A stretch of DNA of 64,000 bases, from contig PABP01000023.1 of assembly GCA_002699585.1 (NCBI GenBank), positions 62,001-126,000 on the forward strand, read 5' to 3'. The position numbers and the translations under genes were made by a program. Source of the DNA: Anaerolineaceae bacterium. Lineage in GTDB: Bacteria > Chloroflexota > Anaerolineae > Aggregatilineales > Phototrophicaceae. The notes beneath the pieces were generated by a model, which was not told where the DNA came from, made no database searches, and was given only the letters and a program-made list of their open reading frames with translations. Positions 1 through 64,000 of this stretch are shown here, one piece after another (position 1 is the stretch's first letter; every line of letters starts with the position of its first letter).

Positions 1-954
1 GCGGAAGCGCTTTGCTTGCCAGGAAGTTGGGTTCTGGAAGGTGCCATCGTCAATCAGGTCGAAGTTAAAAGGCATGTGGAACTCGTCGTTTTGACCATCA
101 CCGTAGTAGCGCATGCGCTCCAACAGGGGCAGCCAGATTTCCCCAATCATGACTTTGTCGCCGTATTCATCTAGAGTACTGCGCAGTTCCTTCATAATGT
201 CGTGGATGCCGTCGTAATTCTGGGAGTAGATTTGCTGTTGAAGGCCATACAGATCGTTTGGTCCACGGCCTACAGCCCCAGGAATTAAAGGCTGATCGAG
301 CATTTCCGGGTGCTTCCAGACCATGTAGACCACATCCATACGGAACCCATCGACGCCGTGATCCATCCAGAAGCGCAAAACATCGTACATCGCCTCGCGG
401 ACTTCAGGATTACGCCAATTCAGGTCAGGTTGGCCAGGGACAAATTGATGGAAGTAATACTGCTGTGTGATGTCATCCCACTCCCATGCGGATCCACCGA
501 AAATGCTACCCCAGTTATTAGGCGGGCTGCCGTCAGCCTGGGCATCGCGCCATATGTACCAGTCGCGCTTAGGGTTATCCTTGCTGCTCTTTGACTCTGT
601 AAACCACTTGTGCTCATCTGAGGTGTGATTTGGAACATAATCAACGATGATTTTGATGTTGCGCTTATGTGCTTCTGCGACCAGCTTATCGAAGGTGGCT
701 AAATCCCCAAACAGTGGGTCGACATTGCGGTAATCGCTGATGTCATAGCCAAAATCTTTCATAGGGGATTCGTAAAATGGACTGAGCCAGATGGCATCAA
801 TGCCCAATGAATTTGGTGTGCCATCATTGAGATAATCGAGTTTTTCGATGATGCCTTGTAAATCACCGACGCCATTACCGGATGAATCTTTAAAGCTACG
901 CGGATAAATCTGATAGACAACGGCGCTTTCCCACCAGGGGCGTGTTTGAGTCAT
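1..954 (-). CDS. GH13 alpha-glucosidase / oligo-1,6-glucosidase-type glycoside hydrolase (C-terminus off the left edge)
   Basis: An open frame of 318 codons starts at an ATG (954-952) and runs off the left edge in frame. A GGAG ribosome site lies 7 nt before the ATG. The protein opens with WWESAVVYQIYPRSF, typical of GH13 alpha-glucosidases, trehalulose hydrolases and oligo-1,6-glucosidases. The GH13 signature regions are visible: DYVPNH at about residues 105-110, GFRMD with the presumed nucleophile Asp207, and GEIW with the presumed general acid Glu272. No signal peptide is seen, so the enzyme is probably cytoplasmic and cleaves short alpha-glucosides after uptake. The exact substrate cannot be told from this fragment. 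The third catalytic Asp and the C-terminal beta domain lie outside the window. Confidence 0.9.
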   Translation of the reverse strand, partial: MTQTRPWWESAVVYQIYPRSFKDSSGNGVGDLQGIIEKLDYLNDGTPNSLGIDAIWLSPFYESPMKDFGYDISDYRNVDPLFGDLATFDKLVAEAHKRNIKIIVDYVPNHTSDEHKWFTESKSSKDNPKRDWYIWRDAQADGSPPNNWGSIFGGSAWEWDDITQQYYFHQFVPGQPDLNWRNPEVREAMYDVLRFWMDHGVDGFRMDVVYMVWKHPEMLDQPLIPGAVGRGPNDLYGLQQQIYSQNYDGIHDIMKELRSTLDEYGDKVMIGEIWLPLLERMRYYGDGQNDEFHMPFNFDLIDDGTFQNPTSWQAKRFR

Positions 955-1078
955 GAGGGGCTCCAGACTTGAGTAGGTAAAACTTGCGACAATAAGGTCG
1001 CCATTGTAGCGGTTAGGTCTAGGGGAATACAGATACTTCCAAACTAAGAAACTTGTCTGATTACATGAAAGGGCTGTC

Positions 1079-2221
1079 TTATATTTTTGTCTGGATGTTG
1101 CGACCTTTAACAATTAACTTCTGCCCGTCACCCATCAAACCCCAATCTTGAGAAGTGACAAGACTATGCCAAAAATCGCCACGCACGCTTAGCCCAGGCA
1201 AATTGTCTCGTTCGGCTTGTCGATCATGTGATTGCTTGCGTAGTCTGGCAACTTCCGTGATGAGCTGTGCTTCCGTGATACCGTTCTGGCCAGGGATCGA
1301 ACGCGGTTGCACTCCCAGATTTTTTTCTGCCAAGCGCACGAAGCCATGATTGACACCAAAATGCACTCCCATATCGAACAACAAAGCCCACGACAACGGC
1401 ATCTGGAGTTCACGATGGACAATATAGCCATCCACAACGGCTTGCCAGTAGCCTTCTGTGGCGACTTGTTCTTGTGCGATTTGCATGGGGCGCTCTTTGG
1501 CAGCGTTCAGGAGCAGATCACGTAATTGAACGTCATGACGTAGAGATGGATCACGCTGCTGGATGCGGCTCATATACTGCCTGAACTGGTCAGTTAGTGG
1601 GCTGTTGGCCCGTCTCATATAAATATCGATGACGCGCCAGAGGGAGCCTGATGCTAGCGTAAATTGAATGAATCCGTAGCTGACAATCCCGGCATCAAAA
1701 TTGTTATAGGATGCGTAGCCGGTTCCTTCAAAAGTGGATGTAATCATGAATGCCAGCGAACGGACACGATCCAGATCTTGTGGGGCAGGGGTAAAAGGCA
1801 TTACTTCCGGTATGGTGAGGGGGTTACGCTCCCCAATGGGTTGGATCGTCGTATTGCCAGAAGTTGGAATGTCTGATTCTGATGATTCTTCCGATGTGCG
1901 AGCTAATTCAAATGCCCATGTGGGCTGTGTGAGATCAGGATAGCCCCAGGTACGGGCATCGCCCTGGAGCAGGAGCAGATCATCACGGATCCATCCGATA
2001 GCCCCACCATGAAATTCTAACTTGAACCACTGGTACAATTTGCCGTTTTGCGTTTTTTCTTCAGCATCTGGTTGGACATCTAAGAGTGTGAGGCCCGACA
2101 TGCCAACAGGTACCTGGAAAATCAGGCTGTGGTTTGTGCCCGGTCCGGATCGCACGTTGATTTCTGCAATGGATGGGATACTCGGTATGCCACGTATACT
2201 GACTTGCACTTCTGTGGGCAT
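1079..2221 (-). CDS. SH3b-domain protein with a lysozyme/chitosanase-like domain
   Basis: 380 residues, with AGGAGA placed 6 nt before the ATG. Residues about 16-86 form a bacterial SH3 domain (INVRSGPGTNHS, then GWIRDD). After a polar linker (about 90-145), the C-terminal 230 residues contain FEGTGYASYNNFDAGIVSYG (Glu165, Asp176). This resembles the lysozyme-superfamily arrangement of a catalytic Glu followed by a Gly/Asp-rich strand, as in GH46 chitosanases and related muramidases. The assignment rests on this motif only. No signal peptide is visible, which is unusual for an SH3b cell-wall enzyme; it may be exported another way or act internally. The gene is transcribed divergently from the response regulator at 2366. 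Confidence 0.55.
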   Translation of the reverse strand: MPTEVQVSIRGIPSIPSIAEINVRSGPGTNHSLIFQVPVGMSGLTLLDVQPDAEEKTQNGKLYQWFKLEFHGGAIGWIRDDLLLLQGDARTWGYPDLTQPTWAFELARTSEESSESDIPTSGNTTIQPIGERNPLTIPEVMPFTPAPQDLDRVRSLAFMITSTFEGTGYASYNNFDAGIVSYGFIQFTLASGSLWRVIDIYMRRANSPLTDQFRQYMSRIQQRDPSLRHDVQLRDLLLNAAKERPMQIAQEQVATEGYWQAVVDGYIVHRELQMPLSWALLFDMGVHFGVNHGFVRLAEKNLGVQPRSIPGQNGITEAQLITEVARLRKQSHDRQAERDNLPGLSVRGDFWHSLVTSQDWGLMGDGQKLIVKGRNIQTKI

Positions 2222-2365
2222 GACGATCTCCTGTTGTAATCCTAATTTAACTTGTTACGTGTAATATTTGTTTAAACGTCGCGTCGACATAACAGACGAT
2301 ATCTATGATTACTATACAGCGTAACAATGATATCGTTGGCTTAACCGATTAAAAGCTCGCAAAAA
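2222..2365. promoter_or_regulatory. Divergent promoter region between the SH3b protein and the response regulator
   Basis: This 144-bp AT-rich spacer serves two divergent genes. It contains a widely spaced 8-bp inverted repeat, TTGTTACG (2252-2259) and CGTAACAA (2320-2327), and two GATATC copies. Binding by the adjacent response regulator is possible but unproven. The response regulator start has no convincing Shine-Dalgarno sequence. Confidence 0.35.
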
Positions 2366-3112
2366 ATGAGTCGTCCAATGAACAAGCAAACTACTATTCT
2401 CGTCGTTGATGACGAGCAAACTATTCGTGAAGTCGTCCAGCGCTACCTGGAATTGGAAGGCTTCAGCGTTATCCAAGCCGGAACGGGTACAGAAGCATTA
2501 GAAGTGTTGCAGTCGCATAGTGCTGATCTGATTGTGCTCGATATTATGTTACCCGGTATCGATGGCTTTGCGATTACACGCAAATTGCGCAACCCAGCCG
2601 ATTATGCGCCTCTGAGTATCAACGGTGATGTGCCCATCATCTTTTTGACAGCACGTACCGATGAGGTGGATCGTATTATGGGCTTTGAAATTGGCGCGGA
2701 TGACTACATCGTGAAGCCCTTCAGCCCGCGTGAGCTAGTCGCGCGTGTCAAAGCCGTTATTCGTCGCAGTTCAGTCGGTGTAACCAATTCGGAAGCACCC
2801 ATTAACTACGACAATCTCTACTTAGACCCGCGCAGCCGCACGGTCGCGGTAGATACGTCGCTGATTTCCCTAACGGCTAAAGAGTTCGATTTGCTGTGGT
2901 TTTTGGCCCGCCATCCGCACCAGGTATTCAGTCGGTCGCAACTGCTGGATAACGTTTGGGGCTATGAATTTTATGGAGATGAAAGCACGGTGACGGTCCA
3001 TGTGCGTCGCCTGCGAGAAAAAATCGAGCCAGACCCGGCCAAACCGCTGTATATTCAGACGGTATGGGGCATTGGCTACAAATTTGAGGTGCCCCTCACC
3101 ACGACAGAATAG
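2366..3112 (+). CDS. OmpR/PhoB-family response regulator
   Basis: 248 residues. The N-terminal receiver domain has the acidic pair Asp15-Asp16, the presumed phospho-acceptor Asp59 (DLIVLDIML), a Thr in FLTART and the conserved Lys of DYIVKPF. The C-terminal half is a winged-helix DNA-binding domain (LTAKEFDLLWFLARHP, VTVHVRRLREKIE, IQTVWGIGYKF). ATG at 2366 is used here; a second in-frame ATG four codons later is equally possible because neither has a clear ribosome site. It is the first gene of an operon with a tyrosine phosphatase (3165) and a histidine kinase (4279), and it is presumably phosphorylated by that kinase. Target genes are not known. Confidence 0.93.
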   Translation: MSRPMNKQTTILVVDDEQTIREVVQRYLELEGFSVIQAGTGTEALEVLQSHSADLIVLDIMLPGIDGFAITRKLRNPADYAPLSINGDVPIIFLTARTDEVDRIMGFEIGADDYIVKPFSPRELVARVKAVIRRSSVGVTNSEAPINYDNLYLDPRSRTVAVDTSLISLTAKEFDLLWFLARHPHQVFSRSQLLDNVWGYEFYGDESTVTVHVRRLREKIEPDPAKPLYIQTVWGIGYKFEVPLTTTE

Positions 3113-3164
3113 GTCTACCCGGAGTTAAATACATGCTGTTTGCAGCTATACATCGAGGACAACT

Positions 3165-4274
3165 ATGTGGTTAATCGTGCGGCTGATGGCTGCATTCCTG
3201 GGTGGGGTAGGTATCGCCCGCTTTTTGAAAAGCCGCCGTAAACATGTAGAGATTCCCAATCCAGAGGATATGATTTGGCAGCCGGATATTCCTGTAAACA
3301 TTGAGCGAACTGCTGCCGATACAGCCCTTATCTCCTGGACGCAATCTGCACATTCTGTTGTGATCTATAAAGGCGAACATCAGCAGGGCATTGACCGAGC
3401 TAGCCCAGCGGCCACAGTTACAGATAGTAATCAGGCTGCTATTGGCGATCTGGACCCACATATACGCTATGACTTTGAATTGGTCTTTGATGATAAAGAA
3501 CGCACCTGTACCTCCGAAAGACAAATCCCGTTCGAGAAGCTGGCTAATTTCCGGGATATAGGCGGCTATCCAACCGAGGATGGCCGCATGGTTGCCTGGG
3601 ATAAAGTCTATCGTTCCGTGTCGTTAGCTGGGTTGACGGATGGCGATGCTGAAAAGCTTGCGTTGCTCGATATTCAACTAGTGTGTGACCTGCGTTCGGC
3701 GGAAGAAGTCGATGATGCGCCTGATATGCTTCCACAATCAGTGAAGACGTATTTGCATTTGCCTGCCCAAGCGGAAGTCACGCGCTGGAATCGTCTACAA
3801 TGGTTGGTGTTCAGGCGGCATCGCTTACATGAGCTGTTGCAGCATGTGTACATCAACGTGATGATCGAACAGAATCCGCAGATATTTGCTCAGGTTTTCC
3901 AGCGGTTGGCCGATGCTGAAAACTACCCGGTTTTGATTCACTGTACAGCGGGTAAGGATCGTACTGGGGTGACTGTAGTGCTTTTGCTGCGATTGCTCGA
4001 CGTGCCGGAGCAAGTCGTTATCGCCGACTACACGCTGTCGAACCGAGCGTATGCGTATATCCAGAACTTGGTGGCAAAGTCCATCCGACCTTTAACGGCA
4101 ATGGGATTAAAAGAGAAAGATGTTCAACCCTTGCTGGATGCCAACCCTGAGACAATCCAGGCTATGTTGCGGCATATTGATAGGGAGTATGATGGTGTCG
4201 AAAACTATCTTCTTCACAAAGTGGGTATCGACTCAGAAACCATCGACCGAGTGAAGGCTAATTTGATCGTCTAA
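3165..4274 (+). CDS. Membrane-anchored tyrosine phosphatase (Y_phosphatase3 type) with an FnIII-like segment
   Basis: 369 residues; GAGGA lies 5 nt before the ATG. Residues 1-20 form a membrane anchor followed by the basic stretch KSRRK, which by the positive-inside rule places the rest in the cytoplasm. Residues about 45-120 look like a fibronectin type III fold. The phosphatase domain starts with NFRDIGGYPTEDGR, a hallmark of the bacterial Tyr/Ser phosphatase family PF13350. It carries the P-loop HCTAGKDRTG with catalytic Cys260 and Arg266. The gene sits between the response regulator and the histidine kinase, with only 4 nt to the kinase, so all three are probably co-transcribed. Its substrate is unknown; lipid phosphates are also possible for this family. 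Confidence 0.85.
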   Translation: MWLIVRLMAAFLGGVGIARFLKSRRKHVEIPNPEDMIWQPDIPVNIERTAADTALISWTQSAHSVVIYKGEHQQGIDRASPAATVTDSNQAAIGDLDPHIRYDFELVFDDKERTCTSERQIPFEKLANFRDIGGYPTEDGRMVAWDKVYRSVSLAGLTDGDAEKLALLDIQLVCDLRSAEEVDDAPDMLPQSVKTYLHLPAQAEVTRWNRLQWLVFRRHRLHELLQHVYINVMIEQNPQIFAQVFQRLADAENYPVLIHCTAGKDRTGVTVVLLLRLLDVPEQVVIADYTLSNRAYAYIQNLVAKSIRPLTAMGLKEKDVQPLLDANPETIQAMLRHIDREYDGVENYLLHKVGIDSETIDRVKANLIV

Positions 4275-4278
4275 GCTT

Positions 4279-5571
4279 ATGCAAAATGATGCTACTTCTC
4301 AATCTGTGCTGATGCGCTGGTCCAAACGACCTATCGTCCTATTCATGTTGAGCCTGTTCCTGGCCCTGGCAGGGACGGTGTTGTTTAGCGCGTTGTTTGT
4401 CCAGATGCCAGGTAATGAACTCCAGCAGCTTGTCTACATCATGGTAGGGGCAGGGATCAGTACAACGATCATCTCGTATGGCCTGTACCGACTGGGGATT
4501 TTGCAGTGGCTCTACAGCCTGCGCTGGACGCTTCTTCTGATCGTTCTCTTTACGGTTGCACTCATTCTCATCAATATGTGGGTGCTGGTGCAGCTCATGC
4601 TGATGGAGTCGCACTATCTGCCGACCACTTTAACCATGCTCGTTTTTGCTGGTCTGACAGCGATGAGTTTTGGGTTCTTTGTCTCTAAAACCATGACAGA
4701 CCGCTTGACCAAGTTGAACGAAGCGGCTGGCAAAGTCGCGGAAGGGGATCTATCCACACGCTTGGATGTGCGCGGCAATGATGAAATTGCTCAGTTGACG
4801 CACAGCTTCAATACAATGGCCCATAATCTTCAGACTGTGGACGAAGAGAAGCGTAAATTGGAAAAGACGCGCCGCGACCTGGTGGCGTGGGTCTCGCATG
4901 ATCTGAGAACGCCGCTAACTTCCATGCGAGTGATGCTAGAGGCCCTAGCAGATGGCATCATTACCGATGAAGAAACCCAAACCCGTTATATGCGCAACAG
5001 CCTGACAGAAATTGAACATCTAAGTCGTCTGATCGATGATCTGTTTGAGATGGCGCAGCTTGATGTTGGCCACTTACAGATGGATTATCAATACGCCTCA
5101 ATCAGTGACCTTGTATCGGACACGTTGGGTAGCATGATGCCCAAAGCTCGTCAGAGAAATATCATCCTCAATGGTAAAGTCGATAGCGACATTGACCTGG
5201 TTTATATCGCACCAGATAAGATTCAGCGTGTGCTCTATAATCTCGTCCAGAACGCGATTACCTATACACCGGATGGCGAAACGGTGTCTATTCATGTGTC
5301 ACAAGCGGATCATTGTACTCAGGTTGATGTGCATAATACCGGCGTACATATCCCAGACGATCAGCTGGGGTTACTCTTCCAGAGCTTTTATCGTGGCGAA
5401 AAATCTCGTAAATCCAACGATGGAGAACGGGGTACTGGGCTTGGGTTGGCCATTGCGCGTGGCTTTGTCCAGGCGCATGGTGGCAAAATCTGGGCGACAA
5501 GTTCCGAAGAAAACGGGACAACCTTCACGTTTACGCTCCCCGATAAGCACCCCAATCGACGCTTGCCATAA
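4279..5571 (+). CDS. Sensor histidine kinase (multi-TM, HAMP, HisKA, HATPase)
   Basis: 430 residues. About four membrane helices lie between residues 17 and 135, with only short loops outside, so it lacks a large extracytoplasmic sensor domain. A HAMP domain follows (about 136-190; KVAEGDLSTRL). The H-box WVSHDLRTPLTSM places the phospho-His at 207. The ATPase domain shows NLVQNAITYTPDG (N box) and RGTGLGLAIARG (G box). It begins 4 nt after the phosphatase stop, which suggests translational coupling. The partner is the response regulator at 2366. The absent sensory loop suggests signal perception in the membrane or through another protein. Confidence 0.92.
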   Translation: MQNDATSQSVLMRWSKRPIVLFMLSLFLALAGTVLFSALFVQMPGNELQQLVYIMVGAGISTTIISYGLYRLGILQWLYSLRWTLLLIVLFTVALILINMWVLVQLMLMESHYLPTTLTMLVFAGLTAMSFGFFVSKTMTDRLTKLNEAAGKVAEGDLSTRLDVRGNDEIAQLTHSFNTMAHNLQTVDEEKRKLEKTRRDLVAWVSHDLRTPLTSMRVMLEALADGIITDEETQTRYMRNSLTEIEHLSRLIDDLFEMAQLDVGHLQMDYQYASISDLVSDTLGSMMPKARQRNIILNGKVDSDIDLVYIAPDKIQRVLYNLVQNAITYTPDGETVSIHVSQADHCTQVDVHNTGVHIPDDQLGLLFQSFYRGEKSRKSNDGERGTGLGLAIARGFVQAHGGKIWATSSEENGTTFTFTLPDKHPNRRLP

Positions 5572-5675
5572 CAAAATGCATAAAATCTACTATGATTGGT
5601 GATGCTCAACCGCGCGTGTTAAAACTACGGTTGTCATTATCGAATCAAAGCAATCCGCGATGAAGGATAAATTCA

Positions 5676-7211
5676 ATGGCTTACAAACCAGTCATGCTCA
5701 TCATCCTTGATGGATGGGGCATACGTGAGATGGAAAAAGGTAACGCGCCACATCTGGCGAACATACCGAATTATCGGAACTGGGAAAAGACACGAGAACG
5801 TGCCGTTGTTGATGCTTCAGAAGAGGCGGTGGGGTTGGTCCCTGGGCAAATGGGTAACTCAGAAGTTGGCCACCTTAACCTGGGTGCGGGACGTGTTGTT
5901 TACCAGGATATCACACGCATTAACATTGCCATCCGCGAGGGCACACTCGCCACAAACGATGACCTGTTGGGATGCATCAACTACGTTAAAGATAACGGCA
6001 AAAAGTTGCATTTGATCGGCTTGTTGAGCGACGGGGGCGTTCATAGCCACGTAGATCATCTGTATTCATTGCTTGATATTGCCAAAGACAATGATGTTGA
6101 TCCTGTGCTGCACCTCATCACCGATGGGCGTGATACGCCAACAGAAAGTGGCATCGGCTTTGTTGAGAATCTCGAAGCTTATCTTGAAAAAAGCGGCAAT
6201 GGTCGCATCTCGACCATCAGCGGGCGTTATTATGCAATGGACCGCGATAAGCGTTGGGAACGCACCCAAAAGGCTTATGACGCGATGGTGTATCGTCAAG
6301 CCGACCATAAGGCCGCGACAGCTTCAGAAGCACTAAAAGCCTCTTATGCAGAGGGGGTGACCGATGAGTTCGTCATTCCGGCTGTTGTGGGTGACGATGA
6401 TAGCCTGACGATTGATCCTGGTGATGGCATCATCTGCTACAACTTCCGTGCGGATCGTATGCGCCAATTGACTCAGGTGTTGGCCTTTGACCACGTCGAT
6501 GGTTTTGAAGGCAAGCCAGTCGATGACCTGCATATCGTGACCTACACGAGCTACATGCCTGATTTGCCCGTGACTGTGTTGTTCCATAAGCAGATATTGG
6601 ACAATGTTCTGGCAGAAGTGATCAGTAATGCAGGCAAAAAGCAGTACCACTCTGCAGAGACTGAGAAATACCCGCACGTCACATTCTTCTTCAATGGCCG
6701 CAAAGAAGACCCATTCCCTGGTGAAGATCGAAAAATTGTCCCATCGCCCAAAGTTGCGACCTATGACCTCCAGCCAGAAATGAGTGCTTACGAACTGGCT
6801 GATGCCACGCTAGAGCGCCTCAAAACTGAGGATGATGATTTCTTGTTGGTGAACTTCGCCAATCCCGATATGGTTGGCCATACCGGGTCGCTGGAAGCGG
6901 CAATTAAAGCGGTTGAGACAGTTGATGAATGCGCGAATAAACTGGTCGAAGCCGTGTTGGCGAAGGGTGGGGTAGCCATCGTCACAGCGGATCATGGTAA
7001 TTGTGAGCGTATGATTGAACTGGCTACTGGTGAGGCTCATACGTACCATACGACCAATCCTGTGGGTTTGTTTGTTATTGGCCCTGGTTATTTCCGGATG
7101 CGGCCTCGTGGCAAACTGGCTGATGTCGCACCCACGATCCTGGATCTGATGGGACTTGAGAAGCCAGAAGAGATGACTGGCGAATCTCTGGTCGAAGTCC
7201 ATGTAGATTAG
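5676..7211 (+). CDS. gpmI: 2,3-bisphosphoglycerate-independent phosphoglycerate mutase
   Basis: 511 residues, the usual length. It interconverts 3- and 2-phosphoglycerate in glycolysis and gluconeogenesis using two metal ions and a phosphoserine intermediate. The N-terminus has the metal-binding LDGWG and GQMGNSEVGHLNLGAGR, with the nucleophilic Ser at position 62 as in characterised iPGMs. Further family motifs are LLSDGGVHSH, HLITDGRDT, FRADRMRQL, ETEKYPHVTFFFNGG-like and VTADHGNCE. AAGGA sits 8 nt before the ATG. It stands alone between the two-component operon and a bidirectional terminator. Confidence 0.97.
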   Translation: MAYKPVMLIILDGWGIREMEKGNAPHLANIPNYRNWEKTRERAVVDASEEAVGLVPGQMGNSEVGHLNLGAGRVVYQDITRINIAIREGTLATNDDLLGCINYVKDNGKKLHLIGLLSDGGVHSHVDHLYSLLDIAKDNDVDPVLHLITDGRDTPTESGIGFVENLEAYLEKSGNGRISTISGRYYAMDRDKRWERTQKAYDAMVYRQADHKAATASEALKASYAEGVTDEFVIPAVVGDDDSLTIDPGDGIICYNFRADRMRQLTQVLAFDHVDGFEGKPVDDLHIVTYTSYMPDLPVTVLFHKQILDNVLAEVISNAGKKQYHSAETEKYPHVTFFFNGRKEDPFPGEDRKIVPSPKVATYDLQPEMSAYELADATLERLKTEDDDFLLVNFANPDMVGHTGSLEAAIKAVETVDECANKLVEAVLAKGGVAIVTADHGNCERMIELATGEAHTYHTTNPVGLFVIGPGYFRMRPRGKLADVAPTILDLMGLEKPEEMTGESLVEVHVD

Positions 7212-7233
7212 TACGCTATCTGTTTTCGAAACA

Positions 7234-7266
7234 AAAAAGCAGCCGATCCGATTGGCTGCTTTTTTT
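7234..7266. terminator. Bidirectional intrinsic terminator
   Basis: The stem AGCAGCC/GGCTGCT (7238-7244 with 7254-7260) encloses a 9-nt loop. It is flanked by an A-run on the left and a T-run on the right, so it can end both gpmI (plus) and the fucose synthase gene (minus). Confidence 0.9.
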
Positions 7267-7285
7267 GTTTGGTATTTTCCGTAAG

Positions 7286-8233
7286 CTAACGTACTGCTTC
7301 GCGCTCTTGCTGATACCAGTCAATGACTTTGCGTAGACCTTCTCGGAATAATGTGGTTGATTCAAAGCCAAAGGCCTCTTTTGCGCGTTGGGTATCTAGC
7401 TTGCGACGTGGCTGGCCGTTGGGCTTGGAAGTATCCCATATTATGTCACCATCGAAGCCCGTTTCTTCAGCGATAATCGTTACCAGATCTTTGATGCTGA
7501 TCTCTTCGCCACTGCCGATGTTTACGGGTTCTATGTCATTGTATCGCTCCGTAGCCAGCAGAATGCCTTCGGCAGCATCGGCAGCAAATAGGAATTCGCG
7601 AGTTGGTGATCCATCTCCCCATACGACGAGTTCTTTAATGCCAGCTTCCTTAGCATCCAGTGCTTTTTTGATCAATGCAGGTATGACATGACTGGTCGCT
7701 GGATCAAAATTATCACGCGGGCCATATAGATTGGTCGGTAGCAAGAAGATGGAATTGAAGCCATATTGCTGACGGTATGCCTGCCCTTGGACGAGCAGCA
7801 TCTTTTTGGCTAGTCCATAAGGCGCGTTGGTTTCTTCAGGATAGCCATCCCATAGCGTTTCTTCTTTGAAAGGGATAGGCACAATCTTGGGATAGGCACA
7901 GACTGTGCCAATAGTTACGAATTTTTTGACCCCAGCTAGACAAGACTCATGCATAAACTGGGTGCCCATCATCAGATTGTCGTAAAAAAAGTCAGCCGGA
8001 CGCTTGCGATTGGCACCAATGCCCCCAACAACAGCAGCCATATGAATGATGATGTCAGGTTGAGTATCCTCCAAGAGTCTCAGCACGGCTTCTTGTTGTC
8101 GCAGATCATATTCAGCACTACGTGGCACAAAAATTTGGACCGCACCACGACGTTTCAGGGCTTCAACAACATATGTCCCTAGGAAACCTGAGCCACCTGT
8201 TACAACAAAGGTCTGATCTTTCCAGAAGTCCAT
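7286..8233 (-). CDS. fcl: GDP-L-fucose synthase (NAD-dependent epimerase/reductase)
   Basis: 315 residues, the normal length. It converts GDP-4-keto-6-deoxymannose to GDP-L-fucose, an activated sugar for surface glycans. Visible features are the Rossmann motif VTGGSGFLG, the family signature [18 protein letters not shown], and the catalytic Tyr139-x3-Lys143 (APYGLAKK). The position of the catalytic Ser of E. coli Fcl is Thr110 here (IGTVCAYPK), a variant seen in other bacterial homologues. No GDP-mannose 4,6-dehydratase gene is visible in the window, so the precursor enzyme must be encoded elsewhere. It may supply sugar to the glycosyltransferase cluster at 57-64 kb. Confidence 0.93.
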
Positions 8234-8344
8234 ACCATACCTACCTGCATTTACGAATGGATAGCTATACTAGCTGCAAACTGGATATTTTAGAATGTCG
8301 GGCACGAGGCATTTGAGGGTACATTTATTGGTGGAAAGTGAAAA

Positions 8345-8368
8345 CAAAAAGCGGCCCGAAGGCCGCTT
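8345..8368 (-). terminator. Strong intrinsic terminator of the pilin gene
   Basis: A perfect 8-bp stem AAGCGGCC/GGCCGCTT (8349-8356 with 8361-8368) closes a TTCG tetraloop on the minus strand. It is followed by a T-rich tail and lies 24 nt after the pilin stop codon. Confidence 0.9.
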
Positions 8369-8391
8369 CTGTTTGTGTTATTGCGTGTTGC

Positions 8392-8544
8392 TTAATTGAA
8401 AGCTTCCAGGATGTTGCTGAAGACATCGCCAATAGCTGGGCCAAGCAGGGACAGGATGACGATAACGACAACTGCGACCAGGACCAGGATCAGAGCGTAT
8501 TCTACGAGACCTTGGCCTTCTTCATTCTGGGGACGATACAACAT
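8392..8544 (-). CDS. Flp/Fap-type (type IVb) pilin
   Basis: A short 50-codon gene from ATG at 8544 to TAA at 8392, with AAAGGT 8 nt before the start. The peptide begins MLYRPQNEEGQG and continues with LVEYALIL. This is the class IVb prepilin arrangement: a short leader ending in Gly, a Glu five residues after the cut, then a long hydrophobic helix (about 18-36). It would be processed by a prepilin peptidase and polymerised by Tad/Flp machinery, or serve as a pseudopilin. No tad assembly genes are nearby, so it is an orphan pilin locus. Its own strong terminator and the roughly 230-bp AT-rich upstream region suggest an independent, possibly highly expressed transcript. Confidence 0.9.
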   Translation of the reverse strand: MLYRPQNEEGQGLVEYALILVLVAVVVIVILSLLGPAIGDVFSNILEAFN

Positions 8545-8772
8545 GATAATTACCTTTGTCTAAAATATGATTTGAATGATGAGTGACCTATGATTGGTCA
8601 ACAACATTAATATACAACAAATTTGACAGAGAAAACGTAAGATATATCAAGTAAATCATTTGTAAATGAATCTTTACATTATTGTAATCTCACAGCGAAT
8701 ATATTCTTATTCCTCTACGCTTATTAGATATTGTCTGTATTTTGTACTTTGCCTCTCGAAATCGACTCTGTG

Positions 8773-9861
8773 ATGAAAAGAAACATCTTTCTGGCTATTC
8801 TTGTGATCACTATGATATCTTGCCAGTTATCGCAACCCTTACCCACACGCATCCCATTTTCAACTGAAGTTCATATCTCGACACCACTTCGCCCGGAAAA
8901 CGATGTACATCTGCGTCCTGTGATGACGTTAATTCCAAGGCCAATACTTACATCTACGGCTTCACCAACAGTGTTGATAGATCCTACAACCTTACCAACT
9001 GCAACCATTACCAATACGCCAACCGTAACAGCGACATTTACATCACTAAATATTGGCTATGAGGGCATATATAGTGTGCCACCCGAACTACGTGCGCCCA
9101 TCATGAAGGCTATGCAAACAGAACAGCATCTCTTGCCAAGTGAATCCGAGTGGATTGTCAGTGCATATCGTGCGATACCCGGATGGGCTAAGGTGGTGCT
9201 GGTGCCACAGCGATTTGTAGATGCCAATTGGGAATTCATTGAAACTCTGACGCCATATGTTGTTGAAGTGTTGGCTTATGAGGATACACCTCATGACTGG
9301 CGTGCATTTCTCTTGAATGGGGCCATAGGGCAGGGAATGCAAGTTCAAATCCCAAAAGATTTTGTAAATGTCGTCTCTGATATTCCTGAGCTTACGGGTG
9401 AGTATCAATTGCCGTGGATGGCGCGCCAGGGTTGGTGGGCCGTGCAGGGTTGGCATGGGGGCAACGCCATTGATTTCCAACCTGCTTATGATGTTGGGTA
9501 CTCTGTAGTTGCCGCAGAGGCTGGCTATCTGAGGGAAATATGCCGTGATGGCTATCAAAGCTTGTTGCAGATCACCCATGCAGATGGCAACGTGACGTAT
9601 TATCTGCATGTCCAGCCCTCTAGGACACTGCGTCAGTCGCTCTTGGATCAGCCCGTACAACGAGGGCAGTATCTTGGCGAATTAACTCGCAATCCGCCTT
9701 TTAACTATGCTTGTGGCCGAGGGTTGAGTCGGCATTTGCATTTTGTGAGCAGTGATCCTCATCTCATCATTCAAGGGCATGACCTGAGTGACATTGCCGC
9801 TGTTGCAACCTGTTGTCGTGATGTGCCTATCTTCATATCAGAAAACGAACGAGTTGATTGA
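8773..9861 (+). CDS. M23 (LytM-type) peptidase-like lipoprotein
   Basis: 362 residues from ATG 8773. An upstream in-frame TTG at 8731 is less likely because the signal peptide begins at MKRNIFLAILVITMISC. That segment ends in a lipobox-like MISC, so Cys17 would be lipidated. A Pro/Thr-rich linker follows (about 20-90). The C-terminal part has the M23 layout: HGGNAIDF (His228, Asp234), then a short beta-rich region (VVAAEAGYL, YYLHVQPS), and HLHF (His321, His323). Members cleave peptidoglycan cross-bridges using zinc. The first ligand pair has unusual spacing (His-x5-Asp), so activity is not certain. It converges on the giant gene at 9926 across a shared terminator. Confidence 0.75.
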   Translation: MKRNIFLAILVITMISCQLSQPLPTRIPFSTEVHISTPLRPENDVHLRPVMTLIPRPILTSTASPTVLIDPTTLPTATITNTPTVTATFTSLNIGYEGIYSVPPELRAPIMKAMQTEQHLLPSESEWIVSAYRAIPGWAKVVLVPQRFVDANWEFIETLTPYVVEVLAYEDTPHDWRAFLLNGAIGQGMQVQIPKDFVNVVSDIPELTGEYQLPWMARQGWWAVQGWHGGNAIDFQPAYDVGYSVVAAEAGYLREICRDGYQSLLQITHADGNVTYYLHVQPSRTLRQSLLDQPVQRGQYLGELTRNPPFNYACGRGLSRHLHFVSSDPHLIIQGHDLSDIAAVATCCRDVPIFISENERVD

Positions 9862-9875
9862 TCTACTCATAAGCA

Positions 9876-9903
9876 AAACAGGATGCCCTGAGGCATCCTG
9901 TTT
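9876..9903. terminator. Bidirectional terminator between convergent genes
   Basis: A 12-bp perfect stem AAACAGGATGCC/GGCATCCTGTTT closes a CTGA loop. It lies between the stop of the M23 gene and the stop of the giant minus-strand gene. Confidence 0.85.
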
Positions 9904-9925
9904 GCTGCTTGCTATCTCTATTCGA

Positions 9926-12900
9926 TTAGGGTCCCGATTGATAGTTCTGGGTGACTTCGGATGCGGTAAGTGCTCGGTTGTAGATGGCCACCAGATGGAA
10001 TGTGCCTAACCAGGGACGATCCCCCGTTGGTTCATTGGCCAGTACCAGCGGGAACGATGGGTCCCAATTGCCCAGATCGCTTCCTTGATTGTGACTAGCG
10101 AGAGCTACACCATTGACATAGAACGTCGATAGGCCACTGGCATCATGAGTAAGGACGACATGAGCCAAATTGGTTGTGGCTGTGCCGGATGGCGTCGATA
10201 GCGATGGCACGCCATTATGGTTCGTGTCTCGGGTGCGTAGGCGCATATCATACAGGTCAAGCGGTTGTGTCCCCCACAGGCCCTGCCCGAGTGTGATGTT
10301 ACGGTTTGATGGATTACCTGAGATACTTGCCACACGCGCTGGACCGCTCTGAGTGAGATCATTGGTTTGAATCCAGGCTTCCATGGTCACTTCATTGGTT
10401 GACTGAATACCATTGATGAGCTTGGTTGCTGGACCTGAAGATTGAATAACCGTGCTGTTATTGACAGACAATGCACCTGCACCCCAGGATACATTACCTG
10501 TGTTAGAAATCGTCAGATTCATTGGTGTACCTGATCCGCCGGTATCGGCAACGACATTACCACTACCTTCATTGAAAGCATATAGAGCAAGCAATCCGTT
10601 GACGACCCTCTGATTTGGCTCAGCAACGGTGACTGTCATCATATCCGTTGCTGTCGTCGTGATCCCGCGATCAGCCGTTATCGTCAGGGTGATGTTATGG
10701 ACACCGACAGGTAGGTCAACGTTCGCGACAGGGGTGTTTGCGATGGACGTGCCGTTGAGCGACCAATCATAGGCGATGATGCTGCCGTAGGCCAGCGCAC
10801 TGCCACTGCCATCAAGCGTTACCGTTTCTGATCCATTGCCATCCGTATCATCTAATGATTGATCTGGCCCTGCATTGGCAATCGGCACACTGAAGACTTC
10901 AACGGTCATCGTATCTGATGCCTGGGCGCCATTGCTATCCGTGACAGTTAAGTTGACGGTATGGAGGCCAAGTGACAGCACGATATTTGGCTGAGGCCCA
11001 AGCCCTACGACAGTTCCGTTGTCTGACCATTCATAGTTGGCAATAGTGCCGTCTGGGTCAAAGCTGCCTGTACCGTTAAGGGTAACGGGTTCGGTCGTAT
11101 TCAGATTGGTGTCTTCAAGCGTTTGATCTGCTCCTGCATTGGCGACCGGGATCAAATTGCTAGCTACAGTGACGGTGACGGTATCGCTAGCTTGACGTCC
11201 CTGAGCATCGGTCACGACCAGTGTCAAGCTGTGTGTGCCCAGCGCCAGCGTGACTTGGGGCTGCGGCCCTGTAGCAATCTGTGCACCATTTTCCGACCAA
11301 ACATAGCTAACGATGCCGTTGTCGTCGGTGCTAGCTGTGCCATTCAGGGTGACAACCTCACTACCATTACCATCGTTGTCGGGTACGGATTGATCTTGGC
11401 CAGCGTTGGCGATGGGCGCTGCATTGGTTTCCACAATCGTGATGGTGACGGTATCGGTAGCTTGTGTAACAGAACCACCATCCACAGTAATCGTCAAGGT
11501 GATTGTATGCGTGCCAATCGGGAGTGTCACGGTCGGTTGGGCACCATTAGCTAACGGCGTGCCATTCAGTGACCATTCCCAGGCGATGATATTGTCTTCG
11601 GCATCGCTGCTAGCTGTACCATCCAGGGCAATGTTTTCATCACCATTGCCGCCGCCATCATTGACGGTCTGGTCGGGCCCGGCATCCGCAACAGGGGGTG
11701 TGTTACCAAGCTGCACTTCAATGACGACCGTATCCGTTCCCTGGCCGCCTTCATTATCAGTGACTGTCAGCGTCAGCGTATGCATACCAACGGCCAGGTC
11801 AACGCTAGCTAGCTGCCCGGTCGCAATTTCAGTGCCATTTTCTGACCAGCTATAGCTGACAATCGTACCGTCTGTATCGGTTCCGCTACCATTAAGCGAG
11901 ATCGTTTCTATATTATTCTCATCCAGGTCTTTGACGATCTGGTCAGGGCCTGCGTTGGCTGTTGGCAGAGCATTTCCTGGTTCGACGGTGATGACAACGG
12001 TGTCGGTAGCCGTCGCGCCGTTGTTGTCGGTGATGGTCAGTTCGATGGTATGGACACCCACCGCCAGTGATATCTGTGGTTGGCTGCCTGTTGCGATCTG
12101 ACTACCATTTTCAGACCATACATAATTGGCTATAGATCCGCCTATGTCGGTACTGGCACTGCCATCGAGTGTGACAGTTTCAGAGCCAGAGTTGTCTGTA
12201 TCTCTCACGGTTTGGTCAGGTCCTGCATTGGCTACGGGCAGGCGATTGACCGTGATAAGCACTTCATCAACTGATTGATTGCCACCACTATCGGTTACGA
12301 GTAGTTCGAGCGAGTGTGTCCCGTTGGAAAGCGTCACCGTTGGTTGCATGCCAGTCGCAATCACAGCGCCATTTTCATACCACTCATAGAGGGCAATCGG
12401 ATTATCGCCAGGGATGGAGCTGCTGCCATCCAGGTTGATCGTCTCAGAACCGTTATTGTCGCTGTCTGTCACGATCTGATCTGGGCCAGCAACAGCAGTG
12501 GGGGAGGTTGTATTCTCACCGGCATCCCCCTGCGAGCCAGCTTCATAGTTCTGGGTCACTTCGGTACTCGTCAGCGAGCGATTATAGATCGCAACGAGGT
12601 AGAAGGCTCCTAACCAGGGACGATCACCTGTTGGTTCATTGGCCAAAACAAGCGGGAATTTCGTATCCCAGTTGCCTAAATTGGTTCCCATCTGGCTTGT
12701 GGCGACAGCTACACCATTCACATACATCGTCGATGTGCCGTTGGCCGCATGGGTAAAGACCACATGCGTCAGGTTGGTTGTCGCAGTATTGGCTGGCGTT
12801 GTTATCGATGGTATACCGTTTGGCGTTGATGACCGGGTGCGCAACCGTGTGTCAAAGACCGTACGCGGCTGATTATCCCAGAGGCCCTGGCCAAGGGTAA

Positions 12901-15900
12901 CGTTGCGATTGCTGGGATTGCCAGAGATGCCAACGATACGTGCAGGCCCATCCTGATTGACATTATCAGGTTGGATCCACGCTTCGACGGTGATGGCATT
13001 GGTTGAACGAACAGCATCGATGATCTTCGTCGCCGGACCGCTGGATTGAATCACGGTGCTGCCAGTGACATCCAATGTGCCTGCGCCCCAGACGGCATTA
13101 CCCGTATTGGAAATGGTCAGGTTCATGGGGGTGCCAAAGCCACCCGTATCAGCAACCGTATTGCCGCTGCCTTCGTTAAACTCATAAAGCGTTAGCAGCC
13201 CATCCGTTACACGGGTGGAGGGTGGGGGCGTCTGAACAATGACGGTTATTGTATCTGTACTTTGTTTACCGCCATCATCCGTCACCGTCAGTGTGATGAA
13301 ATGAATACCGACTGGTAGCGTCACAGTGGTTTGTACGCCTGTGGCTAATTGACCGCTGCTATCCGACCAGACATAGCTGGTGATTGTGCCATCGCTATCG
13401 GAGCTGGCACTGCCATCCAATGTCACCTGTTCACTGCCATTGCGGTCGGTATCAACGAGTGTTTGGTTGTTGCCTGCATCGGCAGTGGGGGCGTTATTGG
13501 CTGCATTGACCGTGATGACGACCGTATCGCTGACCATGTCGCCGCGATCATCGGTTACAGTGAGCGTGATGGTGTGCTCACCGACTGCGAGGTCAAGGGT
13601 AGGCTGTATGCCCGTTGCAATGACGATTTCATTTTCTGACCAGTCGTATTGCGTGATGGTGCCATCAGGGTCACTACTGCCACTGCCATCAAGCGTGACA
13701 GATTCGGTGCCATTATCATCCGTATCATCGATTGTTTGCGCGGGGCCTGCATCCGCCGTTGGTAGCTGGTTGGGCACCGTTACTATGATAGAGAATGTTG
13801 TGCTGCCTGTTCCGGTAGCATCTGCTGCGGATGCGGTGGCGGTATAGGTGCCGGCACTCCCTGGCTGAGGTTCAAGTGTGAGGGTGCCGGTTCCGTCGCC
13901 ATTGTCCTGTAGGTTGAAGTTGGCCAACGATGTGGCTGTTGTATCTTCTTCAATCGTCACAGAAAGGGTAATAGCGTCGTTTTCAGCATCCGTTGCCTGG
14001 ATATTCAGCACAACTTGCTCACCTTCATCCAGTGTTTGGTCCTGAATGCTGGTGATTTCCGGGACAAAATTGGCCTGGTCAATGATCTCGAACGAGATGG
14101 ATTGGCCTATGCCGCTGTAGCCACTGGTATCCGCCTGACTAAAGGGCACAGCTTCCAGGGTGTATTGGCCAACGGTTGGCGTCCATGAAACATAGTTACC
14201 ATCGGTATCTCCAATCAGGGCATAAGGCGCCTCGTTGTCAGTTGAGAAGTTCGTGTCTCCATTGAGCACAAACTGCACACTGCCGACTGTCTCAGGGTCG
14301 GTTTCAGCAAGGATGCTGAGTTCGCTGCCAACTTCAAACAGGTTGAGAATATCGCCATCTTGTAATGGCCCAATCACTGTGTCAGTTGCGCTATCAACCA
14401 GCGATAGGCTGATCACAGCGATACGCTGCTCTATGGCCCAGGTAAAGGACATGGTGACAGGAGCATTGTGTCCATCATCAACGCTGATGGTGATGGCATA
14501 TGGACTGTTTGCCAGTGCCTCAGTTGGCACAATACCGGAGATTTCTCCAGTTTGTGGGTCGATAGTTAGACCATTGGGTAAACCACTGGCCGCATAGGTC
14601 AAGATGTCGTTCTCCGCATCCTGAACTTCGACGAACAATGAGACGTCATCGTCGTTGTAATTGATTTGATCTTCGATGGGTGTGACGATGGGTGGCTCAT
14701 TTGACACTGGCTCTGCAGTAATCGTTGTGGAAGCGCCTGCCGTGTTATTAGCCGTATTCGGATCGGGTTCATTGGCACTGACATTGGCGACATTGGAAAG
14801 AACAGTCCCCTCATCTGCGAAATAGGTCACGGTCGCAGATTGAGTGACTTCTGTGTCTGTCAGACCGAAATTACAGGTAATCGTTAGTGCGTTTTCTGTA
14901 CATAAATCGGACGGTTCAACGCCGATAAATGTTAGATTGTCCGGGAACTGATGCGTCAGGCTCAGATTATCCACAGAGAATGGTGAGTAGTTGGTTGTTG
15001 TTACGGAGTAAATCTCAGCCTGTATGTTGATTTGGACTTCAATGCGAATATCAACTTGTGTATTGGCAGCTAAGGACCCCACATCGCAGGTAACTGTGCC
15101 ATTGCTGTGGGTACAGTTTGCTGAAGCCGGTGACGCACTGATAAAGGACACATTGTCAGGCAGTGTGTCGATAACAGTGACATCTGTTGCTGATTCGGGT
15201 CCATCGTTATGAACACGCAGGTTGTAAGCCAGGGAATCATTGTAATTGCGCTGTGCCGGGGCCGTTTTGAAGATACTTACATCCGCACCACTTGTAAGCG
15301 TTTCTACCACGTTGACGGTAATGGGCAGAACACTATCGCTATAGTCGGTTGCTGAAGCTGTTACCGTCGCTGTATAGGTTCCTAATTCCAACCCGGTGGC
15401 ATCAATAATGAGGCTATTGATGTCGGTATCCGTCACCGTATCAGGTACAGATAGCCAACTTTCGCCACTGGTTGTCAGAGTAATCGACATGCTATTGCTA
15501 TCATCACCCGTGACCGCAAAACTGGTTGTACTTTTGGTACCGACTTCTACTTCAATATCGAGTAGGGCAGGGGTGAAGGACAGGCTTGACATGAGAGATA
15601 GGTTGACGGTAGCCGTATCGTAATTCAGATTGCCATCGGTGATCGTATAGGTAAAGCTATCAGTATCGGCTTCACTGCCATCATGGATGTAGCTGAATGA
15701 GCCATCAGATTCTAATGTCAGCGTGCCATTGGTCGGCTGTGTATAGTCATCAATAGTCAACGTATCGTCTTCAGGGTCGCTGTCATTTTCCAGAACGCCA
15801 GGTGCGCTGATGGTAACGCTTTCCCCGCGTGCGACCAAATAGGGACCATCGTCTATGGCCAATGGCGGCTGGCCCGTGGGTTCTGTTGTGCCATCTGGGT

Positions 15901-18484
15901 TCACTGTAACGACAATACGTTGATAGCTGGTCAGGGTAGGGGACCCGTTATCAGTGACTGCGAGAATGATGTGGATCGTTTCCGGCGAATCAACAACCGG
16001 GGCAACCAGACTGGCTGATGACATTGTCGGATCAACGATGTCGAGTGTGCCGCTGTAAGTTCCTGCTTCAGGATAGACGAACCACTCATAAGATAGGCCG
16101 TTGCCATCAGGATCACTGCTGCTGCTTGCATCCAGCGTGATGTTTGTTCCAGGTGTAACGGTCCGTGAGAGCGAACCATTTACCATAGCGACCGGATTAT
16201 GGTTAGCGCCACTATAAGGTTGGATCTGCCAATCCATACGAGCTTGGAAATCATTTTGGTAAGCGTCGCGCCAGCGCCAAACTGTTGCACGTCCGCTTGT
16301 CGTTGTGTCTACGGTATCAACGGCATCACGCCATAGGCTATTGCTTACGAGTTCAAATCGACCACCCCAACTTCCCCAGTCTGGGTGAGCAGGATCGCTC
16401 AGACCATTGGGCAGGAAATAGAACCATGAGGGTGTATCGCCCTCTTTGATGCCATCAACGGCTGCACCATCTGGGGGATAGACTGCACCCAGGGGACCAT
16501 GCCCTGATGTCACATTTGAATTGACCCATGTCGGTGTCAGGTTGGTTGTATCCCCACCAATGTACATACCCCGGAAAACAGATTCAAAAGAGTTAGGGTT
16601 GGCGGGGTCCAAGTTCAGGATGTAGAACAACGATGGGAAGTTCGTCCGTATCCATCCACCGGTTGTATCCTGATCGTTGATCGCATAAAGTCGGATTTTG
16701 TTGACAAATTCCGTCACTTCCGCGGGGGAGCGATCATTCTGGACGCGCCACAAAGCCTGGGCGATGTCAGCAGTGCCACCCCAGACCGTAATATTTAGCG
16801 GACGGGGATCATTAGCGTCGACCTGGGCTATGATCCAATCAGAAGCTGGCGTGTCTTTATCTGGGCCAATTACATCCATGATGTTGGCAGAAAGGCTGGC
16901 ACTGGGCTGGCCAGGTCGGATGATGTCTTGCAGATAAGTCGCTGTTGGGAAGCCAGCATCATGTAAGATAAGATTATCCCGGACTAGTGCATACTGGTCA
17001 ATGATGTCTGAGAAACCCTCAGGTCGCATCGTACCTGAAAATGTGCTGGAAGCAATTAGACCGTCGATGTCGAATTCATTACTATAAGACAACAGGCGTA
17101 CAAAGGACTGCTCATCATCAGGATCAGCTCCTAAAATGTCGCTGGTAACGAGTAATCTGGGTTTGCCACTGTTTGCAGTAGGGGAGGCTAATACGCTCAG
17201 TAGCGCACCGTACCAACGATACGCCATTTTTTCTTCGCCCAGGGCATTTGGATGTACGGCATCAAATGTGTCTGTAGCCGCATCAAAACCCCGCGATTGA
17301 TCGACGAGAATAACAGGGGATTGCATCGTGTTTTTGCTGTCTACCAGCGCAGGTAGGGCTGCATTAAGCGGCTCAAGCGACGGACGGTCACTGCGATTGT
17401 GTGGAATAACTTGCGCGAGGAGCACCACAATATTAGGATTTGCGGCCCGCATCGTGTCGATTATTTGACTGATTTCAGTTATCGTGCTGGCCACGTCCTG
17501 GCCCTGGAAGATGTCATTCGTGCCCACATGCATCAGAACGATGTCGGGCTGGCTGGCGGCTGTCCAACCACTTATCTGAGCCAGAATTTGATCAGCGCGC
17601 CACCCCCAATGTCCTTCATGATCCAGGTCGAAATCTGGATTGGGCGGGTCGCCTTGATAATTGGTTCGTAGGCTGCCAACAAAATCAACATTTTGCCCCG
17701 CATTTTGTAACAGTTGCCACAAACGCCGACGATAGCTGTTATAGCTCGAGTTGGATTGCGTAATCGAATCGCCAAGTGGCATGATCCGTACAGCTTGGTC
17801 AGGTGTAAATGACGCCTGGGGTGATGCACATATCCGTACAGATGATGAAGCCAGAGACGTGTTCTCTGTCGGAATAAGATTTTGGGTTTGTAATAGGTCT
17901 AGACCTATAGATTGTTGGGGTAAGGTGATTGGCGTGTTTTCTTCTGTAGATGAGCTTTGGGCTGTTGTAATTGAATCCGTGTTAGCAAGTTCTGTCGTAA
18001 CAGTCGGTTCACTCGTTGTTGGCGGTGTAGTTGCCGTGACATCATCTGCTGATGAGATTACCTCTGTGTTTTCTTCTACGCTTTCTCCTATCTCTCCAGT
18101 CGTTTGGTTAATTTCTTCCACATAGTCCACATAGTTGGAAAGTCTAACGAACGAATAGGGGCTTTCTTGGGATACTAAGTTCGAAAGGGTAGGGATTGCC
18201 TCAATTGTTGCCGTTGAAAATGAGGTATCCATCGCTTCTTCCGACAAGGTTTCTTGTGGATCAGCCGTAAGTTCAGTGCTATTGGGAACCCCTTGCTCGA
18301 CTTCACTCTCCGAGGATAAGGCAATAGATTCTGTGGTAGGGGAGGGGAGAGCGGCTAGGGTCGGTAATGGCTCTGGTGCTGTTGACTGAGGAAGTTTGAG
18401 CAAAATAGAAATAGATACAAGGGATGCAATGACAACGATGATTGATGAAAACAGCATCAGGCGGAACTTGCCGGGTGTAAGCAT
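9926..18484 (-). CDS. Giant multidomain surface protein: SGNH hydrolase, DUF1593-like, Ig/DUF11, PKD and LamG modules
   Basis: 2852 residues. Residues 10-30 form a signal peptide or signal anchor, followed by a Ser/Thr/Glu-rich stalk to about 220. An SGNH/GDSL esterase domain spans about 228-430, with nucleophile Ser240 in GDSIT, GTNDIF, and DAVHP for the Asp/His pair. About 440-860 resembles DUF1593 (LLVTSDILGADPDDEQSF) with its own C-terminal PKD-like segment. Then come a cadherin/VCBS-like repeat (about 870-965), a BACON-like sandwich (970-1060), DUF11-type repeats (about 1065-1255), a He_PIG Ig domain (1260-1355) and two more beta modules to about 1568. PKD repeats follow at about 1571-1753 (two) and 1990-2621 (seven). 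LamG/concanavalin-like modules lie at about 1755-1981 and 2623-2852. It probably binds and de-esterifies extracellular polysaccharide. No LPXTG or SLH anchor is seen. Confidence 0.88.
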   Translation of the reverse strand: MLTPGKFRLMLFSSIIVVIASLVSISILLKLPQSTAPEPLPTLAALPSPTTESIALSSESEVEQGVPNSTELTADPQETLSEEAMDTSFSTATIEAIPTLSNLVSQESPYSFVRLSNYVDYVEEINQTTGEIGESVEENTEVISSADDVTATTPPTTSEPTVTTELANTDSITTAQSSSTEENTPITLPQQSIGLDLLQTQNLIPTENTSLASSSVRICASPQASFTPDQAVRIMPLGDSITQSNSSYNSYRRRLWQLLQNAGQNVDFVGSLRTNYQGDPPNPDFDLDHEGHWGWRADQILAQISGWTAASQPDIVLMHVGTNDIFQGQDVASTITEISQIIDTMRAANPNIVVLLAQVIPHNRSDRPSLEPLNAALPALVDSKNTMQSPVILVDQSRGFDAATDTFDAVHPNALGEEKMAYRWYGALLSVLASPTANSGKPRLLVTSDILGADPDDEQSFVRLLSYSNEFDIDGLIASSTFSGTMRPEGFSDIIDQYALVRDNLILHDAGFPTATYLQDIIRPGQPSASLSANIMDVIGPDKDTPASDWIIAQVDANDPRPLNITVWGGTADIAQALWRVQNDRSPAEVTEFVNKIRLYAINDQDTTGGWIRTNFPSLFYILNLDPANPNSFESVFRGMYIGGDTTNLTPTWVNSNVTSGHGPLGAVYPPDGAAVDGIKEGDTPSWFYFLPNGLSDPAHPDWGSWGGRFELVSNSLWRDAVDTVDTTTSGRATVWRWRDAYQNDFQARMDWQIQPYSGANHNPVAMVNGSLSRTVTPGTNITLDASSSSDPDGNGLSYEWFVYPEAGTYSGTLDIVDPTMSSASLVAPVVDSPETIHIILAVTDNGSPTLTSYQRIVVTVNPDGTTEPTGQPPLAIDDGPYLVARGESVTISAPGVLENDSDPEDDTLTIDDYTQPTNGTLTLESDGSFSYIHDGSEADTDSFTYTITDGNLNYDTATVNLSLMSSLSFTPALLDIEVEVGTKSTTSFAVTGDDSNSMSITLTTSGESWLSVPDTVTDTDINSLIIDATGLELGTYTATVTASATDYSDSVLPITVNVVETLTSGADVSIFKTAPAQRNYNDSLAYNLRVHNDGPESATDVTVIDTLPDNVSFISASPASANCTHSNGTVTCDVGSLAANTQVDIRIEVQINIQAEIYSVTTTNYSPFSVDNLSLTHQFPDNLTFIGVEPSDLCTENALTITCNFGLTDTEVTQSATVTYFADEGTVLSNVANVSANEPDPNTANNTAGASTTITAEPVSNEPPIVTPIEDQINYNDDDVSLFVEVQDAENDILTYAASGLPNGLTIDPQTGEISGIVPTEALANSPYAITISVDDGHNAPVTMSFTWAIEQRIAVISLSLVDSATDTVIGPLQDGDILNLFEVGSELSILAETDPETVGSVQFVLNGDTNFSTDNEAPYALIGDTDGNYVSWTPTVGQYTLEAVPFSQADTSGYSGIGQSISFEIIDQANFVPEITSIQDQTLDEGEQVVLNIQATDAENDAITLSVTIEEDTTATSLANFNLQDNGDGTGTLTLEPQPGSAGTYTATASAADATGTGSTTFSIIVTVPNQLPTADAGPAQTIDDTDDNGTESVTLDGSGSSDPDGTITQYDWSENEIVIATGIQPTLDLAVGEHTITLTVTDDRGDMVSDTVVITVNAANNAPTADAGNNQTLVDTDRNGSEQVTLDGSASSDSDGTITSYVWSDSSGQLATGVQTTVTLPVGIHFITLTVTDDGGKQSTDTITVIVQTPPPSTRVTDGLLTLYEFNEGSGNTVADTGGFGTPMNLTISNTGNAVWGAGTLDVTGSTVIQSSGPATKIIDAVRSTNAITVEAWIQPDNVNQDGPARIVGISGNPSNRNVTLGQGLWDNQPRTVFDTRLRTRSSTPNGIPSITTPANTATTNLTHVVFTHAANGTSTMYVNGVAVATSQMGTNLGNWDTKFPLVLANEPTGDRPWLGAFYLVAIYNRSLTSTEVTQNYEAGSQGDAGENTTSPTAVAGPDQIVTDSDNNGSETINLDGSSSIPGDNPIALYEWYENGAVIATGMQPTVTLSNGTHSLELLVTDSGGNQSVDEVLITVNRLPVANAGPDQTVRDTDNSGSETVTLDGSASTDIGGSIANYVWSENGSQIATGSQPQISLAVGVHTIELTITDNNGATATDTVVITVEPGNALPTANAGPDQIVKDLDENNIETISLNGSGTDTDGTIVSYSWSENGTEIATGQLASVDLAVGMHTLTLTVTDNEGGQGTDTVVIEVQLGNTPPVADAGPDQTVNDGGGNGDENIALDGTASSDAEDNIIAWEWSLNGTPLANGAQPTVTLPIGTHTITLTITVDGGSVTQATDTVTITIVETNAAPIANAGQDQSVPDNDGNGSEVVTLNGTASTDDNGIVSYVWSENGAQIATGPQPQVTLALGTHSLTLVVTDAQGRQASDTVTVTVASNLIPVANAGADQTLEDTNLNTTEPVTLNGTGSFDPDGTIANYEWSDNGTVVGLGPQPNIVLSLGLHTVNLTVTDSNGAQASDTMTVEVFSVPIANAGPDQSLDDTDGNGSETVTLDGSGSALAYGSIIAYDWSLNGTSIANTPVANVDLPVGVHNITLTITADRGITTTATDMMTVTVAEPNQRVVNGLLALYAFNEGSGNVVADTGGSGTPMNLTISNTGNVSWGAGALSVNNSTVIQSSGPATKLINGIQSTNEVTMEAWIQTNDLTQSGPARVASISGNPSNRNITLGQGLWGTQPLDLYDMRLRTRDTNHNGVPSLSTPSGTATTNLAHVVLTHDASGLSTFYVNGVALASHNQGSDLGNWDPSFPLVLANEPTGDRPWLGTFHLVAIYNRALTASEVTQNYQSGP

Positions 18485-19016
18485 GCTGATGACTCTCCGA
18501 AGTGAGTTGTGAGCTGTATTATGGAGTCTCTAAAACAATGAAAAGACTCACCAAATAAATTGCCCACTTGTCTAAGTAGGCAATTTCAACCTTATATATT
18601 CTCATAATAAAGGATACTTTGACTTGTATAGTCTTAAAATAGTTAAGTTTCGGTATATGTTTCCTATCTTTCTGCTTCATAAAGCCCAAAAAGTAACAAA
18701 ATGTAACGCTATTGACTTCTTATAGTCATATAGACAAACCTAAAAGAATCATAATTTAAACATTTTCCCATTCTTCGTCTCGTTATTTCGATCAAATAAT
18801 GAGCACATTCGTCTTAGATTTCTAGAAGTACATCTATGCTCAAAAAATGCCCAAACATCAGCTAAATACAGCAAATGCCCGCATACAATGACCAGCGTAC
18901 TAGGCGAAAGATACAGATTTAAGTTGGATTTAAGGATGCGTTGAAACAACGTTTAAACATCCAATTCCCATTTGGCATATCGTGTAATCACACCGAAACA
19001 ACGTGGAGACACGAAT
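18485..19016. promoter_or_regulatory. 532-bp divergent regulatory region (giant gene / redox operon)
   Basis: No credible gene lies here. On the minus strand, the leader of the giant gene holds an imperfect 12-bp hairpin (18557-18586, AAATTGCC...GGCAATTT). Two similar inverted repeats, GACT-N5-AGTC (18621-18633) and GACT-N6-AGTC (18714-18727), lie further up. The tandem OmpR-type repeat (18916-18934) lies near the redox operon. Confidence 0.5.
18916..18934 (+). promoter_or_regulatory. Tandem GATTTAAG operator upstream of the redox operon
   Basis: Two perfect copies of GATTTAAG (18916-18923 and 18927-18934) are separated by 3 bp, giving the 11-bp period typical of OmpR/PhoB-family sites. It ends 82 nt before the start codon at 19017, with a weak -10-like TTTAAA at 18952-18957. 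The same tandem repeat occurs at 25163-25181, before the response regulator gene. Confidence 0.7.
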
Positions 19017-19469
19017 ATGGCAAACAATGAACGTGGTCGCAAACTCCTGATTCGTAGTGCGATGGTCACAGGCACAACCATTGCCACTCTGGTTGGCACC
19101 TCAAATCTGGCAATGCTTGATGCCCGTGCGCTCCAGGCGACCCTAACCCCATCAAATACAGCAAACGAAGTCGCTCTGATCACAGAAGCGGCGCCTCAGT
19201 TAGCTGATACAGATATAATGAACACCGCTCCTAACATTACAATCTTGCATACTGCACCCAGTGTCACGGTACTGCGGCAATCGAGCACGACCCAGCAGGT
19301 TGCTTCAGCGAACAACAGTGTGATTCAGCCGCCTGTCCCCGCAGAAATTGCGCCGCCGGATCCTATTATCCAGTCGCAGCCGAATACCACTGTTCAGCAA
19401 AGCGCACCACAAGCCAACAATCCGATTACTCAGAGTCCGGTTCGTCCGCGTACGCGGTCATCCCGCTAG
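19017..19469 (+). CDS. Small membrane-anchored/secreted protein, first gene of the redox operon
   Basis: 150 residues from ATG 19017, chosen over an upstream in-frame start because GGAGA lies about 8 nt before it. Residues about 8-35 contain a basic N-terminus and a weakly hydrophobic stretch (RKLLIRSAMVTGTTIATLVG) that could be a Tat-like or ordinary signal segment; RGRKLL is only loosely Tat-like. The rest is low-complexity, rich in Ala, Thr, Pro, Gln and Asn, without a recognised domain. I do not recognise the family. Its position 9 nt before apbE suggests a structural or carrier role in the same envelope redox pathway. Confidence 0.7.
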   Translation: MANNERGRKLLIRSAMVTGTTIATLVGTSNLAMLDARALQATLTPSNTANEVALITEAAPQLADTDIMNTAPNITILHTAPSVTVLRQSSTTQQVASANNSVIQPPVPAEIAPPDPIIQSQPNTTVQQSAPQANNPITQSPVRPRTRSSR

Positions 19470-19478
19470 GTACTTGCC

Positions 19479-20402
19479 ATGTTGCACTCCCTTGAATTCC
19501 GGGCGATGGGCTGTAGCGCGACGATCCAACTCCAGGGTCCGACAGAAGCTAGCCATGTACTCGATCAGGTACCGGAGCAGATTGCGAAGATAGAAGCGCA
19601 GCTAACGCGCTTTCAGCCAGATAGCAATCTGATGCAATTCAACGCAAAAGCTGGCGAATGGATAGAGGTTAGTCACATGCTCTATGAAAACGTCCTGGCA
19701 GCTAAACAAGCTGCCAGGATCACCAATGGGCGCTACAACCCCCTGGTCTTGCCTGCAATGGTAGTCAACGGCTATGACCGCAGCTTTGAGCAAATGCACA
19801 ATGTAGAAACACAGCTTGCCGTGGAGATCCCTGATTGGCGCAATATCGAAATCAAGGCACGGACCCGACAAATCCGCATTCCAGTCGGAACCGCCATTGA
19901 CCTGGGCGGTATCGGCAAGGGGTGGACCGCTGAATACATCGCCGACCAACTGGCTGAGATCGGCCCCTGTCTGGTTGACTTTGGCGGCGATATTGTCGCC
20001 AGGGGTGCGCCGGATGGTTATTCAGGTTGGCCGATTGATATCGAAGACCCGAATACAGGCGAAATCTTTGCCACCGTGACCTTGCAGGATAGCGCTATCG
20101 CCACCAGTGGCATCGACTATCGCCGCTGGCAAAATGCGAATGGTGATTTGTTTCATCACATTATCAACCCCGATACGGGCCAACCTGCGCGAACAGACGT
20201 CTTCTCAGCGACCGTTATCCATCCGCATGCTCCTACAGCAGAAGCTTATGCCAAAGCCGTTCTCATTCAGGGTGCCCAGAGTGGCCTCTCGTGGTTGTCA
20301 CAACAGTGGCATGGCTGCGGCTTAACCTTCAGTCAGGAGGGCGCGGTTTTATCGACATCTAATTTTGAACAATACATTCAAGGAAGGATATTCACTTCAT
20401 GA
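19479..20402 (+). CDS. apbE: FAD:protein FMN transferase (ApbE family)
   Basis: 307 residues. ApbE enzymes move FMN from FAD onto a Thr or Ser of an acceptor flavoprotein, using Mg2+. The frame has the family landmarks FRAMGCSATIQL at the N-terminus, ARITNGRYNPLV (about 79-90), DLGGIGKGWTAE (141-152), LVDFGGDIVARG (165-176), IATSGIDYRRW and HHIINPDTGQPA. There is no lipoprotein signal, unlike many ApbE proteins, so it is probably cytoplasmic. No FMN-binding acceptor domain with the usual Ser/Thr-Gly-Ala-Thr motif is obvious in the operon, so its target is open. It overlaps the next gene by 4 nt (ATGA), indicating translational coupling. Confidence 0.93.
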   Translation: MLHSLEFRAMGCSATIQLQGPTEASHVLDQVPEQIAKIEAQLTRFQPDSNLMQFNAKAGEWIEVSHMLYENVLAAKQAARITNGRYNPLVLPAMVVNGYDRSFEQMHNVETQLAVEIPDWRNIEIKARTRQIRIPVGTAIDLGGIGKGWTAEYIADQLAEIGPCLVDFGGDIVARGAPDGYSGWPIDIEDPNTGEIFATVTLQDSAIATSGIDYRRWQNANGDLFHHIINPDTGQPARTDVFSATVIHPHAPTAEAYAKAVLIQGAQSGLSWLSQQWHGCGLTFSQEGAVLSTSNFEQYIQGRIFTS

Positions 20403-21550
20403 AACGCTTGCTAATGGTTCTTACACTGCTGCTGATTGCAGCGGTACCGTCTCTTGCTCAGTCGCAAGCCGATCTCATCACATTAAACGATGCGACCCCA
20501 TCCATTGATGTGGCGATTTCTCTACCGCCAGATGCGACTGGCGCCATCTCGCTCAATCTATCGAATGCTGCCGTAACCATTAAAAACGAAAATAATACGG
20601 TTGTTTTCTATGCGGCAGATGAGCGCATCCATAGTCTGGACTTCAACATTGCGCCGAATACTGGCCCACATACGCTGACGGTGGAACGACTCACGGGTTA
20701 CAGCGAAGCCTATGTCAATGTGATGTCACTGCCGGAACTGGCCATGTACGGTTCAGCGGACTTAGTCTCTAGCAATCAGATTTCGCTCAATCAGGAAGCT
20801 GATCTGACTCTCAACATGGATCATCCAGGTGAAACGGTCGCAATCAATATCCCTGAAGGCACAACAGGCGTGGTGACTGCCAGCTTCCCTGGCGCAAATG
20901 CAGGAACGCAACTGGTAGATAGCCGAGGCCTACTTATTGCACAATCCGGTGGTGGGCACGTCGACGGCCTGAACTTCATGCTGGATGCAGGACAGTATCA
21001 CTTTACGATCCGTAGCAGCAATCTGACGGATCAGATAGTTGCTGGTGTACGAGCTGTATCGACAGAAGAAGCTGGCTTGCAAGTTCTGGAAGCACCAGCT
21101 GCAGTAACAGAAACAGTCAGTACCTCAAACAACAATTGCACGGGTATTGTCCTCTACAGCTCAGTGAATCTGCGTAGTGGGCCAGGAACAGGTTACAGCG
21201 TACTTGACTACGGCTATCATGGCGATGCTTACCCCATCGGTGGCCAAAATCCGCAGAATAGCTGGGTCGTCATCGGCATGGCAGATGGTAGTTCTGCGTG
21301 GGTATCTCGCGATACAATAAGCATACAGGGTAACTGTAATGAACTAGCCGTGTTCGACATCCCACTTCGCGAAGCACAACCAGCCCAGATTATTATCTCT
21401 GCGCCAAACAACGGCAACACAGCGCCAGTTGTTAGTGCGGCTTCCGCCAACACCACATCCAGCTACCATGATGATGACGACGACGATCATCATGAACATG
21501 AGCGCGATGAATATGAGCGTGATGAACACGAACATGATGATGACGACTAA
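20399..21550 (+). CDS. Secreted SH3b-domain protein with an Asp/His/Glu-rich tail
   Basis: 383 residues. A clear signal peptide (MKRLLMVLTLLLIAAVPSLAQ) is cut at about residue 20. Residues 25-225 are beta-rich with two similar halves of pre-peptidase-like character. A bacterial SH3 domain lies at about 245-313 (SVNLRSGPGTGYSVL, SSAWVSRDTI). The last 29 residues are almost only Asp, His, Glu and Arg, which could chelate metal ions. It is co-translated with apbE and followed by a haem-binding cytochrome with a similar acidic tail. A cell-surface metal- or haem-related role is inferred; no enzyme motif is seen. Confidence 0.8.
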   Translation: MKRLLMVLTLLLIAAVPSLAQSQADLITLNDATPSIDVAISLPPDATGAISLNLSNAAVTIKNENNTVVFYAADERIHSLDFNIAPNTGPHTLTVERLTGYSEAYVNVMSLPELAMYGSADLVSSNQISLNQEADLTLNMDHPGETVAINIPEGTTGVVTASFPGANAGTQLVDSRGLLIAQSGGGHVDGLNFMLDAGQYHFTIRSSNLTDQIVAGVRAVSTEEAGLQVLEAPAAVTETVSTSNNNCTGIVLYSSVNLRSGPGTGYSVLDYGYHGDAYPIGGQNPQNSWVVIGMADGSSAWVSRDTISIQGNCNELAVFDIPLREAQPAQIIISAPNNGNTAPVVSAASANTTSSYHDDDDDDHHEHERDEYERDEHEHDDDD

Positions 21551-21647
21551 TTCAAACTAGGAAATGACGATGGATGCCTGTTTGTCAGCGCGATGGGCGT
21601 CCATCCGTTTGTATCATGATTCATTCTCTATACAGAAAAGGCAAAAC

Positions 21648-22193
21648 ATGAACAGCACCACATCGCAACAAACACCTAATCGCAACACAAGGAAACTCGC
21701 CCTATACGGCGTCGGAACCATCATCGTTGTTTTTGTGATTATGCAGTTTGTACGGTTTTTTGTGCCGGAATTTGCACTCGATAATCCGCCTGTCACCAAT
21801 ACGGTTGCCTGGGACTCGCCAGAAACTGAAGCGCTATGGAAGACAGCCTGCGCAGATTGTCATTCAAACGAGACAGTTTATCCCTGGTACTCCTATGTGG
21901 CCCCCGTTGGTTGGCTCGTTGCCCACGATACCCATGAAGGTCGTGACAAACTGAACATCTCCAATGGTAGCCGTATCGAACTCGACGAGATGATTGAAGT
22001 CATTGAAGAGGGTGAAATGCCTTTGCCAATTTACACGGTCATGCATCCCGATGCTGCCCTGACCGATAGCCAGCGTACAGCGCTTGTCGAAGGTCTGCGC
22101 GCGACATTCGGTACCACCTCAACCCATACGACACCTGTAACCAGCACCAACAATGACGATGATGGTGGCGATCATGACGAGGATGATGATTAG
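21648..22193 (+). CDS. Membrane-anchored haem-binding c-type cytochrome (Haem_bd-like) with an acidic tail
   Basis: 181 residues from ATG 21648, preceded by AAAAGG at a good distance. An in-frame start at 21564 would give a hydrophilic extension with no ribosome site. Residues about 17-38 form a membrane anchor. The c-type haem motif C68-A-D-C-H72 is followed by NETVYPWYSYVAPVGW and EGEMPLPIYTVMHPDA, which match the Haem_bd domain family. The C-terminus is Asp-rich (DDDGGDHDEDDD). It likely passes electrons outside the membrane together with the ferric-reductase-like protein encoded 43 nt downstream. Confidence 0.85.
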   Translation: MNSTTSQQTPNRNTRKLALYGVGTIIVVFVIMQFVRFFVPEFALDNPPVTNTVAWDSPETEALWKTACADCHSNETVYPWYSYVAPVGWLVAHDTHEGRDKLNISNGSRIELDEMIEVIEEGEMPLPIYTVMHPDAALTDSQRTALVEGLRATFGTTSTHTTPVTSTNNDDDGGDHDEDDD

Positions 22194-22236
22194 ATTGTTA
22201 GGTAGGGCGTCTTAACCTGACAGAAAGTAAACAATA

Positions 22237-22941
22237 ATGACGAAATCAACCAGAAAGACCGATATTGCCGTGACGATTATCAGCGTTATCGTCATCGCTA
22301 TCTCAGCCTGGTGGCTGTTTAACAGTGGTGCCATGAGTATCCCACTGGATCAGGATCCCAAGTTATCATGGCACCTCGTGCGCTCGGCAGGCATTTTCTC
22401 TTATGTGCTGCTGCTTGCATCAACGATCTGGGGTCTGTTTATCAGTGGGCAGATCGTCAAAGATTGGTCGCCTGGACCGGTTTCGATGACTTTGCACGCC
22501 ACTGTGTCCTGGTTGGCCGTAATTCTGGGCCTGGGACATGGTCTGCTACTCATGCTTGACGACTATTTTACTTATACGCTCTCGGATATTCTGGTGCCGT
22601 TCACGGGGCCATACCGTCCAGAGGTCGTCGGTCTGGGGACACTGGCCTTCTGGTTGCTACTCATCATCAGCCTGAGTTTCCCATTCAAAAAGCGTATGGG
22701 ACATAAGCTATGGTTGACTCTGCATCTCACCAGCTATGTCGCTTTTGGAATGGTAACGTTGCATGGTCTTTTCGCTGGCACAGATAGTACGCTGCTGGGG
22801 TTCCGCATTCTCATCAGCGTGGGTGTTCTTAGTGTTCTGGCATTGCTTGTCATTCGCATGCGCAGGGACCGCAATAAGGCCAATCAGCGACAAGCTTCAC
22901 GTCGCGCGGTGCGTCAAAAACGATCAACATTAGCCAACTAG
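22237..22941 (+). CDS. Ferric-reductase-like transmembrane haem protein (YedZ/MsrQ-like fold)
   Basis: 234 residues with about six membrane helices (near 10-28, 47-67, 83-105, 130-150, 162-182, 190-208). His residues in paired helices (TLHATVSW, GLGHGLL, LTLHLTSY, TLHGLFAG) are placed as b-type haem ligands, as in ferric reductase-like transmembrane domains. No FAD/NAD-binding domain is attached. The C-terminus is a basic cytoplasmic tail. It is the last gene of the redox operon and is the likely electron conduit to the cytochrome. It ends 31 bp before the convergent histidine kinase gene, with no obvious terminator between them. Confidence 0.82.
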   Translation: MTKSTRKTDIAVTIISVIVIAISAWWLFNSGAMSIPLDQDPKLSWHLVRSAGIFSYVLLLASTIWGLFISGQIVKDWSPGPVSMTLHATVSWLAVILGLGHGLLLMLDDYFTYTLSDILVPFTGPYRPEVVGLGTLAFWLLLIISLSFPFKKRMGHKLWLTLHLTSYVAFGMVTLHGLFAGTDSTLLGFRILISVGVLSVLALLVIRMRRDRNKANQRQASRRAVRQKRSTLAN

Positions 22942-22972
22942 AAAAACGGTCATCTCAGTTTGTGGGCGTGGT

Positions 22973-24406
22973 CTAGGCTGTATAGGGGATATGCAGCTCA
23001 AAGACCGCGCCTTTTGTTTTGCCTTCGCTCTTTGCAGTGACATGCCCACCGTACTGCTTAAGCAGTGCCTCTACAATAGATAACCCCAGACCTGTTCCTT
23101 CATACGAACTGCGGGCATCTTCTGTCCGGTAGAAACGGTTGAATAATTGTTCGGCCTGCACACTGTCGAAACCAATGCCCGAATCTTCAACTCGGATTAG
23201 CAATTGGCCCGGTTCCTGGCTGACACTGAGGCGGATTTTGCCCTCATGCGTGTATTTGATGGCATTCCCCAAAAGGTTATCGAGCACCAGCCGCAGATGA
23301 TTCACAGGAATCGTCAGATCAGGTAGGCTATCAGGCGTATTTAGCTCAAAAGCCAGTCCCTTTCTCTTGGCCGCGATGCGCCACTGGCGCACAATATCAT
23401 GGATTGCAGAGGTGGTATCAATGACGACAGCATCCTCTACCAGTCGCCCGTCGTCAATCCGCGCCAGCACCAGCAATGACGAGACCAATTCCGACATATG
23501 GGTAATCTCTTGCTGAATCTCGTCAAAATAGCGTTTCTGCTCAAGGTCTGTAAGGGTACCGTCTTCTAAGGCTTCAAAGCGCAGTCTGAGCGTCATCAAT
23601 GGCGTACGGAGTTCATGGGCGGCATTGCTAACGAAGCTGCGTTGGGCCTTCACCAAGTTCTCGATTTGCTCTGCCATATAGTTAAAACTCTGTGCCAGTT
23701 GATCGACTTCATCCTGGGAATTGGCATCGCCAGCATGGGTTTCAATGCGCGTATCAAAGGCCCCTTCAGCCATTTTGAGCGCGGAGTTGCGCAGTCGCTG
23801 TACCGGTCGTGAAATCGTGCCGGAAAGCCACAGGCTGACCCCGATGACCAAAAAAAGGACGGGTAGCGTCGTACTACCCAGTTGTATCCACTGGCGATGG
23901 ACATCTGCCTGGGCCGGTTCCATAGGTCGTATCAGTATCAAGTAACCCAGTGTCCGTCGCTCATAAAGAATGGGCACTGCCACAAATAAGGATTCTTCCC
24001 CGTTGCGTGCTTGGCGGATGTCACTACCAATCTGGTTGGTTTCCGCTGTCACCAATTCGGGTGTTTTGGGGAGCCGATCCGTTCCATCATAGCCAATGCC
24101 GATGGTAAAGCTAATCAGTCGATAGTTGTGATCAACGACCACATAATCTGTGCGATTGTCATGGTAAAAGTTGGTCATGAGGCGCTGCAACTCACCCCCA
24201 CCTTCACCCTCAAGATAATGCTCAAATGATTCGTTCAGCGTGGCCGCGATCATGAGCGCATCGGTTTCCAGATGATGTTGGTAAAACTCAAGCGTCGCAA
24301 GCTGCAACTGGCGTCCGGCAATGATCAATTGGAGGACGCTGCCTATCAGGACAGTAGCAAGAAACGTGAGGAGAACTCTTTGGCGGATGGTAAACCGCTT
24401 GAGCAT
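22973..24406 (-). CDS. Sensor histidine kinase with a large extracytoplasmic sensor
   Basis: 477 residues. TM1 is at about 9-30, an outer sensor domain at about 31-175, and TM2 at about 178-198. HAMP follows (about 198-250; KMAEGAFDTRIE). The H-box FVSNAAHELRTPLMTL gives phospho-His264. The ATPase domain has LDNLLGNAIKYTHEG and EGTGLGLSIVEALLKQYGG. It starts 3 nt after the response regulator stop, so the two are a co-transcribed pair. The pair converges on the redox operon and shares a tandem operator with it, suggesting that the kinase senses an envelope redox or metal signal. Confidence 0.94.
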   Translation of the reverse strand: MLKRFTIRQRVLLTFLATVLIGSVLQLIIAGRQLQLATLEFYQHHLETDALMIAATLNESFEHYLEGEGGGELQRLMTNFYHDNRTDYVVVDHNYRLISFTIGIGYDGTDRLPKTPELVTAETNQIGSDIRQARNGEESLFVAVPILYERRTLGYLILIRPMEPAQADVHRQWIQLGSTTLPVLFLVIGVSLWLSGTISRPVQRLRNSALKMAEGAFDTRIETHAGDANSQDEVDQLAQSFNYMAEQIENLVKAQRSFVSNAAHELRTPLMTLRLRFEALEDGTLTDLEQKRYFDEIQQEITHMSELVSSLLVLARIDDGRLVEDAVVIDTTSAIHDIVRQWRIAAKRKGLAFELNTPDSLPDLTIPVNHLRLVLDNLLGNAIKYTHEGKIRLSVSQEPGQLLIRVEDSGIGFDSVQAEQLFNRFYRTEDARSSYEGTGLGLSIVEALLKQYGGHVTAKSEGKTKGAVFELHIPYTA

Positions 24407-24409
24407 ATG

Positions 24410-25108
24410 TCATGAGTCCTGTTCTGGGTTCACAAAACGATAGCCAACCCCGCGTACAGTCTGCAGATAAACGGGTTTCGTCGGATTATCCTCCAGCTTC
24501 CCGCGTAGCCAGCTCATATGGACATCGAGTGTCCGCGTATCTCCCAGCCAATCTGTGCCCCATACTTCATCAAAAAGCTGGTCGCGGCTGACGACCTTAC
24601 CGAGGTTGGTCATCAGTAGGGTGAGAATTTCGAATTCTTTTTGGCGCATGGATACTTCGACACCATTCTTCGTGACGGTGTGTGCTTCGATATCTAGCAC
24701 AATATCGCCCACGTTGATGTGCGTCGCTACGGGTACTCCCTGATCGAGACTGACACGACGCAGCATCGCCCGGACATGCGCTTCCAGTTCTTTGTAGCCA
24801 AAGGGCTTAACAAGATAATCGTCGGCGCCTAGTTCCAGGCCATGAATTCGATCAATACTTTCGTCTAGTGCGGTCAACATGATGATGGGCACTGTACTGT
24901 GTTTACGAATCGATTCGCAGACTTGCCAACCATTTAATCCTGGCATCATGACATCAAGCACGATCACATCGGGATTTTCGACAAGGGCTTTACTTAGTCC
25001 TGTGTGGCCATCATTGGCAACGGTAACCTCGTAATCAGCTCGCTCAAAAGCATCCCGTAGTGGGTTTGTTAGCTTTTTTTCATCGTCAATAAGCAATATA
25101 TGTGGCAT
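24410..25108 (-). CDS. OmpR/PhoB-family response regulator of the redox locus
   Basis: 232 residues from ATG 25108 (MPHILLIDDEKK). This start has AGGAAG just upstream and gives the normal receiver N-terminus; a longer frame to 25162 would run over the -10 element. The receiver has Asp8-Asp9, phospho-acceptor Asp52 (VIVLDVMMPG), Thr in MLTALD and Lys in DYLVKPF. The winged helix shows MRQKEFEILTLLM, LDVHMSWLRGKLE and LQTVRGVGYRF. The tandem GATTTAAG repeat upstream of its promoter suggests autoregulation. Confidence 0.94.
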   Translation of the reverse strand: MPHILLIDDEKKLTNPLRDAFERADYEVTVANDGHTGLSKALVENPDVIVLDVMMPGLNGWQVCESIRKHSTVPIIMLTALDESIDRIHGLELGADDYLVKPFGYKELEAHVRAMLRRVSLDQGVPVATHINVGDIVLDIEAHTVTKNGVEVSMRQKEFEILTLLMTNLGKVVSRDQLFDEVWGTDWLGDTRTLDVHMSWLRGKLEDNPTKPVYLQTVRGVGYRFVNPEQDS

Positions 25109-25850
25109 TGGCTTCCTATTACGGACATGATTGTATGTTTCAATTATACGTCTCAACTTCAAGATTTAAGGGAGATTTAAGTCATTAGGTTGCAAATAAA
25201 TATGTGGGCCAATGGTCGGATTCTACTATAGCGCTGGTAAGTTCATTCTTCCGATAAACATACATCTTGATAGCCACGAGTAGACTATCCATTCTCTGGC
25301 AACCAGCCAAAAGATATTGCACGATCAGCGGTACATTGTGTTACCTGTTTGATTTGGTTTGGCGGCTGTACTCTAGAAAATTCGCTATGTTCCCTCCAAC
25401 TAAAAATGTAGATGACCTAAAATTATCGTTGTTATGAAATTAATTTTTCTGTGTGTATAACTGATCATACATTTTTATATGAGTACTAAATCAGACTTCT
25501 GTAATCTACTCTGTTACACAGCTTGTAGTATTCAATCATTCTCCGCCGTATTTTGCCCTCAAAACACAATATTTACTTATATTTTCATGACTTAATTAGT
25601 TGTTAGGCATCTGCAAGGGCTAACCCTTTTATTAGACAAGGGGAGATAGGTGCAAATGCGTGTGCAGCTGTCAATAAATCGTCGATTTTAGACTAACTTA
25701 ATAACAAATAATAGTTTTTGCTGGTCATTCCAGCTACGTCGTTTGGTTCAGTAGACGATTTCAACCACAAATAACACAGTATTTAGCCAGATTGTGACGC
25801 GCGAGACCGTGAATTTTCACGGCCAAATCCGGGCGTATATGAGGTGATAG
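25109..25850. other. 742-bp intergenic region without a gene
   Basis: AT-rich spacer between the divergent response regulator gene and the gene at 25851. At the left it carries the response regulator promoter and operator. The middle (about 25200-25800) has a small GC stem (AGGG-CTAA-CCCT, 25611-25625) followed by a T-rich stretch. I see no conserved reading frame or RNA gene. Confidence 0.5.
25143..25181 (-). promoter_or_regulatory. Response regulator promoter with tandem operator
   Basis: Read on the minus strand: the repeats CTTAAATC-TCC-CTTAAATC (25181-25163), a 14-bp gap, then a perfect -10 TATAAT (25148-25143), 34 nt before the start codon. The repeat nearest the promoter covers the -35 position, as in response-regulator-activated promoters. 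It is the same tandem repeat as at 18916-18934 but in opposite orientation relative to transcription. Confidence 0.75.
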
Positions 25851-26492
25851 ATGAATATGAAACAACTCATTGCTATAGGGGGGCTCATCATCGTAATTGC
25901 CCTTGTCTTTGTTGGGGCAAACTTATTGCAACCATCCAGTGATGGTGATGATGCAAACACGACTCCAGTCGTCGAAGCAAGCCCTGAAGTCGAGTCCACA
26001 TCGATCCCAGATGCAGCGCCTGAAGACACGCCTGATGCGGAGTCCACACAAGAAGTGGAACCGAGTCTTGAACCAGAAGTCACACAAGAAGTGGAAGTTA
26101 CCCAGGAAGTTGAAAGCTTTTATACCGAATTTAGCCTGTATGGGGTGGATGTCGAATTTTTTGATTCCAGCTTAAGGGAACTTGACGCACCACCAGAAGG
26201 GCAGGTATGGGCGCTGGTGACGGCATCCATACTCAACGAGGGCAATCAGGATTTTGTGATTGTAGAGAACACGCTGTACCTGACAGATGGTACGCACACC
26301 TATGTCGCAACATCCGAGAGTGGGGGCTTAAGTCCCTACTTGGTGGGTACGACGGTCGAAGCGAATAACAACATACGGGCGTCAGCGGTATTCCTGGTAC
26401 CTACAGATTTTGAGCCAACAACATTGCAATGGTGCTTTGAAGAAACATGCGATAACGCCATTGAGACGCCTGTTGAGCGTCGGGGGGAATAA
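25851..26492 (+). CDS. Membrane-anchored DUF4352-like beta-sandwich protein
   Basis: 213 residues with GAGGTG just upstream of the ATG. Residues about 5-26 are a membrane anchor, followed by an acidic Glu/Val/Thr-rich linker with repeated TQEVE units (about 30-90). The C-terminal domain (about 92-205; GQVWALVTASILNEGNQ, YVATSESG, ASAVFLVP) has the pattern of DUF4352-type immunoglobulin-like domains. A possible disulfide is C-x4-C near the C-terminus (WCFEETC). It is followed after 8 nt by the giant gene at 26501, so the two are probably co-transcribed and may act together at the surface. Confidence 0.75.
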   Translation: MNMKQLIAIGGLIIVIALVFVGANLLQPSSDGDDANTTPVVEASPEVESTSIPDAAPEDTPDAESTQEVEPSLEPEVTQEVEVTQEVESFYTEFSLYGVDVEFFDSSLRELDAPPEGQVWALVTASILNEGNQDFVIVENTLYLTDGTHTYVATSESGGLSPYLVGTTVEANNNIRASAVFLVPTDFEPTTLQWCFEETCDNAIETPVERRGE

Positions 26493-26500
26493 TAACTATC

Positions 26501-29500
26501 ATGGGGAGATCAACAGTGTCTAATCGTATGGGGTTTTTCAATATTCTGCGCACACCACGATGGTTATCTATCGTGGTGATATTATTTGGCGTTTTGCTAT
26601 TAATGGGTCCGCAGGTAACGCAGGCCGCGTTGCCAACAACGGTAATTTTTGACAATAGCGGCCTATCGGGTGCGAATGTCAATAACCCAACATCTATCCA
26701 ATTCGGCCCCGATGGCCGACTTTACGTTAGTCAACAAAATGGATTGATCAAAGCCCTCAACGTCACGCGCAATGGCGCTAATGATTATTCTGTAGACAGC
26801 ACAGAAAATATCAATTTGATTCAGAGCATCCCGAACCATACGGATCATTTTGGTAATGTGGTTTCTGAGCCTAATCGCCAGGTCACCGCGATATTTGTGA
26901 CGGGTACGGCCAGCAATCCTATTTTGTATGTTGGCTCCAGCGACCCACGCATTGGCGCCGGTACCAGCGGTCAAGATAAAGACCTGGATACCAATTCCAG
27001 CATGATTACCAAGCTGACCTGTACCGGTGGACTCAATGCCACTGGTGATGCCTGTGTCGCCTGGGATATGGTGCATCTGGTTCGTGGTTTACCCCGTTCG
27101 GAAGAAAACCACTCCATTAATGGCCTATACCTCGACAGCGCCACCAACATTTTGTATGCAGCGATCGGTGGCCATACCAACGCTGGCTCTCCCTCTAACA
27201 ACTTTGCCATGACAGTCGAATATACGTACTCGGCAGCCATCATTCAGGTTGATATGACAGCCCTGGAAAATGATTATCCGATCCAGATTGATGGGCATGG
27301 GCATCAATACCGTTATGATCTACCCACACTGGATGACCCAACGCGCCCCAATGTCAATGGCATTGTCGATCCTACTGACCCTGACTATACAGGCGTAGAT
27401 CTCAATGATCCCTTTGGCGGTAACGATGGCCTGAATATGGCGAAGGATGTTTTGGGCGACCCTGTATCGATCTTCTCACCTGGGTATCGTAACCTCTACG
27501 ACCTCATTGTGACCGAAGCAGGCCGCATGTATGGTGTGGATAATGGTGCGAATGAGCAGTGGGGTGGTCACCCTGATGGTGAAGCCGATTACGCTGCGGA
27601 AACCACTGTTGGCTTGTGTACCAACAACTATCTCCCTGGTGAACCTGGCTCGACAGGTACTGGCCCGGGTGGCGACGATGCAGTCAACAACAAAAACGGC
27701 TTGCATTACATCCGCACCTTAGTCCCTGGCGATTTTAACTACGTCCAGCCTAACGAACCTTATTATGCGGGGCATCCAACGCCGTTGCGGGGTAACCCCG
27801 GCGTTCCGTTGCCGACTAACCCATCTTATCCCTTTAGCCCGGGTGGGGCAGGCCTGTTTACAAAAGGCACACACTCGATAGCTGGCTTTACAGGCTACAC
27901 ATCGGGTAATACATACCAGGACGCTAGCGCGGCGATTTTCCGCACGGTAATCCTCAACCCTAGCGATCCGAATTTTGCATCCCAGTCCTTGCCAGTAGAC
28001 TGGCCGCCATACCCACCGTCATTGGCCGACCCTGCGGAATGTGACTTCCGTAATTCCGGGCAAGATGACAATTCCCTGGCAAACTTTGGCCCATCCACGA
28101 ACGGCATCACCGAATATACGGCCAGCAACTTCAATGGTGATTTGCAGGGTGCATTGCTTGCAGCCGGCTTTAACGGTGTTATTTTCTACATCGATTTAAG
28201 TGCTGATGGCAAGGTTGCAACCAATTGTGCGCCTGTCCCACAAGACGGCGTTACGACACCCTATGATTGTTACGATCTCTTTGCTCAGAACTTTGGTGGC
28301 GTTGCCCTCGACCTTGTCGCGCTCGGTGATAACGATCCATTCCCGGGTACGGTTTGGGCAGCGACGTATGGTGGCGATGCCATTACCGTATTCGAGCCGG
28401 CTGATTATGGTGACGTAGTCCCGCCAACATGTAATGGCTTCGATGACGATACCATCGACGAAGACAATGATGGGTACACCAATGCAGACGAGATAGATAA
28501 TGTCTCGAATCCGTGTTCAGCATCCATCAAACCGGCTGATTTTGACAATGCGTTTGAATTTGGCCCCGGTAACATCTTCAAACGGTCGGACCTTAACGAC
28601 CTTGATGATGATAATGACACCATCCCCGATGTGATTGATGCTTTTAGCTTAAATCCACAAAATGGCACCAACATCACCGTGCCTGTCCGTAAAGAACTGC
28701 TCAATACGGAAAACGGCTTCGGCAATATTGGCTTTACGGGGATGATGACCAACGGCGTTGATGATTACTTCACATTGATTGACGACAGTGGCAACGAGTT
28801 GATCTTTGGGGGTACATCCGGCCTCTATACGGATCCATCTGTATCCGAAGGTGACGCATACGGCGGGACGAATACGCAACAGAATGCGTTCCAATTTGGT
28901 GTTGCAACCGGCACTCAAACGGGCGTTTTTGACATCGAAACACTGGTGGGTGGCCCCTTCTTCAACAACGATAGCACCCCTGATGATTACGCTTCAACGG
29001 GTATGTTCATGGGTGCAGGCGACCAGGATAATTACCTCAAGCTTGTCCTAACAGGCAATGTCCCAACCGAGCCTGCTGGCTTCCAGATTGTGTTTGAGTC
29101 TAACGGCCAGATCGTGTCGGACCAGCAAATCCCTGTTGTCAATATTCTGGACACCTTAGCCCTAAACTTATTCTTCCGTGTTGACCCGGTTGCCGGGACA
29201 GTGCAGGCAAGCTACCAGGCTATTGGTGGTGAACGAACCGATTTGGGTACTCCTGTCACCCTGACTGGCAGCCTGTTACAAGCAGTACAAGGCACCTATA
29301 GCATTAATGGCGTCCCGTCGGCCTTAGCGATTGGCCCGATTGCTACGTCAGCAGGGCCTGCTGTGGAATTTAGCAGCACATGGGATTACTTCGACGTGTA
29401 TCAAATCGTGTCGGATAATACGGCTGCGGTGAGTGTCGATACAGTCGGCATAAATAGTAGTACCTATGGCGAGAGCAGCTTCTCAATCACCAATACATCA

Positions 29501-32500
29501 GGGACTGGTGCCCAAATCACGCAGGTCATCTTTGATCTGAGTAGCAGCATCATTCCTGAGGTCGTCTTTGACCCCGATGGCACTGCAGGCGATGCCGTCA
29601 GCAGAGACTTAACGCCAAACAATAGTAGTGACGTCACCACAGGGTTGACGAGCCACAGCTTTAGTAATGCCTACGAAGGCGGTTACTATGGCTTGACCAT
29701 CAACTTTGATGACTTCGATGTAAACGAAACGCTGAACTTTGGCGTGGATATAGATCCTATTAGCATTAAGGGTGGGTCCGCACCTGGACCAAACGAATCA
29801 GGTAGTGTCAGTGGTCTGGAATTATCAGGCTCAGTCGTGACTGTTGTCTTTGACGATGGGACGATCTTCCAGGTAGAGCTATTCCCCAAGGCGGGTAGCG
29901 ACGGCGAAAGCGAGGGCATCGCCCAAAGCCAGATTCCATCGGCCCCGACGATTTCAATGATTGGTGTCAATAACCAGACAATTGTCAGCAATCCCAATCA
30001 GGAAATTCAAGTACAAGGGCCGCTGGGGGCAAATATTCGCTTACTGCAACTAGAAGCTGGCTTGTTTGTTAACGGCCTTGATGGGCCATATGCTGGCGTC
30101 GGCTATAGCATTGATCCCTGGGAAGTCAACAGCGTTGTCGTCGTCGATGAATTCAGTGGCAATACCAGCAACAGCGGTACGGTTGAGTTTAACAACATTG
30201 CGCTTACCCGCAGTAATGATGAAGCTGGCTATAACATCTTCGCAGCCGTTGTTGTCGGCGCGAACGGCTCCACCAGCCCGCTATCTAATATCATCATTGT
30301 GGAATACGATCCTACGGCCACATCCAATGTTCTGTATCGCGTCAATGCAGATGACGCAACGATCCCGGCCATTGATGCTGGCCCTGACTGGGTGGGTGTG
30401 GGTACAGGTGGTGCACAAACTGGCCCTAGCTTTGCTGTGAATGCAGGCCTTATCTCCACGCATGATATTATGGGGCGCGACCCAGGCTTACCAAGCTATG
30501 TACCCCAAGGCCTATTCAGTAAAGAACGTTATGATACATCTGGTACACCGGAGATGACCTGGAACTTCGACGTCACACCGGGTACGTATCAAGTCAACCT
30601 GTTTATGGGCAATGGCTTTAGCGGTACCAGTGCACCTGGGCAGCGTGTCTTTGATATTGAAATAGAAGGCAACCTGGTACTACAGGGCCTGGACCTGAGT
30701 GCTAAGTACGGGCATCAAATCGGCGCTATGGAATCCTTTGTCGTGACTGTGGCCGATAATTCGCTCGATATCACGTTTTTGCATGATGTAGAAAACCCAC
30801 TCATAAACGGTATCGAAATCTTAGCCTATGCGGGTGTTGCTGATACGCCGATTGACGTCACACCCATTGCTGACCAGATCAACGAAGAAACAGACACATC
30901 TGCTGTGAATATCGCGGCTACAGGTGGCGATGGCAACCTGGATTACAGTGGGACAGGCTTGCCACCGGGCTTGGCGGTCGAGCCAACCAATGGCCATATC
31001 TTTGGCACCATTGACCTTGGCGCAGCAACAGGCGGCCCCAACAACGATGGTGTTTATAATGTGACCATCACGGTAGACGATAGCGATGATCATAACGATG
31101 ATGCGGTTAGCATCAGCTTTACATGGATTGTCCAGGAGCAGGGTACGCTCCCGGATCGGCAGGTCATCTACCGTGTGAACAATGGCGGGCCACTTGTAGC
31201 GGCAACGGATGCCAGCGGCGTCGCATGGGAAGAAGACCAGGCAACAGTGGGTGCCAGTGGCACAGCCGTGACGGGTACGCCCTCTGTATACCTTAACCTT
31301 ACAGGGTCGTCAGGTCAGGATAAAACCTACGGTAGCACCTTGCCAACGCAATTTGTGAATAACACAGGCATGCCTGATAGCTTGTTTGCCACAGAGCGCT
31401 TTAACGATATCGCAGGTACTGTCGATAACATGCAATGGGACTTCCCTGTAGAGGCGGGCATCTACGAAGTTAACCTCTATCTCGCAGAAATCTGGTCCGG
31501 CGGGCAGACGGATACAGCACGTCAATTCGATGTCGAATTGGAAGGTAATCTGGTTGCGGATGACTTCTCGATCTATACCAGCTTTGGTGGTTATACAGCC
31601 GGTGTGCTGTCTTACGAAGTCGCTGTTACCGATGGCAATATCGACTTGGACTTCTTGAAAGGGCCGTCCGATAACCCGAAGATTTCAGCCATCGAAATCG
31701 TACAGATCAACCAGAACAATAACAACACCGCACCGGAACTCACGATTGATCCTGATGTGCCAACGAGCATGATCGAGTTGGACACCTTAGTTGTTTCCAT
31801 CCTGGCGACAGATGCTGACGTGAGTGATACCCTGACATTGTCGGGCACCGTCACCGATATCCTGAATAATGAAGTCACCTTTGCCACCTTTGTCGATAAC
31901 GGCGATGATACGGGCACGATTTCAATCCAGCCGTTGGATGGGGACGTGGGCGACTATGTCGTGACGGTATCTGTCACGGATGGTATCGACACCACACAAG
32001 CCTCTTTTGACTTGACTGTCCAGGACAATAACGCCACGGCGGTTTCGTTATACCGTGTGAATGTGGGTGGTCCGGCCTTAGCGGCTGCGGATGGCTCTAG
32101 CCCGGATTGGTCACAAGATCAGGGTGACTTCCTCTCTGCTGGCAACTCGCCGTATCTGTTTGCGAACAGCATCGGTGGCTCACTCTACGATGGTGATGCA
32201 GGTGGCGCTTATAGCGGCCCAATCATCACATCACATCCGTCATTGGTAGGCGACATCGCTGTGCCTGACGCCCTGTTTAACACGGAGCGTTATGATGGGA
32301 CATCAGCACCGGAAATGGCATGGCAGTTCCCGATTGATGGCCCCCGCACCGTCGAAGTTCGTTTGTACTTTGCAGAAATATTCTCTGGCATTGATGCAGC
32401 AGGTAAGCGTGTCTTCGATGTGACTGTTGAAGGCAATCTCCCGCCAGAATTCGACAATATTGACCCATTCGCAATCGCAGGTGCCAAGGGTGCCTTCGTC

Positions 32501-35500
32501 CTGACGACCGTGGTCGATGTTACAGATGGCGTCCTCGATCTGGAGTTGATCCATCAGGTAGAAAACCCGGCCTTAAAGGGCATTGAAATCGTTGAGATGG
32601 TCAGTGGGGCCAATCAAGCGCCTGTGTTCGATCCTGTCGCTGATCAAGAATACGGTATCCTTGCCGAGTTCAATACGGATGATGGCTATACGGATCAGCG
32701 CTTGGTCATCACCGCAACCGATCCTGAAGGCAATAACATCAGCTTTAGCGCAGCAGGCTTACCGGCTGGTTTGACGATCGACACCACCACAGGCGAAATC
32801 ACAGGTACGATTGACGCTGCAGCCCTAACAGGTGGGACCAACAATGATGGCATCCATAATGTGACCATCACAGCGACCGATGATGGTGATCCTGTTGAAG
32901 CCAGTACGTTAGACTTCACAATCACAGTCGTTGACCGCGCGATTACGCTGATTGCACCAATTGATGCCAGCGTTATCGCACCCCTGGCAGGGCTGCCTGT
33001 CGAGTGGACGACCGTCGGTGGCGACGAACCCTTCTTCGACCATACGCATATCTACTTCTACGAAGCAGGTGCGACGGACATTGGCGACTACCTGGGTAGC
33101 CAACCGCTAAATGGCACCGTCGACATCACCAGCGAAACAGGCGGCAGCGACCTACAGACCAATGATGGGATCTGGGCGAGCTTCTTCGATACCAATGGCA
33201 ACTTGCTACCTGGCGACTACGTCATCGAGATGCGATTCGCGTATCCATCACACCTGGAATACCCGACAGATACGATCCTGCCTGTGATGGCGAGCTTTAC
33301 AGTCGAAGAAGTCACCCAAGCGGCTTCTGCTCTGGTAGAAATCACGCCGGGTTTGGGCCTGCCAAGCAGCACCTACAACCCTGACAGCTTCCAGATCACC
33401 AACACCGGCAGCGTCGGTGATGCCGATATTGTTAGTGTCGTCTTGGATCTAAGTACGGCTATCTTGCCGGATATGGTCTTCGACCCGGTGGGTACGGGTG
33501 GCGATGCCACAGCGAACTGCTTAACACCCGACTCAATAGGCGATACACCGGGCTTTGTTGTCCCTTCAGACCCGTGTACAGATCCCTATAGCGTGCCGCA
33601 CAACGGCGGTTACGATGTCTTGACAGTGAACTTTGCTGACTTTAACCCGGGCGAGAGCTTCTTCTTCAGCGGCGATATCGACCCCAACAGCATTCAGGGC
33701 GTTCCTGGTGCAGGTGACGCGGGTTCTGTCAGTGGCTACGAACTTACGGGTGCAACCATCACCATCACGTTCTCAAACGGCGATGTCATCACCAGCGGTT
33801 TGTACGAAGAGGGTTCGCTGGGTGGGGCACAGGCTGTTGTCACCAATGGCGCTTTGCCAGCGCCGTCAATTGCGCTGCAAGCTACGTCCGATAATCCTGT
33901 ATCTGTGACCGACCCCAATCAGGTGGTGGCAATTACAGGCGAACCCAATGCCTACTACAGCCTCTTGCAGATGGATAGCCGTTTGTATATCGCAACGGGC
34001 GCAGATCCGTTCGATGTGTCGGCCTCGGAGTTGCCGTTCTATGCCAATGAAGCCATGAGTGGCAAGAACGTACTCAATGGCCAGTTGGATGGTAGTGGTC
34101 AAGCACTGGTCCCCGTGACCCTGTTGGTCACACCCGGGGAAAGTGGTCAGCCTGATGGCGGCCTAAACCAGTTTATGGCCGTTCAGTCCACCACACCATA
34201 TGCTGTCGACCAACAAGTCAGTACTACCAGCAACGGCCTGACGGTCTTGCTAACGGATAGTCCAGTTAATCAGCCACCTGTAGCCGACGCTGGCCCTGAT
34301 CAGACCGTGACAGATACAGACAATAACGGCTCAGAGTTGGTCACGCTTGATGGTACGGCCAGCACAGATAGCGATGGCACTATCGTCAGCTATGAATGGC
34401 AGCTCGATAGCAATATCATCGGCATTGGCTCAAATCCGGAAGTCAGCTTTGATGTCGGCATCCATGTCGTCACTTTGGTCGTGGTCGATGACATGAACGC
34501 CACCAGCAGTGATGATGTCACCATCACGGTGGAAGCACCCATCAACCAACCGCCCGTTGCCGATGCTGGCCCTGACCAGACCGTGACGGATACGGACAAC
34601 AATGGCTCAGAATCCGTTACACTCGATGGCACCGCCAGCACCGATAGCGATGGCACCATCGTCAGCTATAGCTGGATGGAAAACGGCAGTGAAATCATCA
34701 CAGGTGCCAATCCATCGTATGTGTTCGATGTCGGTACGCACATCGTCACGTTAGTTGTCACAGATGACGCCAATGAGACTAGCACCGACGATGTGACCAT
34801 CGTCGTGAACAGCCCAGCCAATGAAGCCCCGATAGCCAATGCTGGCCTCGACCAGACGGTGACCGATACAGACAACAATGGCTCAGAATCTGTCACACTG
34901 GATGGCACAGCCAGCACGGATAGCGATGGCACCATTGTCAGCTATAGCTGGATGGAAAATAGCGTTGAGATCGCCACAGGTGCAACACCAGCACACGACT
35001 TTGCAGTAGGTGTTCATAATGTGACGCTGATCGTCACCGATGATGATGGCGCTACAAATATCGATAGTGTGGTCATCACAGTCCAGGCAGGGAATCAGCC
35101 ACCCGTGGCTGATGCAGGTGCTGATCAGACGGTGGCCGATGCCGATAACAATGGCAGCGAGCCGATAACACTGGATGGGTCAGCAAGCACAGACCCCGAA
35201 AATGGTGCACTGCGCTTCGTCTGGACAGCGACAGGCTTGACGATCCCAGAAGGGCAGACGGTGAACTTTGACTTCCCGGTCGGGACGACCGAGGTCACGC
35301 TTACAGTCATCGACCCTGAAGGCGCTGAAGATACGGATACGGTCAGCATTACGGTCAACGCAGCGGCCAACCAGCCGCCAATCGCTAATGCAGGCCCTGA
35401 CCAGACCGTGTCGGATGTCGACAGCAGCGGCAGCGAAGATGTGACCCTGGATGCCACCGCCAGCACGGATAGCGACGGCACCATTGTCAGCTATAGCTGG

Positions 35501-38500
35501 ATGGAAAACGGCATTGAAATCGCGACAGGTGCAACACCCACTGTCAACTTCGCAGTCGGCATCCACAACCTGACCCTCATCGTTACCGATGACGCGGCTG
35601 CAACTGGCTTCGATACTGTAGTCATCACAGTGGAAACTGTCAGCACTGGCCCGGATCGCGTGACGGATGGTCTGTTGGCGCTGTACGAATTCAATGAGAA
35701 CAGTGGCAACATCGTTACCGACACCAGCGGGTCGGGTACACCGATGAATCTGACCATCTCCAATACCAACAATGTGGTTTGGGGTGCGGGTACGTTGGAT
35801 ATCACCAACAACACGGTGATTCAGTCCAGCGGTCCGGCAACCAAGTTAATCAACGGCATCGTTTCGACCAGTGAAGTCACGTTGGAAGCTTGGGTCCATC
35901 CCGATAACATCACTCAGAATGGTCCGGCGCGTATAGCAGGCATCTCCGGTGATCCAGCCAACCGCAACATCACGCTGGGGCAGGGGCTGTGGGGTACGCA
36001 ACCGCTGGACGTCTACGATGTTCGCTTGCGGACGCGGTCCACAGGTCCTAACGGCATCCCATCGGTCACGACACCAACGGGCTTGGCCACAACCAATCTG
36101 ACGCATGTGGTCTATACGCATGCCAGCAACGGCACATCGACGCTGTATATTGATGGCATCGCCGTGGCAACGGGTCAAGTTGGTACCGACTTGGGGAACT
36201 GGGACACAGCCTTCCCGATGATCCTGGCCAATGAGCCAACCGGGAATCGCCCATGGCTGGGGACTTTCCACCTGGTAGCCGTCTACAACCAGGCCCTGAC
36301 CGGTGCCGAAGTCACCCAGAACTACAACGCGGGGGCGGATGGCGGTTCAAGTGGACCGACTAACCAACCGCCAGTTGCTAACGCTGGCCCTGATCAGGCG
36401 GTGACGGATACGGATAATAACGGCTCAGAATCTGTCACACTGGATGGTACCGCCAGCACCGATAGCGACGGTACCATCGTCAGCTACAGTTGGGTCGAAG
36501 GTGGTAGCCAGATCGCAACGGGTGCCACCCCGGTAGTGGACCTCAGCGTGGGTACGCACTTCGTCACGTTAGTTGTCACAGACGATGCCAATGAGACCAG
36601 CACCGATGACGTGACCATCGTGGTGAACAGCCTAGCCAATCAAGCGCCTATAGCTAATGCTGGTCCCGACCAGACGGTGACGGATACGGACAGCAATGGC
36701 TCGGAATCTGTCACACTGGATGCTACGGCCAGCACAGACCCCGAAAATGGCGCACTGCGCTTCGTCTGGACAGCGACAGGCTTGACGATCCCAGAAGGGC
36801 AGACGGTTACCTTTGACTTCCCGGTCGGGACGACCGAGGTCACGCTGACGGTCATCGACCCTGAAGGCGCTGAGGATACGGATATGGTTTCCATCACGGT
36901 CAGCGCAGCGGCCAACCAGCCACCCGTCGCCAACGCAGGCGCGGATCAGACCGTCACCGACAGCGACAGCAATGGCTCAGAGTCTGTCACACTCGATGGC
37001 ACTGCCAGCACAGATAGCGATGGCACCATTGTCAGCTATAGCTGGATGGAAAACGGTAGCGAGATCGCTACAGGCGCAACACCCACTGTCAACTTCACAG
37101 TCGGTGTCCACAACCTGACCCTAATCGTTACTGATGATGGGGCTGCAACCGGGTTCGATACCGTGGTCATTACGGTGGGAACAGTCAGCAGTGGCACGGA
37201 TCGCGTGACGGATGGTCTGCTGGCCCTGTACGAATTCAATGAGAACGGTGGCAACATCGTGACTGATACCAGCGGTTCCGGTACGCCCATGAATCTGACC
37301 ATCTCCAACACCAACAATGTGGTTTGGGGTACGGGTACGTTGGATATCACCAACAACACGGTGATTCAATCCAGTGGGCCAGCAACTAAGTTGATCAACG
37401 GCATCGTTTCGACCAGTGAAGTCACACTGGAAGCCTGGATCCATCCCGATAACATCACTCAGAATGGTCCGGCCCGTATAGCCGGTATCTCTGGTGATCC
37501 AGCCAACCGGAACATCACACTGGGGCAGGGGCTGTGGGGTACGCAACCGCTGGATGTCTACGATGTGCGCTTACGGACACAGTCCACAGGTCATAACGGC
37601 ATCCCATCAGTCACGACACCAACGGGCTTGGCCACAACCAATCTGACGCATGTGGTCTACACGCATGCCAGCAACGGCACGTCAACGCTGTATATCAATG
37701 GCGTCGCCGTGGCAACAGGGCAGGTGGGAACAGATTTGGGTGGCTGGGACACAGCCTTCCCGCTGATCCTGGCCAATGAGCCAACCGGTGATCGCCCGTG
37801 GCTGGGTACTTTCCACCTGGTGGCGGTCTATAACGCAGCCCTGAGCAGTGCCGAAGTCACCCAGAACTACAATGCCGGGGCGGATGGTGGTTCAAGCACA
37901 CCGACCAACCAACCGCCGACAGCCAATGCCGGAGCGGACCAGTCCGTCACGGATGTTGACAACAATGGCAGCGAAACCGTGACACTCAACGGCGCTGGTA
38001 GTACAGATAGCGACGGTACCATCGTTAGCTACAGTTGGATCGAAGGGGGCAGCCAGATCGCAACGGGTGCTACCCCAACGGTGGACCTCAGTGTGGGTAC
38101 ACACAACATCACGCTAACGGTCACTGACGATGACGGCGCGACTGCCTTCGATACGGTGGTCATCACCGTGGATGGCGGGACAGTTGATCAGCCGCCAGTG
38201 GCCAACGCCGGACCCGACCAGACCGTCACGGATGTTGACACCAGTGGTAGTGAAATGGTCACCCTGAACGGCTCCGGCAGTAGCGATAGCGATGGCACCA
38301 TTGTCAGCTATAGTTGGACCGAAGGGGGCAGCCAGATCGCAACGGGTGCCAGCCCGACAGTTGACCTCAGCGTGGGCACGCACAACATCACGCTGATCGT
38401 CACCGACGATGGGGGTGCCACCGCCTTCGATACGGTGGTCATCACCGTGAACGGCGGGGCAGTTAATCAGCCGCCAGTGGCCAACGCGGGTCCCGACCAG

Positions 38501-39718
38501 ACCGTCGAAGATACCGACAACAGTGGGACGCAATCGGTGACGCTGAATGGCTCAGCCAGTAGCGATCCTGAAGGTGGGCTGCTGCGCTACATCTGGAGCA
38601 CGACCGGTGTCACCATACCCGAAGGTGCCATTGTCGCCGCCGAGTTCCCAGTGGGTACGACCGAAGTCATGCTGACCGTCGTTGACCCCGAAGGGGCGCA
38701 GGCTACCGATACGGTCGCTATCACGGTGAACGCGGGACCAGGTAATCAGTCGCCGATAGCCAATGCGGGTGCGGATCAAACAGTCACCGACACAGACAGC
38801 AGCGGCAGTGAACTGGTAGCTCTCAATGGCAGTAGCAGTAGCGATCCTGATGGTACCATCGCCAGCTATAGTTGGAACGAAGGGGGCAGTGAGATTGCCA
38901 CGGGTGTCAACCCGACCATAAATCTGTCCGTCGGGACGCACAACATCACGCTGATCGTCACTGACAATGAAGGTGCCACCGCCTTCGATACCGTGGTCAT
39001 CACGGTGGAAGCTGTTAGTACCGGGCCGGATCGGGTAACTGATGGTCTGCTGGCGTTGTACGAGTTCAATGAAAACGCTGGCAGCACCGTCGCAGATACC
39101 AGCGGCGCGGGTACACCCATGAATCTGACAATCGCCAATACGGGTAACGTCACCTGGAATGCGGGCACTCTGACTATCAACAGCAGCACCGTCATTCAAT
39201 CTAGCGGTCCGGCGACCAAGGTCATCAACGCGGTCATGCAGTCGAGTGCGGTCACGCTTGAAGCCTGGATCCAGACCAATAATCTGAGCCAAAGTGGACC
39301 AGCACGTGTGGCGGGTATCTCCGGCAATCCGTCCAACCGGAACATCACGCTAGGGCAGGGGCTATGGGGTAACCAACCGCTCGATGTCTACGATATGCGC
39401 TTAAGGACACGCTCGACAGGTCATAACGGGGTGCCATCTGTATCGACACCAGCAGGTTCGACCACGACCAACCTGACGCATGTAGTCATGACCCATGCAC
39501 CGAACGGAACATCAACAATCTATGTCAACGGTGTGGCCTTGGCTAGCCATAATCAAGGGGCTGACCTGGGTAACTGGGATACTTCGTTCCCGATGGTCCT
39601 GGCAAATGAGCCAACAGGGGATCGGCCCTGGCTGGGGACATACCACTTAGTTGCGGTCTATAGTCGGGCATTAACAAGCGCCGAAGTTCAGCAGAACTTC
39701 AGTTCAGGCGCAGACTAA
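26501..39718 (+). CDS. 4405-residue secreted mosaic: glucose/sorbosone dehydrogenase-like propeller, malectin, PKD and LamG modules
   Basis: A signal peptide ends near residue 43 (TQA-ALPTT). A GTG at 26516 with GGGGAG 7 nt upstream may be the true start. About 45-640 resembles PQQ-dependent sugar dehydrogenase propellers (FGPDGRLYVSQQNG). Asp-rich calcium-type repeats lie at about 645-716 (DEDNDGYTNADE, DLDDDNDTIPD), then a beta sandwich to about 970. A module of about 300 residues occurs twice (about 971-1270 and 2280-2587). Malectin-like domains lie at about 1275-1446, 1552-1740 and 1846-2035, with He_PIG or cadherin-like domains between them. From about 2589 there are twelve PKD repeats interleaved with three LamG modules (about 3051-3280, 3566-3796 and 4176-4405). 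The modules suggest carbohydrate binding. No cell-wall sorting signal is seen. Confidence 0.88.
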   Translation: MGRSTVSNRMGFFNILRTPRWLSIVVILFGVLLLMGPQVTQAALPTTVIFDNSGLSGANVNNPTSIQFGPDGRLYVSQQNGLIKALNVTRNGANDYSVDSTENINLIQSIPNHTDHFGNVVSEPNRQVTAIFVTGTASNPILYVGSSDPRIGAGTSGQDKDLDTNSSMITKLTCTGGLNATGDACVAWDMVHLVRGLPRSEENHSINGLYLDSATNILYAAIGGHTNAGSPSNNFAMTVEYTYSAAIIQVDMTALENDYPIQIDGHGHQYRYDLPTLDDPTRPNVNGIVDPTDPDYTGVDLNDPFGGNDGLNMAKDVLGDPVSIFSPGYRNLYDLIVTEAGRMYGVDNGANEQWGGHPDGEADYAAETTVGLCTNNYLPGEPGSTGTGPGGDDAVNNKNGLHYIRTLVPGDFNYVQPNEPYYAGHPTPLRGNPGVPLPTNPSYPFSPGGAGLFTKGTHSIAGFTGYTSGNTYQDASAAIFRTVILNPSDPNFASQSLPVDWPPYPPSLADPAECDFRNSGQDDNSLANFGPSTNGITEYTASNFNGDLQGALLAAGFNGVIFYIDLSADGKVATNCAPVPQDGVTTPYDCYDLFAQNFGGVALDLVALGDNDPFPGTVWAATYGGDAITVFEPADYGDVVPPTCNGFDDDTIDEDNDGYTNADEIDNVSNPCSASIKPADFDNAFEFGPGNIFKRSDLNDLDDDNDTIPDVIDAFSLNPQNGTNITVPVRKELLNTENGFGNIGFTGMMTNGVDDYFTLIDDSGNELIFGGTSGLYTDPSVSEGDAYGGTNTQQNAFQFGVATGTQTGVFDIETLVGGPFFNNDSTPDDYASTGMFMGAGDQDNYLKLVLTGNVPTEPAGFQIVFESNGQIVSDQQIPVVNILDTLALNLFFRVDPVAGTVQASYQAIGGERTDLGTPVTLTGSLLQAVQGTYSINGVPSALAIGPIATSAGPAVEFSSTWDYFDVYQIVSDNTAAVSVDTVGINSSTYGESSFSITNTSGTGAQITQVIFDLSSSIIPEVVFDPDGTAGDAVSRDLTPNNSSDVTTGLTSHSFSNAYEGGYYGLTINFDDFDVNETLNFGVDIDPISIKGGSAPGPNESGSVSGLELSGSVVTVVFDDGTIFQVELFPKAGSDGESEGIAQSQIPSAPTISMIGVNNQTIVSNPNQEIQVQGPLGANIRLLQLEAGLFVNGLDGPYAGVGYSIDPWEVNSVVVVDEFSGNTSNSGTVEFNNIALTRSNDEAGYNIFAAVVVGANGSTSPLSNIIIVEYDPTATSNVLYRVNADDATIPAIDAGPDWVGVGTGGAQTGPSFAVNAGLISTHDIMGRDPGLPSYVPQGLFSKERYDTSGTPEMTWNFDVTPGTYQVNLFMGNGFSGTSAPGQRVFDIEIEGNLVLQGLDLSAKYGHQIGAMESFVVTVADNSLDITFLHDVENPLINGIEILAYAGVADTPIDVTPIADQINEETDTSAVNIAATGGDGNLDYSGTGLPPGLAVEPTNGHIFGTIDLGAATGGPNNDGVYNVTITVDDSDDHNDDAVSISFTWIVQEQGTLPDRQVIYRVNNGGPLVAATDASGVAWEEDQATVGASGTAVTGTPSVYLNLTGSSGQDKTYGSTLPTQFVNNTGMPDSLFATERFNDIAGTVDNMQWDFPVEAGIYEVNLYLAEIWSGGQTDTARQFDVELEGNLVADDFSIYTSFGGYTAGVLSYEVAVTDGNIDLDFLKGPSDNPKISAIEIVQINQNNNNTAPELTIDPDVPTSMIELDTLVVSILATDADVSDTLTLSGTVTDILNNEVTFATFVDNGDDTGTISIQPLDGDVGDYVVTVSVTDGIDTTQASFDLTVQDNNATAVSLYRVNVGGPALAAADGSSPDWSQDQGDFLSAGNSPYLFANSIGGSLYDGDAGGAYSGPIITSHPSLVGDIAVPDALFNTERYDGTSAPEMAWQFPIDGPRTVEVRLYFAEIFSGIDAAGKRVFDVTVEGNLPPEFDNIDPFAIAGAKGAFVLTTVVDVTDGVLDLELIHQVENPALKGIEIVEMVSGANQAPVFDPVADQEYGILAEFNTDDGYTDQRLVITATDPEGNNISFSAAGLPAGLTIDTTTGEITGTIDAAALTGGTNNDGIHNVTITATDDGDPVEASTLDFTITVVDRAITLIAPIDASVIAPLAGLPVEWTTVGGDEPFFDHTHIYFYEAGATDIGDYLGSQPLNGTVDITSETGGSDLQTNDGIWASFFDTNGNLLPGDYVIEMRFAYPSHLEYPTDTILPVMASFTVEEVTQAASALVEITPGLGLPSSTYNPDSFQITNTGSVGDADIVSVVLDLSTAILPDMVFDPVGTGGDATANCLTPDSIGDTPGFVVPSDPCTDPYSVPHNGGYDVLTVNFADFNPGESFFFSGDIDPNSIQGVPGAGDAGSVSGYELTGATITITFSNGDVITSGLYEEGSLGGAQAVVTNGALPAPSIALQATSDNPVSVTDPNQVVAITGEPNAYYSLLQMDSRLYIATGADPFDVSASELPFYANEAMSGKNVLNGQLDGSGQALVPVTLLVTPGESGQPDGGLNQFMAVQSTTPYAVDQQVSTTSNGLTVLLTDSPVNQPPVADAGPDQTVTDTDNNGSELVTLDGTASTDSDGTIVSYEWQLDSNIIGIGSNPEVSFDVGIHVVTLVVVDDMNATSSDDVTITVEAPINQPPVADAGPDQTVTDTDNNGSESVTLDGTASTDSDGTIVSYSWMENGSEIITGANPSYVFDVGTHIVTLVVTDDANETSTDDVTIVVNSPANEAPIANAGLDQTVTDTDNNGSESVTLDGTASTDSDGTIVSYSWMENSVEIATGATPAHDFAVGVHNVTLIVTDDDGATNIDSVVITVQAGNQPPVADAGADQTVADADNNGSEPITLDGSASTDPENGALRFVWTATGLTIPEGQTVNFDFPVGTTEVTLTVIDPEGAEDTDTVSITVNAAANQPPIANAGPDQTVSDVDSSGSEDVTLDATASTDSDGTIVSYSWMENGIEIATGATPTVNFAVGIHNLTLIVTDDAAATGFDTVVITVETVSTGPDRVTDGLLALYEFNENSGNIVTDTSGSGTPMNLTISNTNNVVWGAGTLDITNNTVIQSSGPATKLINGIVSTSEVTLEAWVHPDNITQNGPARIAGISGDPANRNITLGQGLWGTQPLDVYDVRLRTRSTGPNGIPSVTTPTGLATTNLTHVVYTHASNGTSTLYIDGIAVATGQVGTDLGNWDTAFPMILANEPTGNRPWLGTFHLVAVYNQALTGAEVTQNYNAGADGGSSGPTNQPPVANAGPDQAVTDTDNNGSESVTLDGTASTDSDGTIVSYSWVEGGSQIATGATPVVDLSVGTHFVTLVVTDDANETSTDDVTIVVNSLANQAPIANAGPDQTVTDTDSNGSESVTLDATASTDPENGALRFVWTATGLTIPEGQTVTFDFPVGTTEVTLTVIDPEGAEDTDMVSITVSAAANQPPVANAGADQTVTDSDSNGSESVTLDGTASTDSDGTIVSYSWMENGSEIATGATPTVNFTVGVHNLTLIVTDDGAATGFDTVVITVGTVSSGTDRVTDGLLALYEFNENGGNIVTDTSGSGTPMNLTISNTNNVVWGTGTLDITNNTVIQSSGPATKLINGIVSTSEVTLEAWIHPDNITQNGPARIAGISGDPANRNITLGQGLWGTQPLDVYDVRLRTQSTGHNGIPSVTTPTGLATTNLTHVVYTHASNGTSTLYINGVAVATGQVGTDLGGWDTAFPLILANEPTGDRPWLGTFHLVAVYNAALSSAEVTQNYNAGADGGSSTPTNQPPTANAGADQSVTDVDNNGSETVTLNGAGSTDSDGTIVSYSWIEGGSQIATGATPTVDLSVGTHNITLTVTDDDGATAFDTVVITVDGGTVDQPPVANAGPDQTVTDVDTSGSEMVTLNGSGSSDSDGTIVSYSWTEGGSQIATGASPTVDLSVGTHNITLIVTDDGGATAFDTVVITVNGGAVNQPPVANAGPDQTVEDTDNSGTQSVTLNGSASSDPEGGLLRYIWSTTGVTIPEGAIVAAEFPVGTTEVMLTVVDPEGAQATDTVAITVNAGPGNQSPIANAGADQTVTDTDSSGSELVALNGSSSSDPDGTIASYSWNEGGSEIATGVNPTINLSVGTHNITLIVTDNEGATAFDTVVITVEAVSTGPDRVTDGLLALYEFNENAGSTVADTSGAGTPMNLTIANTGNVTWNAGTLTINSSTVIQSSGPATKVINAVMQSSAVTLEAWIQTNNLSQSGPARVAGISGNPSNRNITLGQGLWGNQPLDVYDMRLRTRSTGHNGVPSVSTPAGSTTTNLTHVVMTHAPNGTSTIYVNGVALASHNQGADLGNWDTSFPMVLANEPTGDRPWLGTYHLVAVYSRALTSAEVQQNFSSGAD
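34830..37905 (+). repeat. Two-copy in-frame tandem duplication (PKD-PKD-PKD-LamG), period 1545 bp
   Basis: Matching landmarks are exactly 1545 bp (515 codons) apart: tgcgcttcgt at 35211 and 36756, gatcgcgtgacgg at 35654 and 37199, ccagaactac at 36316 and 37861. The first PKD of the unit is offset by 1542 bp. The two LamG copies are nearly identical in DNA, so the duplication is recent or homogenised. Confidence 0.85.
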
Positions 39719-39730
39719 ACAAAAGCACAA

Positions 39731-39762
39731 GGGGCTAAGCATGTAGCTTAGTCCCTTTTTTA
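39731..39762 (+). terminator. Intrinsic terminator of the 4405-residue gene
   Basis: The stem GGGGCTAAGC/GCTTAGTCCC (one G-T pair) with loop ATGTA is followed by six T residues, 13 nt after the stop codon. Confidence 0.92.
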
Positions 39763-39847
39763 TTTCACTTAGCTCAGTCTTTACCCGTGTCGTGTTTTGC
39801 ACAAAGCATATTCAATTTTGCATCAAATAAAACGAGAGATTTCTGTA

Positions 39848-39876
39848 CAAGAATAGGGTAGAGGAGCCTATTCTTG
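39848..39876. repeat. Perfect 10-bp inverted repeat beside the IS
   Basis: CAAGAATAGG and CCTATTCTTG are separated by 9 nt, directly left of the insertion element. There is no T-run on either side, so it is not a normal terminator. It may be a transcription block protecting the element or a remnant of the target. Confidence 0.45.
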
Positions 39877-39889
39877 ATGTCCATATTAT

Positions 39890-41713
39890 GGTTACATTTC
39901 TACGCCCGATGCTGTTGGTCAATCGATTTGGCCTGAATTCCTAAGCATATGCCAACGTCGCAAAGGCAGATACGCGCGTCTTGGCACGTTTTTTGCCCAT
40001 CAACCAATCGGTCGCCCGATTGAGTTTCAATCCAGCAGCAGTCAGTAAATGCTGCAAATGCACCTTAACCATCCCGCGATAGCGTGTTCGTCGCATGCCC
40101 ATCTGATTTGTCAGTTGTGACATCGTTCTTTCAATACCCGCTTGCCGACTGTACAGTCTTTCATAGCCAGAAGTCTGTTCGCGTTCACGCGCTCGCTTCA
40201 AGGCTTCATATTCAGCTCGGATGTGAAACTGAACTTGACGGCCACGTGTTTTAGTTTTGGTGCATTGGGCTCGCGCTGGACAAGCGGCACAGATCTCTTT
40301 GGCAAAGCGTACGAAGATCCGTGGTTGTCCATTAGAGTGGTGAGAGTTCATCCATAAATGGCTGGTCTGACCTTGTGGACAGATGGTGACTTGTCGATCA
40401 AAATCGACTTGGAAAGCGGCAGCAGGGTAGGTGTTAAGTTGTTTGTATTGCCAACGCTGAGCAAGTCGGGTGGGACCAATCAAGTCAATGCCATACTGCG
40501 CCTGACTGCGCACCATGTTCGGTGCCGAGACATAGCTCGCATCCACAAATTGTTGTGTGGGTGCTCTTTGTCGGGCTGCCAGCTCAGACTGGATTGCGCC
40601 CAGCGTGGCGGCATCGTTTTTGCTAGAGATGGTCGTTGCCACGTGTGTGATCAGATTGGGTGCATCATCATCACATGTTTCAGTAATCTGGACTTTGTAG
40701 CCAATCCAGTCGCTGCCGCGTTTGCGACCATAGCTCATATCCAGATCATGAGGCGACGAAAATCGGAACGATGCAGGTGCTTCAGATGGATCGCGCCAGT
40801 GGATGCCAGACTCATCCATGTAGAACTGGTAGATGCACAAGCGGTGCAAAAATGTCACAGAAGTTAGGTGGCGTAGGGTAGGTGGGGCCGTATCAGAGTA
40901 GATTTGCTCCAGCAAGGTAATGGAATCTTGACCAATCTGCTCAGCTTGAGTTTGACGTTCGCTCGTCTTTTTGGGTAAGTGATATTCGCTGAAGGGTTTG
41001 CTGTAACGATCAAACCAGGACGTGAGAACCCAGCTTTTTAGCCAATCCGGTTCACATCTGGCGACCCGATTGAGAGCAGCGCGCAGACTTTCACCAATCA
41101 GTTCCAGGCGGCTTAGATCACGTACCTGGCCGAGGATATGGGTGGCATCAGTGCGTTGTCTGCCAGAGGCGATCAACAAGTCATGAGATTGCAGAACCTC
41201 CAGCAGACGCTCGAAGAGTTGCGTTTCGGCCTGATGTTGGAGTAAGCGCTGGCGAAACTCGGTCAGGACGGAGTAGTCAAAACCAGGGTCGCTCAGCTCC
41301 AGGCTGAGGGCATACTTCCAATCGATGCGACTACGAACCGCATCAGCCGCTTCACGGTCGCTCAGATTTTCTGCGAATTGCATCAAAGTCACCAGCGCCA
41401 AGCGCCAGGGAGCAATCCCGGTACAGCCCACATTAGGATACAGATCACTAAAGTCCTCGTCTTGGAAGATGGTTCCCAAACGATCCCGCAATTGCACATA
41501 GCGATTGCCACCTTGAAAAGCGATGTGAGCCACACGAGCGGTTTCATCTGGAACAGCTGGAATGGGTTGTGGATGGAGGATCATACATCACCTTGTTTCA
41601 GTCGATTAGGAAACAAATGCGAGCTTGATGATTATGACCTAAGGCTTGGCAACAATCGACAAGGTGGAAGCACCAAAAGGCCTATGGTTACACAACGAGC
41701 GTAGAAGCGAACC
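39890..41713 (-). mobile_element. IS1182-family-like insertion sequence
   Basis: One transposase gene (39941-41584) lies between imperfect terminal inverted repeats. The left end is GGTTACATTTCTACGCCCG (39890-39908). The right end, read inward, is GGTTCGCTTCTACGCTCG (41713-41696). They match at about 15 of 18 positions with one gap. No clear target duplication is seen, so the exact outer ends are uncertain by several bases. Confidence 0.65.
39941..41584 (-). CDS. IS1182-family transposase (DDE)
   Basis: 547 residues, uninterrupted. The N-terminal region (LYPNVGCTGIAPWRLALVTL, then LSDREAADAVRSRIDWKYAL and FDYSVLTEFRQRL) matches the DUF772-type N-terminus of IS1182/IS5-group transposases. Later segments contain DATHILGQVRDL, VQITETCD and FVDASYVSA, consistent with the DDE core. 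A Cys-rich patch (KEICAACPARAQCTK) is typical of IS1182. The C-terminal IERTMSQLTNQMGMRRTRYR is also a family hallmark and carries the last acidic residue. The gene looks intact and may be active. Confidence 0.92.
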   Translation of the reverse strand: MILHPQPIPAVPDETARVAHIAFQGGNRYVQLRDRLGTIFQDEDFSDLYPNVGCTGIAPWRLALVTLMQFAENLSDREAADAVRSRIDWKYALSLELSDPGFDYSVLTEFRQRLLQHQAETQLFERLLEVLQSHDLLIASGRQRTDATHILGQVRDLSRLELIGESLRAALNRVARCEPDWLKSWVLTSWFDRYSKPFSEYHLPKKTSERQTQAEQIGQDSITLLEQIYSDTAPPTLRHLTSVTFLHRLCIYQFYMDESGIHWRDPSEAPASFRFSSPHDLDMSYGRKRGSDWIGYKVQITETCDDDAPNLITHVATTISSKNDAATLGAIQSELAARQRAPTQQFVDASYVSAPNMVRSQAQYGIDLIGPTRLAQRWQYKQLNTYPAAAFQVDFDRQVTICPQGQTSHLWMNSHHSNGQPRIFVRFAKEICAACPARAQCTKTKTRGRQVQFHIRAEYEALKRAREREQTSGYERLYSRQAGIERTMSQLTNQMGMRRTRYRGMVKVHLQHLLTAAGLKLNRATDWLMGKKRAKTRVSAFATLAYA

Positions 41714-41883
41714 CTTAAATAACGTAGAAATCCTTTATATACACTTATGATCCAGGGTAGACGTGCTTGGTTCGCGTATACAAATAAGGCACCCAGGTGG
41801 ATGCCCTATTTGAGAAGTATGATGTTGCAAATGCTGCCTGACTAAGTCAGTGGACTGCCAAATTGTTTATACACACGTTGGGG
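41585..41883. other. 299-bp gap: right IS end and a downstream hairpin
   Basis: Contains the right terminal repeat of the IS, a partial copy of a short dispersed repeat (TATGGTTACACAACG, 41683-41697) and a hairpin at 41782-41811. I see no gene. Confidence 0.5.
41782..41811 (-). terminator. Probable terminator of the DUF5666/PepSY gene
   Basis: On the minus strand an imperfect stem (AAATAGGGCA paired with TGCCTTATTT) closes a 10-nt loop. Its 3' arm ends in a T-rich stretch. It lies 73 nt after the stop at 41884. Confidence 0.5.
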
Positions 41884-43149
41884 CTAGTCGTCATCATCAT
41901 CGCGTGACCCACGATCCGAGTTGTCATCATCGTCATCGTTATCATCGTCATCGTTATCATCGTCATCATCGTCGTCGTCGTTATCATTATGATCATTATC
42001 ATTATGATCGTCATCGTTGTCATTCGAGTTGAAGTTTACATTGCCGTTGCTGTCATCATCGTTATCGTTCGAATTGAAATTTGTGTTGTCATTGCTGTTT
42101 GTGTTGTTATTGCCACTATTACCACCCATATCGATGGACAGGACTACGCCTGTTTGCGCATCGATGACGATATCAATGTCATGGCTTGTTTCGATATCCC
42201 AGACCAGCGTGCCACCGAACATGCTCTTCAGCTCAATGTCTGTAATGGCAGTGTTGGGGTAGATGCTCAAAACAATCGCGATGGCTTGGTCGGCAGTGAT
42301 AGCTGTGTCAACGGATGAATTGTCGTTGCTGTTGCCATTGTCGTCATTGTCATTGCTATTCGTGTTGGCGTTGTCATTGGCATTGCTGTTGTTGTCGTTA
42401 CTATTTGCATTGCTGTTGCCATTGTCGTTGTTATTGTCGTCATCACGACCGAAAGCGAATTCAATTTGACGGGCGAACATCTGACCATTTTGTACGCGGA
42501 CATGCACGCGGACACGTACACCAATCATCAGCTCGTTTCTGATTTCTGCACCTTCGGTTGAAATCGTCTGGCCAGATACCACAACGAAACCCTGGCCTAT
42601 CTGTTCAAGCGTACCGGAGAACTCGAATTCACCAGATTGTGGTTGTGAAGAATCATTTGACGCGCGGTCATCGGGACCATAAGCTTCGACTTCACGGGCG
42701 ACCCACGTGTTGGCGGTTACCGTATAGGCATGGACTTTAACCATCTGGCCAACAGTCACACCTTGCTTGACTTCTGCGCCACTAACGTCGATCATCTGGC
42801 CATTTACGAACATATTCGGAGCCGTGAAGGATTCCAGCGTACCAATCAGTTCAGCCTCGCCGACTTCAACACCTTCATCAACGCCCTTGACTTCGCGGGC
42901 AAGAATACTGCCGTCGAGCAGCAAAACGCCTTCTACCTGCACGATTTCATCAACGGTAATCGCTGTGTTCATCTCAGCGGCACTAATATCAACTTCGAGG
43001 CCGTTTACGACGATGCTATCGAGCGTCATGCTCTCGATGACGCCAACTAGTTCAACCTCGGGTACGGATTGGGCTTGTAGCGGGATGGCCGCCAGGATAA
43101 CGATGAGAATGGCGGCAATGAGTGTGCGTGGCTTAAAAGCTGTAGTCAT
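41884..43149 (-). CDS. Secreted protein with three DUF5666 repeats, a PepSY domain and Asn/Asp-rich tracts
   Basis: 421 residues from ATG 43149, which has AGGAGA 8 nt upstream; a longer frame to 43188 has no such site. A signal peptide ends at about residue 27 (LQAQS). Three DUF5666-like beta domains follow (about 31-90, 98-156, 173-233; VVNGLEVDIS, FVNGQMIDVS, VVSGQTISTE). Next come an Asn/Asp/Ser linker (235-278), a PepSY-like domain (about 282-345; AIAIVLSIYPNTAITDI, LVWDIETSHDIDIVID) and a 75-residue Asp/Asn tail. The PepSY domain and tail closely resemble those of the anti-sigma factor at 43262. An ECF-type promoter copy lies at 43195-43225. It is the likely effector of that sigma factor. 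Confidence 0.85.
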   Translation of the reverse strand: MTTAFKPRTLIAAILIVILAAIPLQAQSVPEVELVGVIESMTLDSIVVNGLEVDISAAEMNTAITVDEIVQVEGVLLLDGSILAREVKGVDEGVEVGEAELIGTLESFTAPNMFVNGQMIDVSGAEVKQGVTVGQMVKVHAYTVTANTWVAREVEAYGPDDRASNDSSQPQSGEFEFSGTLEQIGQGFVVVSGQTISTEGAEIRNELMIGVRVRVHVRVQNGQMFARQIEFAFGRDDDNNNDNGNSNANSNDNNSNANDNANTNSNDNDDNGNSNDNSSVDTAITADQAIAIVLSIYPNTAITDIELKSMFGGTLVWDIETSHDIDIVIDAQTGVVLSIDMGGNSGNNNTNSNDNTNFNSNDNDDDSNGNVNFNSNDNDDDHNDNDHNDNDDDDDDDDNDDDDNDDDDDNSDRGSRDDDDD

Positions 43150-43194
43150 TCTAGAATCTCCTAAATAGGTCGATTGTTTTGTCAGCACTACATG

Positions 43195-43225
43195 AATGGA
43201 GTCCAGGCAAGCAGCAAAAGGTTTC
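43195..43225 (-). promoter_or_regulatory. ECF-type promoter of the DUF5666/PepSY gene
   Basis: Minus strand: -35 GAAACC (43225-43220), 16-bp spacer, -10 GACTCCATT (43203-43195), about 46 nt before the start codon. It matches the element at 46453-46483, including the flanks ATTGRYC before and TTTTGC after GAAACC. Confidence 0.8.
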
Positions 43226-43261
43226 GGCCAATTTTCAGGACCTTAGTCCTGGTTTCACAGC

Positions 43262-44302
43262 TCAGTCGTCGTCATTGCTAGAGCCACTGTCAGAGTTATT
43301 GTCGTTACTATTGTCATCATCATCGTTGTCATCATCGTCGTTGTCATCATCATCGTTGTCGTCATTATCATTGGTGTTGGTATTATCGTCGCTACCCCCA
43401 CTGCTAGAGTTGTCATTGGTAGCACCATTACTATTGCTACCAGACCCGCTGGAGCCCCCACCATTTGATTCATTGGTGTTGGTATTTTCATTGCTGGTGC
43501 CGTTGTTGCTTCCAGATTGTTCAATCACTAAGATAGTGCCACAGGCAACATCAATATCGATGAGGATGTTATGGCTTGTGCGCACTTCCCAGACAAGTAT
43601 CTCGCCGTACTTGAGTGTCTGTTGAATGCTCGTGATGGTCGTGTTGGGATAGATGCTCAAAACACGCGCAATCGCATCTTCTTCCGTTAGCGGCGCACCA
43701 CAGCCTGGGACAAAGGTCGCACTGGGTACGCTGACCTGCGTTGCAGACGGGACAACGGTCGGCGTCACCGAATTGTTTGATGTCATGGTCAGGGTTGCGG
43801 TCGGTGATGGCGATACTGTTAGAGTGACCCTTGGCGTTTCTGTCGGTGTTTTTGTTTGCGTCGAGGTTACCGTCAGGGTCAAAGTTGCTGTCGAGGTTGC
43901 AGAGCTATCCGGTACCAGCGTTTCTAGTGTCAATGTTGCGATAATGGCGTCGTCTTCCTCGGGTGGTAGATCCGGGCGCGACAGCATGAACACGGTAACA
44001 GCCATCGTCAAGACAAGCATGACAGCCGCGATCAGAAGCTGATACGGTGGACGTCGACGTCGAATTGGCATGATCTTAGGACTGAGACTCTGTTGCAGCA
44101 TCTTCTGCCAGACAATGTCTTGATCTTGCAGTAGTTCAGATTGTGTAATGCGCAAGCGTTGTACGACCTTGCTGGTCTCCAAAAGGGGGCGCAATCGGTC
44201 AGCAAATTGCGGGTACGCGCGCAGGCACTGCTCGATCGATTGGCCTGTAGCAATCCGGTTGATGCAATCGTCAAATGCGTCGGTGATGTTATGTGCTGAC
44301 AT
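43262..44302 (-). CDS. Anti-sigma factor with an extracytoplasmic PepSY domain and Asn/Asp-rich tail
   Basis: 346 residues from ATG 44302, which has GGAG 8 nt upstream; a GTG at 44311 overlapping the sigma stop is the alternative. Residues 1-85 form a cytoplasmic helical region (CINRIATGQSIEQCLRAYP) placed where anti-sigma factors bind ECF sigma factors, with no zinc-binding HxxxCxxC motif. After RRRR, a single membrane helix lies at about 88-107. Outside are a Thr/Ser/Pro stalk (110-200), a PepSY-like domain (about 203-263; AIARVLSIYPNTTI, LVWEVRTSHNILIDID) and an Asp/Asn/Ser tail to the end. Binding of a ligand or cation outside could release the sigma factor. Confidence 0.83.
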   Translation of the reverse strand: MSAHNITDAFDDCINRIATGQSIEQCLRAYPQFADRLRPLLETSKVVQRLRITQSELLQDQDIVWQKMLQQSLSPKIMPIRRRRPPYQLLIAAVMLVLTMAVTVFMLSRPDLPPEEDDAIIATLTLETLVPDSSATSTATLTLTVTSTQTKTPTETPRVTLTVSPSPTATLTMTSNNSVTPTVVPSATQVSVPSATFVPGCGAPLTEEDAIARVLSIYPNTTITSIQQTLKYGEILVWEVRTSHNILIDIDVACGTILVIEQSGSNNGTSNENTNTNESNGGGSSGSGSNSNGATNDNSSSGGSDDNTNTNDNDDNDDDDNDDDDNDDDDNSNDNNSDSGSSNDDD

Positions 44303-44307
44303 ATTGT

Positions 44308-44877
44308 TCACTCCGGTTGCTCTGCGCTTAGGATCTGGCGGAGCGTATCTACTGCTCGGAATTGCAGTGACTTAATCGCGCTCACACTCCGATCCATGAG
44401 GTCAGCCGTCTCCTGTATGCTGAGCCCCTGAACAAAGCGCAAAATCAATACCTCTTGTTGTTCCGCAACGAGCATATTAAGGGCCTGCTTGACACGGTCA
44501 ATTTGCATCGACTGAAATGCTACGTGTTCCGGGTTGCTCTCTGCAGAGCTCGGAATCCACTCACCCAACTCAGTAATGTTGATTCGCTTTTCCCGCCCGT
44601 AGTGGTCCGCGATTTTGTTGCGAGCCACCCGAAACAGCCATCCTCGAAGGTGCGAACTAGGCGGACTATTTCCGCTCAGTGCCACGAAAAAGTCTAGAAA
44701 GACTTCAGCAACGATGTCCTGTGCCTGCTCGCGATTATTCACTCTCAATCGGATGAACTGGAAAACAGGTGAAAAGTATCGCTCGTAAATGGCACGCTGG
44801 GCATCAAGATCCTTATTACGCGCCTTCGATAACAAATTGTCGTCGGCTGCGACGTCTGGCAAAACAATAACAATCAT
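44308..44877 (-). CDS. ECF-type RNA polymerase sigma factor
   Basis: 189 residues from ATG 44877. An in-frame ATG at 44910 would overlap the previous gene. Region 2 (AIYERYFSPVFQFIRLRV, AQDIVAEVFLDFF, LRGWLFRVARNKIADHY) and region 4 (LVAEQQEVLILRFVQGLSIQETADLM, SVSAIKSLQFRAVDTL) are both complete, with the region 1.1 and 3 domains absent as in ECF factors. It is followed directly by its anti-sigma gene. The same promoter-like element precedes this operon and the DUF5666 gene, implying that it drives its own synthesis and that gene. Confidence 0.93.
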   Translation of the reverse strand: MIVIVLPDVAADDNLLSKARNKDLDAQRAIYERYFSPVFQFIRLRVNNREQAQDIVAEVFLDFFVALSGNSPPSSHLRGWLFRVARNKIADHYGREKRINITELGEWIPSSAESNPEHVAFQSMQIDRVKQALNMLVAEQQEVLILRFVQGLSIQETADLMDRSVSAIKSLQFRAVDTLRQILSAEQPE

Positions 44878-44890
44878 AAAGTCTACTTCT

Positions 44891-46417
44891 CTATGGGCCG
44901 GCAGCATCAATCAGCCAGATTTGGCTGTGCTCATCCTGATATACGAGTTGCATAGCCGGATCGGATTCCGCATCTTGAGAAAATGCTTCATGATTATTAT
45001 CGCTGACAACATATCGTGCGCCAAACATTTCTTGAATCAGTACGGATGGACGATCCACCAAACCCTGGGTAATCGCTACCCACTGGTTCCAGACAATAGG
45101 ATTGGCAACCTGCAAATACGTCGGATCCAGCCCAACCAGATAGGCATTATGCGTATTATGGAAAAACAACCGCGTGAAGTCGTCCCAATCGGTCTGAAAA
45201 ACCATCTCACCTAATTCAGTATTTTCGATTAACCAGGCGGAAGCGCCGCGCATGTAATCAAAATCCTTCGTAGCCTGAATATCGGCGTGAACCTGCCTGA
45301 CTGTCGAAATCGCTAACAGGAAGATCGGTAGAGCGAGCATGACAGGATAGGCACTTTTGTGAACAAACCGGGGCGTCCATGTTGGCAGGATGTCGCGCCA
45401 GAGTATTGCCGAGCGCCCCCAGGCGATGGCGCAAAACAACAGGGCAAAAATCGGGTAATACTCGATGAATCGGCGTGATCGAAAAACCATGTATAGCATG
45501 AGCAGCGTTACAAACAGCACCGTTGTTTCAATCTGGTCACGACCAACTTTGCGGAAACTGCCAGCCAGGATGCCCGCCGCCAGAGCCAGCAACGCCCCTA
45601 GCGAATTTTCCATGAGATCGCCAGTGGTGTAGGGATACCACTCATTACCGACACGAACGTTGGCGCCGATATCCACCTTCTCGCCCAGGTGGTCAACGAT
45701 GAAGGCAATATTCTGAGGGAAGTATGGGTTTATCACCAATCCGAGGACTACCCCAGCAACCGTATAAGCCACGGGTCGCCAGAGAATACGGCGGTCAGTG
45801 ATCCAGACGGCAACAGCATGCAGACCAACGATGGCGGGAAGCAACACAAATCCGTTGTAGAGCCAGGCGAAGGCAAAGGCCATGAGAATCAGCCAGAGAT
45901 AGCGCCGCTGGAACAACACTTGCAGTGTAATGAGCAGAATCAATACAGCTGCGCCCTGGGTGCGGATCATCAGCATACGATAGAGAAATGGCGTCGATAC
46001 AGCCACAATGCCGAGTGTCCAGAGCCATGCATAATGAACTTTGACTGTGCGCAGAAGGGACCAGAAAGCAACAGCGATTGCGCCAAAAACCAGCGACTGC
46101 GCTAACTTTGCTCCAGTGATTCCACCAAGTGTCATAAAAGGTGCTACATACAGGTGATACAGCAGATGATGATCCACGAACTGCTCATTGCTGAGGATGG
46201 TCATCGGTAGCCAGGGAAAGTTCAGGCGCAAGCGGCCCTGCTCAATGATCTGGGCCGCAATGCGACTATGATAATAATCGTCTGTGCCAATGAATCCTTC
46301 CACGCGGGTCAGCAGCACCAAAGCCAGCGTCAGCGCTAGCGAAAACAGCACTACACCCGTACTCCAAATGACGAGCTTGGATCGTGTTTCTTTCTCTGTT
46401 TTGACCAAATTATGCAT
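44891..46417 (-). CDS. Polytopic GT-C-type glycosyltransferase-like membrane protein
   Basis: 508 residues from ATG 46417; the longer frame begins with TTG. There are about ten or more membrane helices. After TM1 an outer loop carries GTDDYYHSRIAAQIIE, which resembles the acidic DxD-type motif of the first loop in GT-C enzymes such as STT3 and related mannosyltransferases. A soluble C-terminal part lies at about 400-508 (QTDWDDFTRLFFHN, FGARYVVSDN). It is the first gene of the ECF operon, 13 nt before the sigma gene. It may transfer lipid-linked sugars to surface proteins; the acceptor is unknown. Confidence 0.72.
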   Translation of the reverse strand: MHNLVKTEKETRSKLVIWSTGVVLFSLALTLALVLLTRVEGFIGTDDYYHSRIAAQIIEQGRLRLNFPWLPMTILSNEQFVDHHLLYHLYVAPFMTLGGITGAKLAQSLVFGAIAVAFWSLLRTVKVHYAWLWTLGIVAVSTPFLYRMLMIRTQGAAVLILLITLQVLFQRRYLWLILMAFAFAWLYNGFVLLPAIVGLHAVAVWITDRRILWRPVAYTVAGVVLGLVINPYFPQNIAFIVDHLGEKVDIGANVRVGNEWYPYTTGDLMENSLGALLALAAGILAGSFRKVGRDQIETTVLFVTLLMLYMVFRSRRFIEYYPIFALLFCAIAWGRSAILWRDILPTWTPRFVHKSAYPVMLALPIFLLAISTVRQVHADIQATKDFDYMRGASAWLIENTELGEMVFQTDWDDFTRLFFHNTHNAYLVGLDPTYLQVANPIVWNQWVAITQGLVDRPSVLIQEMFGARYVVSDNNHEAFSQDAESDPAMQLVYQDEHSQIWLIDAAGP

Positions 46418-46452
46418 TTGCAAGCTTTCAGCATAGTTTCATGGATATCGTC

Positions 46453-46483
46453 AATGAAGTCTCGAAACAGTGCAAAAGGTTTC
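46453..46483 (-). promoter_or_regulatory. ECF-type autoregulatory promoter of the GT-C/sigma operon
   Basis: Minus strand: -35 GAAACC (46483-46478), 16-bp spacer, -10 GACTTCATT (46461-46453), about 36 nt before the ATG at 46417. It is nearly identical in sequence and spacing to 43195-43225, as expected if the sigma factor at 44308 recognises both. Confidence 0.8.
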
Positions 46484-46518
46484 GATCAATAAATAATGTC
46501 AATTCAAAAGAAGCACAA

Positions 46519-46536
46519 AGCCCTCGATTGAGGGCT
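46519..46536 (-). terminator. Weak terminator after the gene at 46773
   Basis: The stem AGCCCTC/GAGGGCT has a 4-nt loop. On the minus strand it is followed by TTGTGCTTCTTTT, a broken T-tract. It lies about 240 nt past the stop codon, so the assignment is uncertain. Confidence 0.4.
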
Positions 46537-46631
46537 CTACATTCTATCAAACTAGGGTTTAATGGCTTTATGACAATAAGACTTTAGAGATCGCTTTGGG
46601 CATTATCGCCTCGCTGCTTATTCGCTTGTTT

Positions 46632-46668
46632 GATTGACCAACAGCATCTACACGTTGTGTAACCATAA
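46632..46668 (-). repeat. Short dispersed repeat shared with the IS ends
   Basis: Read on the minus strand: TTATGGTTACA, 9 nt, then GATGCTGTTGGTCAATC. The same two blocks, with an 11-nt gap, occur on the plus strand at the left IS end (39886-39924). The first block plus CAACG recurs at 41683-41697. It may be a footprint or non-autonomous relative of the IS. Confidence 0.6.
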
Positions 46669-46772
46669 ACTCAAGCATACCAGAACACGCATGATTACTA
46701 TTGTGATGTTAGCATCTACCTAGGAGTTGTCGAGCAACAAGAACGACTAACCACGTTGCGTAAACTTATCTC

Positions 46773-47228
46773 TCATCTTAGGCGGCGTGCATTGTCTTTA
46801 AACAGTGAAAGCGTGTGTTCGATAAGCTTATCCTGAGACACATTTTCGAACGTATCCCCAAAGGCACGATCAATAAAGCCCTCACGGGTACGAGACTTAC
46901 CATCTTGCGTAACACGTTCAATGGTATAAACCAACCGTCCTCGGGAGCGCACCGCTAAATTAAGTTCATCACGGCCACCATATTCAACCCGAATGTGCGC
47001 CGACGTATCTGTAACGTTAACCTGTACGTGTCGACCATGTTTACGCAATTCGACAGAAATTTTCTCAAAAGCAGGCTTGGCGACGCGTTGATAGAATTGA
47101 GCCGCTTCCTCAACATCTTTTTGCGCGCTCTCCTTTTTCTCGATGGCCTTTTTTTCTTTTGCATCTTCTTTTAGCTGATTTTCCGAAAAGAAAGCCTCAA
47201 GATCACTTTTCCAACGATCACCACTCAT
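46773..47228 (-). CDS. Unrecognised protein with a coiled-coil N-terminus
   Basis: 151 residues from ATG 47228, with AGGGA upstream; the frame also has a GTG one codon earlier. I do not recognise the family. Residues about 15-50 are charged and helical (KEDAKEKKAIEKKESAQKD), probably a coiled coil. The rest alternates beta strands and helix (HVQVNVTDTSAHIRVEY, GRLVYTIERV) and ends in a basic NARRLR. No signal peptide or membrane segment is seen, so it is cytoplasmic. Confidence 0.7.
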   Translation of the reverse strand: MSGDRWKSDLEAFFSENQLKEDAKEKKAIEKKESAQKDVEEAAQFYQRVAKPAFEKISVELRKHGRHVQVNVTDTSAHIRVEYGGRDELNLAVRSRGRLVYTIERVTQDGKSRTREGFIDRAFGDTFENVSQDKLIEHTLSLFKDNARRLR

Positions 47229-47461
47229 CACTCAATCCCTGTATTGCTGTTTATTAATGCTAAAGTAGATCAATAATCTATCTCATTAAATTCTACTATA
47301 ATCAAGCAGGCTTGCTCACAATGAACACCTGTTTTCAACTAAAAACACCTCCAAGTACGACATCCTTCACTATATTTGTAAAGTTAAATAGCCCACAATA
47401 TAAGCAGCTTGCAATACAGCGTTCTTCATAGAAATCGAAGGATACAATTCAAAGGAACATC

Positions 47462-48124
47462 ATGAATGCCATTACCCATATAGAAAGCGAAGTACCCTTT
47501 GGGCATTCATTGTATGCTAGCCTCTATACACAAGGTTTGCAGCTAAAAGACATCCGCCACCAAGGAAACCTCGAATCTCGGTATCTGGCCTGGGAGACCG
47601 TACGCAAGCAGCAAAACCCATTCTTCTTGAAAGGAACCGGTTTTGAGGGATATTTGGTCGGTAAATGTCCAGATTCTCAGGCAGCTTTAGAAGCTATTTT
47701 GAATATAAATCAGAATATTCTGGATGCCATAGCCCGCCTATATCGATTTGAATACGGATTTCGTTCACGGTTATTCAAAACACTCACAAAAGAATCCGAC
47801 GACCCTACTAGCATCAATGTATGGGCATCATACTTTGGAGCAGAATTGGGCAAACTTCGCATTCAAACTATTCATGACCCGGTTGCCCAAAAATTCCGTG
47901 ACCAGACCTATCAGATCGTACACACGCTCCCACCCATGATATATAGAGAAGCAACAAATGATATTCTCCAGAAATATGCCATTGGTGCCGCAACTACCAC
48001 GGGACAAAAAATTGATGTCACACTGAACATGTTGCCACCAAAGCAGCAAGATGCCTGGTTGGTCGCGGAAAATATCGGAGAATTTGGTCATCCACTGGTA
48101 CGGGATTTACTCATCAACCAATAG
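47462..48124 (+). CDS. Unrecognised 220-residue protein
   Basis: 220 residues with AAAGGA 5 nt before the ATG. I do not recognise the family. It is predicted soluble, mainly helical in the middle (about 75-150), and has no signal peptide. Segments such as FFLKGTGFEGYLVGKCPDSQ and LYRFEYGFRSRLFKTL could mark a conserved core. It stands alone between a divergent unknown gene and the convergent ABC-2 permease gene, separated from the latter by a hairpin. Confidence 0.7.
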   Translation: MNAITHIESEVPFGHSLYASLYTQGLQLKDIRHQGNLESRYLAWETVRKQQNPFFLKGTGFEGYLVGKCPDSQAALEAILNINQNILDAIARLYRFEYGFRSRLFKTLTKESDDPTSINVWASYFGAELGKLRIQTIHDPVAQKFRDQTYQIVHTLPPMIYREATNDILQKYAIGAATTTGQKIDVTLNMLPPKQQDAWLVAENIGEFGHPLVRDLLINQ

Positions 48125-48142
48125 CAGTCTCATCATAGCAAA

Positions 48143-48165
48143 GAAGCCCTCATTTTGAGGGCTTC
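48143..48165. terminator. Hairpin between convergent genes
   Basis: A perfect 9-bp stem GAAGCCCTC/GAGGGCTTC with loop ATTTT lies 18 nt after the stop at 48124 and 18 nt after the permease stop on the other strand. T-tracts are short on both sides. Confidence 0.65.
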
Positions 48166-48183
48166 CTACACTTATAGCATTTC

Positions 48184-49005
48184 TTATGCCTGTACGCGCC
48201 TTCGCTGCCAGGGCCACTCGCCAACCGTGATATTCCGCTGTTCGAAGAATACCAATGCAAGGCCAAAGAAGGCTACAGCAATAGTAAGCAATACAGCCAC
48301 ATCGCCGAATTTGATGCCCTCTTCAAACACGGCAGTTGTCGAATCAAAGTAGTTGAAGATAGACAGTACCTTGATACCTTCAAGTGATTCTACAAGTGCC
48401 GCAATAGATTGCAGCAAATAGCTAACCAGATAGAAAGCGATCATGACTGTCACAGCTAACATTCGTGACGGCATGACAGTGGCGAAGAACATACTCATCG
48501 TCAGGATCGCAACCATCAATGGCCACGCACCCACCATAGCGACAAAAAGCTGTGGCAACGTTACATCTGTCTCTGTGGTCTGCTTGACGAGGCCTAAGGT
48601 CAAAGAGCACCCTACCCCAACAATCACCAACGTCAGGAGAGCAACAATCATCAGGCCAAGGGCCTTCATCGCCAGGATTTTCCAACGATGTAACGGCATC
48701 GCCATCACAAGTTCGAGCGTGCCATTCTCTTCTTCACCTGCTAACGTCCCGGTGCCCGCCATAATCACATACACGCCGAAGATAATCGGCAGGATTTGTA
48801 CGGCCACAGACGCGATGAAACCAGCGAACGAGGCAATATCCATGCCCATCGCCCGGTAAATGGCAATCCCGGCTAGTCCCTGCATCTCGCTAGCAAATTC
48901 TGGATAGATAGCAATATACATTGAACCAAACATGGTCAATGCAATGCCCCACCCGATGATCGCCCAGCGGCGGGAGAAAACTTCGTGTTTGAGAAGGTTA
49001 AGCAT
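48184..49005 (-). CDS. ABC-2-type transporter permease
   Basis: 273 residues with six predicted membrane helices. The N-terminus LKHEVFSRRWAIIGWG is typical of ABC-2 permeases that begin at the cytoplasmic side. The loop GEEENGTLELVMAMPLHRWKILAMK matches the conserved coupling segment of this family. It overlaps the ATPase gene at 48998 by 8 nt, so both form one exporter. The substrate is not evident; the family includes drug, lantibiotic and polysaccharide exporters. Confidence 0.88.
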   Translation of the reverse strand: MLNLLKHEVFSRRWAIIGWGIALTMFGSMYIAIYPEFASEMQGLAGIAIYRAMGMDIASFAGFIASVAVQILPIIFGVYVIMAGTGTLAGEEENGTLELVMAMPLHRWKILAMKALGLMIVALLTLVIVGVGCSLTLGLVKQTTETDVTLPQLFVAMVGAWPLMVAILTMSMFFATVMPSRMLAVTVMIAFYLVSYLLQSIAALVESLEGIKVLSIFNYFDSTTAVFEEGIKFGDVAVLLTIAVAFFGLALVFFEQRNITVGEWPWQRRRVQA

Positions 49006-49912
49006 GATGATTCACTCCATTGGGCTTGCGATCATAGAACGCAAGGAAAATCTCTTCTAAGGTAACGGGTGGCGTGTCAATATCAGTGATGCCAAATGGC
49101 ATAGCGACTTCTATCACCTGTGATAAGCCATCACGAACTTCCAGCATGATGGTATGGTCATCACGGCCTGTTTCAGTAACACCTTCCAGCGCAAAGGCAT
49201 CTGTAGGCGGAATAGTCTCCAATGTCAGATGCAGACGCTTAAAGGATTGTGTCGTCAGGGCTTCGATGCGCTCCGTTTTGATGAGATGCCCTTCCCGAAT
49301 GATCCCCACACGATCACAAACAGCCTGGACTTCTGGCAGAATATGCGAGGAAAAGAAGACCGTCCGTCCATCTTCTTTGACTTCCTGCACCAGTTCCATC
49401 ACCGTCTGCTGCACCAGTGGGTCAAGCCCGCTAGTCGGTTCGTCCAGAATGAGCAAATCCGGCTTATTCATGAAAGCCGCGACAATGCCGATTTTCTGTT
49501 TATTACCGCGTGAGTACTCTTTCATACGCCGTGAAGGATCCAGATCCAGGCGCTCAAAGAGCTGGCGAAGATAAGTTGGATCAAGTACTTTTTCGTGGAG
49601 AGAAGCCAACATATCCAGAAAAGCCATACCCTTCATATTGCGATATAGACTCAGCTCACCCGGCAAATAGCCGATGCGTTTACGAATATCGACACCCTCT
49701 TTCTGGCAGTCCCGGCCAAATATCATGGCCTGACCGCCCGAAGGATGAATTACATCGAGCAATACACGCTGAGTCGTGGTCTTACCCGCTCCATTTGGGC
49801 CTAAGAAGCCAAAGACTTCGCCCTGCTCTACAGAGAGGTTAACATCCTCGATGCCTCGATGTCGCCCATAGTAGACAGATAAATTGTGAGTTTCGACGAC
49901 AGGGTTTGTCAT
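48998..49912 (-). CDS. ABC transporter ATP-binding protein
   Basis: 304 residues. Visible motifs are Walker A GPNGAGKTT, the Q-loop region GYLPGELSLYRNM, an ABC signature variant YSRGNKQKIG (usual form LSGGQ), Walker B LLILDEPTSGLDP and the H-loop FFSSHIL. The C-terminal 80 residues (about 220-304) form the accessory domain seen in DrrA/CcmA-like exporters. It is partner to the ABC-2 permease encoded directly downstream. Confidence 0.93.
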   Translation of the reverse strand: MTNPVVETHNLSVYYGRHRGIEDVNLSVEQGEVFGFLGPNGAGKTTTQRVLLDVIHPSGGQAMIFGRDCQKEGVDIRKRIGYLPGELSLYRNMKGMAFLDMLASLHEKVLDPTYLRQLFERLDLDPSRRMKEYSRGNKQKIGIVAAFMNKPDLLILDEPTSGLDPLVQQTVMELVQEVKEDGRTVFFSSHILPEVQAVCDRVGIIREGHLIKTERIEALTTQSFKRLHLTLETIPPTDAFALEGVTETGRDDHTIMLEVRDGLSQVIEVAMPFGITDIDTPPVTLEEIFLAFYDRKPNGVNHHA

Positions 49913-50095
49913 AGTGTTGCTCCATGATCGCTTCGAGAAATAAACAAACGAATGGAATAGCCAACAAGCGTGTCGCCAATCTGGAGATGATGTACTTCAG
50001 AAGGTGTCTTGGGGCAATTTCCTACACCATTAAACACCTAATTAGGAAGGCCCGACCCCCAATTATTAGGGGTTCCTAAAAATTTTCGCACCTAA
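49913..50095 (-). promoter_or_regulatory. Promoter region of the ABC operon with AT-rich inverted repeats
   Basis: Contains the palindrome CCTAATTAGG (50038-50047), an ACCCC/GGGGT hairpin (about 50055-50073) and a second CCTAATTA copy near 50092. These could bind a regulator of the exporter or end the DUF1697 transcript; no T-run is present. Confidence 0.35.
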
Positions 50096-50638
50096 TTATT
50101 GTTTTTGTTCGAGTATAGCCAGCAATTTGTTCATAGTATTGAGATTTCGGCCAGTAGCAGAGATGCCCTTGAACATCGTCGCCGGATTGAGTTTTGAGCG
50201 CCCCATGCCCTCTGGGAAATAAATATAGGACACGTTATCTATGATCTTGATCGTTTCAGGCCCTTGTTGGTTTTCGAGTAGCAGCGTAACGTCCTCTTCA
50301 GATGGCGACTCTGACAAGAAAGCAACCAGAACTTTTTTGGGATCATATTCTGCTTCATTACTGAAAGGATTGGCTTGATGCGCGGAAATGAAGGCATCAG
50401 CAGGTAGTACAAACAAATCGGTGTGGAACCCATGAGCCAATTCGATACTATCTTCGATCTGGCGTGCAATGTCGTTCTCATCGGTCAGATCACTCTTGAA
50501 GACCACATTGCCACTCTGGAGCAAGGACACCACATCTTCAAAACCTAATTCACCATACAGCGCTCTCAGATCTGCCATCCTGATCTTCTTATTGCCCCCC
50601 ACATTGATACCTCGCAGCAGCGATACATAAATCGGCAT
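50096..50638 (-). CDS. DUF1697 family protein
   Basis: 180 residues, the standard length. The N-terminus IYVSLLRGINVGGNKKIRMADLRALYGELGF and the following SLLQSGNVVFKSD are the hallmark of DUF1697. NPFSNEAEYDPKKVLVAFLSE and the closing ATGRNLNTMNKLLAIL are also typical. Its function is unknown. It is soluble and has no evident operon partner. Confidence 0.93.
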   Translation of the reverse strand: MPIYVSLLRGINVGGNKKIRMADLRALYGELGFEDVVSLLQSGNVVFKSDLTDENDIARQIEDSIELAHGFHTDLFVLPADAFISAHQANPFSNEAEYDPKKVLVAFLSESPSEEDVTLLLENQQGPETIKIIDNVSYIYFPEGMGRSKLNPATMFKGISATGRNLNTMNKLLAILEQKQ

Positions 50639-50883
50639 GATCTACTCTACCCCTCTATTTCACTCTCAACAAATGTCACAGAATGCACAAAAGCGGCCTA
50701 CTGCTGAAGAACGCTCATTTCATATTAGCATTCGATATTCAGAATAAGCCAATGATGACCTAAGTACCTATGCATATTACTTGCGCTTATGTCAAATTTC
50801 CCTCATACTATTACAGACTTCGTTACGGTCGACCTCAATAAATTATTACACGGATCTGGGACAAGTGATGAAGGGACATCGCT

Positions 50884-51771
50884 GTGTATTCACATTTCGA
50901 ATCGAACAACCTCTCAACTACCATCCGTCGTGCTGTAGGCCAACTAACACCAACAGCAATCAAAGTTCCCGTACACAAACTAACTTTTGACTTTGCGAAT
51001 GCCTGGCGTTTGTACATTATGCGACAAGTTCCGATTCTAATTTTCCAAATGGGCAAAGTCGGGTCATCCAGTATCCTCACCTCTCTACTGGAGCATGGTT
51101 TACCTTTCACCATTCATGTTCACCGCCTAAACCCTAAGAATATCGATGCGCGAGCAGAGACGGTCGATAATGTCTTGCAGGCCAGTCATCTCGATAGTGA
51201 GCGATGGATTTACCAAAATATTACACAAAGCGATAAACCCGTTAAATACATCACCCTTGTAAGAGACCCGCTTGGGCGCGCAATGTCGCACTACTTTGAA
51301 AATCTCTCATATATTACTGGGATAGAAAACGCAGAAACAGCTATTGCACTTCAAGAATTGCAAGCGATGTTCGTAGAAAAATATTTGTGGGAGATCATCG
51401 CCAAGGACTGGTTTGACGATGAATTAAAGCCTGTTTCAGGCATTAATGTCTATGAAACGCCATTTGACACGGAGACAGGTTACAGCATCTACCAGCGCGA
51501 CAATACCGAAGTGTTGTTGCTAAAATTGGAGATCAGTGACGAAGATAAGGAAAAAGCGATTGCTGACTTTGTTGGCGAACCAGATTTCAAACTCAAACGC
51601 GCCAATGACACATCCCAGAAAAGCTACGCTGAGCTATACAGAGTATTTCGTAACACGATTGTGTTCCCACAAAGAGTCCTGGATAAAGTTTACTCTATGA
51701 AGATGGCACAGCACTTCTACACGGAGGAAGAAATACAGTACTACATGAAAAAGTGGCAACGCTCGGCATGA
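50884..51771 (+). CDS. NKWYS-type sulfotransferase-like protein (putative capsular polysaccharide synthesis)
   Basis: 295 residues from GTG 50884, with AAGGGA about 7 nt upstream; the next in-frame Met is 45 codons later. The core PILIFQMGKVGSSSI forms a PAPS-binding-like loop. ITLVRDPLGRAMSHYFENL matches the second PAPS-contacting segment of sulfotransferases. This combination is characteristic of PF10364 (putative capsular polysaccharide synthesis, NKWYS family). It may sulfate a surface glycan. The 50 residues before the core are not typical and could be untranslated. Confidence 0.75.
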   Translation: MYSHFESNNLSTTIRRAVGQLTPTAIKVPVHKLTFDFANAWRLYIMRQVPILIFQMGKVGSSSILTSLLEHGLPFTIHVHRLNPKNIDARAETVDNVLQASHLDSERWIYQNITQSDKPVKYITLVRDPLGRAMSHYFENLSYITGIENAETAIALQELQAMFVEKYLWEIIAKDWFDDELKPVSGINVYETPFDTETGYSIYQRDNTEVLLLKLEISDEDKEKAIADFVGEPDFKLKRANDTSQKSYAELYRVFRNTIVFPQRVLDKVYSMKMAQHFYTEEEIQYYMKKWQRSA

Positions 51772-51866
51772 TATAGACATGCCTGCTGGCAGTTCTTGAG
51801 CTAAGAGAAACTTATGGCAAATTATTCTATAGGAGATGAAACTGCCACTGGGCAAGCTGGCTCGCT

Positions 51867-52748
51867 CTAAAAGCCTGATGCGCTGGCAATGTCAATCCAC
51901 AGATGAATAACTCTATAGGGCGTGGTGTCTTCATCTTTAAACAGCCTGAATTCAATTCGACGGTTTTCACCAGGCTGGACGGGTACGAATCTGACTCGCA
52001 GTTCCAGATCTTCTTCTGGTTCTAGCAAGAAGCTGGGCGTATTACCCAGAAGTTCATCAGTTGGCTGGTCATAAGCTTCAACACGGTATTCAACTCGCGC
52101 ACGCTCTAAATTGTGCACGCCAACAATTACCTCTAGTGGTTCACCAACCGTGCCGCGTTGTGGGTAATTCTCTGTAAGCCCTTCATTACTCAGTAAATAG
52201 AACTCAGTGAAGTAATTAGATGGCCCAGGAACGAATATCGTTGCCAATGCAGCTACAATAGCAACTGTTGCCGACACAATCAAAATAGCGGAAATAAATC
52301 GATTTAAACCATTTGTCTGTCGGAGCCAGCGGAACAAACTTGTACCGATGACGATACGTGCCCGACGATGTTCGGACAACGTAGAACGACGATAAATCGC
52401 AACCAGGCAAAGCACGATGACGAGCAAAGATTCCGTAATGACAACGGGAACAGGTGATAGATCAAGTGGAGAGCGATCTAGCAACATAGCAATCGGCGGA
52501 ATCATCGCAATACTTAATGCAAATGCGATACCATAGCGCTCATAGCTTTCAAGTTCGTAGATTTTAGGGAACAAAATACCCTGCAACGCATAACCAGGGA
52601 AGAATAAAGTCACAAGTAGGCCAAGGACAACGCGCGGTGCAGATAGAATTGCTGGTAATTCGACGACATTATCTACATAAATCAGCCCAAGCAATACAAC
52701 GACTATGGCTATCATGTATTCAAACTGACGTTTAATGATAATACGCAT
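51867..52748 (-). CDS. DUF1616 family membrane protein
   Basis: 293 residues. There are four membrane helices in the first half (about 12-30, 38-60, 72-92, 98-118) and a fifth at about 152-172. The outer C-terminal domain begins FTEFYLLSNEGLTENYP, a DUF1616 signature, and continues as an Ig-like sandwich (EPLEVIVGVHNLE, LELRVRFVPVQPGENRRIEF). These proteins often sit in surface-glycan or archaellum-like contexts, but no function is established. Confidence 0.85.
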   Translation of the reverse strand: MRIIIKRQFEYMIAIVVVLLGLIYVDNVVELPAILSAPRVVLGLLVTLFFPGYALQGILFPKIYELESYERYGIAFALSIAMIPPIAMLLDRSPLDLSPVPVVITESLLVIVLCLVAIYRRSTLSEHRRARIVIGTSLFRWLRQTNGLNRFISAILIVSATVAIVAALATIFVPGPSNYFTEFYLLSNEGLTENYPQRGTVGEPLEVIVGVHNLERARVEYRVEAYDQPTDELLGNTPSFLLEPEEDLELRVRFVPVQPGENRRIEFRLFKDEDTTPYRVIHLWIDIASASGF

Positions 52749-52981
52749 TGATCAACTCGCCACATGTGATGGATTGTAGGAACACACCGATATTGTACGA
52801 TATTCAACCTAGATTGTATACTCAAGCTATCATTGTAACGACTCGTAGTATTTGAACATTGTTAGTTCCCAGTAATGACTTGATTAGTCCCAAGCAAGGT
52901 CAACGCAATAGGGTTTAGATGTAATACAATACAAAGTATGGTAAACAAGATATCGTAGCGATCCTTGAAAAGTAAGTGAAC

Positions 52982-54529
52982 ATGGCGGAAGAACACGCAT
53001 CATCACAATCCAATCTACCACTTCGTTCGGGGACATCTTTGCCCTGGATTGAGGCGATTCGGAAGATTGCCCCTATCCTGAAGCTCCCCGATGATTTGGT
53101 ATATCGGGCAACAATTTCAACAGATAGCTCATTTGTTGTTATACAGGAAATCTTCCAGCAATTAGACGACACCATCTATGATATTGATGCTGCCTTTAAG
53201 CAGATGATTTTCATTGCCTGGACCTATGTCTCGCGCAATGATGAACAGCTCATCGATTATAACGTCATTTACCGCCCTACTCGCTTGACGGACATCTTTG
53301 TTCAGGAACGCGACACACATATCCAGATGATGCTCCGGCTCATCCGTGAATCCGCCATTTATACGGACAGCATCCTGCTGCTTGACCATCGCATAGGCTA
53401 TGCTCAAACCCTCGACCTCGTCGACAACCTGCAAATGACATTTGTGGTAGTTTACACATTAGCGCCTAGTCTCAGATTAGGCTCGTCCAATGATTACATC
53501 CCCGTCAGTGATATGGAATGGGATGAGCATCGGCAGATGTATGGGATCATCGGTGAATTGCAGTACCTGCCGTTTAGAGTGCGCGTTTTACGTATCACGA
53601 ATCCCAATACAGAGCCCCTTTGGATTGTTACGAACGACCTGAGTCAAAACGTCACAGCCCCAGAGCTTGATACCATCATTCAGGATGTGACAGCCAAAGC
53701 CAACAGGACATCGTATCAACTATTGTTAGACTACGAGACGAACAGGGAACATCGCCCTGTTAGCCGGATCAGGCCCCGCCTGCAACGGATTATTCTCACT
53801 GTCATTGTGATCGCCATACTGGTCGCAGAGCTACTTCTGACTCAATTTGGATCTTTTGCAGGAATGATCGTGCATATTGGCGCCATGATCGCGATGCTGC
53901 TCATCGCCGGTGCCTATTGGACGCAGTATTTCGCACAAATGATGATGGCATTGACCTTCATACCATTGACCAGAGTGGTCAACATCGGCTTTTCAACCAT
54001 CATCCCTGAACAACCTGAGATTTTTCTCTTTACCAGCCTGACGATGTTTGCATGCTTGGCCGTTACACGCAATAACCTCGATATGACCTGGCGTGATGCT
54101 GGGGTTAAGCTCGATGGACTCATCACACAGCTATTCATTGCAGCCATCGGCGTACCGCTTGGGATCCTAGCTTACAGCCTGCTCAACCCGGAGCCGACTA
54201 TTACCACCTTAAGTGGCATCGAATTTTGGTCCAATGCGCTAACTTTGATTCTTTTCACGGGTGTTGTTGACGAGCTTCTATTTCGAGGCATCTTCCAGCG
54301 TGTTTTCCGAGTTTATTTGGGGGGATTCTGGGCGATTCTGTTTACTACGGCACTCACAAGCTTGCTTTACACGACGCCACAACAACCCGCAACCTTGTTT
54401 ATTGCACTCACTTTTGGTCTGATCTTCGGCGTGATACGGCAGCGGACCGATAGTGTCATGGGTGTTGGACTTGCTCACGGTATAGCCAACGTGATCGCAT
54501 TCCTATATTTGCCCACATTCCTGGGCTAA
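52982..54529 (+). CDS. CPBP-like intramembrane protein with an N-terminal soluble domain
   Basis: 515 residues from ATG 52982; a GTG two codons earlier is possible. Residues 1-255 are soluble with no recognised domain. Eight or so membrane helices follow. The C-terminal part resembles CPBP/CAAX proteases: VVDELLFRGIFQRVF at the position of EExxxR, and GVGLAHGIANVIAF with a conserved His. However, the first Glu of the pair is Asp, and the middle FxxxH motif is replaced by LLYTTPQQP without His. It may therefore be a non-catalytic member. Confidence 0.7.
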   Translation: MAEEHASSQSNLPLRSGTSLPWIEAIRKIAPILKLPDDLVYRATISTDSSFVVIQEIFQQLDDTIYDIDAAFKQMIFIAWTYVSRNDEQLIDYNVIYRPTRLTDIFVQERDTHIQMMLRLIRESAIYTDSILLLDHRIGYAQTLDLVDNLQMTFVVVYTLAPSLRLGSSNDYIPVSDMEWDEHRQMYGIIGELQYLPFRVRVLRITNPNTEPLWIVTNDLSQNVTAPELDTIIQDVTAKANRTSYQLLLDYETNREHRPVSRIRPRLQRIILTVIVIAILVAELLLTQFGSFAGMIVHIGAMIAMLLIAGAYWTQYFAQMMMALTFIPLTRVVNIGFSTIIPEQPEIFLFTSLTMFACLAVTRNNLDMTWRDAGVKLDGLITQLFIAAIGVPLGILAYSLLNPEPTITTLSGIEFWSNALTLILFTGVVDELLFRGIFQRVFRVYLGGFWAILFTTALTSLLYTTPQQPATLFIALTFGLIFGVIRQRTDSVMGVGLAHGIANVIAFLYLPTFLG

Positions 54530-54556
54530 AACCGACCCTACAACAAATAAGCACCC

Positions 54557-56080
54557 TCATGAAAGAAGCTGATCTGCAGCTTCTTTCTTTTTAGATTCTC
54601 TATCTTTTTTATTGGTTGCAGACGAGGGCTTCGCTTCAACCTTGGCTACAATCTGATCGATTAATCCGTCAAAAATAAGCCGGTGGATGAAAAATATTGA
54701 GTACCAGTAAACATAGCCCCATAGTCCCTTCGGCGCGAAGTACGCCGTTTGAACTAACTCCGCGCTACCCTTCTTGTTTGATTCAACAACATACTGCAGC
54801 CATCCTTTACCCGGCATTTTCATCTCAGCACGCAGCCGCAGCATATGGCCCGGATCAATGGCTTCTACCCGCCAGAAATCCAGGGCATCGCCAATGCGTA
54901 AAGAGGCGCGATCAGGACGTCCACGACGATAGCCCGGCCCACCTACAACACGGTCCATAATCCCACGCAGCCGCCACAAACCGTTCATATAGAGCCAACC
55001 TGTTTGGCCGCCAAGGGACGTAAACGCAGCATACACATCCTCTGGTGTGGCATCAACCTGCCGAACACGTCGTTCAATGAGCATACCGCGCTCTTCAACA
55101 AACGTATAAGGCTCCTCCTGCTCCCAGGTTGCAGACATAGAATCCGTCCAGGATGTTTCGACTTCATGCGCGTCGAGTTCATTGAGAGCTTGATGCAAAG
55201 CTCCATCAAATGGCATCGGCTGAATATCAGAGAATAAGCGAGACGCCGAGTCATCTGTCACAATCATCTCGTTACGCAACCCAAGAATGAGCGGGCGAAT
55301 GATATTTGCAGAGACAGGTGTCACAAAATGTACCCAATACGATGATAAGTGCGGTGTCAAAAGTGGTACAGGAATGATGAAGCGTCGAAGCCCACGCGCA
55401 CTGGCATATGCTTTAATCATGTCATGGTATGTGAGAACATCTGCGCCACCAATTTGGGCAATCTTTCCGTATGCATCTGAATTGCCAATAGCAGTAATCA
55501 AATAGTCGATGACATCCGCAATGGCAATAGGTTGCGAGCGCGTGTAAAGCCATCGAGGCGCAATCATAAGGGGCAAACGCTCGGTCAAGTTGCGCACAAT
55601 CTCAAAGGATAGGCTTCCAGAGCCTATCACCATCGCTGCCCGGAATTCAGTGACACCCGGATGATGTTCACGCAGAATTTCACCCACTTGCTGACGAGAA
55701 GAGAGGTGCTTGGACAGTCCATCTCCGGCTTCTCCTAAACCGCCAAGATAGATGATTTGCTTCACACCTGCGGATTGGGCGGCCTTGGCAAAGTTCTCTG
55801 CAGCCTGCCTGTCACGGTCGGCGAATTTCCCAGAGTCGCCCATGCTATGTATCAAATAATAGGCAACATCGATGCCCTCTAGCACAGCAGGTAAACTTTC
55901 TGGCTTGAGGACATCCCCTTCGCCCATTTCGACATCTCCCTGCCAGGACCGTCCCTGCAAATGCGACACATCACGAGACATCACTCGAACATCAAAGCCC
56001 GCATCAAGCAGTGGTCGGACCAATCGTCCTCCTACGTAGCCTGTTGCACCCGTCACAAGGATTTTTTGATTGCTTACCAT
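54557..56080 (-). CDS. SDR (YbjT-like) / DUF2867 fusion protein
   Basis: 507 residues. The N-terminal half is an atypical SDR with NAD(P)-binding VTGATGYVGGRLV and DVAYYLIHSMGDSG. The C-terminal half, from about residue 330 (RRVRQVDATPEDVYAAFTSLGG, GWLYMNGLWRLRGIMDRVVGG), is DUF2867, a START/SRPBCC-like fold. This fusion is common in bacteria; its substrate is unknown, with roles proposed in quinone or lipid chemistry. The last 20 residues are Lys/Glu-rich and may be less conserved. The gene stands alone. Confidence 0.9.
   Translation of the reverse strand: MVSNQKILVTGATGYVGGRLVRPLLDAGFDVRVMSRDVSHLQGRSWQGDVEMGEGDVLKPESLPAVLEGIDVAYYLIHSMGDSGKFADRDRQAAENFAKAAQSAGVKQIIYLGGLGEAGDGLSKHLSSRQQVGEILREHHPGVTEFRAAMVIGSGSLSFEIVRNLTERLPLMIAPRWLYTRSQPIAIADVIDYLITAIGNSDAYGKIAQIGGADVLTYHDMIKAYASARGLRRFIIPVPLLTPHLSSYWVHFVTPVSANIIRPLILGLRNEMIVTDDSASRLFSDIQPMPFDGALHQALNELDAHEVETSWTDSMSATWEQEEPYTFVEERGMLIERRVRQVDATPEDVYAAFTSLGGQTGWLYMNGLWRLRGIMDRVVGGPGYRRGRPDRASLRIGDALDFWRVEAIDPGHMLRLRAEMKMPGKGWLQYVVESNKKGSAELVQTAYFAPKGLWGYVYWYSIFFIHRLIFDGLIDQIVAKVEAKPSSATNKKDRESKKKEAADQLLS
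54564..54592 (+). terminator. Terminator embedded in the 3' end of the convergent gene
   Basis: An 8-bp stem AGAAGCTG/CAGCTTCT (54564-54571, 54577-54584) with a 5-nt loop is followed by TTCTTTTT. It ends the CPBP gene but lies inside the coding end of the SDR gene. Confidence 0.8.
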
Positions 56081-56168
56081 ACAAAAATTTACCCACTACC
56101 TGACCATTTTATGCCAGTTTAGTGGGCTTCTCTGCGTAGTATATGAAGGCAAGCAAAGAGCTTATCTA

Positions 56169-56229
56169 GAAAAAGGCCCCTGTTCTCATCCTTTACAAAG
56201 AATGTCCCAGGAGCCTTTTGATCTGTCAA
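56169..56229 (-). terminator. Terminator of the glycan gene cluster
   Basis: Minus strand: the stem AAAAGGCTCCTG with CAGGGGCCTTTT (one wobble) closes a long loop of about 37 nt and is followed by T residues. It lies about 32 nt after the stop at 56261. Confidence 0.65.
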
Positions 56230-56260
56230 CCTATTCAATTTGATGCAGGTGATACGGTGC

Positions 56261-57541
56261 TCAGAGCGCGTAAATTTCGGGGAAATGCGTACCTTTTTGC
56301 CATTTGTAGATAACCTGGCGATTATCTTGCAGCAGTGACATGGACGTATCATCTTCAACGTACACACAGGTTTTACCCTGCCAAGTACACGGAATTTCCA
56401 CAGCCTGGGTTTGTTGGGTACGATCAATCGGAGACTCAACCAACATAGCCAAACCACGGAAGGTCTTATCGATCCAGCCCACCACAGGCAGAATATCCCG
56501 GAAGTCAGGCAGCTTCAGCGGCGACGTCACCCCACCCTTCTGACCCAGACCGTAGGCTGTCGGCATGCCACCCGTAGAAAGCTGTTCTGACAACAATATC
56601 TGCACAAGCCGATTGATGTGCTCATCGGTGACCGTGCCATAGGGCTTGAGCATGGCAAAAGTACGTAGAATATCACCTGATGGACTTACCCAGGACGGGC
56701 ACTTAATCAGGGTGCCATCGGCATAATAGCCCATATAAGATCCACGATCTTCTGGCGAAACCAGCTTTACTAAAAATGCGCCCATCTTCTGTGCGCGCTT
56801 GAGGTAGGCTTCATCAGGGTGATGTTGATACAACCTTACTAATGCAGATGCCACACGCGCCGTATAAATGCCAATAGCCAATTTGTGATGGTGCGTTCCC
56901 AGATGCACGATGCCACCATAAGCCGGATGACTTTCATCCTGCACCTGCGCAGTATCAATGAGCGGAACAATCCCATCGAAATATTCCTGCATGGACCTGC
57001 CTGTTAACGCCTCATACAGCAGCAAGAATTCCATAATCGTAGCGTTTTTGTTGGCGACTGTCGTTTTATTCCACGCCTGATCCAGAAAACGTGTACCATT
57101 CCACAAACGCTTGAAGTGGTAATCCTCGATATTGCGCTGAGCGACGGCAAAGTAGGTCTCCCAACGATCATCGCCTGCATCTTTGAGGGCAGTTGCTAGC
57201 TCCAGCAAGCCCACATTGACAGCGGCCTCATGTGGCGTCCCTCCTTCTAGCGCCCCAATTTGGAAGCTAGAGTTCCAATAGCGACCATCAGGCAGTTGCG
57301 ATTTACGAATATCTTCCCCGGCTTGAATCGCTTGATCAAGCCAGTAGGTATTGTTGGTCGTCTGGAATAGCTGCACATAACCAGCGAGGATACCCTCATA
57401 GCGCCAATCGATCATAGGACCTGTAAAAACGAGGCTGGATTCCCACCAATGGGAAACAGGCCCGGAATATCCCATCGGGTGCCGCATAGAGTTCAGCCAA
57501 GAGTCCAACAAATGTACGGCCTTGTTGATAGTTTCTGTCAT
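56261..57541 (-). CDS. Six-hairpin (alpha/alpha-barrel) glycosidase-like protein
   Basis: 426 residues from ATG 57541, which overlaps the upstream stop by 4 nt (ATGA). A longer frame to 57598 lies inside the upstream gene. The protein is mainly helical, with repeated aromatic helices (YSGPVSHWWESS, YWLDQAIQAGEDI, GTHHHKLAIGIYTARVAS, RTFAMLKPYG) typical of six-hairpin glycosidase folds. I cannot name a GH family or assign catalytic acids. No signal peptide is seen. It closes the glycosyltransferase operon and may trim or epimerise the glycan or an intermediate. Confidence 0.65.
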   Translation of the reverse strand: MTETINKAVHLLDSWLNSMRHPMGYSGPVSHWWESSLVFTGPMIDWRYEGILAGYVQLFQTTNNTYWLDQAIQAGEDIRKSQLPDGRYWNSSFQIGALEGGTPHEAAVNVGLLELATALKDAGDDRWETYFAVAQRNIEDYHFKRLWNGTRFLDQAWNKTTVANKNATIMEFLLLYEALTGRSMQEYFDGIVPLIDTAQVQDESHPAYGGIVHLGTHHHKLAIGIYTARVASALVRLYQHHPDEAYLKRAQKMGAFLVKLVSPEDRGSYMGYYADGTLIKCPSWVSPSGDILRTFAMLKPYGTVTDEHINRLVQILLSEQLSTGGMPTAYGLGQKGGVTSPLKLPDFRDILPVVGWIDKTFRGLAMLVESPIDRTQQTQAVEIPCTWQGKTCVYVEDDTSMSLLQDNRQVIYKWQKGTHFPEIYAL

Positions 57542-58164
57542 GATTGTTGAACTCCGCGTTGAACGCCACAAATGACGCTTAAATAACCCGTCCACCACAG
57601 GGGACTTTCCGAATAAATACTATCCATCGCGCGCTGTCCCCATTGGAAATGCTGGCCAGAATCGCGCTTATCAAAATACTGCGCTAACGTCCATTTGTAG
57701 AGAAACGGTGGCGTGAATAACCCCACTCGGCGCGTAATGGTATGGGTTTCTTCTAGCCAACGTGCCGCTGACAGCGACACATCATATACTTGTTTACGAT
57801 ACAGAAGTTGCTTATAGGACAGTCGATTATCAACGACTGTAACGACCGTTTTGGCTGATGGCGGTGCGTCATATTGCTCACGAGTAAATAAGAATAATGC
57901 TGCATCTACAATCGTTGCGTTATCAGCCGCTTCGATAGACACATTGGGAATATCGCGCAAGGGAACCGCAATAAGCTCCGAATCGACATAAATCGTACCG
58001 GGGACCCACCCCAGGCGTCGTACAGCTGCCCGTGCCAGATCGCTATTATCACAATAAATGCGGACATTCTCTGGCCGCTGTTGGTACAAGAGCAAACACG
58101 CCATGTCGAAGCTATAACGCACTTCCATCCCGATGGCGTTAAACGGTAAGTTTTTACTAGACAC
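57538..58164 (-). CDS. Unrecognised protein in the glycan operon
   Basis: 208 residues from GTG 58164, with AAGGA 7 nt upstream inside the end of the previous gene (8-nt overlap). The family is not recognised. The central part (VVTVVDNRLSYKQLLYRKQ) and the C-terminal part (LFTPPFLYKWTLAQYFDKR, ESPLWWTGYL) look conserved. It is possibly an alpha/beta fold, such as a methyltransferase- or transferase-like domain, but no clear cofactor motif is visible. Overlaps on both sides imply co-translation. Confidence 0.7.
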   Translation of the reverse strand: MSSKNLPFNAIGMEVRYSFDMACLLLYQQRPENVRIYCDNSDLARAAVRRLGWVPGTIYVDSELIAVPLRDIPNVSIEAADNATIVDAALFLFTREQYDAPPSAKTVVTVVDNRLSYKQLLYRKQVYDVSLSAARWLEETHTITRRVGLFTPPFLYKWTLAQYFDKRDSGQHFQWGQRAMDSIYSESPLWWTGYLSVICGVQRGVQQS

Positions 58165-59314
58165 GTCGGGGTCCTTTGAAGTGTACAGTGGTTTTCCGTA
58201 ACGAAAGCGTTGCCATCCACGCAGCAGCCCATTGAACCAATAAGATCAACGCGGGAACAGGTAACAATTTATTCCAGTGGCTTTCCCCAGTATACAAGCT
58301 GATCTCAACTGGCAGAGTTGATTGCCGCCCTAATGACCATATCAGGAAGAGAACCAAAATACCGATGAAAGTCAGGGCCACCTGGCCAAAGCCCAGAAGC
58401 GCCGAAATCCCAATCAACAGAAGCAAAACTAAGGGGATAAATGCCACGATATAAAAGCGCCAAGCCAGAATACGTTGCAGCAAGCTGCCCTCTCCTGCCG
58501 CGAACTGGCGCAGCAGAGATTGCATATGGGCACGTCGCCAACGCACTTCATTTTTCCAGAACTCGGCGAGCGTCGCAGGGCGCTGAGTCACCACCTTAGC
58601 CGATTCAGCGAAGGCTTTACCATAGCCCTTCTCAGAAATACGCACGTCCAAATCCCAATCGACGCCCACTTTGATATATTCTGGGAATCCGCCGACCGCT
58701 TCCAATACATTGCGGTAAACAGCAATAGAGCCACTGCCTTGCAAGATTGTCTGGTGGTGAATGTTATAGGCGGCGATTTTCGTCATTTGTTCCAACATGG
58801 AGATGGGCGTTGTTTGTGCCGGGAAGAAGTTGCCACAACTGGCCACAACACCATCTTGCATCAGCGGCGCGACCACATCACGCAGCCAATTTTCTGATAC
58901 CTGCGTATCTGCATCAAGAATCACGACCACTTCATTGGTCACATGCTGCAAACCCTGTTGTAGGGCCGCATTTTTACCATTGGGCTGCTGTTCCATGACG
59001 GTACAGGGAAAGCTTAATCGGGGAACAAGCTCATTGACCAGCTCAAGCGTGCCATCTTTACCACCCGCGATGACGATAACATCCCAGGTCGCTGGATAAG
59101 TGACTTTATCGAGTGCATGCAATGTATCTGAGATCACGCTGGCTTCCTGCCATGCCGGAACCAGGACTGTCACCGATAAATCCGGGGACACACTCGTTTT
59201 GGGTGCATTAGAAGCTTCGCGCGCCTGCCTAGCCTGGGCCAACTGTACACGCCATGTTTGTATCACATGGAGCGCAACTAGCAGCGCCATTCCTCCTAAT
59301 AATATCCAATGCAT
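58157..59314 (-). CDS. Family 2 glycosyltransferase with membrane helices
   Basis: 385 residues. An N-terminal membrane helix (about 3-20) precedes the GT-A domain. SVTVLVPAWQEASVI binds the nucleotide, VVILDADTQVSENW holds the DxD, and GVDWDLDVRISEKG with RWRRAHMQSL resembles the ED and QxxRW motifs of processive enzymes. Two or three C-terminal helices (about 290-375) follow. This layout matches NodC/BcsA-like polysaccharide synthases. The sugar is unknown. Confidence 0.88.
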   Translation of the reverse strand: MHWILLGGMALLVALHVIQTWRVQLAQARQAREASNAPKTSVSPDLSVTVLVPAWQEASVISDTLHALDKVTYPATWDVIVIAGGKDGTLELVNELVPRLSFPCTVMEQQPNGKNAALQQGLQHVTNEVVVILDADTQVSENWLRDVVAPLMQDGVVASCGNFFPAQTTPISMLEQMTKIAAYNIHHQTILQGSGSIAVYRNVLEAVGGFPEYIKVGVDWDLDVRISEKGYGKAFAESAKVVTQRPATLAEFWKNEVRWRRAHMQSLLRQFAAGEGSLLQRILAWRFYIVAFIPLVLLLLIGISALLGFGQVALTFIGILVLFLIWSLGRQSTLPVEISLYTGESHWNKLLPVPALILLVQWAAAWMATLSLRKTTVHFKGPRRV

Positions 59315-59359
59315 GATCTCATATCCTTACGAATTGGCTACTTCAGTGATCGCGCCCCA

Positions 59360-60523
59360 CTAAGCGCCAGGATTCGGGCGATCATGACTTGTGATAACAG
59401 CTTCATAACGAGCAACTAAGGTGTTCAAGTCATACTGGTCGATGGTATCCGGCACAACGCGCGACATACCAAGCGCGGATTGAATACCCGCAACAATCGA
59501 ATCGGTCGCATCTTCCACACCGATGACATTAGCAAAGTCCATACGTCGGATTTCCTCAACCGCTGTTGCAACTGTAGGCAACCCCAACGCAGAATACCCT
59601 AACAATCGCATCGGACTGCGGGCATCATCCATCGGGCTGCGCTTATAGATGCACAACCCCACATCGAACTGGTTCATGACATCTGCCAGGTTTTCACGTG
59701 CGACTGGGCCAGGGAATATCACATTGGTCAAGCCCTCTCGCTCGGCGATAGTTTGCGCATAAGTCAGAGCAGAACCTCGTCCTGCCAGGTAAAAGCGCAA
59801 GGGTTCATCACGCAAAGCCCGAGCCGCGCTCATAATCATATCGATTTCATCGGGATTCTCATAATTCGCCACCGACCCAACCACCTGGAACCCTTCTGTT
59901 CCTGGCAAGGGCTGCCGTTCTTGATCCCGAACGGCCATAAAACGATCAAACTCAATGCCGTTGGGGATATGATAAACAGGCTGCCCTACCCCAAGTCGCT
60001 CGGCTTTTTCTTTCAAAACTGAGCTAGCTGCAACAATAGCATCCGCCTTCTGGAAATAGGCATTCTCTACAGCAGCGATTTCACCAGCAATCTGGGGATG
60101 CACATCTTTCCAACCAGCGACATTTTCATCAAATAGATCGAAAATGACGCGCACGCCCTCAGGTGGCGGCACCAGATACGTTCCAACCACGACCTCAATG
60201 CTATAACGCTCGATCAATCGGTTCAGATGGCGCGTGAACAACCGCTGGTTGAACATACGAATACGCGATGAAAAGATAGCTGGTGAAATACGGGGAATGC
60301 CATGTATAGTGATATTGCCTTCACGACGCCGGCGATAGGTGAAGTTGCGCAGGTAGCGCAGCGACATATAATCCTGAACCGTGCGAAAATCCGCAATCCA
60401 ATCTGTGACATGAATCTCATGTTTATCAGCGAGCATGCGCGTGAATAGATGTGCTCGCTGAGGAATGTCCCAACCTGCATGTGGAATCCACAAAATTCGC
60501 ATTGATGACTCAGGCCTCTTCAT
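59360..60523 (-). CDS. Family 4-type glycosyltransferase (GT-B)
   Basis: 387 residues. An ATG seven codons later (60502, MRILWIPHAGW) is an alternative start, since neither has an ideal ribosome site. The C-terminal half shows the nucleotide-sugar site typical of GT4: VVGSVANYENPDEIDMIM, RFYLAGRGSAL, VGLCIYKRSPM and ALGLPTVATAVEEI. The EX7E motif is only loosely present. It is retaining by family. The gene lies in the operon 20 nt after the next glycosyltransferase gene. Confidence 0.87.
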   Translation of the reverse strand: MKRPESSMRILWIPHAGWDIPQRAHLFTRMLADKHEIHVTDWIADFRTVQDYMSLRYLRNFTYRRRREGNITIHGIPRISPAIFSSRIRMFNQRLFTRHLNRLIERYSIEVVVGTYLVPPPEGVRVIFDLFDENVAGWKDVHPQIAGEIAAVENAYFQKADAIVAASSVLKEKAERLGVGQPVYHIPNGIEFDRFMAVRDQERQPLPGTEGFQVVGSVANYENPDEIDMIMSAARALRDEPLRFYLAGRGSALTYAQTIAEREGLTNVIFPGPVARENLADVMNQFDVGLCIYKRSPMDDARSPMRLLGYSALGLPTVATAVEEIRRMDFANVIGVEDATDSIVAGIQSALGMSRVVPDTIDQYDLNTLVARYEAVITSHDRPNPGA

Positions 60524-60543
60524 GTTTGCATGGAACGTGGGAA

Positions 60544-61704
60544 CTACTTCGATGCCAGTACCGATTCGTAAGTCGCTTCTAGTTTCTTGGCGATGCTCTT
60601 CCAGGCATAGCGCTCAAAGACCATTTCCAGGCCAGCCTGCCCCATTTGCTCAGCACGAACCGGATCGCTTAAAAGCATATCAATTTTCTCGGCCAACATC
60701 TTCGGATCACTCGGGCGTACATGGTAACCGGTTACCCCATCCTCGACCACAGAGCGCACACCAGGAATGTCACTACCAATCACGGGCGTGCCACAGGCCT
60801 GCGCCTCAATTAAGACCATACCGAAAGATTCTGGTGGCGTTGATGGCAACACCGCGACACTGGCCAACGTATAGTACGCACCGAGATGTTCATGCGGCAC
60901 TTTGCCAGGGAAAATAGCCCGCCCCCCTAAACCACGCTCCTGCGCATACGCCTGATAGGTTGGGCGCAAATCGCCATCACCCACAACCATTAACAAGGCA
61001 TCTTTATTTGCCAGATGGGCAAAGCTATCAATGAGCGTATAAACGCCCTTGAATGTATGGGCACTATCTAGCGCAGCGACTAACAAAACAACAGGTGTGT
61101 CTTTTGTTAGGCCCTGGTCGGCATATTTTTCGTAAAGGAATTCTGTATCGATGCCTGCATGGAAGTGTGCTGTATCCATCCCATTCGGTATTTCAACCAC
61201 ATCATCCCAGTTACGAGCATAAACCGGTGTCAAATTACAGTTCTCAGCGTGGTCCATCGACACAACACAGTATTTACTGGCCTGCCCTGCTGAAAAAGTG
61301 CGGGAAAATGGCGTATAGGTATCAAACATCACCTGCCGCGCCCGTGAGCCTTCCGTAATGAGATCGTTATGATGGGTCATCACAAAGGGCGTCCGCCATA
61401 ATGTCGATGCAATCCGCGTCAGCTCCGCACCGAATATAAAAGGATGATGCAGATGGAAAATATCAAACCCGCGCGTTTGGGAGACAATCCCTGGCATCAA
61501 CGGCGCATTCCCCAGACGCATAGGCGTGGGCAAGCGCTTCACCGTCATTTCAGGCGGATACTCGTATTCCCCTGGTGGATGATTCGATGTGAACACAGTG
61601 ACATCATGCCCCAAACGAGCCAACTCCAGCGCATTGTAGTAACAAACACGCCCGGTACCCGCTTCATAAGGGGGGAATGTATGTGTGATATGGGCAATTT
61701 TCAA
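60544..61704 (-). CDS. Family 4 glycosyltransferase (GT-B)
   Basis: 386 residues. The N-terminus MKIAHITHTFPPYEAGTGRV with its Gly-rich turn and FDIFHLHHPF are classic GT4 features. In the C-terminal half are VVLLVAALDSAHTFKGVYTL, LLMVVGDGDLRP, AVLPSTPPESFGMVLIEAQ (the E-x7-E region) and GTPVIGSDIPGVRSVV. It transfers an unknown hexose to a lipid-linked or growing glycan in the cytoplasm. Confidence 0.92.
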   Translation of the reverse strand: MKIAHITHTFPPYEAGTGRVCYYNALELARLGHDVTVFTSNHPPGEYEYPPEMTVKRLPTPMRLGNAPLMPGIVSQTRGFDIFHLHHPFIFGAELTRIASTLWRTPFVMTHHNDLITEGSRARQVMFDTYTPFSRTFSAGQASKYCVVSMDHAENCNLTPVYARNWDDVVEIPNGMDTAHFHAGIDTEFLYEKYADQGLTKDTPVVLLVAALDSAHTFKGVYTLIDSFAHLANKDALLMVVGDGDLRPTYQAYAQERGLGGRAIFPGKVPHEHLGAYYTLASVAVLPSTPPESFGMVLIEAQACGTPVIGSDIPGVRSVVEDGVTGYHVRPSDPKMLAEKIDMLLSDPVRAEQMGQAGLEMVFERYAWKSIAKKLEATYESVLASK

Positions 61705-61743
61705 AGATGAGGATCCTTAGCTAGCTCAGTCAGTCCCATGACA

Positions 61744-61798
61744 ACACGCACGAACAGGCTTTTAGTCATTCAACTAAAACAAGCTGTTCGTTGCGTGT
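61744..61798. repeat. Long imperfect hairpin between two glycosyltransferase genes
   Basis: Three paired blocks are nested: ACACGCA/TGCGTGT, CGAACAG/CTGTTCG and TTTTAGT/ACTAAAA, with a 6-nt loop and a few unpaired bases. No T-run follows. It lies within the 161-bp gap of an otherwise tight operon. Confidence 0.7.
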
Positions 61799-61865
61799 GA
61801 TATGTATATTAACATGCTTGAACAATGAGGTCGTTACGGGATCGCGTTACAATATCGGAAGCTGC

Positions 61866-62822
61866 CTATTGGGCCAGAGCGGATCCACCAACGTTTGCCA
61901 GTGCATCTCTACGTGCCCAGAACTTCCGGTGCAGGCTCATCTTGAGAACCCAACGCCGAGGTAGTTGATCGGCACGAGCACCCAATAAGCGGGCAGCGAT
62001 GCGGGTCAACTCATAGATCGGCATGTACATCAACCAGCCCCAATTGCGATTCTTGAACAGATACCAGGCTTCACCCGTGATGTACTCAATACCGGCTTTC
62101 GCTGTGGAGCTAAAGCTATCCTCAGTGATGTCCAGTAAGGAATAAGCGCTATCAAAATGCCGACGGAACAGCGCCTTCAGGTCATAGTGATGTGAATGGA
62201 TAATCGCCACATCCCCGCTGTAGTAAGTATCATAGCCAGCCTGGAGTAAATTCTTGGCAAAGGCCTGATCCTCACTCATGATGATGTTCTCAGGGAATGG
62301 GAACCGCAAGCATAATGAGCGTCGTGTTACACTGCACACATTGCTAAAGAACAAGCTATCCAGCGTTACGGGCTTACCTTCGACCCAAGTAAAGCGCTTG
62401 CTTTTGTCCGGGTACATTGTTTCATGAAAGTAGCTCTCTAGCGGCGTTGCATTCGGACGCGGCTTCTGTTGGATATGAGCTGCACCAATTTTCTCATCAT
62501 CGAGAATCGCCACGAGATTCTTCAACCAATCTGTGCCGACGGGCAGTGCATCCTGGCTCATGAAAACGATGTACTCTGTTTTCGCATTTTGGACGCCCAG
62601 GTTACGTGCATACCCATGACTGAAGTCTTCCTGCAAGATAGTGATGACTTCAGAATCATATTGTTTTAGTAATTCAGGCGTGCCGTCATTTGAGCTAGAG
62701 TCTACGGCGAGGATATGAACCTCGCCGTCGTATTCTTGGTTGCGAATTGCGGGAAGGGTATCGACTAGCCAATGATACCCTTGGTACGTTGGCATTACGA
62801 TCGTCAGGTCGCGATTCGACAT
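61866..62822 (-). CDS. Family 2 glycosyltransferase (rhamnosyltransferase-like)
   Basis: 318 residues from ATG 62822; a GTG at 62831 overlapping the upstream stop by 4 nt is an alternative. GT-A landmarks are LTIVMPTYQGYHWLVDTL, VDSSSNDGT, GYARNLGVQNAKTEYIVFMSQDALP (the DxD region as SQDA) and MSEDQAFAKNLLQAGY. The pattern is that of rhamnosyltransferase-type GT2 enzymes. The C-terminus is basic and helical, perhaps membrane-associated. The donor sugar is unknown. Confidence 0.9.
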   Translation of the reverse strand: MSNRDLTIVMPTYQGYHWLVDTLPAIRNQEYDGEVHILAVDSSSNDGTPELLKQYDSEVITILQEDFSHGYARNLGVQNAKTEYIVFMSQDALPVGTDWLKNLVAILDDEKIGAAHIQQKPRPNATPLESYFHETMYPDKSKRFTWVEGKPVTLDSLFFSNVCSVTRRSLCLRFPFPENIIMSEDQAFAKNLLQAGYDTYYSGDVAIIHSHHYDLKALFRRHFDSAYSLLDITEDSFSSTAKAGIEYITGEAWYLFKNRNWGWLMYMPIYELTRIAARLLGARADQLPRRWVLKMSLHRKFWARRDALANVGGSALAQ

Positions 62823-62827
62823 ATCAA

Positions 62828-64000
62828 TCACTTGGCCGTGGTAGCTACAACGTTAGCTTTAGCGGGCGTGCTGGTGTATGGCGGGTTGGTATCGTATGTT
62901 TCCTGGCTGAATGTCAGCGGGGAAACAGGCTTGGTTTCTTCCTTCTTTTCGTAGATCGATGCGCTGTTACCAGCAATGATCGAGAGTAGGAAGCCACCGA
63001 ACACGTTCTGAATTGCCAGGATGAACAGGGTGACGGCTGCAACGATCAGGGACGTGCTTTCCAGCGGAGTCAACAACAGTTGATCAGTTGTTGCCCAGAT
63101 CCAGACGCCTGTTGCTGCAATCGCGCCGATACCATATACCAGGCCCAGGCTCAGCATGTTCTCCAGCGTAAGCTTGTGGGTGATATTTTCCAACAAGTTA
63201 CCCATCTTACGATAACCTGTATGAACACCGTCCAGGATAGCTGCCAAACCCAGGAGCAAACCTTGATGACCAACAACCAGCATCATCGCTGCGAACACAA
63301 CACCGGCGGTGGTAACTGGCGCTGCGGGGATCGCTTCAAAGATCGAGCCAATTGCGATCCGACCGAATACAGCTAGACTTAGAGCGAACATCGCCAGCGA
63401 CGGTAGGAAGAATACCCAGCTTGGGCTCAGCATGAAGATGTAGCGCAGATGACGCCAACCATCACGGAAAGGACGCAGGTGCGGCGGGCGGTCACGACCA
63501 TCCGGGCGCAGGGTCACGGGTGTTTCTGTACGACGCAGGTCAAGCAATGTCGCTTTGATGACCATCTCACTGGCGAATTCCATACCGGGTGAGGTCAACT
63601 TCATCTTTTCAAAAGCTGCCTTGGTGAAGGAACGGATACCGCAATGGGCATCACTCAAGCCTGAGCGATAAATCAGGTTCAGGATACCGGTCAGGAGCGG
63701 GTTACCGATCACACGGTTCTTCCAGGGCATCGCACCTGGCATGATCTGACCTTTGAAACGGCTACCCATGCACAGTTCATAACCATTACGCAACTGCTCA
63801 ATCATGGGTACACATTCACGGAAGTCATATGAACCGTCAGAGTCTGCTATAACGACGTAACGTCCTTTAGCACCCATGACACCGCCGATCAGCGCGCTAC
63901 CATAACCCTTGCTCGTAACGTTGACCACACGGGCGCCCATGCTCTCAGCAATCTCGATGCTGCGATCTGTGCTGCCGTTGTCGCCAATTACGATTTCTGT
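62828..64000 (-). CDS. Dolichyl-phosphate-mannose-synthase-like glycosyltransferase (N-terminus off the right edge)
   Basis: At least 390 codons are visible; the frame continues to the right edge, where TEIVIGDNGSTDRSIEIAES precedes the first internal Met at 63940. It therefore starts outside the window. The GT2 catalytic part has VVIADSDGSYDF with the DxD and GSRFKGQIMPGAMPWKNR. Four helices follow in the C-terminal half (about 170-190, 210-235, 275-300, 305-325 of the visible part). Such enzymes load a polyprenyl phosphate with a sugar, giving lipid-linked donors for GT-C enzymes such as the one at 44891. It overlaps or abuts the next gene (GTGA). Confidence 0.9.
   Translation of the reverse strand, partial: TEIVIGDNGSTDRSIEIAESMGARVVNVTSKGYGSALIGGVMGAKGRYVVIADSDGSYDFRECVPMIEQLRNGYELCMGSRFKGQIMPGAMPWKNRVIGNPLLTGILNLIYRSGLSDAHCGIRSFTKAAFEKMKLTSPGMEFASEMVIKATLLDLRRTETPVTLRPDGRDRPPHLRPFRDGWRHLRYIFMLSPSWVFFLPSLAMFALSLAVFGRIAIGSIFEAIPAAPVTTAGVVFAAMMLVVGHQGLLLGLAAILDGVHTGYRKMGNLLENITHKLTLENMLSLGLVYGIGAIAATGVWIWATTDQLLLTPLESTSLIVAAVTLFILAIQNVFGGFLLSIIAGNSASIYEKKEETKPVSPLTFSQETYDTNPPYTSTPAKANVVATTAK

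Follow-up and report, generated by a model that had tools for sequence, protein, structure and literature searches.

A candidate autoregulated ECF sigma switch for a secreted DUF5666 protein in an Anaerolineaceae bacterium

Two copies of a promoter-like element lie on the minus strand of a 64,000-nucleotide stretch of Anaerolineaceae DNA (the window), one before an ECF sigma factor operon and the other before the DUF5666/PepSY gene downstream of it. We read this locus as an ECF sigma switch with positive autoregulation, whose dedicated output is a secreted OB-fold DUF5666 protein, with a probability of roughly 0.87. The two sites, their conservation, their links to sigma and DUF5666 genes and their small number are seen in the DNA.

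Organization of the locus

The operon is headed by P1, a candidate ECF-type promoter (46453–46483, minus strand) in which GAAACC occupies positions 46483–46478, TTTT 46477–46474 and GACT 46461–46458. It precedes three minus-strand genes that encode a membrane protein (44891–46417, with an alternative longer start at 46423), an ECF sigma factor (44308–44877) and a putative anti-sigma factor (43262–44302). The second candidate promoter, P2 (43195–43225, minus strand; GAAACC at 43225–43220, TTTT at 43219–43216, GACT at 43203–43200), stands before the target gene (41884–43149, minus strand), whose product is probably secreted. Both sites were identified by pattern search, matrix rank and comparison with relatives.

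The pattern GAAACC-N16-GACTYCATT, reported at these two positions by the initial annotation, is present at both with zero mismatches, and a genome-wide search recovered exactly two occurrences in 6.70 Mb of the bacterium's own genome. Uniform letter frequencies predict ~0.025 exact matches, a rarity that is no test by itself because the pattern was derived from the same two sites. With up to three mismatches, the window contains three matches versus 2.9 expected from shuffled sequence, leaving the exact matches as the only conspicuous ones; with up to two, the own genome contains 15, versus nine for the reversed pattern. The mismatch pattern was rejected as a means of finding further targets, with one mismatch giving seven matches in the own genome (the two sites plus five) versus 16 for the reversed pattern, and no matrix score exceeded 2.0 within the 3 kb surrounding each of these five.

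An independent test came from a matrix trained on 25 sites from relatives (the 27 aligned sites described below minus the window's two), which ranks P1 first (31.2) and P2 second (20.5) in the window, followed by a site at position 6009 (14.9) opposite a coding gene. In a search across the own genome with the relatives-only model, P1 reaches E = 6.6e-4, and P2 misses E = 0.05; own-genome support for P2 is weaker than for P1. When both sites are included in the model, P1 and P2 are the sole matches at E = 0.01. The many random matches without a link to envelope genes, named beforehand as the outcome that would speak against this reading, were thus not seen with that model.

The lower score of P2 and its failure to reach E = 0.05 would fit a decayed or chance copy without a role, with the DUF5666 gene expressed by read-through from P1 across a short intergenic gap, these genes being on the same strand. 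Against this, a site with GACT is kept at the equivalent place in seven other loci (L047, L050, L229–L232 and L237), and we give read-through only a small chance. Together with the window, these make eight loci in which a first site precedes the sigma gene or operon and a second follows the anti-sigma gene, GACT being present in all; the full gene order of the window is kept in six of the eight. Near the P2-equivalent site, L229 has an inverted repeat and L237 a weak one.

Conserved core of the motif in related loci

An alignment of 27 sites, hand-picked from matrix matches, revealed a conserved core of GNAACY-TTTT followed by GACT 16 bases after GNAACY, with a constant gap. The selection leaves out the matches of L060, L063, L068 and L070, the second match of L051, and low-scoring matches in L052, L069 and L070. 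The motif originally proposed was over-read at its edges: this core and its 16-base gap hold up in relatives, but YCATT after GACT, ATTGRYC before GAAACC and the GC that follows TTTT are common to the window's two sites and inconsistent in relatives.

A refined matrix, trained on part of the loci it was applied to, was run on 34 loci (33 from relatives plus one paralog locus of the own genome) and gave 30 matches scoring above 15, distributed over 27 loci, versus none in reversed sequence; seven of the 34 lack such a match. A further set of 20 loci came from genomes not used in training and was chosen in order of E-value, with G091:C85 skipped; 18 of these have a match above 12 at the module. 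Recovery is lower among the named close loci L087–L100, where just seven of 14 have a match at E up to 1. One locus, L079, has no complete sigma ORF.

Among the 40 loci kept for their best motif matches, many of whose sites were training sites, a DUF5666 or LysM gene lies downstream in 31, and six lead into a sigma operon. Motif and spacing thus recur before related sigma operons and before DUF5666 genes, which argues for the DUF5666/PepSY gene as a target, as first suggested from the window.

Co-occurrence of motif and sigma gene across genomes

We searched 154 genomes with the relatives-only model and found the motif in 51, the sigma gene in 55, both in 45 and neither in 93; ten of the 55 sigma-bearing genomes have no motif match, and six genomes carry the motif without the sigma gene. 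Outside the 20 training genomes (n = 134), the corresponding counts are 25 with both, ten with sigma only, six with motif only and 93 with neither. The motif is therefore present in 25 of 35 genomes with the sigma gene versus 6 of 99 without it (Fisher p = 8.6e-14, uncorrected for relatedness), suggesting that motif and ECF sigma factor go together throughout the order. In two genomes, the target gene is on a separate contig and still has the right type of site: GACT precedes a gene with two DUF5666 domains and PepSY at L249, where the genome's sigma factor (L049) is of the GACT type, and CTCG precedes a gene with three DUF5666 domains and LysM at L190, where it (L051) is of the CTCG type.

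This co-occurrence bears on whether the sites instead bind another regulator common to both units, such as a repressor or a two-component activator. Such a reading draws on the fact that the motif is known from sequence alone and that action of RNA polymerase on it is inferred. But the motif is ECF-like, with AAC in the −35 element, GTC or GAC in the −10 element and a constant gap, it tracks the presence of the sigma gene from genome to genome, and its −10 letters vary largely in step with sigma clade; we consider another regulator very improbable. The proposal that the repeated site is the promoter of this ECF sigma factor is, in turn, strengthened by the pattern over the 154 genomes and by the clade-linked −10 letters described next.

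Sigma clade and −10 type

Eleven sigma factors, including that of the window, form a clade (support 99/96) in which all 11 genes have a GACT site upstream. All 11 proteins share D62, F64 and K88 (residues counted from the ATG at 44877), in a comparison that excluded seven rows with a CCTC-like −10 element; this link between sigma residues and GACT is based on a single clade. The −10 letters match the sigma clade, L077 being the single exception: it lies outside the clade and has a weaker GACT site, and its sigma factor lacks D62 and F64 but has K88. On the tree, −10 types were assigned by eye, and L077 was entered as unknown, though the matrix scan reads GACT there.

At G000:C28 the own genome encodes a paralog of the same family with 40% identity, and the site upstream of it has the same −35 type. 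This paralog, and the 26 candidate sigma relatives counted at first look, could mean that P1 and P2 are promoters of a different ECF sigma factor, the neighboring one being just one of several users. We regard this as a similarly slim prospect, given that the paralog belongs to a distant clade and has CCTC rather than GACT at its site, and that GACT accompanies every member of the window's clade, with the outside case weaker.

Protein families encoded by the locus

The sigma factor (187 residues as submitted) matches Sigma70_r2 and Sigma70_r4 above the Pfam cut-offs and TIGR02937 above its own, indicating a protein with regions 2 and 4 only. The BldN family model TIGR02952 is its best NCBIfam model, yet the score of 142.6 bits falls below the cut-off of 206.45. 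None of the best 25 of 91 NCBIfam families is SigI, and the protein scores as an ECF factor. The conserved upstream site, as read from the sequence, has AAC and a 16-base gap. The best solved relative of a sigma profile is chain 6dxo_A, named as an ECF sigma factor; we take 6dxo to be the BldN–RsbN complex.

Searches of Pfam, NCBIfam and the PDB gave no support for the GT-C label that the initial annotation put on the first gene. The window's membrane protein has no Pfam or NCBIfam match, and a 12-member profile of its family has no PDB match; an EpsG match appears in two of the 12 members, at best E = 0.0011. In many relatives, a gene for this membrane protein lies close to that for the sigma factor.

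The putative anti-sigma factor consists of a three-helix N-terminal domain, a probable membrane helix, an outer PepSY-like domain and an Asn/Asp-rich tail. A predicted model of its N-terminal part (pLDDT 83, pTM 0.47) has three helices followed by a membrane-type helix; against the PDB it gave 11 weak matches (best E = 1.9), none of which is 6dxo. A sequence profile of the same region returned just GspF (E = 0.009) and a single further chain (E = 1.1). No Pfam anti-sigma model matches the protein, and no RsbN was recognizable among the ORFs read at the Streptomyces locus L164, a possible source of it. Gene order, domain layout and conservation suggest the anti-sigma role. Its PepSY domain scores 18.2 bits against PF03413, below the cut-off of 24, and was detected by a local profile; over 58 residues it shares 50% identity with the PepSY domain of the target.

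The target contains DUF5666 (PF18914, 50 bits, above the cut-off of 27), resolved into three OB-fold-like repeats by a local profile, a PepSY domain (PF03413, 34.4 bits, above the cut-off of 24) and an Asn/Asp-rich tail. Its AlphaFold model is poor in the PepSY part (blocks of pLDDT 38–62), and just the DUF5666 part was interpreted; Foldseek gave low TM-scores for the whole model, and individual domains reached at most 0.68 as scored on the target side.

Proposed mechanism and comparison with known systems

In the mechanism we propose, RNA polymerase bearing this sigma factor would start transcription at P1 (membrane protein, sigma factor and anti-sigma factor) and at P2 (secreted DUF5666/PepSY protein), with GNAACYTTTT serving as the −35 element and GACT as the −10 element at constant spacing. 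At rest, the sigma factor would be held by the membrane-anchored anti-sigma factor. An envelope signal would act on the outer part of the anti-sigma factor, most likely the PepSY domain, freeing the sigma factor to produce more of its own operon and more of the secreted protein. Recognition of the sites by this sigma factor, the action of the anti-sigma factor, the signal and the feedback are the predicted parts of the scheme.

If correct, this gives a bounded, testable regulon for a Chloroflexota ECF sigma factor, with a very small target set readable from DNA; promoter motif, sigma factor and target can be read together from ~50 genomes, which also offer a natural case of a −10 element type that changed with the sigma clade. 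To our knowledge, envelope regulation in Chloroflexota is little studied. Judged by title, no paper on this system appeared among the papers searched on DUF5666, DUF5667/anti-sigma and Chloroflexi sigma factors (including LysM and ECF motif or classification), PMC7406223 included.

One close comparison is σBldN/RsbN of Streptomyces, an ECF sigma factor with a class III anti-sigma factor. The locus resembles it in its best NCBIfam model and in the putative membrane anti-sigma factor encoded directly downstream; it differs in that the sigma factor scores below the BldN cut-off and nothing in the PDB matches the N-terminal model of the putative anti-sigma factor well. The targets and outer domains of the BldN/RsbN system also differ from those found here.

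SigI/RsgI is similar in idea, as outside-sensing sigma/anti-sigma pairs with predicted autoregulation, but the outer domains of our system are PepSY or LysM and it has a single target, a secreted OB-fold protein. SigI is not classed as an ECF sigma factor, and some RsgI outer parts carry carbohydrate-binding modules resembling those of the target enzymes. In Clostridium thermocellum, several SigI/RsgI pairs sense outside substrates (PMC12203970), the sigI genes are among their own predicted targets, and the proposed elements are CNNAAA with CGAA or CCCYYAAA with CGWA (PMC4711584). Canonical ECF systems are autoregulated, with the anti-sigma gene downstream, AAC at −35 and CGT at −10 (PMC8103513). 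The window shares the downstream anti-sigma gene, AAC and predicted autoregulation; unlike them, its clade has GACT at −10, and its putative anti-sigma factor has no match among the Pfam anti-sigma models.

A shared end domain in anti-sigma factor and target

The outer end domain (LysM, PepSY or neither) is the same in anti-sigma factor and target in 30 of 35 pairs, the loci where both could be typed; L048, L050, L077, L245 and L248 are mismatched. Where several candidate targets lay near the sigma gene, one with an end domain was picked first, which may favor agreement. On the tree, PepSY changed once in the anti-sigma factor and twice in the target, and LysM five and six times, respectively. 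End-domain pairs appear to have tended to switch jointly, and on the PepSY branch the −10 letters seem to have changed with the sigma factor. As proof of function the domain match was rejected, the changes being too few for a sign test to attain significance.

This match between sensor and product could reveal how the anti-sigma factor measures its own product. We tentatively consider a thermostat, an unlikely though not negligible scheme in which the anti-sigma factor would sense, through the same end domain (PepSY in the window, LysM in most relatives), the envelope ligand that the target binds; the secreted product would compete with the sensor, occupy the ligand and stop its own production.

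Recent duplication or gene conversion between anti-sigma factor and target seems unlikely: PepSY identity is 48% within genomes versus 54% and 57% between same-role domains, and LysM identity (44% versus 55% and 51%) also speaks against recent exchange. An old exchange of PepSY between the two proteins may have occurred, and within-genome PepSY pairs are slightly closer than anti-sigma–target pairs taken between genomes (48% versus 43%).

Two candidate ECF-type promoter copies in one module

The minus strand of the window carries a module with two copies of a candidate ECF-type promoter. P1 (46453–46483) heads the sigma operon, with a membrane protein gene (44891–46417) directly behind it, followed by the genes for an ECF sigma factor (44308–44877) and a putative anti-sigma factor (43262–44302). 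P2 (43195–43225) lies between the anti-sigma gene and the last gene, which encodes a probably secreted DUF5666 and PepSY protein (41884–43149), the presumed target (hereafter the target). The initial annotation had proposed the shared pattern GAAACC-N16-GACTYCATT at these two places; coordinates and strand were confirmed, and both sites and their spacing stand, while the extent of the motif is now trimmed to GNAACYTTTT-N12-GACT. In this narrower form the finding holds, and is stronger than originally stated.

The nearest family model of the sigma factor is BldN, with a score under the cut-off, and its best solved relative is 6dxo, which we take to be sigma-BldN with RsbN. Record titles of the nearest named relatives are mainly Chloroflexota, Anaerolineae. 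A perfect inverted repeat, CAGGAC-CTTA-GTCCTG (43236–43251), sits just upstream of P2 and lacks a minus-strand T run. Among the seven other loci with two promoters, a different repeat, with arms of 7 bases, occurs in L229, and L237 has a weak repeat rich in A; the remaining five show none with 6-base arms at a distance of up to 80 bases. The target gene is followed by a transposase gene (DDE_Tnp_1_6, DUF772; 39941–41584), so the module adjoins a mobile element. Also adjoining, on the opposite strand, is the gene for a giant, probably secreted protein of 4405 residues (26501–39718) with many PKD-like repeat units, labelled by eye.

Recovery of the motif from relatives

A genome-wide search found the exact pattern twice in the 6,701,443 bases of the window's own genome, against ~0.025 occurrences expected with uniform letters; looser matching with mismatches allowed gave counts close to those of controls. 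Since the pattern derives from the same two sites and the loose counts lay near controls, independent tests were sought. A matrix built from 25 relatives' sites, without P1 and P2, gave P1 the highest score in the window (31.2) and P2 the next highest (20.5). Across the own genome, the relatives-only model found P1 at E 6.6e-4, and P2 missed E 0.05; with P1 and P2 included in the model, only these two reached E 0.01, the next match having an E of 0.31.

Sigma matches at E 1e-25 occurred in 36 of 61 genomes, own genome included, and the first set comprised 34 loci around such matches, one of them a paralog locus of the own genome. An unrefined matrix from the window's sites gave top locus scores of 26.4, 19.5, 19.5, and 18.7 versus 14.5 and 13.5 in controls, with overlapping lower halves. 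Seeded with these two sites alone and refined on the 34 loci, the matrix converged mainly on sites 5′ of the sigma operon or of a DUF5666 gene, with 30 matches at score 15 in 27 of the 34 loci (some included in training) and none in reversed sequence. Two matches (L051 at 1275, L068 at 8559) had no recognised gene behind them. No match at this score was found in L052, L056, L062, L073, L076, L078, and L079; L062, L073, L076, and L078 have a similar -35 but CTCC, CGTC, or CCTC as the -10. When 27 chosen sites were aligned without gaps, five columns proved invariant: the -35 contributes an A and a C, two more are T, and the fifth is the C of the -10. The -10 letters are GACT (9), GTCG (9), GACG (4), CTCG (4), or GTCT (1). 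Upstream of the same-family paralog sigma L078 (G000:C28:904478-904996), the -35 lies inside a perfect palindrome, CGCAACG-TTTT-CGTTGCG, and the -10 is CCTC.

In 20 further loci, all from genomes outside the training set, 18 have a module match scoring >12; L233 has none and L243 has one elsewhere, on the other strand. The relatives-only model gave 11 matches at E up to 1 in 80 named loci, and 7 of the 14 closest (L087–L100) have one.

Motif and sigma factor occur together

Stricter filters applied to any scan of more than 40 genomes. The relatives-only model (E 0.01) found the motif in 51 of 154 genomes from the order, and the sigma factor (E 1e-40) was present in 55 of them. The two occur together in 45 genomes; 6 have only the motif, 10 have only the sigma, and 93 have neither. 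Without the 20 training genomes the counts are 25, 6, 10, and 93 (p 8.6e-14, a value that ignores kinship). Among the five motif-only genomes whose sites were inspected, four (G005, G030, G075, G096) have the site 5′ of a DUF5666 gene and G027 does not. Because motif-positive genomes hold only 1 to 4 matches, the regulon looks very small. At the level of sequence, the sites and the gene set can be regarded as established, as can the conservation and linkage of the sites.

Gene order and candidate targets on other contigs

The window's order of promoter, membrane protein, sigma, PepSY anti-sigma, promoter, and DUF5666-PepSY gene is repeated in L229, L230, L231, L232, and L237, where every -10 is GACT; by local profile, the target has one DUF5666 copy in L229 and three in the other four. 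L047, whose second gene is truncated by the contig end, and L050, where PepSY was not detected in the anti-sigma, also have two promoters, giving eight such loci with the window. In several other relatives a single GTCG-like site precedes a DUF5666-LysM gene, and the membrane protein (missing in some), sigma, and anti-sigma come next.

Two motif scans gave 40 and 66 matches; in the best 40 loci kept from them, 31 have a DUF5666 or LysM gene downstream, six lead into a sigma operon, and L179, L199, and L200 do not fit. Target and sigma lie on separate contigs in two genomes, with the site still of the fitting type: the GACT site of L249, before a DUF5666x2-PepSY gene, matches the GACT sigma of L049, near which no target was seen, and the CTCG site of L190, before a DUF5666x3-LysM gene, goes with the sigma of L051. 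Weaker matches have unrelated or no recognised genes behind them (L250–L257) or precede a DUF5666-LysM gene (L258). L259 (G085:C91) has a GTCG-type site 5′ of a short PepSY gene with an Asn/Asp-rich stretch, in which no DUF5666 was found, perhaps an additional kind of target.

Of the 80 loci with a relative of the sigma factor (L087–L166), 18 also contain a relative of the membrane protein, mainly 5′ of sigma and downstream in three, so the pairing extends far past close relatives. The contig of L093, titled Pleurocapsa minor (a cyanobacterium), also bears the module and is probably mislabelled or from a mixed assembly.

Sigma residues and the -10 type

We infer that the sigma factor recognizes these sites. 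Eleven sigmas, each with a GACT site upstream, form a clade (support 99/96) in which D62, F64, and K88, all in sigma region 2, are fixed. D62 and F64 are absent from the 36 other sigmas compared, and K88 occurs among these only in L077 (G015:C21, ~2712). This locus has a weaker GACT site outside the clade, 5′ of a short PepSY gene, and its adjoining sigma has K88 without D62 and F64; K88 may therefore matter for the GACT type, and D62 and F64 would be dispensable in some cases. The pattern rests on one main event, with L077 possibly a second, independent origin. We aligned the window's residues by eye to loop L3 (residues 63–72) of another ECF sigma, E. coli sigma-E, a loop described in one account as forming the -10 base pocket (PMC6372665).

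Matched end domains and predicted structures

Both anti-sigma and target were typed in 35 loci, "neither" meaning undetected by local profiles. The two share their end domain type in 30 (LysM 17, PepSY 6, neither 7) and disagree in five, and few independent changes underlie the match. Recent copying between the two genes is unlikely, as similarity within genomes is not above that among same-role proteins. In L234, Pfam finds LysM and DUF5666 in both proteins; DUF5667 in LysM-type anti-sigmas scores above the cut-off in L239 and below it in L234. The PepSY domain of the window's anti-sigma falls under the Pfam cut-off, yet is 50% identical to that of the target. We further infer inhibition by the anti-sigma, a signal, and feedback; the boldest proposal, and a rather unlikely one, is that the secreted protein would compete with its twin domain in the anti-sigma by occupying that domain's ligand. 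The target and the anti-sigma each terminate in a long Asn/Asp/Ser-rich tail, which may bind metal or have a role at the wall.

For the anti-sigma N-terminus, the prediction shows three helices and then a fourth that is of membrane type, and this model has no good match in the PDB; the best PDB match by sequence profile, GspF (E 0.009), was taken for chance. The model of the whole target has pLDDT 69 and pTM 0.41. Within it, the DUF5666 region is modelled as three barrels of five strands each, for the most part at pLDDT of about 80–90, and these match OB-fold proteins, namely cold-shock domains, CusF, and PilY2.
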